Virus record (IMG/VR): IMGVR_UViG_3300037086_000397
Coordinates: 1-45,735 of that record
Strand: one strand, 5' to 3'
From: a virus
DNA length: 45,735 bases
Part shown: piece by piece, positions 1-45,735 of the stretch
Position numbering within the stretch: position 1 is the stretch's first letter
How the letters are laid out: the number at the start of each line of letters is the position of its first letter
Translations under genes and position numbers: made by a program
Notes under the pieces: model-generated
What the model saw: only the letters and a program-made list of their open reading frames with translations
Database searches by the model: none
What the model was told of the DNA's origin: nothing

Positions 1-2
1 AA

Positions 3-2474
3 GGTGGAGTTGGGGTCGCTATTCAAGCAAGAGATTTTAGAATGGATATCAGGAAAGCCCCCGCAGCTCTTTCATATAGTGATGCCGGAGATATAAGTGG
101 TGGAACATATTATCATACTGCCGGCGTATTTCAACATACTACTTATAAAACTGATATAGGAACATTTGATACGGCAACAAGAACATTTGATAATTCAGGA
201 TTAAATGATCTTGAATATCGAGTTATAATGATAGCTAATACCGCTGCTGGTGGATATGCCATTAAACAAGGCACACAAAGATCTATCTCTACTGGAGAAT
301 ATTATGGTCAATTTTCAAAAAGTTTTCCTCAAGCTCAGTCAAAAAATAAAACAGTTTTACATTCAAATATGCAAGGTAATGCGAATGGCGGATTTTTTCT
401 TGATGCATTCGTTAGAGGAATTTGGCTGGATGCTGCTGGTGGAAGCAAGTTAGGAACGTTTTTGAATAAAAGAATCAGAAGTGATAAACGCTTTATGGTC
501 CCAATTAATAATGCCGGTTTTAATATGTGGAAAGCTCAACATTTAGGACAAATCGGCGGAGAGGCGGCAATGGCTGACTCTCAATTTACCAGTATTGAAG
601 CTATTATTATGAGAATAGCTGGGATGTTTATGGTTCGCGTCTATTCTTGTAATACACCAAATTTAATAAGTTTACTTGATGGCAGCCCCGCTCTTGAATA
701 TGTTATGAATGAAGATGTCCGACACTTCTGTGTTAAAATAGCATCGAAAGAATTTGGTCCTCCTTATATGTTAAATTCCTCAATGCTTCTTCCACCTCTT
801 GAGTTTACCGCTCCACCTGATTGTAATTTAATTTTTCCTTGCATGTATCATAGAGTAGTATGGCAATATGATATGGATGCTGAAATTACAAGAGGGTATT
901 TTACGGCTACAGACTGTTTTAACACAGAAGGCTCTCCCTTATCTATCAAATGGGGACATCAGGTCCCTAATGGTTTATTTTATATGCCTAAAGCGGATCC
1001 TAAAAGTGGTAAACAAAAAGCATCAAGTGTTCCTGAATATAAGGCATCAAGATTAACTCTGGAAGAGCGTTATAAGGGTGTCAATGTAATGACGGGTACT
1101 GTTGAAGAAATGGTAGCATATAGGGAATTAAATAAATTCTTATATAAAGCACAACTTAAACAAGGTGCTGCTGATAAACTTGAAGCGGGAATGAGAAATC
1201 TCAATTCTTCTGTACAAAATAGTGGAAAAAGTAAAAAAAGTGTTGATGCTATAACTGCTGCAAAAGCTAAGGCAGAAAAACTGAATAAAGCAGCAAGTGA
1301 TGAAGCAGCTGCAAATGTTAAACAATTTCTTATTACTAAAAATAATGAAAAAGCTGCATCTAATATTAAATCGGGAAGCGCTCTTGAAAAAGTTTTAAAT
1401 CATCATGCTTTATTAAAATTTATTAATACAAGATATGCTGGAAGGGTTATTACTGTTGAGATGGCATTTAATCCTTATCTTATGGCTGGTTTTCCAGCTA
1501 TAGTAATAGCGGATGACCATGGTGATGGAATAAAGACTCTTAAGTCAATGATAGGAATGTGTCAACAAGTAAAACATTTTATTACCAGAGATGGAGAGGC
1601 GGTGTCATCTGTAGTAATCAACAATGTACGATTTATTGACGAGCCAACAGATATAGATGATAATGGAAATCCATTATATTGCCAAGCTACTGACCCATAT
1701 TCAGCACGTATTGATAAGGATTTAAAATATGTTAATCCAATGTATAAAATTGGACAAGGGCATAATAAAAATGATGTTGCAGCCACATCGGAAGTAAAGT
1801 CAGTATTCATAGATTCAAAGCAATTGGATATACGAATGACTGATAATCCTACATTGAAAAAATATAAATATGCAAAGGATCTTTTAGCCATTTCAAGTGA
1901 TGATGTTAAAAATGGAAAAATTAATGGCATTTATCTTGATGAAGTTTATAGTCCTAATAAAATATCACAATTTTATAAAGCTGTTTTTAATCAACGTAGT
2001 AATTTTATGGTTGGAAATACAGTTTCATATAATTTTATGTATGACTCTGTTCATGAAGCTATTGAAAATCTCACTACTAATCCTCAAAAAAGAGGATTAT
2101 TATCAAATTATGAAGATGCGATTGAATATATAAGGCGTGATGTTTGCTGTGAAGAAGGGTTTTTCTGTGGAATACTTGGTCTTTCTATAGATCAGCAAAC
2201 ACCTGCTGGAAGTACTGAATATGTAATGAAGTCTGATAGTTACGATCTAACTGCAACTCGTGAAGAATATTTTGGTATCAGTAATAAACAATGGCCAGGT
2301 CTTGATAAAGAAATTAAAGCAAATACAATTACAAAACCTGGTTTGTGTAGTAGTATAACAGAAAGTTCTCCTGTAACTGCATTTATTGAAGAAAGAAAAG
2401 AAGCGGTAAGAGCTTATAAAAAAAGCGTTTTAGCTCAAGTAGAATCTGTGAGTTTTTCTAATGAACAAATTTAA
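3..2474 (+). CDS. Baseplate hub-like structural protein, 5' partial
   Basis: The frame is open to the left edge of the window, so the N-terminus is missing; the first Met at 42 is probably internal. About 823 residues are visible. An Ala/Lys/Glu-rich, probably coiled-coil stretch lies at about nt 1150-1380. It is followed at about nt 1400-1680 by a segment with 'FNPYLMAGFPAIVI' and then 'NNVRFIDEP'. This resembles the 'NPY..PGFP..v' signature and following beta-strands of phage tail-hub proteins (gp27 and protein D type). It is the first gene of a block that continues with baseplate genes, which fits a hub or hub-associated role. The hub call is an inference from one motif and position. The first 450 residues match nothing I recognise. 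Confidence 0.45.
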   Translation, partial: GGVGVAIQARDFRMDIRKAPAALSYSDAGDISGGTYYHTAGVFQHTTYKTDIGTFDTATRTFDNSGLNDLEYRVIMIANTAAGGYAIKQGTQRSISTGEYYGQFSKSFPQAQSKNKTVLHSNMQGNANGGFFLDAFVRGIWLDAAGGSKLGTFLNKRIRSDKRFMVPINNAGFNMWKAQHLGQIGGEAAMADSQFTSIEAIIMRIAGMFMVRVYSCNTPNLISLLDGSPALEYVMNEDVRHFCVKIASKEFGPPYMLNSSMLLPPLEFTAPPDCNLIFPCMYHRVVWQYDMDAEITRGYFTATDCFNTEGSPLSIKWGHQVPNGLFYMPKADPKSGKQKASSVPEYKASRLTLEERYKGVNVMTGTVEEMVAYRELNKFLYKAQLKQGAADKLEAGMRNLNSSVQNSGKSKKSVDAITAAKAKAEKLNKAASDEAAANVKQFLITKNNEKAASNIKSGSALEKVLNHHALLKFINTRYAGRVITVEMAFNPYLMAGFPAIVIADDHGDGIKTLKSMIGMCQQVKHFITRDGEAVSSVVINNVRFIDEPTDIDDNGNPLYCQATDPYSARIDKDLKYVNPMYKIGQGHNKNDVAATSEVKSVFIDSKQLDIRMTDNPTLKKYKYAKDLLAISSDDVKNGKINGIYLDEVYSPNKISQFYKAVFNQRSNFMVGNTVSYNFMYDSVHEAIENLTTNPQKRGLLSNYEDAIEYIRRDVCCEEGFFCGILGLSIDQQTPAGSTEYVMKSDSYDLTATREEYFGISNKQWPGLDKEIKANTITKPGLCSSITESSPVTAFIEERKEAVRAYKKSVLAQVESVSFSNEQI

Positions 2475-3168
2475 TGATCGTGAAGATATAAAAAACATCG
2501 CTGAATGGCAGAAAAGCGGCGATGAAAATAAATTAACTGAATTAATTACAAGATATCAGCCAATTGTTCATTCTATTACTAATCGATATAGAACAACTGG
2601 AGTGGCACCAGCAACATTACGTGCTAAAGCCAATGCGCAGCTTTTGAAGGCCTTTAAAACCTATGATCCCACTAAGGGGGCATCTCCTGTTACTCATGTC
2701 TGGAACAATCTGCAGAAGGTTCAGAGAGTGGCTACAGAAAGTCTCCAATCTGGACATATTCCCGAGTATAGGAATCTTAAGAAATCGACCTTTACGATAG
2801 TTAGAGATAATCTTACTGACCAATTAGGTAGAGAGCCCAATGTATCTGAAATGGCTGATGAATTAGGATGGTCACATGCGGAAGTCGGAAGGATGAATAA
2901 TGAATTATCTGGAGAGGTAACTGCTTCTGGGGCTGAATTTGATTTTTATGGTAATGCTGTAACACAGGAGCCTAAAGATAAATTACTTGCTGATTATCTT
3001 TATCACGAATTAGATAATAAAGATAAACTGATATTTGAACACACTTTTGGATATGGTGGAAAGAAAATATTGAATAATAAAGAATTGGCTAAAAAATTAC
3101 GGACAAATGAAATGTCAATACATAGATCTAAAAGTAGACTTGCTGATAAAATTAGGAGTTATCGTTAA
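2461..3168 (+). CDS. Phage RNA polymerase sigma factor, sigma-70 family
   Basis: A 235-residue protein with the order of a compact FliA/WhiG-type sigma factor. Region 2-like helices lie at about residues 20-80 (LITRYQPIVHSI, then FKTYDPTKGASPVTHVW). A region 3 helix-turn-helix lies at about 121-150 (LGREPNVSEMADELGWS, a typical sigma-3 motif). A region 4-like helix-turn-helix lies at about 185-232 (LNNKELAKKLRTNEMSIHRSKSRL). It would redirect host RNA polymerase to phage promoters. Its start overlaps the end of the upstream gene by 14 nt, and its stop overlaps the next start (TAATG). It is therefore co-expressed with structural genes, which suggests a late sigma acting on its own operon. The promoters it reads cannot be told from this window. 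Confidence 0.85.
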   Translation: MNKFNDREDIKNIAEWQKSGDENKLTELITRYQPIVHSITNRYRTTGVAPATLRAKANAQLLKAFKTYDPTKGASPVTHVWNNLQKVQRVATESLQSGHIPEYRNLKKSTFTIVRDNLTDQLGREPNVSEMADELGWSHAEVGRMNNELSGEVTASGAEFDFYGNAVTQEPKDKLLADYLYHELDNKDKLIFEHTFGYGGKKILNNKELAKKLRTNEMSIHRSKSRLADKIRSYR

Positions 3169-5288
3169 TGACTACTCAAAATCCTAATGGGCCTCCAGTA
3201 CAAGCTTGTGTAGCTATAGCTACAGCGATGACTGCTGAAGCTAAAATTATCAAGTTCTATACTGATATAAAAGATACGATTACAAAAGCTGTAAAATTAT
3301 TATTGTCAATTTTATATGGGACTATAAATATTGCTGATATAATGGGAGCTGAACTTGTCACTGCAATTGGGGTTGCCGCAAGTGCAATTGCTGATACGGT
3401 TTTAAAATCAGTTTCTGGCGCTACAAATGCATTGCTTGAAGCTGTTCTATCTCAAATACTTGAAATATTACTAGCATTTCCAGATGCAATATATTCATTA
3501 GTAGCAATACCTTTAGAAAAAGCAGTTGAAGCATGTACAAATGAGCGTCGATATTTAGAAAAGGCTAGAAATGATATCTATGCTGTTACTTCTATTTTAA
3601 ATAGGTGGATTACTAATGTTAATGGTTATCATTTTTACCAACAGATTATTGATGCTCTTCCTTATATACAGAAAGCATTACAATTAATACAACAAATGAT
3701 AAGTGAACTTGACGTTACATCTCAAAATACCGATAGTGGTAATGCTGTATTTGATCAGGGAAAATATGATCAAGTGAGGAATTTAATAAGACAGGCAATT
3801 AAGATTACTCAACCTATTCCTACTTTTGCACCAACTCAACAATTTACAGCCTCAATTGTAAATAAACTAAATAATCAGAAAAAAGAAGAGATTTCAATAA
3901 TAGAAAATAAATATCGTGATAAAAGGAAAGCGCTGGATATCAGTTTCACAAAACGAATTGCTGAAACTAATGCAAAAGCTAATAATTTAAAAGAAGCTCT
4001 TGTCATTGAAAAATTGAATTTAGAATGGGCAATGCAGATTAAAAAATTGAATTCTGATAAACAATTGGAAATATCAACAGTAGAAGCTTCTATTGATTTT
4101 ACTTCATTAGTTTCTGTTAATGCTTTGCAGAATCTAGGCACGAGTATATATGACTCTTTCACTTCAGACATGAATCTGGTTGGAAATTATTTATATGATT
4201 TTGCTCAAAATATCAGGGATGCGTATACTCAGAATATTTCTTGTCAAACTCTCTGTGCAACAGTATATAATTCACGAGACCTTATTTCACGATTAATTAA
4301 ATATATGATTGCACTTTTACGAACAACGGGGAATGCATCAGCGCAACTTGCCATTACTGCATTGGAAGGATCAGAAGCATCTATCGCTACTGCAAAAACA
4401 ATGTTTGAAAAAAAAGTGGAAGATTATAATGGAAATTATTCTGGACTTAATAAAAAAGTTCAAGCCAGTTCTTCGGCTATGGCAACAACTGTTAGTGTAG
4501 GAAATATCTTATTGCAGACCGCTGATGCAACTTTAACAGGACTTATTACAGATAGCCTTGTACAATTGATTAACGCCGATGATGTTCTTGCTGCTGATAA
4601 CGTCAATTTTGACGCTTTTATATTACGGCTTAAAAAAATACCTGATTGGGATCAGAAAACAGATTCTTGGGTTTTAGATGTTACTGGTGCCGTTTCTATC
4701 AATCCTTATATTCAATTAATTGCTGATATTACCAGCACAATTGTATTGTTACCAGTATTAGCTATTTCAAAACAACCAGAAGATCAACAGCAATTAACTG
4801 GTATGATGTCAAATGTAAATCATAGTTTTAATAAAATTTTAGTTCATAATGGTGCTGTATTAGAAGTTATTACTTCATATATTCCATATCAAAGTTCAGC
4901 ATGTGGGCTTTTAAAAAGATTATTAAGTAGACTTGGATTACTTGATACATTTGCAATTTCGTTAAGTGTTTCTTCTGTAATTAATGCTCTTATCACTACC
5001 ACTGCGTTTAATAAAGGATTAATGACACCAAACGAACAGAATTGCCGAGATTATTATCCAGATCTTTTTAATGATTTAAATACCATTTCTTCTTCATATA
5101 GAAAAGATGCTGATGTTTTACCAGTTGCTGCAAATATTGAATGTCAACCATCACATGAAGCAATTGCTGAAAAATATCCTTTTGATAAAAAGGCATACAA
5201 TACAACAGAGCCAGATAAAGGAATACAAGCTGAAGATTTGCAATTTCAAGAATCTACTGTTGCGGCAGAAGGATCGATACGAGAATGA
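3168..5288 (+). CDS. Large helical, partly hydrophobic virion protein (unknown)
   Basis: 706 residues, starting at an ATG that overlaps the stop of the sigma gene. The first 110 residues are long hydrophobic, Ala-rich helices (for example 'AVKLLLSILYGTINIADIMG', then 'ILEILLAFPDAIYSLVAIP'). A charged coiled-coil region follows at about nt 3870-4080 (many Lys/Glu/Asn), then more helical, moderately hydrophobic sequence. No family is recognised. The position between a hub-like gene and baseplate genes, plus the helical and amphipathic character, suggest a structural or ejected virion protein. A short tape-measure-like role is possible but is not shown by any motif. Confidence 0.5.
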   Translation: MTTQNPNGPPVQACVAIATAMTAEAKIIKFYTDIKDTITKAVKLLLSILYGTINIADIMGAELVTAIGVAASAIADTVLKSVSGATNALLEAVLSQILEILLAFPDAIYSLVAIPLEKAVEACTNERRYLEKARNDIYAVTSILNRWITNVNGYHFYQQIIDALPYIQKALQLIQQMISELDVTSQNTDSGNAVFDQGKYDQVRNLIRQAIKITQPIPTFAPTQQFTASIVNKLNNQKKEEISIIENKYRDKRKALDISFTKRIAETNAKANNLKEALVIEKLNLEWAMQIKKLNSDKQLEISTVEASIDFTSLVSVNALQNLGTSIYDSFTSDMNLVGNYLYDFAQNIRDAYTQNISCQTLCATVYNSRDLISRLIKYMIALLRTTGNASAQLAITALEGSEASIATAKTMFEKKVEDYNGNYSGLNKKVQASSSAMATTVSVGNILLQTADATLTGLITDSLVQLINADDVLAADNVNFDAFILRLKKIPDWDQKTDSWVLDVTGAVSINPYIQLIADITSTIVLLPVLAISKQPEDQQQLTGMMSNVNHSFNKILVHNGAVLEVITSYIPYQSSACGLLKRLLSRLGLLDTFAISLSVSSVINALITTTAFNKGLMTPNEQNCRDYYPDLFNDLNTISSSYRKDADVLPVAANIECQPSHEAIAEKYPFDKKAYNTTEPDKGIQAEDLQFQESTVAAEGSIRE

Positions 5289-5324
5289 CTTTGATGGTAA
5301 TATTAGAAAGTATATTTTAAGTAT

Positions 5325-5771
5325 ATGGCTGACATCGATTATACTATCTTAACAGACAATGGTTTTGAAGTCTCTCTTGGAGATGTTCCAACCAAGGCTA
5401 CTGGTAATAAATTATTGTCTAATAGATTTACTATAACTTTCCTAACAACCATACGGCAGTATTTAATGGGGGAAACGCTAGTTACTGATAATTATGGCGG
5501 CGACGCATTGAAATATGTAGGACAACCACAGGCATTGAACAACCCACAAAGCATTGCATCTACTATCAGTATAGCAATGAATCAAACTATTGATTCAATA
5601 AAGTCATCTCAATCCACGGTGACTGATCCTACAGAACAATTAGCAAACGCAACACTGATAAATGTGTCGGTAGAAGTTGATAGGGTATATGCTACAATAC
5701 AAATTTTTCCTGTTGCTTATAGTTCGCCGAATGAACTGTATTTCACAATACCAGTCATGGGAATAAAATAA
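5325..5771 (+). CDS. Probable gp25-like baseplate wedge protein
   Basis: A 148-residue acidic protein. The size and pattern fit the T4 gp25 / phage W (IraD/gp25-like) fold: an N-terminal 'DIDYTILTDNGFEVSLGDV' strand pair, then 'FLTTIRQYLMGETLVTDNYGGDAL', which resembles the family's 'l.TprGE...dp.yG..l' core. A helix and a final beta-hairpin ending in hydrophobic residues follow. In T4-like phages gp25 sits beside gp6/J, and the J-like gene is next here, interrupted only by a homing endonuclease gene. The ribosome site is weak (AGAAAG about 20 nt upstream). The call rests on motif resemblance and gene order. Confidence 0.5.
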   Translation: MADIDYTILTDNGFEVSLGDVPTKATGNKLLSNRFTITFLTTIRQYLMGETLVTDNYGGDALKYVGQPQALNNPQSIASTISIAMNQTIDSIKSSQSTVTDPTEQLANATLINVSVEVDRVYATIQIFPVAYSSPNELYFTIPVMGIK

Positions 5772-6409
5772 TGTTAGATGTTACTTATATTTATGCACTT
5801 TTAGATCCATTTGAAAAACAAGAATTTCATATTTATATAGGAAAAAGTGACGATCCCTATAAAAGATATTATCAACACTTAAGGGAAAAAAGTAATACTC
5901 ATAAATGTAGATGGATACAAAAATTATTACAACAAAACTTATTACCAAATTTACAAATATTAGAAGTTTGTAATATTGAATATTGGGAAAATAAAGAACA
6001 AGAATGGATTATATATTATAAAAAATGTAATTATAATGTAGTAAATGAGCATAATGGAGGATGTGGTGGCTCTATTCGTTGTTCAGATAATACTAAATTA
6101 AAAATTAGTAAAGCTCATATTGGTAAAATTCCTTGGAATAGGGGTAAAATTGGCGTTTATAATAAAGCAACATTAAAAAAAATGAGTGATAAAAATAAGG
6201 GAAAAGCATCAAGGTTGGGGGCAGTATTGTCTGAAGAAACAAAAGAAAAAATTAGAAAATCATTACAAGGTAAAAAATTACCTTTAGCAGTAAAGCTTAA
6301 AATTAGTGAAGCAGAAAAGGGATGTAAAAATCCATTTTATGGGCACCATCATTCGGAGGAAACAAAAAGAAAATTAAGAATAGCTCATTTAAAAAAAAAT
6401 AATATTTAA
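5771..6409 (+). CDS. Free-standing GIY-YIG homing endonuclease
   Basis: 212 residues. The N-terminal GIY-YIG nuclease domain (about 1-95) shows the paired 'TYIYALL' and 'HIYIGKS' strands, then 'DPYKRYYQHL' with the conserved Arg, and a Glu-rich helix containing the expected catalytic Glu. The C-terminal half carries NUMOD3-type DNA-binding repeats (NRGKIG, LSEETKEKIRKSLQGKK, HHSEETKRKLRIAH). Its ATG overlaps the stop of the gp25-like gene (TAATG) and it ends just before the J-like gene, so it sits neatly between two baseplate genes. It is very AT-rich and Lys-rich compared with its neighbours, as is common for mobile endonuclease genes. It probably cuts the equivalent site in related phages that lack it. 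Confidence 0.88.
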   Translation: MLDVTYIYALLDPFEKQEFHIYIGKSDDPYKRYYQHLREKSNTHKCRWIQKLLQQNLLPNLQILEVCNIEYWENKEQEWIIYYKKCNYNVVNEHNGGCGGSIRCSDNTKLKISKAHIGKIPWNRGKIGVYNKATLKKMSDKNKGKASRLGAVLSEETKEKIRKSLQGKKLPLAVKLKISEAEKGCKNPFYGHHHSEETKRKLRIAHLKKNNI

Positions 6410-6424
6410 ATATTGGGAGTTAAT

Positions 6425-9394
6425 ATGTTTCAGTTTGTACAATTTTTAAGAAAAAAGTGGACTGAATATAGCCCATCTAGCGGTGCCAAAGGCACTGTTA
6501 CAGATGAATTATGTACAAAACCAGCGGGACTTGTTCTTGCTGATTTTTATAATGCATTGGTAGAACAACAGGCTATCAATGACATCAACAATTGGCAGAA
6601 TATGACTGATGAACAATTGGATTTTTTTGGAAATAAATTTTTTATCCCAAGAGTGCAGGGTGCGGTTGCCGCCGGATCAATAAGAATCTTTTTTGATGCA
6701 AAACAGGATATTGAAATAACTTCTACATTAAATGCACAGTCAAATACTGGCCTTTTATACAAGGCTGTAATGCCAAGTATTATCAGTAAGAATTCAATGC
6801 AAATTTCAAATGATACTTCAGCAAAATATTATGTTGATGTTCTTATTCAGGCTTTATTTGCTGGAGCAAATTATAATGTCGACATAAACCAAATTACTTC
6901 ATTGGTAAATGCGTCATTTACTTATAAAAAAGTTACTAACCCAGAAAAAATTTCAGGTGGTTCTGTAAGAGAAACTAATGAACAATATGCTCAAAGATTA
7001 GTTTATTCTATTAATGATAGAAGTATGATGAATAAAAGAAGTTTGTTTGCAAATCTGCGAACTTATTTTCCTTATGTAAGTTCTGTTTATGTTGCAGCTC
7101 CTAGTGATAAATATATGACAAGAGACCTAGTACAGGCTCTTGATCTTTCAGTTCCGTTAAAAAAATCTGAATTTTTAGGTAAAATACAAGGAGACAATAG
7201 CGTCAATAATTCAGCTTATTGGGGAACCTTTCCTCCTGAAGCAGGAAGTGTAGGTGCTGCTTTTAGAGATCCACTTTCAATTTATTCTACATATCAATTT
7301 CCACAATCAATTGAACCTATCAATCTTGATGCAAGGGCAGATGTAGGACTTCATGGTTATCCATTAACTCAAGAAGCTACCACCCAAATGTATCAGGGTC
7401 TTTATTTTGATGATTATCGAAATTTTATGTCTGTTCAAACTTCAGATTTATTTAACATAATTAATGAAAATGTTTCCACGACCGCCATTACAAGTCCAAG
7501 TTCTGATTGGATTATTGGGGCAAATGGAAGACAAAATGGTGATTATGGCCAACTAAAAGCCGGCCTGGGAAATATTAATATTGTTCAATTTCAAAATAAT
7601 AATATAACTATATCAGCTGGTTCTGCTAATACTGTTACTGTTTCAAAAGATATAAAAAAAAGAGTAGGAATTAAATTATCGGGAACATTTAAAACTCCTG
7701 CAACAGAATCGTCATATAATGGTGGGTTACAATTTATGGTGGCGGGAGTTGATAATATAGATGATAATAGTATTAATGCTTTCACTGGTATAGGTTTTGG
7801 TATCAGAATAACAGGACCATCCACTGGAGAAGGTGGAGCTGCAAACGCAATGGTTTATTTTGCACATTCTGAAAGATATGGAGCGGGACAGATATTTGCA
7901 GCACATGATGATTTTGTTGGTAATAGTGTTAATGGTTTTATATCAACAGGCGGCATTAACGCACTCGCTGAAAAAGAATCAAAACTTACTCCTGGCGCTG
8001 AATATAGCTTTGAATTTTGTCTTAATGATGATTTAAGTTTAAGTTTATATCTTAAAAAAGTTTCTCCAGAAGGTAATGATCCTGATGATAAATTTAAACC
8101 TTGGCCCCTATCGCCAACGGTGTTAAATCCCTTTAGTAAATCAATTAATGACATTAATTCTCAAAATTATGGAACATTAATGAGGGTTACTTTGGATACA
8201 AAATCAATGGAGAATACCACTGATCAATGGATAATTTCAAATTTAAAAGCATTTGATATAGCTTCACATCGAGCAAATGCTCTTTTTATTTTTGATGTTC
8301 AAGATTTGGAAGCGCCATTATCAATTTCTTTCAGAGGGTCTGCTTCGGGATCAATTAATCAATCAGTTGGCTCTGGATATTCTGTTTATATTTGGGATAC
8401 AGAACAAGAATCTCCAGCCGGCGGAACTACAGCATTATCAATTGGTGGATGGTCTATTTTGGAAGATATATCCAATCCTACAGGTTTAAAAGATTCTATT
8501 ACAACAAATTTAGTTCAAAATCTTGCTAATATTGATCAATATGTAATTGAAAGTAGATTTGGAACTTCTATTATTCTTCTTGCAGTTGCCACAGGCAGTT
8601 CTGAGGCAAAAATAAAAGCGAATGGGAATCTTATGGATGATATTTATTCATCGATTGATATTGATTATGTTAAAATTGAAAGTGAACTCATTAATCAATA
8701 CCATGCAAATAACAAATCTGATGTATATGTTTGCACCGTTCAAAATGAAGAAAATCTTGATACTGTTATTACAGTTGTTGATAAGGGTCCTTCAGAGTCA
8801 TTTTTTCTTTTAAATAAAGCTAATGGATTTACAACTCCTATTGAAAGCATTAAAACGGTATCAATTAGTAATAATGGTTTAGTTGAAACACTTGCGGAAA
8901 ATACCTATAAAATAATCAGAAGTGATGTTAAGAATATTAATTCAATTTATGAGACAATGTATTTATCACTTGATAATAAAAGTATTAATGAGATTACTAT
9001 AGAATATTCTGCTTATAGAAATATTAATGATTTACAAAATTTCTATAATAGTTCTGAATTCAGTAGATTGTTTGGTAATATTCTTGTAAGACACAAATTT
9101 CCATGTTATCTTAATATTAATATTCTTTATACAGGTTTAAGTGCGGAAGAAGTTGTAATTGATGCTGTTAAAACTTATGTTGATGCTAATAATGATGGAA
9201 TATTTTCTATACCAGATATGATCAGTTATTTATACAATCAGAACATAGTTAATAATGTACAAATACCATTAACTATATCATATTCACAATATGATGATAA
9301 TATGAACATTGTAACTGGATCATTTACTAATACATTACAAATTAGAACAATTGATTTTTTCAGGATTCAAAATATTACAGCAAATAAATTATAA
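6425..9394 (+). CDS. Baseplate J/gp6-like protein with an inserted lectin-like domain
   Basis: About 989 residues from the ATG at 6425, which has GGGAG just upstream; an in-frame TTG at 6413 lies too close to that site to be the start. The N-terminal 250 residues carry the baseplate J hallmark 'AGANYNVDINQITSL' followed by 'NPEKISGGSVRETNEQYAQR' (Gly-Gly, then acidic, then Tyr-x-x-Arg). This identifies the wedge protein family that links baseplate wedges during contraction. A beta-rich stretch at about nt 7490-8260 (about residues 356-612) looks like a concanavalin/LamG-type jelly roll inserted into the family's usual fold. The C-terminus ('RHKFPCYLNINILYTG', then an Asn-rich beta region) resembles the usual J tail. 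At roughly 990 residues it is much longer than typical J proteins, which are about 300-660 residues. Confidence 0.82.
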   Translation: MFQFVQFLRKKWTEYSPSSGAKGTVTDELCTKPAGLVLADFYNALVEQQAINDINNWQNMTDEQLDFFGNKFFIPRVQGAVAAGSIRIFFDAKQDIEITSTLNAQSNTGLLYKAVMPSIISKNSMQISNDTSAKYYVDVLIQALFAGANYNVDINQITSLVNASFTYKKVTNPEKISGGSVRETNEQYAQRLVYSINDRSMMNKRSLFANLRTYFPYVSSVYVAAPSDKYMTRDLVQALDLSVPLKKSEFLGKIQGDNSVNNSAYWGTFPPEAGSVGAAFRDPLSIYSTYQFPQSIEPINLDARADVGLHGYPLTQEATTQMYQGLYFDDYRNFMSVQTSDLFNIINENVSTTAITSPSSDWIIGANGRQNGDYGQLKAGLGNINIVQFQNNNITISAGSANTVTVSKDIKKRVGIKLSGTFKTPATESSYNGGLQFMVAGVDNIDDNSINAFTGIGFGIRITGPSTGEGGAANAMVYFAHSERYGAGQIFAAHDDFVGNSVNGFISTGGINALAEKESKLTPGAEYSFEFCLNDDLSLSLYLKKVSPEGNDPDDKFKPWPLSPTVLNPFSKSINDINSQNYGTLMRVTLDTKSMENTTDQWIISNLKAFDIASHRANALFIFDVQDLEAPLSISFRGSASGSINQSVGSGYSVYIWDTEQESPAGGTTALSIGGWSILEDISNPTGLKDSITTNLVQNLANIDQYVIESRFGTSIILLAVATGSSEAKIKANGNLMDDIYSSIDIDYVKIESELINQYHANNKSDVYVCTVQNEENLDTVITVVDKGPSESFFLLNKANGFTTPIESIKTVSISNNGLVETLAENTYKIIRSDVKNINSIYETMYLSLDNKSINEITIEYSAYRNINDLQNFYNSSEFSRLFGNILVRHKFPCYLNINILYTGLSAEEVVIDAVKTYVDANNDGIFSIPDMISYLYNQNIVNNVQIPLTISYSQYDDNMNIVTGSFTNTLQIRTIDFFRIQNITANKL

Positions 9395-9396
9395 TT

Positions 9397-9912
9397 ATGA
9401 AGCCATTTGATCCTAATACTTTTTGGAATTTTATATCATCATTTTTTCAATTTTTAGATGAAAAATCTAAAAATATAATGGAGAATTTTTTTGATGGTTT
9501 AAATACGTCAGCCGGAGATATGACTGATAGGGCTAATGATTTTGTTAATGCTCAAGCTCCAGAAAATGCCAACACTAATGTCCAAGAAAATTATTATGAA
9601 ATTCCAGTTGATCCGTTAATAGCGTTACCTATAAAACTTGATCCAACTGATATTAATTCAAGGCAAATGATAATATCAAAATCAATCATTACAGTTGAGC
9701 CAATATATATAAATGGAAGTCCTGTTTATGGAGATATTATAGAAATAAGCGCTGAAGATTATTACACTTTAAGGGATATTGCAATTGGAAATTATGCAGT
9801 TATAGTTCCAAAGGATTCTTCGATTCCAACAAAATATTTTAAGATAGATACTTTAAAGTCGTCTGAAGAAGACCCGAATGGGGATAGATATTTTCCACCA
9901 ACTAGTCTATAA
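9397..9912 (+). CDS. Small baseplate-associated protein (unknown)
   Basis: A 171-residue protein starting 2 nt after the J-like gene. The N-terminal 50 residues are an aromatic amphipathic helix (DPNTFWNFISSFFQFLDEK). The middle is a flexible Asn/Ala/Pro segment, and the last 90 residues look beta-rich ('PVYGDIIEISAEDYYTLRDI'). I do not recognise a family. Its position between the J-like wedge protein and the first fibre suggests a baseplate-to-fibre connector, by inference only. Confidence 0.5.
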   Translation: MKPFDPNTFWNFISSFFQFLDEKSKNIMENFFDGLNTSAGDMTDRANDFVNAQAPENANTNVQENYYEIPVDPLIALPIKLDPTDINSRQMIISKSIITVEPIYINGSPVYGDIIEISAEDYYTLRDIAIGNYAVIVPKDSSIPTKYFKIDTLKSSEEDPNGDRYFPPTSL

Positions 9913-9921
9913 AAATAATAT

Positions 9922-12243
9922 ATGGCTTTATTTAAAATAACGATAGATAAGACGAAAGTTTCTGGATCACTCACTAATTACGTGTATGTGTTTACAGAAG
10001 GTTGTTCTAATATACCCGCACACTTTTGGACTGGCGTTATAGATGTCAATGGATTAGATATTAAGTTTTATGACTCAGATGATGCTACTGAATTAAAACG
10101 AACAATTGTTGTTTATGATTCTTCTGGTCAAAAAGTAGAAGTCCATGTAAAAATACCATCAATAGATTCTGGAACAGATAAAGTACTTTGGTGTCATTAT
10201 GGAAATACCACAAGGGCAAACGATATCGACGTATTTGCTTCTACTGATAGATATTATCCTCTTCAAACTACTACACCAACTGATTATGGTCCAAATACAA
10301 GTTCTGGATCAGGAACAAACAATACTGCTGAGGCACAACAAGTAGAAAAAGGAAATTCATTTACTGGAACTGGATACTTAAGTGGTGCTGGTTTAGAGTT
10401 TGATATAGGAAGTACCTGGACGTTTATTACTTGGGCAAAAACAAGTTCAGCGACTGCTCAGGAATTATTTGGTAAAGGATTTAGAATTAACTCAGGTAAT
10501 AAAAATTATGTTCAATTTTATTATGGAGCTGATGGTAAAATAAATTATGATTATGAAAAAAATACCGGCCCTAATGATTATGGTACTTTTTCAAATACAT
10601 CATATAAAGATGGAAATCTTCATCAATTTGCATTCGTTAATGTTACAGATAGTTCTGTCTCATTTTATGCTGATGGACAGTTTATAACGACCATTACCCT
10701 TTCAGCTACGGCTAGAGCATATAACGGATATAATACATGGTATGCTGGAGGGACTGCATCGTATATAGCCGGCCCTTTAACAGGCTCTATGGATTCAATT
10801 AGATTAAATGTTAGAGAAGTTGGCGCAGATGAAATTACAACTATTTATAATAATGAAAATTATCAATCAACATTTTCTTCCGCAGAAGATGTTTCTTCTG
10901 AAAGTGCATCAATAAGCCCATCTGCATCAATAAGCCCATCCAGCAGTGAAAGTTCATCTCTTTCTCCATCATCATCTATATCAGCTTCATTAAGTCCTTC
11001 TGAATCAGAGAGTCCTTCTTCATCAGAAAGTGCTTCTGTAAGTCCTTCGGTATCTGAAAGTGCTTCTGTAAGTCCCTCTGTGTCAGAAAGCGCCTCTATA
11101 AGTCCTTCTAAGTCAACTAGTCCCTCAGCCTCAAAAAGTACATCAATTAGTACGTCAGCATCAGTTAGCCCTTCATCTTCTGAAAGTGCTTCTGTAAGTC
11201 CATCTATATCAATTAGTCCATCTTTTTCAGAAAGCGCTTCCGTAAGTCCTTCTGTTTCAGAAAGTGCTTCAGAAAGTCCCTCATCATCTGAAAGTGCTTC
11301 TACAAGCCCTTCTGCATCAACAAGCCCATCTGAATCAGAAAGCCCATCTGAATCAGAAAGCCCTTCTTCTTCAGAGAGCCCTTCATCTTCTGAAAGTCCA
11401 TCACTATCGCCATCGGCATCTGAGAGTCCTTCATCTTCAGAGAGTCCATCTGAATCAGTAAGTCCATCAACATCAGAAAGTCCATCTATATCGCCATCAT
11501 CATCAGAAAGTGCCTCAGTTTCTCCATCGGCGTCTGAAAGCCCTTCAGCATCAATTAGTCCATCTTATTCTCTTAGCCCTTCGGCCTCATTATCGCCTTC
11601 TGCGTCAAGATCGCCATCTTCCAGCGCCAGTAGTTCTGTATCGCCATCGCGCAGTAGGAGCCCTTCAGCCAGTCTCAGTCCTTCATCGAGTATCAGTGCG
11701 TCTTTTAGTCCCTCAGCGTCTGTAAGCGCTTCCAGGAGCCCTTCAACATCAATTAGCCCATCCACCTCAGAAAGTCCATCAGAATCAGTAAGTCCGCCTG
11801 CCTCTGAGTCGCCATCAATCAGTCCATCCGCTTCAATGTCGCCAAGCGTATCTATAAGTCCTTCATCATCTGCGTCGGCTTCTAAGAGTCCTTCAATCAG
11901 CCCATCTTCTTCGATATCGTCCAGCGTATCGCCTTCACTGAGCCCTAGCTCAAGTATGTCGCCATCAATGTCGCCGTCATCTTCTACAAGCCCGTCATCC
12001 AGTGCTTCGGCATCAGGAAGCCCATCTTCTTCAATAAGTCCAAGCGCTTCGGCATCACCAAGTATACCGATTCCACCTTCTTCTAGTTGTAAGTATGTAA
12101 TTGTTTTAAAAGATGCTGATTTATCATATTTAAATGGTAAAGCATTCTCATTTTATATTACATCGGGTTCGGCATATAATGTTGATCCTAAAGTATTATC
12201 GTTACCAAATGTTCAATCAGAAATAGGTATTTATAATGGATAA
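9922..12243 (+). CDS. Tail fibre: DUF2341-like and LamG domains with long Ser/Pro-rich stalk
   Basis: 773 residues. Residues 1-95 resemble the DUF2341 beta-domain (ending 'KVLWCHYGNTT'). About 110-315 is a LamG/concanavalin-like lectin domain ('FTFITWAKTSS'-type strands and 'GSMDSIRLNVREVGADEI', the usual end of LamG modules). About 325-722 is an almost perfect low-complexity region in which every second residue is Ser (SPSxSxSPS type). The last 50 residues form a short folded cap. The layout is lectin head, extended stalk, small C-terminal domain. It is probably a host-surface or glycan-binding fibre. The Ser-rich stalk could be O-glycosylated, although no glycosylation sites can be proven here. 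It overlaps the next gene by 8 nt. Confidence 0.7.
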   Translation: MALFKITIDKTKVSGSLTNYVYVFTEGCSNIPAHFWTGVIDVNGLDIKFYDSDDATELKRTIVVYDSSGQKVEVHVKIPSIDSGTDKVLWCHYGNTTRANDIDVFASTDRYYPLQTTTPTDYGPNTSSGSGTNNTAEAQQVEKGNSFTGTGYLSGAGLEFDIGSTWTFITWAKTSSATAQELFGKGFRINSGNKNYVQFYYGADGKINYDYEKNTGPNDYGTFSNTSYKDGNLHQFAFVNVTDSSVSFYADGQFITTITLSATARAYNGYNTWYAGGTASYIAGPLTGSMDSIRLNVREVGADEITTIYNNENYQSTFSSAEDVSSESASISPSASISPSSSESSSLSPSSSISASLSPSESESPSSSESASVSPSVSESASVSPSVSESASISPSKSTSPSASKSTSISTSASVSPSSSESASVSPSISISPSFSESASVSPSVSESASESPSSSESASTSPSASTSPSESESPSESESPSSSESPSSSESPSLSPSASESPSSSESPSESVSPSTSESPSISPSSSESASVSPSASESPSASISPSYSLSPSASLSPSASRSPSSSASSSVSPSRSRSPSASLSPSSSISASFSPSASVSASRSPSTSISPSTSESPSESVSPPASESPSISPSASMSPSVSISPSSSASASKSPSISPSSSISSSVSPSLSPSSSMSPSMSPSSSTSPSSSASASGSPSSSISPSASASPSIPIPPSSSCKYVIVLKDADLSYLNGKAFSFYITSGSAYNVDPKVLSLPNVQSEIGIYNG
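10899..12087 (+). repeat. Low-complexity Ser/Pro-coding repeat (SPSxSx)n
   Basis: About 1.2 kb of degenerate hexamer-like DNA (forms such as 'tctgaaagtgcttctgtaag') encoding alternating Ser residues with periodic Pro. Codons for Ser vary widely (TCN and AGY), so the protein pattern is kept while the DNA drifts. This implies selection on the protein rather than fresh DNA duplication. Local GC content is above that of flanking genes. Confidence 0.9.
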
Positions 12244-13159
12244 TGATGATATCATAAAATTAAAAAAAGATATTGATTATCTTATTCATAATAACATAAT
12301 CGAATTTAATCGAGATTATTTTGAAGAAGGCGTTGTCCAGCCAGGACAAAGTTTTTATGGAAAACTTACTGATATTATAGAAAAAAGTTTATACTCAACT
12401 TATGGTTCTCTTATCAGTCTTGATGATCCTAGTAAGTATAATTTTAATAATGTTAGTGGAAAAGCAGCGATTAATACAGTTCTTCAGGCTTTGCAGAATT
12501 CTGGTTACATTTCAAATTATCAAAAGGCGTTGAATGTTTATTACGGTCTTCCAGTGGCACCGCAAAATTGTCAAGTTCTTGGATTATATGAATCTTATGA
12601 TTACATTGTTGATTCTAACTGGACTTATTATCATGATGGAAATGTTATTCGAATTATTATTAAAACAGGAACACATCTTCACAAATTTATTCAACAAGGC
12701 ACAAAATTAAGAGTTGATAGATTGAATAAAGAACTTACAGTTGAGGCTGTGGATAATAGAGCATTAATTGTTGGGGAAACGACATTTGGTCAAATAACCG
12801 TTGATGATGCATCAGACGTAATTGCTGGAGATGCATTGAATGTAAAATTAATCAATAAGTATCCAATTGTAAGTATTACTCAAGAATCAGAATCTTTTGA
12901 TGCAACAGTAACAATAAAAACCTCATATGAGTCATGTGCAAAACTTCAACATATTATTGACATTATTCAAGATTTAACTGATAATAAAGAATATCCTGAA
13001 ATTTTGATTTATGGTACAAGCGGTTTTACTCATAATTATGATGGTATTTATCATATAACTGAAGCTAGGGATTTATCTGGATTTGGTCAATTAAAAATTT
13101 ATAATCCAGCAAATGATATTGAGCCGAAATATAATGATTTTGTATTTACAACTAATTGA
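12236..13159 (+). CDS. Tail or baseplate structural protein (unknown)
   Basis: 307 residues. The start overlaps the fibre stop by 8 nt. The N-terminal 110 residues are helical ('DIIKLKKDIDYLIHNN', then 'INTVLQALQNSGYISNYQKA'). The rest is beta-rich with Asp/Val/Ile strands and no trans-membrane segment. No family is recognised. Length and position among fibre genes suggest a fibre-attachment or baseplate component. Confidence 0.5.
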   Translation: MDNDDIIKLKKDIDYLIHNNIIEFNRDYFEEGVVQPGQSFYGKLTDIIEKSLYSTYGSLISLDDPSKYNFNNVSGKAAINTVLQALQNSGYISNYQKALNVYYGLPVAPQNCQVLGLYESYDYIVDSNWTYYHDGNVIRIIIKTGTHLHKFIQQGTKLRVDRLNKELTVEAVDNRALIVGETTFGQITVDDASDVIAGDALNVKLINKYPIVSITQESESFDATVTIKTSYESCAKLQHIIDIIQDLTDNKEYPEILIYGTSGFTHNYDGIYHITEARDLSGFGQLKIYNPANDIEPKYNDFVFTTN

Positions 13160-13166
13160 GGAATAA

Positions 13167-13682
13167 ATGAAAATTTTTATTCCATATTCTGATCACAGTC
13201 CAATTAGCCAAGAAATTCTTGATTCTATTAAAGGTAATGTTATATTTATCAATTGTACTTTTGATAATACTATTCCAAAAGTAAAAAGAATTATACAAGC
13301 TGAATATAAATTTAAAGAAATAGCACTAAAAGAAACATGTGATTTCTATGTATATCAACAAAGTGATATGTTGTCTATAAAAGAAGATAATTTTACTGTT
13401 ATGCAAAAGTTTTTAACCGATCATATTGACTTTGGAGCTATAGCATTATCAAGATATAATTTATCATTGAATCAGCAAATTTATGATAGAATAAAAGTCA
13501 ATACTATTCTTAGTGGATTTATAATGTTTACTCCTCCTGGTCTTAAGGCTGTTGAGTTTGAGGAGAAAAATAATAATATGCCATTACCGTCATCTTATAC
13601 CATTTCAAGATCTTTAGATAGTGTTGGCTATAAATATGGTTATGTTGATACTATAGCAAGAATAAGGCATTTACAAGGATAA
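13167..13682 (+). CDS. Unknown protein with a possible glycosyltransferase-like fold
   Basis: 171 residues; GAGG lies upstream of the ATG. The start 'MKIFIPYSDHSPISQEILDSI' followed by alternating strands and helices, 'CDFYVYQQSDMLSIKEDNF', and a late 'LSGFIMFTPPGLKAVEF' segment is the kind of pattern seen in small GT-A glycosyltransferase-like proteins: an acidic cluster after a strand, then a G-x-x-F motif. I cannot confirm this. The protein lacks a clear DxD and is short. It lies close to a Ser-rich fibre gene, which would be a natural substrate, but that link is speculative. Confidence 0.35.
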   Translation: MKIFIPYSDHSPISQEILDSIKGNVIFINCTFDNTIPKVKRIIQAEYKFKEIALKETCDFYVYQQSDMLSIKEDNFTVMQKFLTDHIDFGAIALSRYNLSLNQQIYDRIKVNTILSGFIMFTPPGLKAVEFEEKNNNMPLPSSYTISRSLDSVGYKYGYVDTIARIRHLQG

Positions 13683-13684
13683 AT

Positions 13685-14980
13685 ATGGCAACAAGTATTT
13701 GGTACGATATAAGTATAGATGGTGATGAATACTCTGATGGTAGTCAAGGAAATCCGTTTGGTTGGATTAATGCATTTGATCCAGGTAATTCATATAATTG
13801 GAATGGGATTGGTGACGTAGATTTTTATGTTCGTGGTATAAGACATTTAACTTCAGGTTCTGTTTCTTTTGGCGATACATGTGGAATGAATATGCGTTGG
13901 TATCCATGGGATCTTAGTTTATATGGTCCATGGAGAATTGGTATTGATTCTGGGACTATTAATTGGGGAGGCTACGAAACATTTGGTTATAGTTTAGATG
14001 GGGCAATATTAAAAGCCAATACTGTTAATATAGGATTTGATGAAGATTACTTTGGAATGATGATTACTCGAAGTGTAATATTAGCTGATGATATTAATTT
14101 TTATACATTTCCATATTTACCATATAATAATTCTTATTTTTATGGTAATTCTTTTATTGCAAATAATTCTATTAATTTTTCAGCCTCTCCCGCACCTTAT
14201 CAAAATAATTATATTGATTGTATTTTTAAATTTACAACTGCTTCAAATTTAACATCAACTAACCTTTTTTCAAGTTGTGCGATGCCAACCCCAATTACTA
14301 TTGTTGATGGTACAGTCATATATGATACTTGTAGAACTGATTGGGTCTCACCAGTATTTCCCGCATGGAATGATACTAATCCAGATCATTGGGCACAAAG
14401 TATTCTGGCTGCAGGAATGCCGTGGCCGCCAGAAAATGGTCATCCCAATTATTCTGGATATGATACTGGGTTATTTGGAGAACCAAGAACTGGTATAGGT
14501 GGATTATATTTTGATACTACCATTACTACCACAACTGGAAGCCCAACTACCACCACGACTGGAGGGCCAACTACTACAACAGCCCCTTCAATGGATATTG
14601 GATTTGTTCATATATCATGGCCAACACATAAATATCTTCTTTTACTTCTTGAAGATGGAACATTATTTAAGGCTTATATTGATTCTCCATTGGACACCAT
14701 TTACGATACTGGAGATTTTCTTACTAAGTATGATATAATATGCAGAAATGTTTCTGTAGCAAATAAAGAGTTGTTTCCTGATTGGAATAAATTTGATGGA
14801 TTTAAAAGATTCAATGGATTGGATTTAGAAGGTTGTATACTTGAATTGATTAATTTTAATCCTTATATTGATTTTGGCAGTTATTTTCCAAGTGATTTTC
14901 AAAATTTAAATATAACGACCACAACAACAACAACTCCAGCTCCTACAACGAGTACGACAACTACAACGACATCACCTTAA
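13685..14980 (+). CDS. Fibre protein with Thr-rich linkers
   Basis: 431 residues. The first 275 are aromatic, Gly/Asn-rich beta sequence in the style of phage beta-helix fibres. They end at 'GLFGEPRTGIGGLYFD', like the closing motif of beta-helix modules. A Thr-rich linker follows (about 279-303), then a folded region of about 120 residues, then a second poly-Thr C-terminal tail. The next fibre but one (15461) starts with a similar poly-Thr segment. Role inferred: a surface-binding fibre or fibre segment. Confidence 0.6.
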   Translation: MATSIWYDISIDGDEYSDGSQGNPFGWINAFDPGNSYNWNGIGDVDFYVRGIRHLTSGSVSFGDTCGMNMRWYPWDLSLYGPWRIGIDSGTINWGGYETFGYSLDGAILKANTVNIGFDEDYFGMMITRSVILADDINFYTFPYLPYNNSYFYGNSFIANNSINFSASPAPYQNNYIDCIFKFTTASNLTSTNLFSSCAMPTPITIVDGTVIYDTCRTDWVSPVFPAWNDTNPDHWAQSILAAGMPWPPENGHPNYSGYDTGLFGEPRTGIGGLYFDTTITTTTGSPTTTTTGGPTTTTAPSMDIGFVHISWPTHKYLLLLLEDGTLFKAYIDSPLDTIYDTGDFLTKYDIICRNVSVANKELFPDWNKFDGFKRFNGLDLEGCILELINFNPYIDFGSYFPSDFQNLNITTTTTTTPAPTTSTTTTTTSP

Positions 14981-15035
14981 ATAAAGATATATGTATATAT
15001 ATTGAAGATTTATATTATAATATAGGAAACACACT

Positions 15036-15458
15036 ATGGAATTAAATGACATTATCAGAAACATGGTAATTGAGGCCATTAAAAGCCAAATTGATGGTAA
15101 TATTGGAGATCCAGGCAAAATAGTATTTAAAAATTCTAATGACGACTCACTAGTAACTGCATATTTTGCCCCAACTTCTATGGTTGTCCATAGGGGTAAA
15201 GGTACATTTTTTGATATTAGCCCATATCTTAGAGGGGTTGTTACTGTTGAGGGATTTGCTAATAAATGGAGTATTCAAAACGCTGCAGGATTTGAACTTA
15301 TTAGCGGTACATGTGGTGATCAAAATCATTTAGATAAAGATATTATTTTTAATACTGAAGATTTGCATTGGTATCAAAATGATGTTATTGTTATTGAATC
15401 ATTATCTATAGAAATACCATCAGGTAATAATGAATATATAACTGAACCAGAGGTTTAA
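15036..15458 (+). CDS. Small structural protein (unknown)
   Basis: A 140-residue protein starting 55 nt after the previous gene; AGGAAA precedes the ATG. A helical N-terminus (NDIIRNMVIEAIKSQI) leads into beta-rich sequence with 'RGKGTFFDISPYLRGVVTVEG'. No family recognised. It is translated just before the next fibre, with only 2 nt between them, so it is likely a partner of that fibre. Confidence 0.5.
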   Translation: MELNDIIRNMVIEAIKSQIDGNIGDPGKIVFKNSNDDSLVTAYFAPTSMVVHRGKGTFFDISPYLRGVVTVEGFANKWSIQNAAGFELISGTCGDQNHLDKDIIFNTEDLHWYQNDVIVIESLSIEIPSGNNEYITEPEV

Positions 15459-15460
15459 TT

Positions 15461-17170
15461 ATGTCTACGACAACTACTACAACAACTCAAGCCCCTTGGA
15501 AAGATTTTGAACTTATTGAAGAGACTGCAACTCCTCCTTGGGGACATATAGATAATCAATTGCAAAAAGATATTATAGATACAATGCTGGGTAGTTGTGC
15601 TCTTCCTGTAAAGGACACTGTGGGAGGTCATAAACATTTTTTATTTTATGATCATTCCGGCGTTGCAGTTTTAGAAGGTATTGATGGAGATACAACTGTT
15701 AAAAATAATTTAGTTGTTAATGGAAATATTGTTAATCCTACAATTTTTGGAAGTATAACTGTTTCTGGGTTTGTCGGAACTGCTGGAATAGTTCATAGTG
15801 ATGCCTATGGAGTACTTTCTAGTTCTGCGATTGTTGATGCTGATATTGATAATTCTGCATCAATATCTTGGAGTAAAATTAATAATAATGAAGTGATTGT
15901 TAATAATAATATTTCAACAAGCGCTGATATAGCGTGGAGTAAAATACACACATTTGGATCTATAGTTAATAATGATATATCACTATATGCTTTAATTGAT
16001 TGGAATAAAATTAATAAATTAGGAGCTTCTCCATATGATATGGGTGCTTGTGGGATGACATCTGGAACTGATGTTCAAAAAGCTGATGGTAGTGGTGGGT
16101 TAATACCTTGTATAGCTTTAGAAGATATCACATATATACATGAAATATCTGAAACTGATTTAGATGCACCATTCGGAGATCCTGGCACTACAGCTGGGTT
16201 TTGTCAAAGAACAGCAGAAGGACATTATCAAATAAGTCCATCTTCAGTTACCGCTCATCCGATGTTATCAACCACTCATACTGATGCGCATACTCAAACA
16301 GTAACAAGGGGATCATTAATAACAGGCCAGTATGATGGTGTTGGAGTTTCTGGTATTAATTGGAATTTGTTAACAAAAGGTGCTCCTGGAACAATATTAA
16401 CATGTAATACTGATGATGTAATATGGGATACGCCATCAAATATAGGAATTCAAGTTTATAGTGAAAATCTTACTGCCATTGCGGAACTTACTTTTACAAC
16501 AAATAGAGTAATTCTTTTAACAGGATCGGGATCATGTACTACAGGACCAATAACCAATGCCTATATTAGTAATACTGCATTAATATCTTTATCTAAACTT
16601 GCAGTAATGAATCAAAATACATACATAGGAAATGTTGCTGCAAGTGGCAATACTCCTATAGCATTAACTAGTTCACAAATGAAATCATCTCTTGGATATT
16701 ATACATCTGGAGATAGTGCAAATTTATCAGGTCTAACAGTAACGCGACTTACCTCAAGTCATGCAACAATTAATATTAATAGTTCTTCTTCTGGAGGAAC
16801 CTTTTCAATTATAGGTTTTCAAAATGATGGAATTACTGCATGGAATATGAGCAGTGAGTCTCAAACCGAAAGTTATAGTTTTATACTTCGATCAAGAAAA
16901 ACAACTGGTGTTGCGTATTGGGATGTTAACGCATTTGTGGTTCTTAGAACTTCCGCACTCCAAAAAATTGGTTTTGGGCTTAATGGCGGAACTAATCCTG
17001 TAACTAGTACAACTAATAGTTTTCATTTTTCTGGAGATACAATAAGATTAGATACTCCAAGATCAATATTTACATCTGGATATGTTGGAGAAATATGTTG
17101 GAACGCTGGTGGAATATCAGTTTGTACCAATGAATCTCCATTAACCTGGAGACATATAGCTTTTGCTTAA
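15461..17170 (+). CDS. Tail fibre with N-terminal poly-Thr segment
   Basis: 569 residues. It starts with a run of Thr (residues 3-9) and 'QAPW', then Gly/Ser/Thr-rich beta sequence with three repeats of about 20 residues of the form 'SASISWSKINN', 'SADIAWSKIHT' and 'YALIDWNKINK' (about residues 130-190). Such D-x-x-I-x-W-x-K-I repeats are common in phage tail-fibre shafts. The C-terminal 130 residues look like a compact head domain that contains Cys and Trp. Probably a trimeric fibre. Confidence 0.65.
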   Translation: MSTTTTTTTQAPWKDFELIEETATPPWGHIDNQLQKDIIDTMLGSCALPVKDTVGGHKHFLFYDHSGVAVLEGIDGDTTVKNNLVVNGNIVNPTIFGSITVSGFVGTAGIVHSDAYGVLSSSAIVDADIDNSASISWSKINNNEVIVNNNISTSADIAWSKIHTFGSIVNNDISLYALIDWNKINKLGASPYDMGACGMTSGTDVQKADGSGGLIPCIALEDITYIHEISETDLDAPFGDPGTTAGFCQRTAEGHYQISPSSVTAHPMLSTTHTDAHTQTVTRGSLITGQYDGVGVSGINWNLLTKGAPGTILTCNTDDVIWDTPSNIGIQVYSENLTAIAELTFTTNRVILLTGSGSCTTGPITNAYISNTALISLSKLAVMNQNTYIGNVAASGNTPIALTSSQMKSSLGYYTSGDSANLSGLTVTRLTSSHATININSSSSGGTFSIIGFQNDGITAWNMSSESQTESYSFILRSRKTTGVAYWDVNAFVVLRTSALQKIGFGLNGGTNPVTSTTNSFHFSGDTIRLDTPRSIFTSGYVGEICWNAGGISVCTNESPLTWRHIAFA

Positions 17171-17198
17171 CCATTAACAATCAGTGGGAGGATCTATC

Positions 17199-17573
17199 AT
17201 GGATATTAGTTTGACCAACAAAGAAATTGTCGAAGATGGAATGCTTAATGCTGCTCATGAACTTTTAAAAAACAAACTTCCAATTCAGACTCGTTTACCT
17301 TTGGCAGATTTTGTTGAGTATGCAACAAGGAGATCGAGAAGATTTTGGGAAAACGTTAAAGTTATCGCAGATAAATATAAAATTCCTGACAATACTAAGT
17401 TTGAGGCTTTGACTGGAGAAGCAAAAACAGAAATGGATTTTTTAAGAAATTATGTTGGACGAATACAAATGGAATTGATCCCATATCCAGATAGTCCAAT
17501 AGAAGGTCATTACGAACTTATTCTCAATAAGTTATTCGTTAAAAGAGAATCTACTATTAAAGAGGTTGAATAG
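17199..17573 (+). CDS. Small helical protein (unknown)
   Basis: 124 residues from the ATG at 17199, which has GGGAGG 8 nt upstream; the in-frame GTG at 17184 overlaps that ribosome site and is unlikely. The protein is mostly helical with a basic patch ('EYATRRSRRFWENVKVIADK'). It ends in TAG overlapping the GTG start of the 2108-residue gene, which indicates tight co-translation. It could be a fibre chaperone or assembly factor, but nothing in the sequence proves it. Confidence 0.5.
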   Translation: MDISLTNKEIVEDGMLNAAHELLKNKLPIQTRLPLADFVEYATRRSRRFWENVKVIADKYKIPDNTKFEALTGEAKTEMDFLRNYVGRIQMELIPYPDSPIEGHYELILNKLFVKRESTIKEVE

Positions 17574-20500
17574 TGCATCAGCATCCTTTTGGTTTTAACT
17601 ATCCATATGGAGTTAGTCCTCTTTTTAAAGATGACACTCCATATTATGGTAAACCACTATTTTTTTCAGTTGGCGATACCGGCGATTATCAGACTAAAGA
17701 TTCCAATGGGGATCTTTTTATATCGATAAGAGCCGGTATCGCTCACTTTTCATTTCCTCAAGTTAATCCTAATTTAGGTATAGGCGATAAAGTATCATTT
17801 GATGGAGTTTATTGTTTAATCAGTGAAAAAATAGACCAATCTAATTGGTATGTCACTAATACAGTTGGAACTCCATTTATAGATATTGATATTGTTCCAG
17901 TTACCAGTATTACAAAGGTATTTAATTCTTTAAATGCCGCGATTGGTGGAGATTCTCCTGAATTAGCTGATTATATTTCTTACAACCTTACTGGTTTTGA
18001 TATTCAACCAAATATTATTTGTTATTCAATTCAAGAAACAAATAATATTCTTTTTAAACAAAAATGGACTATTGACCCGTCTAGATACATTAAAATTTAT
18101 ACCCCATCAAGTTCTGCATATGAATGCAATTCTAGACAAAGACATCTTGGAGTTTTAGGAAATGGATATAAATTACAAGCAACCTCAATATATGATGAAG
18201 CTCTTATTGTAGAACAACATAATGTTGAAATAAAGGGATTGCAAATAACAAATGCTAGTAACGGTTTACATCTTACTGGTACAAATATTAATGTTATTAA
18301 TAATATTGTTGCAAACTGTGGTGGTGTTGGAATATCTGACTGGAATACTACTGGAACTTTAAACCACTATATCGGAAATACAATATATTCCTGCACAGCT
18401 TGTGGAATATCTGTTTCAAATGTTTTAATTCCTGCAAATAATAAAATTTCTTATTTATATAATAATACTGTTGTTGGGTGTGGAATTGGCGTTCAACTGG
18501 GCAGTCCTGATCCTAAAGTACAAATTTATATTAAAAATCAGCTATGTAACTGGAATGAGACTGATTATGTTATAGTTGGTGGAACTGAAATTTATGGTTA
18601 CAATTGTGTAAGTAGAGATAATACAGTACTTAACATCCCTCATATTGAAACATCTTGTTTTCCAGCTTCATTAGTAAAATTCAAAGATCGTAGCAATAAT
18701 GATTATCATTTAAATACTGGTGATGATGGTGCAATAATTTCAGGATTAAACTTATCTCATGATCCGTATTATTCATTTAATACAGATATTGACGGAGACT
18801 TAATTGGTGATCCTTGGAGTATTGGATCAGATTATACTGCACATAAAGTTGTTTTTTCAGTTGGATCAACAACCGATTATATCGGACCAGCAACAATTAC
18901 CATATCTGACGGAATAGCAACATTTTCTGTTGCACAAACTGGCGACGCTTTTGGAGTTGGACATTTAGTCACGTACAATACGTCAGATACTTGTTATCTT
19001 ATTGAAAAAATATCAACTTCTAAATATAGAGTTGCTTTAGCAAATGGCACAGCTCCTGCCGATATTATTGAGTCAGCAATAGTATCTGTTACTCCTGCTT
19101 TTGCTTCATTAAATGCTGCTTTAGACGGGTCAACATCTGGAATATATACTGCACTTGGCAATACTGAAGATTTAGTATCGCTAAATCTACAAATTGATGT
19201 GGCATGTTATAATATTTCAGATTCATTAGCATTAACAACATCTGATACATGGATAACAGATGAAATAAGAAATTTCAAAATTTATGTCCCAACCGACACG
19301 GTGACTCAATGCAATACTATACAAAAATTTGCAGGAAAATTGGGAGATGGATATCAACTACAGGGCAACTTAGAAATATCAATTCCATATACAAAAGTTG
19401 ACGGAATTCAAAATACTTTTGGAAGTATTAAAATGTTAAATGCGCCCAATAGTATGGTATTGAATTGTCTTTCTGCAAATCCTACAACAGGAATTTTATT
19501 CGAAAGCAGTTTTCCTGGAATAAATGTCATTGCGAATAATCTCATATATGATGGTTCTGGAGAAGGAATTTTAATACATTGTCTTGAAACCAATATCAAT
19601 GATACTTATTATTGCTATAATAACAACACGATCAAATGCACAAAGGGAATATCATTTGATACTCCAGTTAATACATACTCAAATATCGTTGTGGTTAAAA
19701 ATCATATTTCACAATTTAATGATGATGATTATTATATTGCTAATCAAGATTCTGGAAGAATGATAATTAGTAATAGTGTCAGTAGTGATGCTACTGCTAA
19801 TAAATTCGAAAATAAAACCAATACTATCAATAAATCTCTTGAATTTATAGATTATATCAATAAGGATTTTCATTTAAGTATTTCTGATGCATTTACCATA
19901 AATCCTGGAGAAGATTTAAGTTATAACGCTCAATATCCATTTAGCGTAGATTTTGATAATGAAGTAAGGGCTCCAGGATATTGGAATGTTGGAGTTGATA
20001 ATTTTACAAATACTTGTCGAAATGAAGTTTTTTATTCAATAGGGGCTTATCAAGGTTTTTTACAATCATTTAACTCCCACATTACCATTTTGAATGGAAT
20101 AGCATATTTTGATAATGCTCAATCATGTGCTCAACTTGGAATCGGTGATTGCATTACTTACAACACTTCTGTAAAATGTTATCTAGCAGAAAAAGTGAAT
20201 TATTACTTATGGAGAGTTGTAACAGTTTTTGGTGCTAAACCATCAGATATCACGTTATCTCCAATCGTAAACATTAAACGAACTTTCAATACGCTTAAGG
20301 GAGCTGTCGATGGGGCGTCTGGAGTTAATTTTCTTAATACAACAGACTTAACATCATTAGGAGTGCATCTTAATTTAGTATGTTATGACGATGGGGTTAT
20401 TGATGGCGACGCAATTACTGTTTCTGGATGGACTACCAATGTAAATAATCAAATTAAAATATATACAGCATGGAACACTAAAACTCAATCAAATAAAAAA

Positions 20501-23500
20501 AATGAGCATAATGGAAAATGGGGAAACGGATATAGTTTACTGGTTCCTGATTCTGATGCGGTTACAATTCATAATGCATGGACAACTGTACAGGGACTTC
20601 AGATAGATGGTAGTAATAAAAATAATGGAAATAAAGGAATTTCTTTTGATACTAGTGCTGGAATTGTTATAAAAAATAATATTATTAAAAATTGTGAATC
20701 AGGAATTATTAGAGTAGATGGGGTATCACTTCCCGTAGATGATGTAATTGGTAATGTTATTTATGATTGTAAAAATGGAATACATGCTGTTTATTGTAAT
20801 GTTTATAATAATACCGTCATAGATTGCACTGTCCTCGGATATTCGGTTGGAACAGATAGTGTTATTACTAATAATATTGCTCAAGGAAGTGCTACTAATT
20901 TTAATGATGGCTCTATTGTGACTTATTGTATCAGTTCTGATGGAACCGCTACTGGAACAAACTGCCATACTCAAACTCTTGATTTTATTGATAAATTTAA
21001 TAATGATTATCATTTAAGTAATAGTATTCATGACGCTGTTGCATTAGGTCACGGACTTAATCTTTCCTCTTCATTCATACGTGATATCAATAATAATTTG
21101 ATAGAAGACTGGTCTATAGGGGCGGATTGCCCATTAGTGACGCCATTGGTCACAACTACTCCCGCCCCAATTGTTCATTATAAAGTTTATTATTCAATAG
21201 GTACTAATATTAATGATAATCAAAGTGGTTCGGGCACAAATACAATTAGTATATCGAGTGGAATTGCAACTTTTTCGGTTCCTCAAACATCTGATTCTGC
21301 TCCCAAAATTGGTGTTGGAGATGTAGTTACTTATCAAAATGGATTACAATGTCATTTAAAAGAAAAAATATCTAATACACAATGGGTTGTCGTTAATCGA
21401 TATGGAATTAGTCCTGATAATATTGAACATTCTTTAGTAAATTCAATTAAGAGAACGTTTAACTCTTTATATTTAGCAATGAATTATGGCCATGAATCTG
21501 TTTATGCTATGCTAGGAACAAAAGATTTATCTGGTAATAATTATCAATTAAATCTTCCTTGTTATAATGATAATCCTGATTTTGGATCAGTAATGATTGC
21601 TGGATGGAGTACAAGTTCGGATTACTGTATTAATATTTACACTCCTCAAAATATAAATACAGAATGCAATAAATCACAGAGACATAAGGGAAAATGGAAT
21701 ACTAATAATTCTGGACAGAGTACAAATCCTGGTGGATATAATATTATTGGGACATATAATGACGCTCTTCAAATCAATACTGTAGATTATGTTAAAATAG
21801 AAGGTATACAAGCACAATCGACTAGTGGTGATGGAAATGGTATTCATTTAGTTAATTGTAATTGGAATACAGTGATCGCTAATATTGCTTATGGTTGTAG
21901 TAATGATGGAATATGCAATGAATCCCCATATGGAATGGGAAATACCTTTAATCATATAGTTAATAATTTATGTGATAGTAATTTTGTAGGTATACATGAT
22001 ATAGGAACTAATTACACCTCTGCAAATAACACATCTTGTATTTATAACAATACTCTTGTCAATAATTTTAGAAAAGGATTTCTTGTTGAACTTGGTGGCG
22101 CATATACTAGTCACGTAATCAACTCTAAAAATAATATGTTGCAATATAATCGTGGAGGAGCTGTACAACATATTGGAACTGATACACTTAATTTATTAAG
22201 ATGCTTATCTAATGACTATACTGTAACCCTTCCTACAAGCGTAGAATGTATCCCTGATCAATTGATATATTTTCTTGATACGAATGATAAGGTTTATACT
22301 TTAGATCCATCCAGAGATCAAAGAGCTATTGGATCTGGAGTTGATTTAAGTACTGATCCTGATTTTTCATTTTCTACTGATATTGCAGGAAGACTAAGAA
22401 ATCCAGGATATTGGAATATAGGAGCCTTTGAATACATTCCTATTTTGGGAAGTGGAGAATTAATTACAGAAGTTATGACTATGCGAGGTTATGCTATTTC
22501 ACAAAAGGAGTTTCCTCCATCAATTTTATATCTTAGAAAGACTGTAGATAGGCCTAATACATTTACCAGTATGGATACATTGAGTGCATTTCTTAGACAA
22601 GAAATATTTGGCAGTTATGCAATTTATATTCAGGGAAATGAGGAATTTTCAGGAACTGTTGATTTTGGTGCAAGGCTTGGGACAGGTACTCAATCAAAAA
22701 CTATTACAATGCAGACAGATCCTTCAGAGCAATCTGATGGGCCCGCAATACTTATAGCTCTTTCTAATGATGGAAGTGCTGGAGCACCGTTAATATCCGA
22801 TGGGTCAGAACAAGCTAAAATTACTTTTTTAAATATGAAATTAAGAATGAGCGATAGTTATTATGATGAAGTTTTTATCAAAGATACAGCTCACACAAGT
22901 CATATAGTTATAGAAAATTGTATTGTGCAATTAAATAATGATACTATAGTTGGAAATTTACCATGCAAAGTAGAAGTAATTAATTCTCAACTTATTTATA
23001 GAAATACTAGTGGAACAACTATTCTTTATATAAGTAAAAATACTACAAATCCAAATGTTATTGAAAATACAAATATTATTACTTATACTGAATCAGATAT
23101 AGATTTTAGTACAGAAAATTCTGATTCTGTTTATAATTGTTTATTATGGAATTTTTCTTCATTTAATCAAGTATTCTCAAATCCAAATGTAATTAATTGT
23201 ATTTCTGATAAAGATCCTCTTTTTATTGAAGGCCAAATTATATCATTGAATTTTATAATTGCAGAAGTTATGAGGCATACATTTATGCCTCAGTATTTAT
23301 CACCATGTAGAAATGCAGGATATTTAGATCCAGATTATAGTATATCTACTGATATATTGGGAAGACCCAGGATATCTGAAGATACTATCGATATAGGTCC
23401 TTATGAATTAAGTGTATTTATTGCAGAATTTGATGTCAGTCAAATACGTGATGTATATCAAGATAAATTATTTTATAATAGTAATTCTGAAGTTTTTACC

Positions 23501-23899
23501 ACATTAAAACGTCAAAAAATATATCGATATCTTCCTCAAAAATTTGCTTTAAATATTAGTACATGTAACGAATTTGCAAGAGAATCTAAAATATTTATTG
23601 AATTAAAACCTTATACAAAAAGTTATTCATTATTTAGTGATAAAAACAATATCTCATTAATACAACTTGAAGCTTATTATGATAATGAGCAAAATACAAT
23701 CGTGGTTAAAAAAATACCTCAATTAATAGGAAATTTATTTAATAAAATTTTTGAAACTGGACAATATTCCTTTATATTTAATGAAAGAGAAAATCTCTTG
23801 CATATTTATATACTTAATACATATGATAAGGGTATGAGCGGACAAAGAAGTATAGTAAATAATGCGCGTTTTGGTGGATCCTCAATGACGAGTATATAA
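17573..23899 (+). CDS. Giant fibre/adhesin with four tandem beta-helix modules
   Basis: 2108 residues, GTG start overlapping the previous stop (TAGTG). Four modules of roughly 380-410 residues begin near nt 17650, 18842, 20020 and 21173. Each opens with '(F/Y)SVG' or '(F/Y)SIG', then 'GIA.FS..Q' and 'GDxVTY...CYLIEKI'. A parallel beta-helix core follows with Asn ladders such as 'IYNNTV' and 'NNI'. The modules close with 'DYHL' or 'DFHL', then a D-x-D/G-R-type motif and 'WSIG' or 'WNIGA', typical of right-handed beta-helix surface proteins. A shorter fifth beta-helix and a C-terminal cap follow from about nt 22440. A short Thr/Pro linker sits before module 4. It is probably the main receptor-binding or depolymerase-like spike; no catalytic residues can be assigned. 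Confidence 0.7.
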   Translation: MHQHPFGFNYPYGVSPLFKDDTPYYGKPLFFSVGDTGDYQTKDSNGDLFISIRAGIAHFSFPQVNPNLGIGDKVSFDGVYCLISEKIDQSNWYVTNTVGTPFIDIDIVPVTSITKVFNSLNAAIGGDSPELADYISYNLTGFDIQPNIICYSIQETNNILFKQKWTIDPSRYIKIYTPSSSAYECNSRQRHLGVLGNGYKLQATSIYDEALIVEQHNVEIKGLQITNASNGLHLTGTNINVINNIVANCGGVGISDWNTTGTLNHYIGNTIYSCTACGISVSNVLIPANNKISYLYNNTVVGCGIGVQLGSPDPKVQIYIKNQLCNWNETDYVIVGGTEIYGYNCVSRDNTVLNIPHIETSCFPASLVKFKDRSNNDYHLNTGDDGAIISGLNLSHDPYYSFNTDIDGDLIGDPWSIGSDYTAHKVVFSVGSTTDYIGPATITISDGIATFSVAQTGDAFGVGHLVTYNTSDTCYLIEKISTSKYRVALANGTAPADIIESAIVSVTPAFASLNAALDGSTSGIYTALGNTEDLVSLNLQIDVACYNISDSLALTTSDTWITDEIRNFKIYVPTDTVTQCNTIQKFAGKLGDGYQLQGNLEISIPYTKVDGIQNTFGSIKMLNAPNSMVLNCLSANPTTGILFESSFPGINVIANNLIYDGSGEGILIHCLETNINDTYYCYNNNTIKCTKGISFDTPVNTYSNIVVVKNHISQFNDDDYYIANQDSGRMIISNSVSSDATANKFENKTNTINKSLEFIDYINKDFHLSISDAFTINPGEDLSYNAQYPFSVDFDNEVRAPGYWNVGVDNFTNTCRNEVFYSIGAYQGFLQSFNSHITILNGIAYFDNAQSCAQLGIGDCITYNTSVKCYLAEKVNYYLWRVVTVFGAKPSDITLSPIVNIKRTFNTLKGAVDGASGVNFLNTTDLTSLGVHLNLVCYDDGVIDGDAITVSGWTTNVNNQIKIYTAWNTKTQSNKKNEHNGKWGNGYSLLVPDSDAVTIHNAWTTVQGLQIDGSNKNNGNKGISFDTSAGIVIKNNIIKNCESGIIRVDGVSLPVDDVIGNVIYDCKNGIHAVYCNVYNNTVIDCTVLGYSVGTDSVITNNIAQGSATNFNDGSIVTYCISSDGTATGTNCHTQTLDFIDKFNNDYHLSNSIHDAVALGHGLNLSSSFIRDINNNLIEDWSIGADCPLVTPLVTTTPAPIVHYKVYYSIGTNINDNQSGSGTNTISISSGIATFSVPQTSDSAPKIGVGDVVTYQNGLQCHLKEKISNTQWVVVNRYGISPDNIEHSLVNSIKRTFNSLYLAMNYGHESVYAMLGTKDLSGNNYQLNLPCYNDNPDFGSVMIAGWSTSSDYCINIYTPQNINTECNKSQRHKGKWNTNNSGQSTNPGGYNIIGTYNDALQINTVDYVKIEGIQAQSTSGDGNGIHLVNCNWNTVIANIAYGCSNDGICNESPYGMGNTFNHIVNNLCDSNFVGIHDIGTNYTSANNTSCIYNNTLVNNFRKGFLVELGGAYTSHVINSKNNMLQYNRGGAVQHIGTDTLNLLRCLSNDYTVTLPTSVECIPDQLIYFLDTNDKVYTLDPSRDQRAIGSGVDLSTDPDFSFSTDIAGRLRNPGYWNIGAFEYIPILGSGELITEVMTMRGYAISQKEFPPSILYLRKTVDRPNTFTSMDTLSAFLRQEIFGSYAIYIQGNEEFSGTVDFGARLGTGTQSKTITMQTDPSEQSDGPAILIALSNDGSAGAPLISDGSEQAKITFLNMKLRMSDSYYDEVFIKDTAHTSHIVIENCIVQLNNDTIVGNLPCKVEVINSQLIYRNTSGTTILYISKNTTNPNVIENTNIITYTESDIDFSTENSDSVYNCLLWNFSSFNQVFSNPNVINCISDKDPLFIEGQIISLNFIIAEVMRHTFMPQYLSPCRNAGYLDPDYSISTDILGRPRISEDTIDIGPYELSVFIAEFDVSQIRDVYQDKLFYNSNSEVFTTLKRQKIYRYLPQKFALNISTCNEFARESKIFIELKPYTKSYSLFSDKNNISLIQLEAYYDNEQNTIVVKKIPQLIGNLFNKIFETGQYSFIFNERENLLHIYILNTYDKGMSGQRSIVNNARFGGSSMTSI
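17650..22439 (+). repeat. Four tandem ~1.2-kb protein-level repeats in the giant fibre
   Basis: Modules start at about 17650, 18842, 20020 and 21173. The similarity is clear in protein but not in DNA, so the duplications are old. Module 4 is preceded by a Thr/Pro linker near nt 21145-21170. Confidence 0.7.
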
Positions 23900-23900
23900 A

Positions 23901-26900
23901 ATGAAACGTTTTATTAATCCTCAAAAATCTACTTATTATAGCAATACTTTAGTGACGTTTTCAGATGAAAACAGGCCTATGTATACTGGTATTGTTAAAG
24001 GCTATAGTACTAAAAAATATAGTTGGATAAATGATTTTCTTTTTAAACATCGAACTAATTTTTCAACCAATTCTAATATCGCTTACGTTTCTTTTTTCAG
24101 TGATAGGGAAACAGTATATCAAGAATATGGAAATATTCCTGAATTATATATTCAATATCCATTTCTTCAAACTTATCAGCGAGAAAAGATTCCTAGCGCT
24201 TCTTATGAACTATCCTCACCTCAGTATAGAAAAATAGGACAGAAAAATACCGATTTTGATTTGATACAATTTATTAATGCTTCTGGTAAATTATATAGTC
24301 AAAATGGTGAATTAAATATTAATCATTATTATAAATATGATCCAATATTTCACGCTGAAGGTTATAAAATATACGGTTATCCAAATAATAAATCAAAATT
24401 TATTTGGATAACTAATTATGAATTTGGAGATCCGTTACAGACAGTCGATCAAACTAGATTAAATTTATCAAATTTTGTTATTAATCTTGGTAATAATCAA
24501 AGCGATGTAGATCCAGATAGCAGACAATATGTGGAACTTAATGCTCCAGGCCACGTATCAAATGAAAGAGTAATTGATTATAAAATTCAAATTGATCATA
24601 AAAATTTCTATTATTTCACTGACTTAAAAGAATGGGTTGTTTATTACACAAGAACTGAGTCTTTTAATGGTAATGATAAAAAACCATATTTTGGGGCAGT
24701 AGTATGTTATGATATTAATAATAATGAAATGCATCCTTCAACTATACGATATTTCCCTGACGTATTGGTAGATGGCAAAGTTGAGGCTGCAAAAATTATT
24801 ATAACATGGCCTGAAAAAATTTCTGGAAAATGTGCATTTTATCCAGGCAATGTAAGTGGAGTACAAGATGATCAATCAAGATTTGTATGTCATATTTGCG
24901 ATAAGATGTTTAATGATGATACTTATCCTATAATAAAAAAAGTGGTTGGTGGTGATGTTATTTATGATGGTATAGATCTCGATACAGAAAGAAACAAAAG
25001 GCATTACGCCACCGTTATGACTGAACCTTATTTTATGACCAAAGCTATTAATAATGGAGTAATAGTAAAATATAAATTTATTGATAAAAACAATAATGAT
25101 ATCAATTATGGAAATAATGAAAATACTTATATAGCCAATCCAGGTATATATCTTAAAATTAAATGTAATCTTGACACTATTAAAGAAATAGATAGATTAT
25201 TATCATTAGAAAATTATAATACTGATATTATTGATACTTTGATTATAAAAAATCCTGAAGAGAAACTTTTACCTAGTTCAGGCAGTTATTATAAAAAATT
25301 TAAAGATATAAGTATTCCTAATATTTTTTATCAACGTCAGGATGATGGAATTTTTGATTTATTATACAATCGGCTTGGAGAGACTGATCCATTTGCCAAA
25401 CATGCCACATTTGTTATTCAAACGTGGAATGAAACTCAAGATAATTATTATGATGGTAAGCCTATTAATGATGGCAATCATTATATGAAGATTGCTGGAA
25501 TTGGATTTTATACTGACACCGCTCTTAATGAATATAATAGTGTTATTGAAAATAAATATTTAGCGCTTTATTGTACGAATTACATCTCTGACAAATATGA
25601 TGATGCTACCATTTTTTTAGATAATGGAGAAACGTCAGTTTTAAAAATTGATAGAAATGAAAAATTTAAACCATTAATAAAACTTGATGGAATAAATGGT
25701 TATGTAAAAATATTGAAGAAAAATAAAACACTTCCTGTTACCCAAACCTCCGATGGTCAATATGAAGTTATTTATACGGTCGAATTTCCTTATTGCCCAG
25801 GATCGTATACAGAACGATATAAAATGAATTTTTCTAGCGGGTATCAACCAACTCAAATACTTTATGTTGATACTTATATCTCAGCTGGGAACAAGAAAAT
25901 ATATTCAGATGCACAACCAGTAACGGATTTTACTAATGATCGTAATATTTTATCTGGTGGCGATTCTTTTACTTATGTAAAATTTGCTGGATCTGGAGAA
26001 TTTGTTACTACTATGAGATTTGAAGATGGTGGTGGAGTAGTTGCTGGTGATACATATGGAAAGCCAATTATTCTTTATCCTAAAAATAGAAATTTATTCT
26101 GTGAATCAAATTCTTCTTCTATTCCAGCTATGATTTCTTCTGAAATAAATGGGTCATCAGATTTAGAAGCGGCATATAATTATCAGGTTACTTTAAAAAA
26201 ACCTATTAGTTTTTATGATTGTCAGTTATTAATTCTAGCTGATAACAGAAGATGGAAATATGATGTTAAATATGAACCTTATATTGGAAGAGAAAATCCT
26301 TCATATATATTTTCAATGGATGCATCTTCACTGTATAATGATTATAGAAAATTTCAAAAAAATAATGCATCAATACCAGATATGAAAAGGTGGTTATACT
26401 GTTATATAAAAGGTTTGGCTACTACTTATGATAAAGATGGGGATGTAGATTTTTATTCTTCAGGTTCTGATATAGAAATCGATGTATGGGATAGAAAGTC
26501 ATTAATTACTCCAGTTACCACTACAACAACAAGAAGCCCAAGATCAAATACGCTCACATCTGTATCGGGCAATTGGAGAAGTTTAACATTATCTCAGACG
26601 GATAGTGATAAAATAAAGGGTAATTTGATTATTGGAAGTTTATTTAAATATGGCAGTTCAACTTCAACCACGACATCAGAACCAGTAATTGATGATTTTT
26701 GGACATATAGATTGGGATATTATAATCCAGTATTTTTACAACCAACAGACTTCCCAACTAATTTTAATTATGAAACTTATGACAGAAAATCTAATTTACT
26801 CTTATATGATTCAGTTCAAAAGATAAATTATCATGTAGCTTATATAAAATATTTAGAAGATATAGGGAGTGGTTATGAGGGTTTTGAGATTACAATTAAA

Positions 26901-27350
26901 AGAGATAATTTAAAACCCGAGCCATCTGGCGGTTCTGGACCATTACAACTTTATACTCCATTAACTTTTATTAATAATTTTAAAGATTTTGAACTGTATT
27001 CAAATAGAGCTATTACAGTTGCTACTTCTAAAAATGAATGCGGATTATACAAACGATTTATCGATATAAGGAAAGATGATTATTTAGGTGATTGGAATCG
27101 ATATGTTGATGATGATAATAAAATCTATTTAAGATTAAGGATTAATAGAAAAAGAACTTATCCAACAACCAAAATTGATGTAGATAATGATGGTCTGCAA
27201 TTTATTACCCAAGTCATATTAAACGCAAATAATCCTTGGAAAGATAAGGATAGTGGAGACTGGGATGAAGCCTTTGATTATACTAAAGTTGCATTCATAG
27301 AACAAGTTAAAAAATTAGGATTGACTTATTTTAAATTAGCTTCTCTCTAA
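23901..27350 (+). CDS. Large fibre-associated protein (unknown)
   Basis: 1149 residues, ATG 1 nt after the giant fibre's stop. The composition is Asn/Asp/Tyr/Ile-rich and beta-rich throughout, with several charged loops ('DPDSRQYVELNAPGH', 'KFAGSGEFVTTMRFEDGG'). Two Thr-rich linkers occur near nt 26510-26540 and 26655-26685. These mark a C-terminal region of about 270 residues as a separate unit. No domain is recognised. From size and position it is a structural protein of the fibre apparatus. Confidence 0.5.
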   Translation: MKRFINPQKSTYYSNTLVTFSDENRPMYTGIVKGYSTKKYSWINDFLFKHRTNFSTNSNIAYVSFFSDRETVYQEYGNIPELYIQYPFLQTYQREKIPSASYELSSPQYRKIGQKNTDFDLIQFINASGKLYSQNGELNINHYYKYDPIFHAEGYKIYGYPNNKSKFIWITNYEFGDPLQTVDQTRLNLSNFVINLGNNQSDVDPDSRQYVELNAPGHVSNERVIDYKIQIDHKNFYYFTDLKEWVVYYTRTESFNGNDKKPYFGAVVCYDINNNEMHPSTIRYFPDVLVDGKVEAAKIIITWPEKISGKCAFYPGNVSGVQDDQSRFVCHICDKMFNDDTYPIIKKVVGGDVIYDGIDLDTERNKRHYATVMTEPYFMTKAINNGVIVKYKFIDKNNNDINYGNNENTYIANPGIYLKIKCNLDTIKEIDRLLSLENYNTDIIDTLIIKNPEEKLLPSSGSYYKKFKDISIPNIFYQRQDDGIFDLLYNRLGETDPFAKHATFVIQTWNETQDNYYDGKPINDGNHYMKIAGIGFYTDTALNEYNSVIENKYLALYCTNYISDKYDDATIFLDNGETSVLKIDRNEKFKPLIKLDGINGYVKILKKNKTLPVTQTSDGQYEVIYTVEFPYCPGSYTERYKMNFSSGYQPTQILYVDTYISAGNKKIYSDAQPVTDFTNDRNILSGGDSFTYVKFAGSGEFVTTMRFEDGGGVVAGDTYGKPIILYPKNRNLFCESNSSSIPAMISSEINGSSDLEAAYNYQVTLKKPISFYDCQLLILADNRRWKYDVKYEPYIGRENPSYIFSMDASSLYNDYRKFQKNNASIPDMKRWLYCYIKGLATTYDKDGDVDFYSSGSDIEIDVWDRKSLITPVTTTTTRSPRSNTLTSVSGNWRSLTLSQTDSDKIKGNLIIGSLFKYGSSTSTTTSEPVIDDFWTYRLGYYNPVFLQPTDFPTNFNYETYDRKSNLLLYDSVQKINYHVAYIKYLEDIGSGYEGFEITIKRDNLKPEPSGGSGPLQLYTPLTFINNFKDFELYSNRAITVATSKNECGLYKRFIDIRKDDYLGDWNRYVDDDNKIYLRLRINRKRTYPTTKIDVDNDGLQFITQVILNANNPWKDKDSGDWDEAFDYTKVAFIEQVKKLGLTYFKLASL

Positions 27351-27389
27351 TGATTATAATAGCTATATTTAGATATAGGAGGAGTATAA

Positions 27390-28529
27390 ATGAGTTCTAA
27401 TTTACGGGCTGGAGCACTTGAGGGTTTTATCTGTGATTCAGCCGGCAATATTATTAGAAATGCCAATATAGTTATAAGAGATAATGCCCCTGGCGGTTCT
27501 AATATCGTTGCATCAACCAACAGTGATGACTCTGGATATTTTATCACGACACCTTTGAAAAATGGAACTTATGATATTTATGAATCTGGAGTAAAAACCT
27601 CAAGGACACTACATCTTCCACAGGGTCTTAATATCCAATCTTGGACTGCCACTCCAGATAATGTCCCGAGTAATTTGCCAGTTTTTACACAAATGGATGA
27701 AACAAATGAAAACGATATTAATAAATTTCGTTATTATATTCAAATTGAAAATGACAATATTGATATTAAACAACTAGATCATTTATTTCCAATATATAAT
27801 TTTCCAATTAATGTACTATCCAGTGATTGGTATAATTTTTCAATTTTTCATGGACTCAATCAAGATTCAAGAATAACTTCAACTAGATTCGACATTGAAT
27901 ATTACAATCCATTATTAACAGTTTCTGATATATATCGTAGACTGAGGTGGGTTGGAATACCAGCAATCAATTTTACCGCAGGTTCAAAATTAGTATTACC
28001 ACTTGATTATTACTCAATGTGTTTTAATAGAATAAATAGTAATTCGATTTTTACAAATAATATAAAATATCAAGTCAAACAAGAATTAGAAGTTGTTACT
28101 ATTTATGATGAATCAGACAATGATATGGCATTTAAAAATTTAGCCGATAGTATTGTTGTTGGTGATGTAGTAAAATTAACATTTTATCCTTCTACTACAA
28201 CTACCACAACCACAACTCCAGCCCCTTCTGCAAGTATCTTTTATGGTATTTTTGTTAAAGAAACTGCTAAATATTTATCTCCAGAAGAACTGCAAGTACA
28301 TCGTTCTTTAATGTTTAAAAAATTAAAAAATTCAAATTATCAGTCAACACCAATAGAAACATTAAGTGAACAGAGCGGAATGTATATAATAGCAACTAAA
28401 TATGATGGTTTTTTTAATGGAATTTCAAATATAGGATCTTCTGTAAATGAAAAATTTACTGTGATAGAAAATATTTATGCTCAAGATGTAGCTAATGAAT
28501 TATATAATTATAATGATATTCCTGGATAA
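27390..28529 (+). CDS. Fibre protein with a carboxypeptidase-regulatory-like domain
   Basis: 379 residues. The ATG is preceded by a strong GGAGGAG. Residues 5-75 form a carboxypeptidase-regulatory-like (transthyretin-like) beta-sandwich: 'GALEGFICDSAGNIIRNANI', then 'TNSDDSGYFITTPLKNGTYDI'. The middle 180 residues are of unknown type. A Thr-rich linker ending in PAPSAS (about residues 270-283) joins a last domain of 95 residues. The linker is close in sequence to those of neighbouring fibre genes. Likely a structural or adhesive decoration protein. Confidence 0.6.
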   Translation: MSSNLRAGALEGFICDSAGNIIRNANIVIRDNAPGGSNIVASTNSDDSGYFITTPLKNGTYDIYESGVKTSRTLHLPQGLNIQSWTATPDNVPSNLPVFTQMDETNENDINKFRYYIQIENDNIDIKQLDHLFPIYNFPINVLSSDWYNFSIFHGLNQDSRITSTRFDIEYYNPLLTVSDIYRRLRWVGIPAINFTAGSKLVLPLDYYSMCFNRINSNSIFTNNIKYQVKQELEVVTIYDESDNDMAFKNLADSIVVGDVVKLTFYPSTTTTTTTTPAPSASIFYGIFVKETAKYLSPEELQVHRSLMFKKLKNSNYQSTPIETLSEQSGMYIIATKYDGFFNGISNIGSSVNEKFTVIENIYAQDVANELYNYNDIPG

Positions 28530-28577
28530 TCAGCCGACTGGGTGGCCGGCTTAACCTTCAAAAAGAGGAGCAGAATT

Positions 28578-28886
28578 ATGGAACAAAACGTGCCTAATAA
28601 GGAACTTCAACATAAGGCGGTAGCTTATGCTGTCCTTCATAAAGACGAAATGCCTGATGGTATTAAAAAGTTTATTGAAGATCTTTACGGCTATGAAGAA
28701 ACTGGCAAACGTCTTGAAGAAGTCAGAAGCCAAACAAGGGCTTCCCTCAGACAAATCGAAGAACAAATGACACAGTTATACGGATCAATGGATGCGGTAA
28801 TAAAAATAATAGCAAGAGAACTTGGGGATGCAAAAGTTCTTGAATTAAGCGCAAAGTATCAATTACCAGAAAAGTCCCAGGAGTAA
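28578..28886 (+). CDS. Small coiled-coil protein (unknown)
   Basis: 102 residues from the ATG at 28578 (AGAGGAG 7 nt upstream); the in-frame upstream start at 28542 lacks such a site. The protein is almost fully helical with heptad-like spacing ('RLEEVRSQTRASLRQIEEQM'). It is more GC-rich than the fibre genes around it and sits immediately before another fibre gene. It might be an assembly chaperone or a trimerising component, but this is unproven. Confidence 0.55.
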   Translation: MEQNVPNKELQHKAVAYAVLHKDEMPDGIKKFIEDLYGYEETGKRLEEVRSQTRASLRQIEEQMTQLYGSMDAVIKIIARELGDAKVLELSAKYQLPEKSQE

Positions 28887-28889
28887 TGC

Positions 28890-29867
28890 ATGAGATTCAC
28901 TATTAGTAAAAACGGTATCCAAGAAAGAGTGAATTATCTTATTGGAACCAATGATACAGATCCGTCTCCAGTTCCTACCATAGTTAAAGATAGTGGTCCT
29001 GCCACTTTAACTGATTGGTCTGCACAAGCCTCAATGATCACTAATATCAGACGACTTGTTAGGGGAATAACAGGGCAATCTTTAATTGGAAAAATCATGT
29101 CTGGTTTACAATTAACCCAGGCAACTACTGGGGGGTCAGAAATTTCAATAAGTAATGGTATTGGTTTTACTGTTGCTGGTAATATTATAATTCTAAATAA
29201 AAATATTACTAAAGATTTGTCGACAGCCGGTACTTATGAAATTTATTTGTTATATCAAGAAGCTTTCCTTGATCCCACCGTAGCGCTTGATTATCATACT
29301 TCAGAAGTAATGGGGACATCTTTAACGCCAATTAATATTCTTGCCGACGATATATGTTCCAATACAGTCAATGATGATTTAATTCGAGCACAAATAGCAA
29401 TACACACAGTTACCTTATCAGAAAATGATGGACTATATCTTGGTACTGTTGAAGTTACTGGTACTATTGGCTCTTTTAATATGACTATAACTCCTGCGAA
29501 TAATCAGGCAATATCAAAACATCTTAACGGAAGCTTTCAAGCAACACTAACTAATTTTGATACTATAGTGCCAGGTGTTGCTTATTATGAAGTTGTAGGA
29601 AACATATGTACTGTTCGCTTACCTGAGCTTCATGGAAATTCAAATGCAACAACACATAAATTAACTGGAATTCCAGACGTTATAATTCCGTCTGTTGCTA
29701 CATTTTCCACAACAATTCCTATTAGTATGGCTAAAGGAATATGGAATCCTACAGCATTCTGGATTGATGTAACATCAGAATGGGGACTTACAGCAACAAA
29801 TGGTGATGGTTTTGCGGCTGGAAATACGGAGGGTATTTGGCCCTGTACAATAATGTATTATCTTTGA
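28890..29867 (+). CDS. Tail fibre-like protein
   Basis: 325 residues, starting 3 nt after the previous stop. The N-terminal 70 residues contain a helical attachment-type segment ('WSAQASMITNIRRLVRGITG'). The rest is Thr/Ile/Asn-rich beta sequence ending in an aromatic 'IWPCTIMYYL'. This composition and the small, closed C-terminus fit a short fibre or base-attached spike. No enzymatic motif is visible. Confidence 0.55.
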   Translation: MRFTISKNGIQERVNYLIGTNDTDPSPVPTIVKDSGPATLTDWSAQASMITNIRRLVRGITGQSLIGKIMSGLQLTQATTGGSEISISNGIGFTVAGNIIILNKNITKDLSTAGTYEIYLLYQEAFLDPTVALDYHTSEVMGTSLTPINILADDICSNTVNDDLIRAQIAIHTVTLSENDGLYLGTVEVTGTIGSFNMTITPANNQAISKHLNGSFQATLTNFDTIVPGVAYYEVVGNICTVRLPELHGNSNATTHKLTGIPDVIIPSVATFSTTIPISMAKGIWNPTAFWIDVTSEWGLTATNGDGFAAGNTEGIWPCTIMYYL

Positions 29868-29889
29868 ACTTATATAATAAGGAGTTATT

Positions 29890-30570
29890 ATGCACTACGC
29901 TCTTAGAGATGATCGTTACCCGATAGAGACAGCGGAACAAATCAAAACTGCGTCTGTTTATTTTTCTAATAATCTTTCAAGATTTTCTCCATCTGACAGA
30001 GTTGAAATAGCAACCAATATGGAGAAACAGGCTGAAGTTTTAGGTGTTGAACTTAACCAACCTTGGGTCACAAATTATAGTAGAATGATGAAAAAAGAAG
30101 CTTCATATTCTCCTGAATTTGAATCCAATATGAGGCGTAGAAAAGAGATTTGTGATGTTTATAATGTACAGATTTCCGTCGGTGATAAAATGGTTAAGGC
30201 GGCTGAAATGGTCGATAAACTCATTGGTGAGAAAAATCAAACAGAACCAATACATATGGTGGCAGCTGTGGGTGAATTCGATAAACTGGCCAAATTGGAA
30301 TACCATTATGACGACCGCATTATGGATCCTGTGTTTAGTGTTTTTGGTTCTCATGGCAATCCTGATTTTGACTTAGAAAAGATTGCCTGTTCTCTTACGG
30401 CAAAAACAATTAAAAAAGCTTCTAAAAATAAAGATTTTATGAAAAAGGTTGGTTCATTAATGGGCGCTGGTTTTGCTACTGATTTTGAAAAGAATCCAGT
30501 TGATATTTTTAAATCATTACCTCATCCTGAGCAACAACTAATGTCTGAACAAATATCCCAATTAAAATAA
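29890..30570 (+). CDS. Conserved-type phage protein, likely virion-associated (unknown)
   Basis: 226 residues with AAGGAG before the ATG. It begins 'LRDDRYPIETAEQIKTA' and continues 'NLSRFSPSDRVEIATNMEKQAEVLGV'. This 'YPI.T.EQ...A..YF......F.P.dR...A.N....A..LG' layout is one I have seen in large-phage hypothetical proteins, usually near head or portal genes. The protein is soluble and mostly helical, with no catalytic motif. It is the first gene of the small-protein cluster that leads to the portal. Confidence 0.5.
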   Translation: MHYALRDDRYPIETAEQIKTASVYFSNNLSRFSPSDRVEIATNMEKQAEVLGVELNQPWVTNYSRMMKKEASYSPEFESNMRRRKEICDVYNVQISVGDKMVKAAEMVDKLIGEKNQTEPIHMVAAVGEFDKLAKLEYHYDDRIMDPVFSVFGSHGNPDFDLEKIACSLTAKTIKKASKNKDFMKKVGSLMGAGFATDFEKNPVDIFKSLPHPEQQLMSEQISQLK

Positions 30571-30572
30571 AA

Positions 30573-30941
30573 ATGAAACAATTTGTTATATTTTTATTAT
30601 CTATTATTATCAGTGCAACAGCATTTACAGCGATTGACTCTGTTACGGCATCAAATATTGTAAAAATTATAGAACGCACTTGTAATAATTCTTTTGATTC
30701 AAAATGGACATTTTGTGCTATTGCAGAATATCCAATAGAAATGAAAGGAAAAGTAAAAGTTCCCGATCTTTCGCGTGGCAATATCTATTGTTGTAGGCCA
30801 GGAGTTGGTGGTATAGTATGGTCAGATAATGATACTGCTTGTATCTTAATAAAAAGATGGCTTAACAGTAAAGATACCACCTATCAATTTATGTGGTTTG
30901 CTTTAAATAAAAATAAAGTAAAAATGATTCTTTTAAAATGA
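30573..30941 (+). CDS. Small secreted protein with signal peptide
   Basis: 122 residues. The N-terminus 'MKQFVIFLLSIIISATAFTA' is a classic signal peptide (Lys, hydrophobic core, small residues before a likely cut near residue 20). The mature part has Cys residues at about 37, 48, 68 and 69, which could pair. The stop overlaps the next ATG (ATGA). Beside a membrane protein this could be part of a lysis or superinfection-exclusion pair, but no family is recognised. Confidence 0.55.
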   Translation: MKQFVIFLLSIIISATAFTAIDSVTASNIVKIIERTCNNSFDSKWTFCAIAEYPIEMKGKVKVPDLSRGNIYCCRPGVGGIVWSDNDTACILIKRWLNSKDTTYQFMWFALNKNKVKMILLK

Positions 30942-31345
30942 CACAAAATTCTACAGGATCATCTATGGATAATGGATTCAAGTTGTGGGCTGATTCAATT
31001 CAGTCTCAATTAAATGCTATGAATGAGACGTTAAAAAGTGTCAATGAAAATATGTTTAAAGTTACAGATATGGAAGCCTTTAAAACAGATGTATGTTTAG
31101 TAAGAGAACAACGGGTAAATGAACTTCATGAAAAAACAGAAGGATTAATTAAATTTAAAACTCAAATTTTAACCATCGTTCTTGTAATTAACGTTTTATT
31201 TGCAGGTGCTATGTTTGCCCTGCAAGTTCTACAAATGCAAAATCTTAAAATTGAATTTAGAAACGCTACAGCAGTTACTACGGCTAATGAAGTGCAAACA
31301 GTAGTAAAAAAAATAGAATTAAAGAAATTGGCAGATTCAAAATAA
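30938..31345 (+). CDS. Coiled coil plus single membrane helix protein (holin/XhlA-like layout)
   Basis: 135 residues. An N-terminal amphipathic coiled coil (about 12-70, 'SIQSQLNAMNETLKSVNENM') is followed by one membrane segment (about 74-95, 'ILTIVLVINVLFAGAMFAL') and a charged tail. This topology is shared by XhlA-type holin accessory proteins and by some spanin-like proteins. ATGA overlap with the signal-peptide gene suggests joint expression. No endolysin is seen in this window, so a lysis role is only a possibility. Confidence 0.45.
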   Translation: MTQNSTGSSMDNGFKLWADSIQSQLNAMNETLKSVNENMFKVTDMEAFKTDVCLVREQRVNELHEKTEGLIKFKTQILTIVLVINVLFAGAMFALQVLQMQNLKIEFRNATAVTTANEVQTVVKKIELKKLADSK

Positions 31346-31355
31346 GGAAGTAATT

Positions 31356-31622
31356 ATGAACTTACAGGATATCACAAAAAAAGCCTTTTATGATGAATTA
31401 AGCAAATTAGCAAGTGTCGGATCAGCTGCTAGATTATGGATGGCTGAAGCTAAAGGTATGTTTCCTAAAGGAACTGCGGTTGGTGAGTTTTCTAGAGGAA
31501 AACTTCCTAAACAAGGAGGTTTTAAAATTCCAGGAACACCACAATCTTCAGTTGGAACAAGTTCGGCTGATTCTTTTTTATATCATGTTGGGAAAAGTTT
31601 ACCCATTCAACAAATTAAATGA
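31356..31622 (+). CDS. Small protein with shared N-terminal AFxxELxK[IL]A tag (1 of 6)
   Basis: 88 residues; GGAAG upstream of the ATG. The N-terminus 'DITKKAFYDELSKLAS' carries the tag found in five following genes. The rest is Gly/Pro/Ser-rich and looks flexible ('FKIPGTPQSSVGTSSA'). The stop overlaps the next ATG. No fold or function is recognised. Confidence 0.6.
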   Translation: MNLQDITKKAFYDELSKLASVGSAARLWMAEAKGMFPKGTAVGEFSRGKLPKQGGFKIPGTPQSSVGTSSADSFLYHVGKSLPIQQIK

Positions 31623-31807
31623 ATATATTAATTAAAAAAGCATTTTTTCAAGAACTATTAAAATTAGCCGATAATGTTGGCTCATATAGATGTCCAGAAT
31701 GCGGTTATGACGCTCATGATAATGAACTTGATCAACCAGATTTTTGTCCTTATTGTGGAGCAGCCATGAACACATCCAGTACATCAGAAACTCATGTTAA
31801 TTCATAA
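31619..31807 (+). CDS. Small zinc-ribbon protein with shared N-terminal tag (2 of 6)
   Basis: 62 residues. The tag 'IKKAFFQELLKLAD' is followed by a rubredoxin-like zinc ribbon with two CxxC pairs ('YRCPECGYDAHDN', 'FCPYCGAAM'). The ribbon probably binds one zinc ion. The overlap with the upstream stop (ATGA) shows co-translation. Confidence 0.65.
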   Translation: MNILIKKAFFQELLKLADNVGSYRCPECGYDAHDNELDQPDFCPYCGAAMNTSSTSETHVNS

Positions 31808-31834
31808 TTCATTTTAACTAAAGGAGTGATTGTT

Positions 31835-32047
31835 ATGCGTATCGATTTTGAGAAGATTGCTGAAGAGGCCTTTGTTGATGAACTAAATAAAATTGCCATG
31901 GCCCCACCACTTGGAGCTATTGGCCATGCCGCTAGTGCTGAAGGGTCACACGTATTTGAAGAAGCGTCGGTAAAGGCTAGAGAGGCTGCAATCAGAGCTA
32001 AAAAAATGGCACCTCGTCCCGCAACACCCTCAGCGCCAAAGGCATAA
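31835..32047 (+). CDS. Small protein with shared N-terminal tag (3 of 6)
   Basis: 70 residues from the ATG at 31835, which has AAAGGAG 8 nt upstream; the GTG at 31826 overlaps this site. The tag is 'FEKIAEEAFVDELNKIAM'. The remainder is Ala-rich and basic at the end ('RAKKMAPRPATPSAPKA'), a possible nucleic-acid-contacting tail, but this is speculative. Confidence 0.6.
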   Translation: MRIDFEKIAEEAFVDELNKIAMAPPLGAIGHAASAEGSHVFEEASVKAREAAIRAKKMAPRPATPSAPKA

Positions 32048-32049
32048 TT

Positions 32050-32298
32050 ATGGATCGAGATAGTTGGCTTGAAGATATAGAGAATATGGCTTTCAAAAGC
32101 GAATTGCAAAAACTTGCTGATAGCCCCATATATCCAGAAGAAAAAAATATTGATGAAGACGAACTCGAATTGGGAACTGAAGATGAGGGTGAAGATGGGT
32201 TTGTTTATCATTCAGATGATGGGATTATGATGAGAAACAATGTATCTGCAAAAGAAAAAATAGAGAAGTTGAGAAAAAAAGCTAAAAGGAAATTATGA
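32050..32298 (+). CDS. Small acidic protein with shared N-terminal tag (4 of 6)
   Basis: 82 residues; starts 2 nt after the previous stop. The tag 'LEDIENMAFKSELQKLAD' is followed by a strongly acidic centre ('EEKNIDEDELELGTEDEGED') and a basic C-terminus ('KEKIEKLRKKAKRKL'). It overlaps the next gene by 4 nt (ATGA). Confidence 0.6.
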   Translation: MDRDSWLEDIENMAFKSELQKLADSPIYPEEKNIDEDELELGTEDEGEDGFVYHSDDGIMMRNNVSAKEKIEKLRKKAKRKL

Positions 32299-32513
32299 TT
32301 AATTTAAACAAAATTGCACAAACAGCTTTCATAGATGAGTTATATAAACTCGCCAACATCGAAGTTGGAGATGATGGTAAAGTAATTTATCATTCTAACG
32401 ACAAAGATAATCCAAAGAAAAAAATGGATGATGCAAGATTAGGATATGAATCATATACAGAAGATACCGCAGCAGGAAGTGCTGTATTAAGAACGGAACC
32501 GTCACCAAATTAA
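32295..32513 (+). CDS. Small protein with shared N-terminal tag (5 of 6)
   Basis: 72 residues. The tag is 'LNKIAQTAFIDELYKLAN'. It then shares a 'DDGKVIYHSND' stretch resembling 'EDGFVYHSDDG' of the previous protein, so genes 4 and 5 look like diverged duplicates. Function unknown. Confidence 0.6.
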   Translation: MINLNKIAQTAFIDELYKLANIEVGDDGKVIYHSNDKDNPKKKMDDARLGYESYTEDTAAGSAVLRTEPSPN

Positions 32514-32524
32514 AAAAAAATATT

Positions 32525-32932
32525 ATGAATATTGATTTAATAAAAATTACAGAAAAAGCTTTTAAGGATGAATTAAAAAAAATAGCATCTCTTAAAGAGG
32601 GTAAAAGATATCCATCCAAGGAAATGAAAAAGGAATTTGATACTGATGGGCCGCCACCAGATTTGGATTCAGCAACAGATTATAGTCCCAAATATCCTAC
32701 AGATCATTTATCAATAAAAACAGCGGCAATGGTCCCAAATAAATTCCTTGTAAATAAAATATTAACCCGAAAATATGTACCTCAATTTGGAAGTAGGTTA
32801 GCTAATAGGGCAGTAGAAGGACAACATTATTTAGAAATAGGAAGAAATTACTCAGCAATGTCAGATGATCAAGATAATCAACAAGGCCATCCAAGTGCTT
32901 ATCCTACACATTTGAAAAGGTTCATTAAATGA
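32525..32932 (+). CDS. Small protein with shared N-terminal tag (6 of 6)
   Basis: 135 residues, the largest of the set. The tag 'LIKITEKAFKDELKKIAS' is followed by a Pro/Asp-rich linker and a basic, aromatic C-terminal region ('NKFLVNKILTRKYVPQFGSR'). The stop overlaps the ATG of the next small gene (ATGA). Confidence 0.6.
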   Translation: MNIDLIKITEKAFKDELKKIASLKEGKRYPSKEMKKEFDTDGPPPDLDSATDYSPKYPTDHLSIKTAAMVPNKFLVNKILTRKYVPQFGSRLANRAVEGQHYLEIGRNYSAMSDDQDNQQGHPSAYPTHLKRFIK

Positions 32933-33108
32933 AAAATCATAATTCTGAAAATAATGATTTAAGCAAACAATGTTCCAAATGTCCTATTTTAATTAAAGAA
33001 GTGGCTGTAATTAAGAATCTACAATTAGATGTATCTTCAAAACTTGAGACTCTTACCAATAAGGTTGATAAAATAACGCTTATTCTTTTAGAAAAATTAT
33101 CCAAATGA
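32929..33108 (+). CDS. 59-residue CxxC and coiled-coil protein
   Basis: A short open frame with ATGA overlaps on both sides (stop of the previous gene and start of the next), which is strong support for a real gene. It begins 'MKNHNSENNDLSKQCSKCPI' with a CxxC pair. A predicted coiled coil follows ('LDVSSKLETLTNKVDKITL'). It lacks the AFxxELxK tag of the six genes before it. Function unknown. Confidence 0.6.
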   Translation: MKNHNSENNDLSKQCSKCPILIKEVAVIKNLQLDVSSKLETLTNKVDKITLILLEKLSK

Positions 33109-33848
33109 ATGAAAAGAAACTGTCAGAACGCCTACAAGATGCTTATATGTTGGGCGACAAGGATTCTATAGCCAAACTGAAGCAAGAGGCCCAAGAGAAG
33201 GCTGAAGGGCTTCAGAAGAGGTCTAGAGTGGCTCCATTGGCTGTCAATACACTTCTTAATAATGAAAATTCTTCTGTTATTAAAATTAATGAATTCCTTG
33301 AAAGTGCTTTTGGTGATGATTGGTGGGAATTGGAACATGAAACGATAGAACGTCTTCTTTGGATCAAATATGGTACAGCACTTGAAGATGCAAATAGAGA
33401 TAAGTTGTGGAGTATCAAATACTTACTTAATAGTCAAAGACCTTTTCTTGATTGGTTTTTATTTAATCAAATAACTTTAGCTTTTGCTGGTGTTATAGCT
33501 GATTTTGAAGTCTTGAGAACGCCAACACCTGGAATGATAATTAATGCTGTCAATGCTATGAAACAATTACGGCCAGAAGAGCCATTTTCAAGAGAGGTTA
33601 AAAAATATATTTCCATCCTTTTAATTCATGAAGGTATTTATACTCCCCCGCCATCATTAGTAGATTTAATTAGTGATGAATTTGAATCTCTAGTAAAAAA
33701 TTCAAATAAAGAAGAATGGAAAACTGTTTATAACAGATATAAAGAAATTCTTGAATCAAAAAATATTGAATTACAAGAAACGTCATTAGATATACAAGCG
33801 AGAAGATTATTAGTAGCTGAAGAGGCGGCTAGTGAATATTCTAAATAA
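33105..33848 (+). CDS. Portal-proximal helical protein (unknown)
   Basis: 247 residues, almost all helical, with conserved-looking Trp-rich segments ('FGDDWWELEHETIERLLWIK', 'FLDWFLFNQITLAFAG'). It sits directly upstream of the HNH endonuclease and portal genes. It is likely a head or portal-associated protein of large phages, inferred from position. It overlaps the HNH gene by 17 nt. Confidence 0.5.
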   Translation: MNEKKLSERLQDAYMLGDKDSIAKLKQEAQEKAEGLQKRSRVAPLAVNTLLNNENSSVIKINEFLESAFGDDWWELEHETIERLLWIKYGTALEDANRDKLWSIKYLLNSQRPFLDWFLFNQITLAFAGVIADFEVLRTPTPGMIINAVNAMKQLRPEEPFSREVKKYISILLIHEGIYTPPPSLVDLISDEFESLVKNSNKEEWKTVYNRYKEILESKNIELQETSLDIQARRLLVAEEAASEYSK

Positions 33849-34314
33849 AAAAAGTAATATACAAAGAATTTGTAAAAAATGTGGAAATCCCTTTACTGTT
33901 AAAGGTTTTACAGCGAGATCCACAAGTGGTGGCAGAAAAAATTCTGGAATATTTTGTTCAACTATATGTAGATATCAATATATGACTGGAAAAAATAATC
34001 ATAGATATAATAAAAGAGGTAATGGTTGGAAAGATGGATATGGATATATTAGTTACAATGTTGATGGTAAAAGAATAAAAAGATGTAGGCACGTGATGGA
34101 ACAAATATTAGGAAGAAAATTATTCTCTACTGAAAGTGTACATCATAAAAATGGCATTAGATCAGATGATTCTCCAAAAAATTTAGAGCTTTGGACAAGT
34201 AATCATCCCACTGGCGTTAGAGTTTCTGACTTAAATGAATGGGCTATTAATTATTTACAATCGCAAGGTTATATAATAGAAATGAAATTAAAACAAATAG
34301 CAATTAATGGATAG
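33832..34314 (+). CDS. Free-standing HNH homing endonuclease
   Basis: 160 residues with a GTG start overlapping the upstream gene. The N-terminal zinc finger has Cys14, Cys17, Cys42 and Cys46. The nuclease part has the betabetaalpha-metal motif: 'SVHHKNGIRSDD' with His104, His105 and Asn107, then 'NLELW' with Asn117 of the closing helix. It lies outside the portal intron, about 55 nt upstream of the split portal gene. It may therefore drive spread of that intron in trans. It is AT-rich and basic like other mobile endonucleases. Confidence 0.88.
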   Translation: MNILNKKSNIQRICKKCGNPFTVKGFTARSTSGGRKNSGIFCSTICRYQYMTGKNNHRYNKRGNGWKDGYGYISYNVDGKRIKRCRHVMEQILGRKLFSTESVHHKNGIRSDDSPKNLELWTSNHPTGVRVSDLNEWAINYLQSQGYIIEMKLKQIAING

Positions 34315-34342
34315 GTTATATTTATTATAACTTATTTTTTTT
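34315..34342 (+). terminator. Weak AT-rich terminator after the HNH gene
   Basis: GTTATA / TATAAC stem (34315-34320 and 34326-34331, loop TTTAT) followed by a T-rich run (TTATTTTTTTT). The AT stem is weak, so readthrough is likely. It would separate HNH transcription from the portal gene. Confidence 0.4.
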
Positions 34343-34370
34343 AATTATTACTTTAATATTTGGAGGGTTA

Positions 34371-36641
34371 ATGTCTAATGATGGTTTTTCGGGAAACGGA
34401 TTAGTAATACAAGGTCAAGCACCTGAGCATGGTTTGGATCGTCAAAGTTTTGCTCGTGGAGCTATACAGTACGATAATCCGTTTATGGATGAGTCTTTCG
34501 TCCTATAAAGGAGCAATCCTTTACAGCATAACCCGAATAACGGTTAATATCCTGAAGAGGACAAGACCGTAGCGGCAAGTGAAAATAAAGTTTTCAATCC
34601 GCTCTAACGACTGACAAGGGCTTCTCACTGAGAAGGATATACAGTCTGGCCTGCAGCTATAACAAGATGAAACTGCAGATTAACAATAGCGATGACTTCC
34701 ACGTTCATTCCGCGTACCATCAAATCCATGTTACGCTTTACCGCCGCTTTTGCCCTCGCTGATGGGCTTGTTTCTCAATGTATTTCAAAATTAGCAGAAT
34801 ACCCTATCACTAAATTGATTTATAATGATGAAAAAAAATCAAATATAGAAAAAGATCAAACTCTAAGTTATTGGGAAGATCTTTTTGAAAAGAAAATAGA
34901 TATTCTTCGTGTCCTTAAACAATGTGGCATGGATTATTATGCCTATGGCAATAGTATTATATCAATAAATTATCCATTTAGGCGTTTGCTTATTTGTCCA
35001 CGTTGTAATAAAAGACATTCAGCGGAAGCGATGAATTATAAATTCAGGTCATTTAAATTTGAAGCATCTTGTATTACTCCCAAATGCGGTTACAGAGGAG
35101 TAATGGATGCAATTGATGAGCCAACAAAAGAATTAAACAAATTAAAGATAGTTCATTGGGATTTACTCCATATTGACATTAAATACAATTCAATCAGTGG
35201 AGATCATTTCTATTATTATACAGTTCCAGCTGATCTTGCTGGAGCCATTAGTTCTGGAGATAGGGACATTGTCAGAACAACAAGACTTGAAGTTATTGAG
35301 GCTGTGAAACGGAAGAAACAAATTAAGTTAATGTCTGATAATGTTTATCATCTCAAAAGAGCCGCTCCTCAATATATAATTCCATCCCAAAGAGGCTGGG
35401 GTATTCCTATCATAATGCCTATTATGAAGGATATGTTCCATAATAAGATCCTTAAAAAGGGAAATGAAATGATCGCTTTTGATCATATCGTTCCTTTAAG
35501 AATTTTATTTCCAGCCGGAACAGGAGATGTCAGCCCCCATCTTACAACGAATCTTTCTAAATGGAAAACGAATATTGAATCTGAAATTTCAGCATGGAAG
35601 AGAGACCCTAATAGAATATCAGTAGTTCCTCTTCCGCTTGGAACTGTTAATTTCAGTGGTGACGCAAGACTTCTTATGCTTACTCCTGAAATTAAAGCTG
35701 TTGAAGATTCTATAATTACAGGTTTAGGGATTATACCTGAAATTGTAAGAGGTGGAGCTTCATGGTCTGGAAGTAATGTGTCTTTACGAATCGTTGAAAA
35801 TACATTTATTAATCATAGGAATGACATATCTAATGTTCTTGATTTTGTTGTCGATAATGTTTCAAGATATCTTGATAAACCCAAAATTAGTATCAAAATG
35901 TCTGATTTTAAAATGGCTGACGATTTACAAAAGAAGCAATTAATGGTTCAAGCATCGCAAGGCGGAGTTGCTAATGCTCTATTTTCAAAAGCGACAGTTA
36001 CGAAAGAATTTGGTGTTGATCCTGATAAAGAATATGAATTAAAACAAGAAGAACTTAAGAAAACAATTGAAACTGCCGTGCAAGAAGCTGAGGGACAAGC
36101 GGAAGCTCAGGGTGCTGCAGCTGTTATTGCCGCCCTCTATCAGGCTGATGCTCAAATGGAAAGCCAAAAGAGACTGGATCAGCACGACAGGAAAAATATA
36201 TCTGATAGGGACTCTGAACTTGAAAAAGAAAAAGCGATGAATGCCCAGAATGTTGAACAGGAAGCTATAACATTAGCTAACGGAACACAAATTTCAGTGC
36301 CTAATCTTATTCTAATTCTTACTCAACGTTTTGCCAGACTTGCACAAATAGATATGGAGGAATTCAAGATCAGGATGATAGCTATGAAGAATTCTACTCC
36401 TAATCTTTATCATGAAGTCTATAATAATCTTAAAGAAATGAATCTTATTCAAGCTGATACAATGCCGAATATGGATGCTGTTCAACAATTAACTCCTGGG
36501 CAGATTCCCACATTTACTCAAGGTGATGAAAATGCTGAGTCATCTCCTGACGCGGCTGCAGCTGGAGGACAACCAGCTTCTCAAGTACTTGAACCTCTAC
36601 CGGAGGTCAGACCTCCGATGTCACAAACTGCATCGGTTTAA
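34371..36641 (+). CDS. Portal protein, split by a group I intron (exons 34371-34490 and 34692-36641)
   Basis: Exon 1 (40 codons, GGAGGG before the ATG) ends 'IQYDNPFMD'. Exon 2 continues in frame with 'MTSTFIPRTIKSMLRF', giving about 689 residues after splicing. Without splicing, exon 1 stops at TAA 34506. The middle has the long alpha-helical and beta wing architecture of phage portals, including 'WGIPIIMPIMKDMFHNKILKKG' split across loops. A zinc-finger-like insertion has Cys pairs at spliced residues about 142/145 and 167/172 (CPRC and CITPKC). The C-terminus is Gln/Ala-rich and flexible. The portal forms the dodecameric DNA gate of the head. The identification is from overall pattern and gene size, not from a single diagnostic motif. 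Confidence 0.7.
34491..34691 (+). ncRNA. Group I self-splicing intron in the portal gene
   Basis: 201 nt with no ORF inside. Exon 1 ends ...GGAU at 34490. GGAU pairs with GUCC of the intron (34500-34503), with the required U.G at the splice site, and UUUA/UAAA extends P1. The intron ends in G at 34691, which is also in phase. Core elements are visible: P4 GCGG (34572-34575) with CCGC (34599-34602), a GAAAA/TTTTC hairpin between them, the P7 strands 'AACGACTG' and 'ATACAGTC', a P8 hairpin CTTCTC-ACT-GAGAAG, and a CTGCAG-pair P9 hairpin. The R and S boxes look like those of T4-type introns. P3 was not resolved by eye. Confidence 0.85.
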
Positions 36642-36686
36642 TTGCAACCGTTGGGCCACCCACTGCTCCTCTGGTTGTAATTAGCG

Positions 36687-36711
36687 ACAGGCTCCTCACA
36701 AGGGAGCCTGT
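36687..36711 (+). terminator. Hairpin terminator after portal
   Basis: 9-bp stem ACAGGCTCC / GGAGCCTGT with a 7-nt loop, followed by TTCGTT. It lies 45 nt past the portal stop. The U-tract is weak, so termination may rely on the next hairpin. Confidence 0.55.
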
Positions 36712-36726
36712 TCGTTAATGGTTAAA

Positions 36727-36755
36727 AAAAAGAAGGTTTGTAGTCCCTTCTTTTC
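36727..36755. terminator. Bidirectional terminator between convergent blocks
   Basis: AAGAAGG (36730-36736) and CCTTCTT (36746-36752) form a stem. The - strand shows a good T-run after it (TTTTTTTT) and the + strand reads TTTTCTATTTATTTT. It serves the ParB-like gene on the - strand and backs up the portal terminator on the + strand. A near-identical copy lies at 37741-37763. Confidence 0.65.
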
Positions 36756-36763
36756 TATTTATT

Positions 36764-37591
36764 TTATACAAAGAATTTTTTATTCTCTCTCGCTTTTCCA
36801 AAATTATAGATATCTTGCATTAGCTTTTTATAAGAAACTATATCAGGTTGCTTTAAAAACATTGCATTTTGCCGATCAAACCCAAGAATCCTGATAAATT
36901 CCTTATGATTATAGTCGGGAAGAAGTCCAACTTGGCAATAAGCTCTGACAAAATTACGATTAAATACAAATTTAAATTTATGACTAGCGCGTCCCATTGA
37001 AGCAATTTGCCTTATTTGCGAAAGTCTTTCTTCTGCAAGAAAAACATTCCCCATCTCAAACAATCCTTCTCGAAAATCTTTAAGCATTTTAGAAGAATTA
37101 TCTTTTCCCATCAATATCAATGACGTTTCTATGTTATTGATTTGATTTCGTTCCATCCAATATTTTAAATCAAGATATTGTTTGGCTTTCCATTCGCAGA
37201 ATGAGTGCAAATAAGCAGCAGTTTCCCATGCTACCATTTCTGCACTATCTTTTTGAATAGCAGACAAAACTTGTCTTATAGTATTTTCATCATCCTTTTC
37301 ATAATTATTTGTGAGGATAAATCTTATTGGAATATCGGCAAGTTTTGCTGCCTTTACTCTGTGTTGTCCGCAGAGTGAATAAAGTTTGTTTTTTATTATT
37401 ACCATAAGACACATTGATGTCATAAGCCAACCTATAGCTAACATTGAAGACGATATTCCCTGAACATGGGAATCAATGATTGGCCGATTTCCTTTTATAA
37501 AGAAAATATTATCATAATCTTTTGTCTCATAAACATGTCCAGGAACAATTGAGGATATAAATTTTGGAATTTGATTAATTACTGGAAACAT
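36764..37591 (-). CDS. ParB/Spo0J-like nuclease-domain protein
   Basis: 275 residues from the ATG at 37591, preceded by CAAAGGAAAA; an in-frame Met 17 codons upstream lacks a ribosome site. The N-terminal 95 residues show the ParB/sulfiredoxin fold: an Ile-rich strand, 'SSMLAIGWLMTSMCLM', then 'KLYSLCGQHRVKAAKLADIP' with Gly75, Gln76, His77 and Arg78 of the G-x-H-R loop that binds or hydrolyses nucleotides. The C-terminal 180 residues are helical and unlike partition proteins. Phage ParB-like proteins have varied roles (nuclease, regulator). The name PRTRC contains 'ParB-related', but this gene is about 7 kb from the ubiquitin-like cassette. Confidence 0.65.
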   Translation of the reverse strand: MFPVINQIPKFISSIVPGHVYETKDYDNIFFIKGNRPIIDSHVQGISSSMLAIGWLMTSMCLMVIIKNKLYSLCGQHRVKAAKLADIPIRFILTNNYEKDDENTIRQVLSAIQKDSAEMVAWETAAYLHSFCEWKAKQYLDLKYWMERNQINNIETSLILMGKDNSSKMLKDFREGLFEMGNVFLAEERLSQIRQIASMGRASHKFKFVFNRNFVRAYCQVGLLPDYNHKEFIRILGFDRQNAMFLKQPDIVSYKKLMQDIYNFGKARENKKFFV

Positions 37592-37673
37592 TTTATTTTC
37601 CTTTGTTTTAAGTGGCGACCTAGGCAATAGCCTTTTGGTCATTATGAAATTTACAGTTATCCCAAAGTATGGG

Positions 37674-37679
37674 ATTATA
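37674..37679 (-). promoter_or_regulatory. Candidate -10 box (TATAAT) before the ParB-like gene
   Basis: TATAAT on the - strand about 80 nt upstream of the ParB-like start, in an AT-rich intergenic gap. A 6-bp hairpin (ATCCCA / TGGGAT, 37659-37675) follows immediately, so the transcript would begin with or near it. No clear -35 hexamer is visible. Confidence 0.35.
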
Positions 37680-37740
37680 ATACTTTTTTAAATATAGATA
37701 CCTCCTTTTTTTTCATTAAAATTAAAATAATAATAATAAA

Positions 37741-37763
37741 AAGAAGGTTTGCAGTCCCTTCTT
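37741..37763 (-). terminator. Terminator, second copy of the AAGAAGG...CCTTCTT hairpin
   Basis: Stem AAGAAGG / CCTTCTT with a 9-nt loop that differs from the 36727 copy at one base. On the - strand it is followed by TTTATTATTATTATTTT. It ends the small-gene operon coming from the right. Confidence 0.6.
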
Positions 37764-37788
37764 TATCCCCCCCATATACTTTCTAACG

Positions 37789-38028
37789 TTATAATGTTTT
37801 TAAAAATGTTTCAATTTGGTTCACCACTGTTCTTAAATCATTTCCATCAATGTTTTGAAGACCAGTAGTATTGCCATTTTCAAACCAAACTTTTGCACTA
37901 ACAGGATGCTTATGAAAAAATTTGTCCTGTTTATGAATTTCTATAATAATTCGATCCACTTTATCTTTTAAAAATGGATTTTTGAAATCTGTAGGTAAAT
38001 GTATTCTTGATTCAATGAGATCAGGCAC
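37789..38028 (-). CDS. Small orphan protein
   Basis: 79 residues with a GTG start preceded by AGGGAG. Its charged helices and beta segments ('VSAKVWFENGNTTGLQNI', 'LRTVVNQIETFLKTL') resemble nothing I know. It is the last gene before the terminator at 37741. Confidence 0.5.
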   Translation of the reverse strand: MPDLIESRIHLPTDFKNPFLKDKVDRIIIEIHKQDKFFHKHPVSAKVWFENGNTTGLQNIDGNDLRTVVNQIETFLKTL

Positions 38029-38040
38029 AATAACTCCCTT

Positions 38041-38232
38041 CTATGTCTTTTTTTTCCAGGGATGACCATTATGCCATGCCTTGCAAAACTTGCACTGGTA
38101 TGGCACAATGTCATATTTTTTTTCTTTTTTTGCTGAATCAGCCGCTTGTTGAGCAGCCGCCTTGGTGGGATAAATTCTTTTACGCCCACAGAAAAGATAT
38201 CTGGCAAGGATTTCATCCATATAGACTACCAT
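38041..38232 (-). CDS. Small zinc-finger protein
   Basis: 63 residues (or 59 from a second ATG at 38220, since neither start has a clear ribosome site). The lead 'CGRKRIYPTKAAAQQAADSA' is followed by 'YQCKFCKAWHNGHPW' with CxxC and WHxGH. This is the layout of widespread tiny phage zinc-finger proteins ('K.A...A.....Y.C..C..WH.G'). The start overlaps the upstream gene's end by up to 20 nt, so it is co-translated. Probable role: nucleic-acid or protein binding. Confidence 0.65.
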   Translation of the reverse strand: MVVYMDEILARYLFCGRKRIYPTKAAAQQAADSAKKEKKYDIVPYQCKFCKAWHNGHPWKKKT

Positions 38233-38671
38233 CCCGATCTATTCCACCCTTTGGCTCATCCCACTGTTCAAGAGGCCCTGGACACGAAGGAAGATCCTTG
38301 TTTTCAAGGCATTCGTGTTTGCATTTATCACTTCCTGAGGTCATGCAAAAGAAATTTCCCTCTGCACAAACGGGAGTTTGAGGCTGTCTGAACACGAAAT
38401 TTTGACGATGGATTCTCGTAAGTACGCCCTTGATAACCTCGAACATTTCGACATTTTCATCAACACACAATAATACGAAAATGTGTTCGTTAGGTTTGTA
38501 GTTGTACCATGCAAGAGTCCATATTTTTTTTTCTTCCACATCCAAATCCGCTGGTTCCCTTTGCATCATTTGCTTCAGGGCCATTTGCGACGCCACTAAT
38601 ATATCGCCATCCTTATCGAATTGGCAATACATCGGCTTCGTTATCTGGAAGTTTTGCGCGAACAATTCCAT
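38213..38671 (-). CDS. Unknown protein with Cys-rich C-terminus
   Basis: 152 residues. GAAGGAGG precedes the ATG. Residues 1-95 form mixed alpha/beta sequence ('CQFDKDGDILVASQMALKQM'). The last 50 hold five Cys ('CAEGNFFC', 'CKHEC', 'SCPG') that could bind metal or form disulfides. Its ATG lies inside the end of the secreted-protein gene (31-nt overlap), so the two are coupled. No family recognised. Confidence 0.5.
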   Translation of the reverse strand: MELFAQNFQITKPMYCQFDKDGDILVASQMALKQMMQREPADLDVEEKKIWTLAWYNYKPNEHIFVLLCVDENVEMFEVIKGVLTRIHRQNFVFRQPQTPVCAEGNFFCMTSGSDKCKHECLENKDLPSCPGPLEQWDEPKGGIDRDGSLYG

Positions 38672-39180
38672 AGCACCTCCTTCGAAATCATGTTTCCCGT
38701 TTGCCTGATAATGATATTATGCGAGGAATTTTTATTTATCAGTTTTCCCTGCACATTATAATACCTTGCATCAACAGGAACAGGTCTCACTATGTTTGAA
38801 GGAATTGAAGCGACCGAGACAGTGCCGGCGGTGGTAAAGCTCCAAATCTGGGATTTTGAACAAAATTCACCAGTTCCCCATACTTGCCAGTAATATGTGG
38901 TTCCTTTTTGCAGATCAAAGCCAAGGTACACTATAGTATCATACCATCCAATTCCGTCTACCTTATAAGCGGTGCCATTTACAATAGAGTCCAGGCTGGT
39001 TGATATCCACATATAAAAATTTTGATTCCGCCCAAGACTCCAGGAAAATACCACTCCCCCAGCATCTGGTTTGACGTTTACAGCGCCATTAGCGGGAGTC
39101 TTAAGCACAAACGGTTCGCTACTTGTCGGCTGGACAAGACAAATAAGAAGGCCGAAGCAGAGAAAAAGTATCGTTTTCAT
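38641..39180 (-). CDS. Secreted Fn3-like protein with a T9SS-type-like C-terminal tail
   Basis: 179 residues. A signal peptide occupies 1-21 ('KTILFLCFGLLICLVQPTSS'). Residues 22-120 form a fibronectin-III-like beta-sandwich, 'SEPFVLKTPANGAVNV' then 'YYWQVWGTGEFCSKSQIWSF' (the usual 'tYyWrV' and 'iwsFtT' strands). The last 40 residues read 'ARYYNVQGKLIN' followed by Ile-rich and Lys-rich strands. That is close to the 'Y.LQG..v......G.yi...gk' pattern of type IX secretion C-terminal domains. It is unusual as phage cargo. It may be exported by the host cell. The Fn3 call is from pattern only. Confidence 0.5.
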   Translation of the reverse strand: MKTILFLCFGLLICLVQPTSSEPFVLKTPANGAVNVKPDAGGVVFSWSLGRNQNFYMWISTSLDSIVNGTAYKVDGIGWYDTIVYLGFDLQKGTTYYWQVWGTGEFCSKSQIWSFTTAGTVSVASIPSNIVRPVPVDARYYNVQGKLINKNSSHNIIIRQTGNMISKEVLWNCSRKTSR

Positions 39181-39194
39181 AATATCTCCTTTAT

Positions 39195-39214
39195 AATAAG
39201 CGTTATTGCTTATT
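39195..39214 (-). promoter_or_regulatory. Leader hairpin before the secreted-protein gene
   Basis: 7-bp stem AATAAGC / GCTTATT with a 6-nt loop, overlapping the upstream stop codon and lying 2-3 nt before AAAGGAG. It is one of four hairpins placed just upstream of ribosome sites on this strand. Confidence 0.4.
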
Positions 39215-39448
39215 AAAGAATAAAGTTATTACAGATAGTTTTGAACAATCACAACCTTCATGATCGATGATAGTCGTAGCTTCTAAGGATTTGAACATTG
39301 GGCATTGATAAAGTTCCAACAAAAAATCCTTAGTAATTGGTGTTGGCTTGAGTATGATTTGATAACCATCAGGTTCATCAAAAATGAATGCAATTGGTTT
39401 TCCAATAAGAATAAGTTGGATGTAACCATGCAATTCTTCAAACTTCAT
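39203..39448 (-). CDS. Small orphan protein
   Basis: 81 residues; AAAGAAAGGG precedes the ATG. Alternating strands and helices ('KPIAFIFDEPDGYQIILKP', 'LLELYQCPMFKSLEAT') end in a Cys pair 'CDCSKL'. No family recognised. It is transcribed with the secreted-protein gene downstream. Confidence 0.5.
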   Translation of the reverse strand: MKFEELHGYIQLILIGKPIAFIFDEPDGYQIILKPTPITKDFLLELYQCPMFKSLEATTIIDHEGCDCSKLSVITLFFNKQ

Positions 39449-39467
39449 ATAAAATCCCTTTCTTTGA

Positions 39468-39493
39468 ATAGTAAGACGGCATTGCCTTACTAT
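39468..39493 (-). promoter_or_regulatory. Leader hairpin next to a candidate extended -10
   Basis: 8-bp stem ATAGTAAG / CTTACTAT with a 10-nt loop, just before the ribosome site of the 39448 gene. Upstream on the - strand, TGGTATAAC (39498-39506) fits an extended -10 (TGnTATAAT). The mRNA would then start at about this hairpin. Confidence 0.4.
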
Positions 39494-39526
39494 CTTAGTT
39501 ATACCATATAAGGGGGTATAATAACT

Positions 39527-39570
39527 AAAAAAAAGCCTCCAATACCTTTCAGTATTGGAGGCCTTATTTT
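39527..39570. terminator. Strong bidirectional terminator after nadV
   Basis: 11-bp stem GCCTCCAATAC / GTATTGGAGGC (39535-39545 and 39552-39562). On the - strand it is followed by eight T residues. It lies 17 nt past the NadV stop and ends the NAD operon. Confidence 0.85.
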
Positions 39571-39586
39571 CTAAATAAATAACAGT

Positions 39587-40936
39587 TTATTCGTAGTATA
39601 TAACGCCATTTGCATTCTGTCTTATCTCTTCAAAAGAATACTCTTTCATAATATTCCCATTAAGATAGACGGTTTGCATCAGGCTGTTATAACTTTCTCC
39701 GTTCACTGTTTTTACCTTGCGAAGCATCGACAGCTCCAAATCGAGAATGCCTTTTTTGGATTTCTTGCCAGGGTCAGTTGCTGGATCTTTGTAGACCTCA
39801 ATATCTTTTCCATCAACTTTAGCCCAGCTGCATTTGAAGGCAAACTTATTCGTATCCCTGTCAAAGCCTTTTTGAAGCAATCCACCACCCATTCCGAATG
39901 CGAGATTGGTAGCGCTGAAATGTATCTTCTCAGCAGCTTCCAAAATTTTCTCCAGAATTTCATCATTGATACCGTCTCCTTGAATTACTCTTACCTTATT
40001 CAAGACTTTATATCCTTGATGATTCATTGTATAACCAAATCGATCACCTAGAATACAAAGAAGCCGGCAAACAACTTCAACAGGATCGCCAGAATCAGGT
40101 CTCACAACCAATGTCGCATTCATCTTCATCACTTCTTCTTTGAGTTTATCTCCCCAAAGATTTGCTGCGGCATTGTAATTGATCATATTTCTATATGCAT
40201 CAATCTCGTTGTCTTTCCCCCACATACTCATGGTGAAATGCTCTGCCACAGGGATGGAGAAACCGGCCATGTTGATGTTGTAATATTTATTGGCCATCCA
40301 TATACCAGCAATAGTATCCGACCCCATAAAGTTAACCAAATGAGCTGCCCCACCAATCATTGCCTGTTCCTGACAAGAGACGCCCCTGCTGCCAAAATCA
40401 TGGAGTTTGAATCCAATTTCGGCATTGGGATTATCGGAAGTTTTATTAAGATATTTCTGGATAACACTTTTGACATGCCATCCGTATGTGGCTATAGTAA
40501 TAGGATACCATAACCTGACCAAAAGTGTTTCAATCCACGAAACAATCCCGAAAATATCAGGATCTTCAACGGAAGTCTGGACGGAAAATAGAATGTTATG
40601 GGTAGGAATAACGCATCCTTCAGGAACTGCCCTGATTTTTATAGGAAGCCTTCCTCCATAAGTATTGACAATTTTCATCCATCCATCGTAATTAAAAGGA
40701 CAACCATGAAGTTGAGCAAATGCTTTTGCTTCTTCAACTTCAAATCTGGTTATCGGATTCGAAAGATATTTTTTCAGATAATACTGCAAACCGAAGAAAA
40801 GTGTTTCTCTCCAACGACCACCACGGCTTTCAAAATAAGAAAACATCGCAGTAGTCTTGGGAGGATATTGACACCAGTGGGAAAGTTTGTAGCTATCGGT
40901 GTCTAAAACCAGGCTAAGGACAAGGCGATTTTCCAT
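39587..40936 (-). CDS. nadV: Nicotinamide phosphoribosyltransferase (NAMPT)
   Basis: 449 residues from the ATG at 40936, which has AAAGGAG 7 nt upstream; a longer in-frame start at 40993 lies inside the upstream gene. It converts nicotinamide and PRPP to nicotinamide mononucleotide. Diagnostic segments are present: 'LDTDSYKLSHWCQYPP' (N-terminus), 'HDFGSRG' (179-185, ribose/phosphate site), 'VPVAEHFTM'-type motif with His233 aligned to the phosphorylated catalytic His, 'VRPDSGDP' (278-285) and 'FGMGGGLLQ' (347-355). Full length for the family. It follows nadM with 40 nt between them, in one operon. The pair reconstitutes NAD+ from nicotinamide and is expected to help the phage survive NAD-depleting defences. 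Confidence 0.93.
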   Translation of the reverse strand: MENRLVLSLVLDTDSYKLSHWCQYPPKTTAMFSYFESRGGRWRETLFFGLQYYLKKYLSNPITRFEVEEAKAFAQLHGCPFNYDGWMKIVNTYGGRLPIKIRAVPEGCVIPTHNILFSVQTSVEDPDIFGIVSWIETLLVRLWYPITIATYGWHVKSVIQKYLNKTSDNPNAEIGFKLHDFGSRGVSCQEQAMIGGAAHLVNFMGSDTIAGIWMANKYYNINMAGFSIPVAEHFTMSMWGKDNEIDAYRNMINYNAAANLWGDKLKEEVMKMNATLVVRPDSGDPVEVVCRLLCILGDRFGYTMNHQGYKVLNKVRVIQGDGINDEILEKILEAAEKIHFSATNLAFGMGGGLLQKGFDRDTNKFAFKCSWAKVDGKDIEVYKDPATDPGKKSKKGILDLELSMLRKVKTVNGESYNSLMQTVYLNGNIMKEYSFEEIRQNANGVIYYE

Positions 40937-40955
40937 GATAAAACTCCTTTGTTTC

Positions 40956-40974
40956 AATTCTCTCATTGAGAATC
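40956..40974 (-). promoter_or_regulatory. Leader hairpin before nadV
   Basis: 7-bp stem GATTCTC / GAGAATT (one wobble) with loop AATGA, then GAAACAAAGGAG. The same arrangement stands before nadM. It lies between the two genes and could be a processing or stability element. Confidence 0.45.
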
Positions 40975-40976
40975 TA

Positions 40977-41993
40977 TTAAAGTTTATTGACAAAATACTG
41001 GATTATTGCGAGATGATCTTCAAAGAAATTTTCTTCTAACAATGCAAGATCATTAATAGGAACCCATTGAGCTGAAGCCGCATCATCGTCTCCTCTTACA
41101 ACAGGAAGAGGTTTGTCACCATCAAGAACAAATAGATAAGCATGAGTTATGCTACGACCACGCAAACTTCGTTTTGGATGGTCAAAAACATGCTGATCTT
41201 TGATACAACGCTCAAGAACTGGAAATGGAACAGCTATTTTTGTCTCTTCCCTTAGTTCCCTGATAGCGCAATGGCTGATAAACTCATCCTGATTCAAGAA
41301 TCCACCAGGAAGTGCATATCTTCCTTTTCCAGGTTCGACTTTTCTTGTAACTAAAAGAATATGACCAGCCTGAACGACAACCGCATCAGTTGTTACAAAT
41401 GTTGGAGGAAATGGGGCAACTCCCCATATTTTTTTATAAGATTTAATATAATGATACTCATCCTGTAGTCGTTTAAAAGTATCAGTTTTCTTAAAATCAT
41501 CCAATTCATTTGCAACACGAACTGGGACCATATGATCCCATTTATCCGTTTCTCCCAACAGTCTTTCGCGTATTAGCGTTCCATCAATTCTTTCTCCATA
41601 CGCAAAAACTGCTGGTTGCGGCAAAAGTTTCCATTGAGGAAAGAAATTCAGATAGTACGAAGAGTCATCTTTAAAATGACCTATCAAAGAAACATCACCC
41701 TCTCCTACCATACTTGCTACGGTATTTTGAAGTGACGTTATCCATGTAGTATCACTATAAAGAAAATCACGAAGAGGGCGAATAAGAAGTCTGCTGGTTT
41801 CTTGCCCCGATAAACTATTATTAATAAAATTTCGTCGGGACTCAAAATCCCACGGATTTTTTATTGTTGTTGGAGCCCTATAACTTCCAAGAACAACAAT
41901 AACACGATCTGATTGTTCAAGTGCGGTTTGAATGAGGGTTTTGTGGGCGTTATGAAATGGTTGACCGCGCAGTACAAATACTGTATACTTCAT
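40977..41993 (-). CDS. nadM: Bifunctional NMN adenylyltransferase / Nudix hydrolase
   Basis: 338 residues; AAAAGGAG precedes the ATG. The N-terminal NadM-type nucleotidyltransferase (1-165) has the 'GQPFHNAH' nucleotide-binding motif (His14 and His17; the usual HxGH reads H-N-A-H) and 'GTLIRERL' near 138-145, the family's IxxTxIR phosphate loop. The C-terminal Nudix domain (about 200-338) has an intact Nudix box, Gly231-x5-Glu237-x7-Arg245-Glu246-Leu-x-Glu-Glu, with Thr251 where Gly is most common. NMN and ATP give NAD+; the Nudix part probably hydrolyses ADP-ribose. The domain order matches bacterial NadM-Nudix proteins and those of some large phages such as KVP40. Upstream of nadV in an operon. 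Confidence 0.92.
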   Translation of the reverse strand: MKYTVFVLRGQPFHNAHKTLIQTALEQSDRVIVVLGSYRAPTTIKNPWDFESRRNFINNSLSGQETSRLLIRPLRDFLYSDTTWITSLQNTVASMVGEGDVSLIGHFKDDSSYYLNFFPQWKLLPQPAVFAYGERIDGTLIRERLLGETDKWDHMVPVRVANELDDFKKTDTFKRLQDEYHYIKSYKKIWGVAPFPPTFVTTDAVVVQAGHILLVTRKVEPGKGRYALPGGFLNQDEFISHCAIRELREETKIAVPFPVLERCIKDQHVFDHPKRSLRGRSITHAYLFVLDGDKPLPVVRGDDDAASAQWVPINDLALLEENFFEDHLAIIQYFVNKL

Positions 41994-42011
41994 ACTAACT
42001 CCTTTTGTTTC

Positions 42012-42030
42012 GGCTCTCTCTTTGAAAGCC
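42012..42030 (-). promoter_or_regulatory. Leader hairpin before nadM
   Basis: 7-bp stem GGCTTTC / GAGAGCC (one wobble) with loop AAAGA, then GAAACAAAAGGAG. This is nearly the same layout as before nadV, which suggests a common regulatory or stabilising element. Confidence 0.45.
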
Positions 42031-42059
42031 TATGTGAATACTGTTACATTTTAAAGATA

Positions 42060-42205
42060 CTACATGGTTCAGTGACTGCTCCCACGGCTAAAGCCGTGGG
42101 CTTTCTCGCTCACAAGATCGTAAATTGGCCTGAAAAATCGGTTAAAGGGCATTTGGCTCCTAATCAGGTTTAAAGCCCCGCGACTTTAGTCGCAGGGGAT
42201 ATTTA
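42060..42205 (+). mobile_element. Minimal IS200/IS605-type element (MITE-like), ends only
   Basis: A left hairpin CCCACGGCT / AGCCGTGGG (42082-42101) is followed by 'CTTTCTCGCTCAC'. A right hairpin CCCCGCGACT / AGTCGC-A-GGGG (42177-42199) lies about 75 nt further on. This pair is characteristic of IS200/IS605-family ends with subterminal palindromes. No transposase or TnpB frame remains between them, so it is a non-autonomous remnant. The exact cut sites were not determined. It lies in the gap between nadM and the acidic 135-residue protein. No gene is seen in the rest of this roughly 270-nt gap. Confidence 0.7.
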
Positions 42206-42233
42206 CATTTTATTCCTTCTAATTGTTATAATT

Positions 42234-42258
42234 AAAAAAAAGGCTGCGCGATGCAGCC
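42234..42258 (-). terminator. Terminator of the ubiquitin-like cassette
   Basis: Stem GGCTGC / GCAGCC (42242-42247 and 42253-42258), followed on the - strand by eight T residues and immediately downstream of the stop codon. It ends the right-hand cassette before the IS element. Confidence 0.8.
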
Positions 42259-42263
42259 TATTT

Positions 42264-42671
42264 TTAATCAGTTTCAGGAATATCAGTCGCTTGAGGAGCA
42301 GGAGGTACTGGAGGAATATCACTTTCAGGAACTACGTCAGGGTCTGCGTTACTCATTGACGTAAGGATTGCTGCTTCAACCTCTTCAAGATCGTCTGTCT
42401 TCTCAAGTTCATTACCATAGTCGTCATAGATAATGAATTTAGTTGGCGTGATATCGAGATCGAAATCGATATTCTGAGCCATATCGCATATAAACTCAAT
42501 TTTGCATCCTGAGTTTGAAGCGATAGCGGATTCAATATCAGGTTCAACTGATCCAGGTTCCGTATCGTCATCTTTTGGATATGTGCAAATAATACTTGTT
42601 ACTTTTTCGAGATTAATTAATTGAGTATGATATCCGTCAGCTTCTTTTGTGATTACTTTTATTGCTCTCAT
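42264..42671 (-). CDS. Acidic protein, last gene of the ubiquitin-like cassette (unknown)
   Basis: 135 residues; AGGAG lies 5 nt before the ATG. The N-terminal 60 residues are beta-rich ('IKVITKEADGYHTQLINLEK', 'SIICTYPKDD'). The centre and C-terminus are very acidic and end in a Pro-rich tail ('VPPAPQATDI'). It resembles nothing I know. Being in the same operon, it may be a substrate, adaptor or inhibitor of the cassette, but the sequence does not say which. Confidence 0.5.
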   Translation of the reverse strand: MRAIKVITKEADGYHTQLINLEKVTSIICTYPKDDDTEPGSVEPDIESAIASNSGCKIEFICDMAQNIDFDLDITPTKFIIYDDYGNELEKTDDLEEVEAAILTSMSNADPDVVPESDIPPVPPAPQATDIPETD

Positions 42672-42694
42672 ATTTCTCCTATACTAGAAATAAA

Positions 42695-42720
42695 GAAGGG
42701 GCTTATTCAGCCCCATCTTC
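42695..42720 (-). terminator. Internal hairpin, partial terminator
   Basis: GAAG-GGGCT / AGCC-CCATCTTC stem with loop, followed on the - strand by TTCTTTATTTC. It is between the Ubl gene and the acidic protein. It may only reduce expression of the last gene. Confidence 0.45.
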
Positions 42721-42742
42721 GGTGAAATAACCAACCGAATGG

Positions 42743-43216
42743 TTAGTTACCTTTGGTTCTCGTGCTCAGAACGAGGCGCACGGGAAGGGCGGCATCTGCG
42801 GGTGTCGGAATGGTCGTATCGCCAGAGACCGCTTCTCCGCCATTGATACGGTATTCATAGACATCCTTACCCTCTTCCGTGTAGAACTTCGCCCTGTCTG
42901 CCGGCGGCAGCGTGTTGATCAGGCTTTTGATCGAAGTGCCTGATTCACAGGGAAGTTCGATGATGGCATCCGTATGCCCGATACGGATGATTTTTACCGT
43001 AAAGGGCGTGTTGCCCTTCATAGCGTCGCCGATATAGACGACATCGCCGTCTTCGAGTTCGTAGCCACGTTCCACATTCTCCTGGTTCACGGTGATGCAA
43101 CCAGGCCTGTAGTTCACGTTGGCTTTGTCCAGAAGGCCTCCAACTGTCGGGTTGTCGGAGATTTCATACTCGATGACCGGCTTACCGATGAGTACTAATT
43201 TGACCAGAACACACAT
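42743..43216 (-). CDS. Tandem ubiquitin-like (beta-grasp) protein
   Basis: 157 residues; AAGGAG 7 nt before the ATG. It holds two ThiS/MoaD-like beta-grasp units. Unit 1 (1-69) shows 'VLIGKPVIEYEI', a helix, and 'LEDGDVVYIGDA' near its end, like MoaD/ThiS proteins. Unit 2 (70-157) shows the same strand-helix-strand pattern ('TVKIIRIG', 'IKSLINTLPPADR', 'PVRLVLSTRTKGN'). Both end in Lys-Gly-Asn (67-69 and 155-157). I recall the ubiquitin-like protein of PRTRC systems ending in Thr-Lys-Gly, which matches unit 2 except for the extra Asn. Peptidase trimming could expose the Gly for E1 activation. This gene is clearly more GC-rich than its neighbours, a sign of recent acquisition or distinct codon use. 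Confidence 0.75.
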   Translation of the reverse strand: MCVLVKLVLIGKPVIEYEISDNPTVGGLLDKANVNYRPGCITVNQENVERGYELEDGDVVYIGDAMKGNTPFTVKIIRIGHTDAIIELPCESGTSIKSLINTLPPADRAKFYTEEGKDVYEYRINGGEAVSGDTTIPTPADAALPVRLVLSTRTKGN

Positions 43217-43233
43217 GATAGAACTCCTTAAGG

Positions 43234-43995
43234 TTATATTGACTTGAATTGGCGATACATATGATCATAATGTTCGCCATCTGCTGCAACACATTCGGGA
43301 AATACAAACTGCAGTTCACTAAGAACCTTTGGTGCAGTAGCTTCACCGCGTTTCAGATATTCTTTTCCATACTTCAGATCAAAGTGATGGATAAGCCTCC
43401 AAACCGCTCGACTGGCTAGATTATATACGGTTGGTATTATTGACGCAGATGCGCCACATGCCGATACTTCGGCCTGATCGTCATCGTATAATGTCTTTTG
43501 CCATTCTTCAACTTCGACTGGATTATTTGGATCAAAGGCATAGACCCTACCTTTATCTATACCCATTCTCGTCTCAATAACCAAATCGGTGGTGAATGAA
43601 TACTGTAAAACGTTCTTAAATATATCCTTTCTACTGGCCATGGTATCGGTCAATAGAAAGACATAAGTTGATCTTACATCGTTTTGGTTAGTGACCATTT
43701 CATTGTGAGTCTCAATAGTAAAGCCGCACTTGCGCATAATCACATCAGCAAGTGCCATTACTTTTGGCATACCAATGTGACTTCGATCATACGCCTGATT
43801 GACTAAATTATGCTCCTCAACAATATCACCATCCCACACTTTCATTGTTCCTTGGCCTTGGACTGAGTTGCCCCAGCCCATTTGAGCTAATTGGAGAGCT
43901 ACATATGAGCCCGTTGCTCCGACACCGATAATTGCTACGCTTTTCTTTCCAATTTGACTTGGATCGAGTAGCGCTAATTGCCTCGAATAATCCAT
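43234..43995 (-). CDS. ThiF/E1-like adenylyltransferase
   Basis: 253 residues from the ATG at 43995 (AGAGG 5 nt upstream). A nearby GTG at 44001 is too close to the ribosome site. The nucleotide-binding loop is 'GVGATG' (24-29). 'WDGDIVEEHNLVNQAY' (54-69) has Asp55, Asp57, Asn63 and Gln67, the adenylation core of the family. Cys180 in 'EVSACGASASI' is the best candidate for the thiol that carries the Ubl; there is no CxxC zinc site. The protein would activate the C-terminal Gly of the Ubl next door. It is flanked by the JAB gene (12 nt upstream) and the Ubl gene (17 nt downstream), so it is one operon. Confidence 0.85.
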   Translation of the reverse strand: MDYSRQLALLDPSQIGKKSVAIIGVGATGSYVALQLAQMGWGNSVQGQGTMKVWDGDIVEEHNLVNQAYDRSHIGMPKVMALADVIMRKCGFTIETHNEMVTNQNDVRSTYVFLLTDTMASRKDIFKNVLQYSFTTDLVIETRMGIDKGRVYAFDPNNPVEVEEWQKTLYDDDQAEVSACGASASIIPTVYNLASRAVWRLIHHFDLKYGKEYLKRGEATAPKVLSELQFVFPECVAADGEHYDHMYRQFKSI

Positions 43996-44007
43996 AAACA
44001 CCTCTTT

Positions 44008-44811
44008 CTATTTTGTAAACTCAAAAGCGTATGAGTGTTTATGTTTATTTTTCTTACTTCTTTTTCCTCCAGCAAAGTAATTTTCCCTCGGTGTATACGT
44101 GGTATCAGGCCCATAATGCTTGACTATTCCACGATTAGGAAGTGGGGGAGTCCCAAATCCCATTCTTCTTTGATTCCAGTCATCAACTCCTTCTCCATAT
44201 AACTCATCACTGAAACCGTTGCTGAGAGGATATGATGGCGTGGTGGGAAGATTTACCGCTTTCAATTCGAGGATTTTTGCCCTTATCTTTTTATCCTCTT
44301 CATCTTCATCGGTTTCCCATTTGATATTATCAAAACGACGTTTGTTCTGATAATCGTAAAATGAGATAGACAGCAATCCTGCCTTGTTGAAAATGCCTCG
44401 GATAAGATAAGATTCGTTTCTATTCATTCTTTCAATTGACTGAGTCTCATCCTGTCCTGAAGGAGAAACTCCCATATCGACATGGGAGTGTCCCCAGAAC
44501 TTCGCCTTGCTTAAATCGGCTTCTCTGTTATGAGTCATCAGCCATTCAGCCATCAATGTTTCACCTTCGGGGGAGATTTCACACGTGGCTCCTGCAGCTT
44601 CAGAGTGTTTGGGATAAAAGATATCCCTGATAACGTATGTATTGTTTTCAAGTTCGTCTACAAAACCAAATACGCCGACTTCATGAGGATGAAGATCGGC
44701 AATAGCAGTCAACCATTTCAAGGCATTACCTGTAACCCTGATTGTAGGTGCTGTTATTTTAATTGGTTCGAGAGTTGTGTAAGTTGTTTGTTTAGCTGGT
44801 TCTGGCTTCAT
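44008..44811 (-). CDS. JAB/JAMM-domain metalloprotease (deconjugase)
   Basis: 267 residues; GGAGG precedes the ATG and the start overlaps the E2-like gene by 20 nt. The JAMM zinc motif is complete: Glu44 in 'HPHEVGVFGF', then His108-x-His110-x7-Ser118-x2-Asp121 ('FWGHSHVDMGVSPSGQD'). This is the zinc hydrolase signature of isopeptidases. The C-terminal 100 residues are a charged extension with Pro, Gly and basic stretches. Expected role: trimming the Ubl precursor and/or removing it from targets. It is active-site intact, unlike inactive family members. Confidence 0.9.
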   Translation of the reverse strand: MKPEPAKQTTYTTLEPIKITAPTIRVTGNALKWLTAIADLHPHEVGVFGFVDELENNTYVIRDIFYPKHSEAAGATCEISPEGETLMAEWLMTHNREADLSKAKFWGHSHVDMGVSPSGQDETQSIERMNRNESYLIRGIFNKAGLLSISFYDYQNKRRFDNIKWETDEDEEDKKIRAKILELKAVNLPTTPSYPLSNGFSDELYGEGVDDWNQRRMGFGTPPLPNRGIVKHYGPDTTYTPRENYFAGGKRSKKNKHKHSYAFEFTK

Positions 44812-45735
44812 TTGCTTCCTCCACTATTGGCCACATTTGAATAGGGCGACCCATCACATCATCTTCATTGGGAGTGCGAATATATCTCACCAATAAATCG
44901 ACGAGCTGTTCCAGGTCTTTGTTAATCAGACATTTTAATATCGGCTCAGTCCATGTTCCGAAACAGGGTTGGCCAACAAGATTAACATGACCGCATTCTT
45001 GACCAGCATTTAAGTCTTCTCTTGTGCGGTTTCGTATGATAATCGGAGGTTCATTTGTTACTCTGGTTCCCAGCATGGCGTCAAGCCTTACATAGAATTC
45101 CATTTCACCAATATCTCTCTTCTTACCATCTTTTAACGGGTTGGTTATGATGTGGTCGGTTTTAATTACGAGATAATTGTTGGTAAAGTAAATTTCCTTT
45201 ATCATATTATGCTCGTTTTTTACCAATCCATCAATTTTTTCCCTGAATAACGAAACAATGGGATCCGCTCCGAGCGAACTTGATAACCTTGTAATTTCAT
45301 TCTGCATAGTCATAAGATTGGCCATTAGTCTGTTATACTGAGCAGTTCTATCCATCAGCATTTTGGCCCGACCTGCAGCGTCATTATCAAGTTTGGAAGC
45401 AATTAACGTTGTCAGATTTTCAGGAGTGATTTTTTCAAGATTTGGAAACCCTCTTAATGAATTGTGTTCTGACCCATCTTTGGGAACGTCACGGAATGCG
45501 GGATGTTCTTTTTGGCATGTACAGCGATCAATCAATTCCTCACAATCCTCACATCTTTCGCAATCGCAATCCGAAAGAAGGTGATCACATGCCGGACATC
45601 TTGGTTCTTCATCAACCTGTCCAGGAGCAGGTGTTGCACCTGCATTTTGGGCAGTTTGTCGTTGCTGCTGCTCGGCTGCAGTTACTATGGCATAACTGTA
45701 TTCGACAATGCCGTTATTAACATGTGTTGTTATCG
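44792..45735 (-). CDS. E2-like ubiquitin-conjugating fold protein, 5' partial
   Basis: The frame is open to the right edge, so the N-terminus is missing; a TTG at 45535 should not be taken as the start. About 314 residues are visible. The part near the edge is Gln/Ala-rich, followed by a Cys cluster ('RCPACDHLL', 'DCDCERCEDC') that looks like one or two zinc sites. The C-terminal 140 residues fit an E2-type fold: strands, then 'NEPPIII', then 'HVNLVGQPCFGTWTEPILKC' with the candidate catalytic Cys (codon 44963-44965), then the helix 'LEQLVDLLVRYIRTPNEDD', much like the 'HPN...C...W.P' core of E2 enzymes. It would pass the Ubl from E1 to a target. It is the first gene of the visible cassette. 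Confidence 0.7.
   Translation of the reverse strand, partial: ITTHVNNGIVEYSYAIVTAAEQQQRQTAQNAGATPAPGQVDEEPRCPACDHLLSDCDCERCEDCEELIDRCTCQKEHPAFRDVPKDGSEHNSLRGFPNLEKITPENLTTLIASKLDNDAAGRAKMLMDRTAQYNRLMANLMTMQNEITRLSSSLGADPIVSLFREKIDGLVKNEHNMIKEIYFTNNYLVIKTDHIITNPLKDGKKRDIGEMEFYVRLDAMLGTRVTNEPPIIIRNRTREDLNAGQECGHVNLVGQPCFGTWTEPILKCLINKDLEQLVDLLVRYIRTPNEDDVMGRPIQMWPIVEEANEARTS

Follow-up and report, generated by a model that had tools for sequence, protein, structure and literature searches.

The 45,735-nt stretch of viral DNA analysed here (the window) carries, on its minus strand, a cluster of genes encoding an E2-like protein, a JAMM peptidase, a ThiF/E1 enzyme, a tandem ubiquitin-like protein (Ubl) and an acidic ORF, which we interpret with reasonable confidence, in the absence of any biochemistry, as a phage-encoded Ubl conjugation system whose JAB peptidase cuts a (poly-)Ubl precursor. 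Judged on sequence evidence, the cassette exceeds chance, as its motifs, linkage and purifying selection recur over tens of divergent phage loci. An earlier note on this DNA had proposed four adjacent genes of these kinds followed by an acidic protein, and all five ORFs were found where it had placed them; of the outcomes named beforehand as refuting (no UBC fold, no β-grasp, no co-transcription), none refuted the cassette reading.

In transcription order the genes are separated by a 20-base overlap and then by gaps of 6, 17 and 71 bases. This tight packing on one strand and a terminator-like hairpin after the last gene leave the proposed operon unrefuted, although transcription itself is unmeasured. 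Two such hairpins, each supported by consensus match only, are present on the minus strand: one of 6 pairs after the Ubl gene (42698..42714; 12098-12114 in locus L002), and another, followed by 7 T, after the acidic gene (42241..42259; L002 12553-12571). The claim that the cassette is complete is supported for the four protein kinds but does not hold for the window's E2-like gene, which runs off the window end, such that only the 3′ 313 of its 373 codons are present (44792..45735, minus strand; ORF 44792-45733). Its start is supplied by an overlapping contig of the same phage, IMGVR_UViG_3300014839_000005 (128.5 kb), positions 1-6603 of which correspond to window positions 39133-45735 with 99.955% identity and 3 mismatches, all inside the E2-like gene; the full gene spans 8899-10020 in L002. 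Immediately upstream, outside the window, the contig encodes a second E2-like protein (679 aa). The acidic ORF (135 aa, 31 D/E and 8 K/R; 42264..42671, minus strand) is present as predicted, but among the loci fetched none except the same phage has a relative of it at E 0.01; it is therefore not part of the conserved set and is probably a passenger.

A relative of the JAB protein is encoded in 168 IMG/VR stretches, and linkage was counted on 62 non-redundant JAB loci, gathered mostly by a JAB pattern. An E1 gene lies less than 1 kb from the JAB gene on the same strand in 60 of the 62; the remaining two loci break off within JAB. An E2-like gene is present in 61 (42 identified by HMM, 14 more by clustering and a further 5, more weakly, by reading). 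The order of the genes varies (Ubl-E1-JAB-E2 at 12 loci, Ubl-E2-JAB-E1 at 9, E2-JAB-E1-Ubl at 7), indicating that the set has been held together through rearrangement, and in 8 related pairs every dN/dS value that could be computed is below 1. Nor is the cassette unique to this phage; it recurs in many uncultured phages. Among cultivated phages, a crAss-like one of Bacteroides cellulosilyticus carries a distant cousin of the cassette; its annotation calls the E1 a thiamine biosynthesis protein and the JAB a metalloprotease-domain protein.

The JAB/JAMM metallopeptidase (267 aa; 44008..44811, minus strand) contains the E…HxH-x7-S-x2-D ligand set of JAMM metallopeptidases, bearing out the expectation that every metal ligand is present; E44, H108, H110, S118 and D121 are invariant in 8 aligned JAB sequences. 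The HSH-x7-S-x2-D signature (44449..44490, minus strand), comprising H108, H110, S118 and D121, is found at 62/62 non-redundant loci, and E44 at 59/62. HSH belonged to the search pattern for most loci and, given how the loci were gathered, this conservation is partly by construction. All 7 chains found with a JAB profile are JAMM proteins, with a best E of only 0.21, whilst Pfam Prok-JAB exceeded its cut-off in none of six phage records (below cut-off in four, no match in two).

The ThiF/E1-like adenylating enzyme (255 aa, GTG start; 43234..44001, minus strand) matches Pfam ThiF as one domain over residues 6-207 (7.8e-17; 61.7 bits against a cut-off of 28.1), and its profile matches E1, ThiF and MoeB proteins (best 2.5e-18); UBA5, the E1 of UFM1, is among the best matches. 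The nucleotide-binding GxGxxG motif (GVGATG; 43909..43926, minus strand) retains G26 and G28 in 60 of 61 sequences, with one gap, and the candidate catalytic cysteine C182 (43456..43458, minus strand), which falls within the ThiF domain, is present in all 61; the intact nucleotide site and candidate cysteine claimed for this enzyme are thus upheld. The arginine of the canonical N-x-x-R-Q motif, known from MoeB, is replaced by asparagine in 56/60 E1 sequences.

The tandem Ubl (157 aa; 42743..43216, minus strand) is predicted to comprise two β-grasp units, the predicted model (pLDDT 85.9, pTM 0.53) and the comparisons agreeing with the fold first proposed. The top Foldseek matches of the model are polyubiquitin, linear di-ubiquitin and ISG15, with whole-protein TM-scores of only 0.31-0.44 among the best 50 matches; a family HMM, to whose seed the window sequence belongs, also finds two units. 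Unit 1 ends in K67-G68-N69 (43010..43018, minus strand) and unit 2 in the C-terminal K155-G156-N157 (42746..42754, minus strand), with JAB cuts proposed after G68 and G156. G68 is invariant in two Ubl alignments (A4, 8 rows; A6, 27 rows), (K/R)G occurs at 8/8 internal tandem junctions, and (K/R/V)G followed by at least one further residue is found in 48/48 main-family units. The GG end of mature ThiS/MoaD sulfur carriers was considered for the Ubl and rejected, the window having KGN and those 48 units extending past the glycine. Most relatives are single-unit, with two or three units in 7 of 40 HMM-positive loci; the Ubl of locus L022 has three, each ending KQIKGN, though the unit pairs differ at dS > 1. 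In Xanthomonas phage PhiXhv-15, the Ubl already ends in GG and no JAB was seen in the 228,725-base genome, a contrast confined to one lineage. The KG rule does not extend to a second clade, associated with RT, whose Ubl-like ORF has ends of the VKANNA type, and in 9/62 loci HMM and clustering detected no member of either Ubl family.

The assignment of the window's E2-like protein is the weakest step of the conjugation reading. A UBC-like core is predicted at approximately residues 217-365 of the full protein, by fold comparison of a predicted model, and the N-terminal part contains a Cys-rich stretch. In the putative active-site stretch H309-V-N-L-V-G-Q-P-C317 (full-length numbering; 44963..44989, minus strand), H309, together with G319, is invariant in 37 aligned E2-like sequences (37 of the 54 non-redundant ones), and C317 is present in at least 90% of them. 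The 50 best VIA-align matches of the model are all E2 enzymes or E2 complexes (residues 213-372), with Z-scores of 7.0-8.2, a modest level at which the tool warns of common arrangements. Compared with the PDB, a profile built from 11 E2-like sequences matches a UbcH5B-RING fusion best (E 0.0041), pairing HPHV…C with HPNI…C. The E2-like protein with a Cys pattern envisaged in the earlier note is supported by the conserved C317 and the uniformly E2 VIA matches, but not by Foldseek significance, as a search with the model returned nothing significant (best E 0.09, to a ribosome complex); the E2 families of Pfam and NCBIfam also gave no match.

No single definition, whether of Bil, PRTRC or polyUbl, is fully satisfied by the cassette, and its designation as a PRTRC-type or Bil-type set was not sustained. 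Bil guards the cell by tagging phage proteins. As described in the available part of PMC11354881, Bil likewise brings together a tandem Ubl, an E2, a JAB and an E1, each encoded by its own gene, and its JAB cuts the Ubl precursor before activation. The same partial source gives BilD inactive and active adenylation domains plus a Cys domain of ~80 aa, whereas the window E1 has one domain in 255 aa, and gives BilB a CEHH pattern (C, E+6, H+8, H+13), whereas the window protein has C317 and E+6 but I+8 and I+13 (PMC11354881). The window cassette differs further in being phage-carried and in having one to three Ubl copies among relatives.

PRTRC, the plasmid form of the type 6d cassette, includes a ParB-related gene. 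A ParB-like protein (phrog_12305, 2e-9) is encoded 4.6 kb downstream of the window cassette on the same strand, past the NAD genes and terminator-like hairpins; it had no NCBIfam match at E up to 1. The suggested comparison with PRTRC families failed at the NCBIfam cut-offs: PRTRC_ThiF gave 39.6 bits for the window E1 and 33.2 for that of L008 (cut-off 144.75), the L017 JAB scored 14.6 bits against PRTRC_A (cut-off 101.8), PRTRC_B had no match in 6/6 phage records, and 3 E2, 2 JAB and 2 Ubl proteins had no match to PRTRC families at E up to 1. From the portions of PMC1779556 at hand, the bacterial type 6d operons resemble the cassette in uniting Ubl, JAB, E1 and E2, but their E2 is described as missing the histidine of classical E2 enzymes, whereas the histidine upstream of the cysteine is invariant in the 37 sequences here. 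Type 6e polyUbl operons, as that source partially documents them (PMC1779556), share tandem Ubl repeats recalling polyubiquitin but encode JAB and E1 as a fusion, together with an E2/RWD that is inactive, whereas JAB and E1 are separate ORFs in the window and the phage E2-like proteins retain the cysteine. The lambda/T1 genes TAPI-TAPK also place a Ubl and a JAB in phages; they are tail assembly genes, and the accessible text describes no E1 or E2 (PMC1779556). Linear fused precursors are shared with eukaryotic polyubiquitin and ISG15, themselves among the top Ubl fold matches. The UFM1 precursor ends in one terminal glycine plus a tail, and the window Ubl similarly has a single terminal glycine before its tail; identity to the eukaryotic fold matches is, however, low (7-19% among those listed).

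In the conjugation system we favour, the Ubl would first appear as an inactive precursor, with two fused units in this phage and one to three among relatives, and every unit would close with Lys-Gly (or Arg/Val-Gly) followed by a short tail. The JAB is inferred to cut after the glycines, releasing mature Ubl monomers; the E1, judging from its conserved residues, would adenylate the exposed glycine and carry the Ubl on Cys182, and one or both E2-like proteins would accept it on a cysteine and attach it to target proteins, possibly chosen by the Cys-rich or coiled-coil parts flanking the E2 core. Tag removal may also fall to the JAB. Genes for replication and recombination are repeatedly found next to the cassette, making DNA-metabolism proteins of phage or host the first candidate targets; this is a weak inference without a random-locus control, and no target is known. 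It is possible, though we consider it only tentatively and lean against it, that tailed phages, among them a crAss-like one, own a distinct viral Ubl-signalling lineage. Such a lineage, using polyubiquitin-style precursors and fusions of E2-RING-like type, would mark DNA-replication/takeover proteins with a replication-coupled tag comparable to SUMO/ubiquitin on eukaryotic replication proteins.

Two other purposes are compatible with conjugation chemistry. That the cassette is a Bil-like weapon aimed at rival phages, or serves superinfection exclusion, by tagging competitor virion proteins, is unlikely, but would suit the parts list shared with Bil (ISG15-like tandem Ubl, E2, JAB and E1, as far as PMC11354881 was available), the E2 showing the lowest conservation among the four proteins in 6/7 related pairs (as expected if facing changing targets), the NAD salvage genes, possibly counter-defensive, adjoining the cassette in the window phage, and the retron-like RT, a gene kind common in defence, near 14/62 loci; against it, the E1 and E2 fail the Bil definitions, and replication genes recur nearby (SNF2 helicase cluster at 18, PolA at 15 and DnaB at 11 of 62 loci). 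Counter-defence, (un)tagging host immune proteins, for example by reversing Bil or CBASS modification, appears less probable still. The JAB could serve as a deconjugase and the NAD salvage genes are adjacent, yet a deconjugase alone would suffice, whilst a matched Ubl and E1/E2 are retained together; we have no data linking the cassette to Bil or CBASS.

Equally improbable is a system that merely adenylates or processes the Ubl, with E2-like proteins that serve as inactive adaptors of UBC/RWD-like type. The window E2 has an altered HPH motif (GHVN…CFG, not HPHV) and a weak fold score, and polyUbl operons have inactive E2/RWD partners according to the part of PMC1779556 available, but the widespread cysteine stands beside an invariant histidine and glycine, and the upstream paralogue retains APHV…C-H-G. 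Little credence can be given to a sulfur carrier system, in which E1 and JAB would charge a ThiS/MoaD-like protein for nucleobase or cofactor thiolation with the E2-like protein as an accessory: single Ubl units are most like MoaD and SAMP1 (VIA Z 9.4), the L005 Ubl matches ThiS Pfam at 2.5e-5, the E1 profile extends to ThiF/MoeB, and JAB and ThiS-like genes are known in sulfur clusters (PMC1779556, seen in part), but an E2-like protein accompanies nearly every locus, precursors of two or three units are more in keeping with a modifier than with a catalytic carrier, and no rhodanese, desulfurase or thiolase was found among the neighbours. This last point is weak, since only 9 neighbour clusters were scanned via a member and 6 named.

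Current research treats bacterial Ubl conjugation chiefly as anti-phage immunity, a picture that a complete, recurrent set within phage genomes reverses. With four protein kinds, visible precursor sites and a lineage that naturally lacks JAB for contrast, the cassette also offers a compact system for testing activation, processing and targets directly. Equipped with a tagging kit of this kind (tag, activator, carrier and remover), viruses would be able to label proteins in bacteria as our own cells label theirs.

The cassette occupies the right-hand end of the window (a virus record of 45,735 bases), on its minus strand, where ORF calls recovered the order of transcription that the earlier note had proposed: an E2-like gene, a JAMM peptidase (JAB), a ThiF/E1 gene, a tandem ubiquitin-like (Ubl) gene and a short acidic ORF. 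A second record of the same phage, IMGVR_UViG_3300014839_000005 (128,500 bases; L002 among the viral loci fetched for comparison, which carry L numbers), overlaps the window by 6,603 bases with three differences, all of which fall within the E2-like gene. It completes this gene, to 373 aa, and reveals a second E2-like gene (679 aa) immediately upstream, so that the cassette is E2a-E2b-JAB-E1-Ubl2. The acidic ORF, for which the other fetched loci hold no homologue, was rejected as a component of the system.

One terminator-like hairpin comes after the Ubl gene and another, with a run of seven T, after the acidic ORF; because of these the NAD genes beyond the cassette (NadM-Nudix and NAMPT) are probably a separate unit. 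Terminator-like sites are in excess (19 versus 7.4, sd 3.0); promoter-like sites show no clear excess (36 versus 27.5, sd 5.9), and neither RNA families at Rfam gathering scores nor tRNAs by ARAGORN were detected in the window. The NAD salvage pair (window 39587-41993, minus strand) consists of NAMPT (Pfam NAPRTase, 2e-49) and a nucleotidyltransferase-Nudix fusion (NUDIX, 1.6e-17), and resembles phage NAD-restoring counter-defence. Elsewhere in the window are a baseplate wedge protein (6413-9391; phrog_6, 6.4e-18), a GIY-YIG/NUMOD3 homing-endonuclease-like ORF (5771-6406, plus strand), a sigma-70 region 2/3 match below Pfam cut-offs (2461-3165, plus strand), and a ParB-like partition protein (36767-37642, minus strand; phrog_12305, 2e-9), the last a possible phage-plasmid trait. 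A PD-(D/E)XK nuclease and a VRR-NUC-like ORF are located upstream of the cassette in the window phage; the latter ORF is the immediate upstream neighbour in both loci whose E1 is most similar (L002, 6432-6746; L003, 7078-7374). This VRR-NUC-like gene, present in 4 of 63 loci, was rejected as a core partner.

E1 is the only one of the five window proteins to be named above chance or cut-offs by scans against Pfam, NCBIfam, PHROGs and PADLOC (Pfam ThiF, 7.8e-17); the other four match no family above chance in these collections. The folds of the cassette proteins are predicted, and rest on models. The E1 profile matches E1, UBA5, ThiF and MoeB (2.5e-18 and weaker), and the JAB profile matches seven chains, weakly, all of them JAMM (best E 0.21). 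The tandem Ubl, modelled from 27 sequences (pLDDT 85.9, pTM 0.53), has polyubiquitin, linear di-ubiquitin and ISG15 as its first Foldseek matches (E 2e-7 and weaker), which bears out the anticipated beta-grasp. TM-scores against the query are 0.31-0.44 among the 50 matches listed, values that a different packing of the two units would be expected to give. For a unit taken singly, the best matches are MoaD and SAMP1 (VIA Z 9.4).

The UBC fold expected of the E2-like protein found support from one structural search and none from the other. Its model (37 sequences) is poor over the first 160 residues and scores >80 in all but one of the ten-residue blocks from residue 161 to 360. Foldseek returned no significant match (best E 0.09), whereas in a second look with VIA all 50 matches listed were, by title, E2 enzymes or complexes containing one (Z 7.0-8.2, 103-127 residues at 3.1-4.5 Å), with the caveat that a Z under 8 can reflect a common arrangement. 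Independently of the model, a UbcH5B-RING fusion is the best PDB match of a profile built on 11 E2-like sequences (E 0.0041), and in that alignment HPHV..G..C falls on HPNI..G..C; the profile's remaining E2 matches (E 0.6-1.9) are interspersed with unrelated chains. The RING of the fusion is covered by C-terminal ends, rich in Cys, that some of the phage proteins have, and the C-terminal part of the profile shows a weak match to RING/PHD-type zinc domains. Seven E2-like proteins (L005, L006, L008, L010, L014, L023 and L051) have at least three CxxC pairs near the C-terminus; judged from sequence, these C-termini may represent a built-in E3.

When IMG/VR was scanned with the JAB alignment, 183 sequences matched the pattern; 168 were relatives, and 80 of these were kept for analysis; addition of loci collected earlier brought the total to 94, of which 62 are non-redundant. 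In contrast, a one-genome-per-species set of 84,980 prokaryotes yielded 26 loci (by title, 25 MAG and one CAG scaffold). Conservation of the predicted catalytic residues was demonstrated across these relatives. C182 of E1 is present in 61/61 sequences (60 of the 62 loci and a Xanthomonas phage), and both GxG glycines, both DxD aspartates, N65, Q69 and K80 in 60/61, with one gap; where the MoeB motif has its canonical Arg, these proteins have Asn in 56/60. H108, H110, S118 and D121 of JAB are found in 62/62, and E44 is aligned in 59/62; for most loci, however, HSH was itself part of the pattern searched for. All of the 37 E2-like proteins aligned have H309 and G319 (of 54 non-redundant; for Ubl, 27 of 37 were aligned), and C317 is present in at least 90%. 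Five regex matches in E2-like proteins (L002b, L014, L043, L047 and L080) lie outside the aligned site, and the regex count was therefore not used for the Cys. Selection is likewise evident, with Nei-Gojobori dN/dS below 1 wherever computable in eight related pairs: 0.06-0.12 for E1 (one pair with zero dN), 0.08-0.19 for JAB, 0.09-0.28 for Ubl, and 0.11-0.69 for E2 (seven pairs), which is the protein of lowest identity in six of seven pairs.

The genes are demonstrably linked. In 60 of the 62 loci, E1 is on the same strand as JAB and at most 991 bases away (the contigs of L080 and L091 stop within JAB), and in 39 the two are spaced by 20 bases or fewer, or overlap. An E2-like gene accompanies JAB in 61 (by HMM in 42, through a divergent cluster in 14 more, and on the weaker evidence of reading in L015, L016, L017, L042 and L095); L071 starts inside JAB. 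The main-family Ubl gene was identified by HMM in 40 loci and a second Ubl-like cluster in 13 further; HMM and clustering found neither in nine, although in three of these (L015-L017) reading suggests a Ubl domain at the N-terminus of a protein, with a KSG motif at the domain's end. Gene order varies widely. Neighbour clusters in the fetched flanks, each identified through scans of one or two of its proteins, include an SNF2-type helicase (18/62, the window phage's own among them), a family A DNA polymerase (15/62), a reverse transcriptase (14/62) and DnaB (11/62); in the absence of a random-locus control, an association with replication amounts to no more than a lead.

The retron-like reverse transcriptase accompanies a second cassette clade (L013, L061, L063, L065, L072, L073, L075, L077, L081, L085, L087, L092, L095 and L097), and lies downstream of E1 where read; that of L072 matches PADLOC RT_II-A at 1e-54. 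This clade has a divergent, PHFQFYHCLGDY-like E2. Its Ubl-like ORF, present in 13 loci and about 75-79 aa long, ends in VKANNA-type sequences, which count against a universal KG-tail rule.

Within the main family, 49 Ubl segments were delineated in the 40 HMM-positive loci; one was dropped as spurious (L030, residues 23-52), and a second match in L025 (E 0.02) was left out under the 0.01 limit. All 48 units have a Gly followed by at least one residue, the next being Asn in 39; the Gly is preceded by K in 43, R in four and V in one. Seven genes encode two or three units, with the same motif at 8/8 internal junctions. The three units of L022 all carry KQIKGN despite being 68-72% identical in pairs with dS >1, which suggests, at the level of sequence, that the motif is maintained by selection rather than recent copying. 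The cassette of Xanthomonas phage PhiXhv-15 consists of Ubl, E2 and E1, with a Ubl that ends in SGG, without a tail. Among ORFs of at least 60 aa from its whole 228,725-base genome, the best match to a wider JAB profile had E 0.43, and a JAMM regex picked out a single 94-aa ORF that looks spurious; the positive controls were the profile's own seed members. An earlier search of four phage records with JAB alignment A2 missed a Flavobacterium phage JAB and was therefore not used as proof of absence. The contrast between this JAB-less, GG-ended cassette and the others rests on one lineage.

The window E1 matches 45 GenBank phage records, every one below 60% identity (29 Flavobacterium phages, six uncultured, three Xanthomonas, three Bacteroides and four others). 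Kolpuevirus (Crassvirales) and bajarodcaudo virus 1 carry an equivalent set, flanked by the genes for DNA primase and uracil-DNA glycosylase; one of the two records annotates the E1 as a thiamine biosynthesis protein, the other as an E1 enzyme family protein. The Xanthomonas-phage E1 found no relative among viral contigs, and the L008 JAB none among GenBank phages at 1e-3. The L008 E1 matches ThiF genes on four plasmids; no annotated E2 or JAB was seen near them in the two regions inspected, and the L008 E2 had no plasmid match at E up to 1. A phage E1-E2-JAB-Ubl set is undescribed in the open-literature titles and abstract beginnings among the matches listed, subscription literature being out of reach.

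By inference, JAB would mature the Ubl, E1 would activate it, E2 would conjugate it to a target that is unknown, and JAB could then recycle it. The set is made up of the same parts as bacterial Ubl operons (PMC1779556) and Bil (PMC11354881). The set had been ranged with PRTRC-type and Bil-type systems, a membership that we reject: it fails Bil's E1 and E2 definitions and falls below PRTRC's model cut-offs. Nor does it meet the JAB-E1 fusion of type 6e polyUbl operons. The set thus looks built to act as a ubiquitin-like conjugation system, yet fits none of the three, and is therefore considered, on these criteria, a variant outside these families. E2 evolves rapidly, as a protein facing changing targets might, so that readings of the cassette as a weapon and as counter-defence both stay open.
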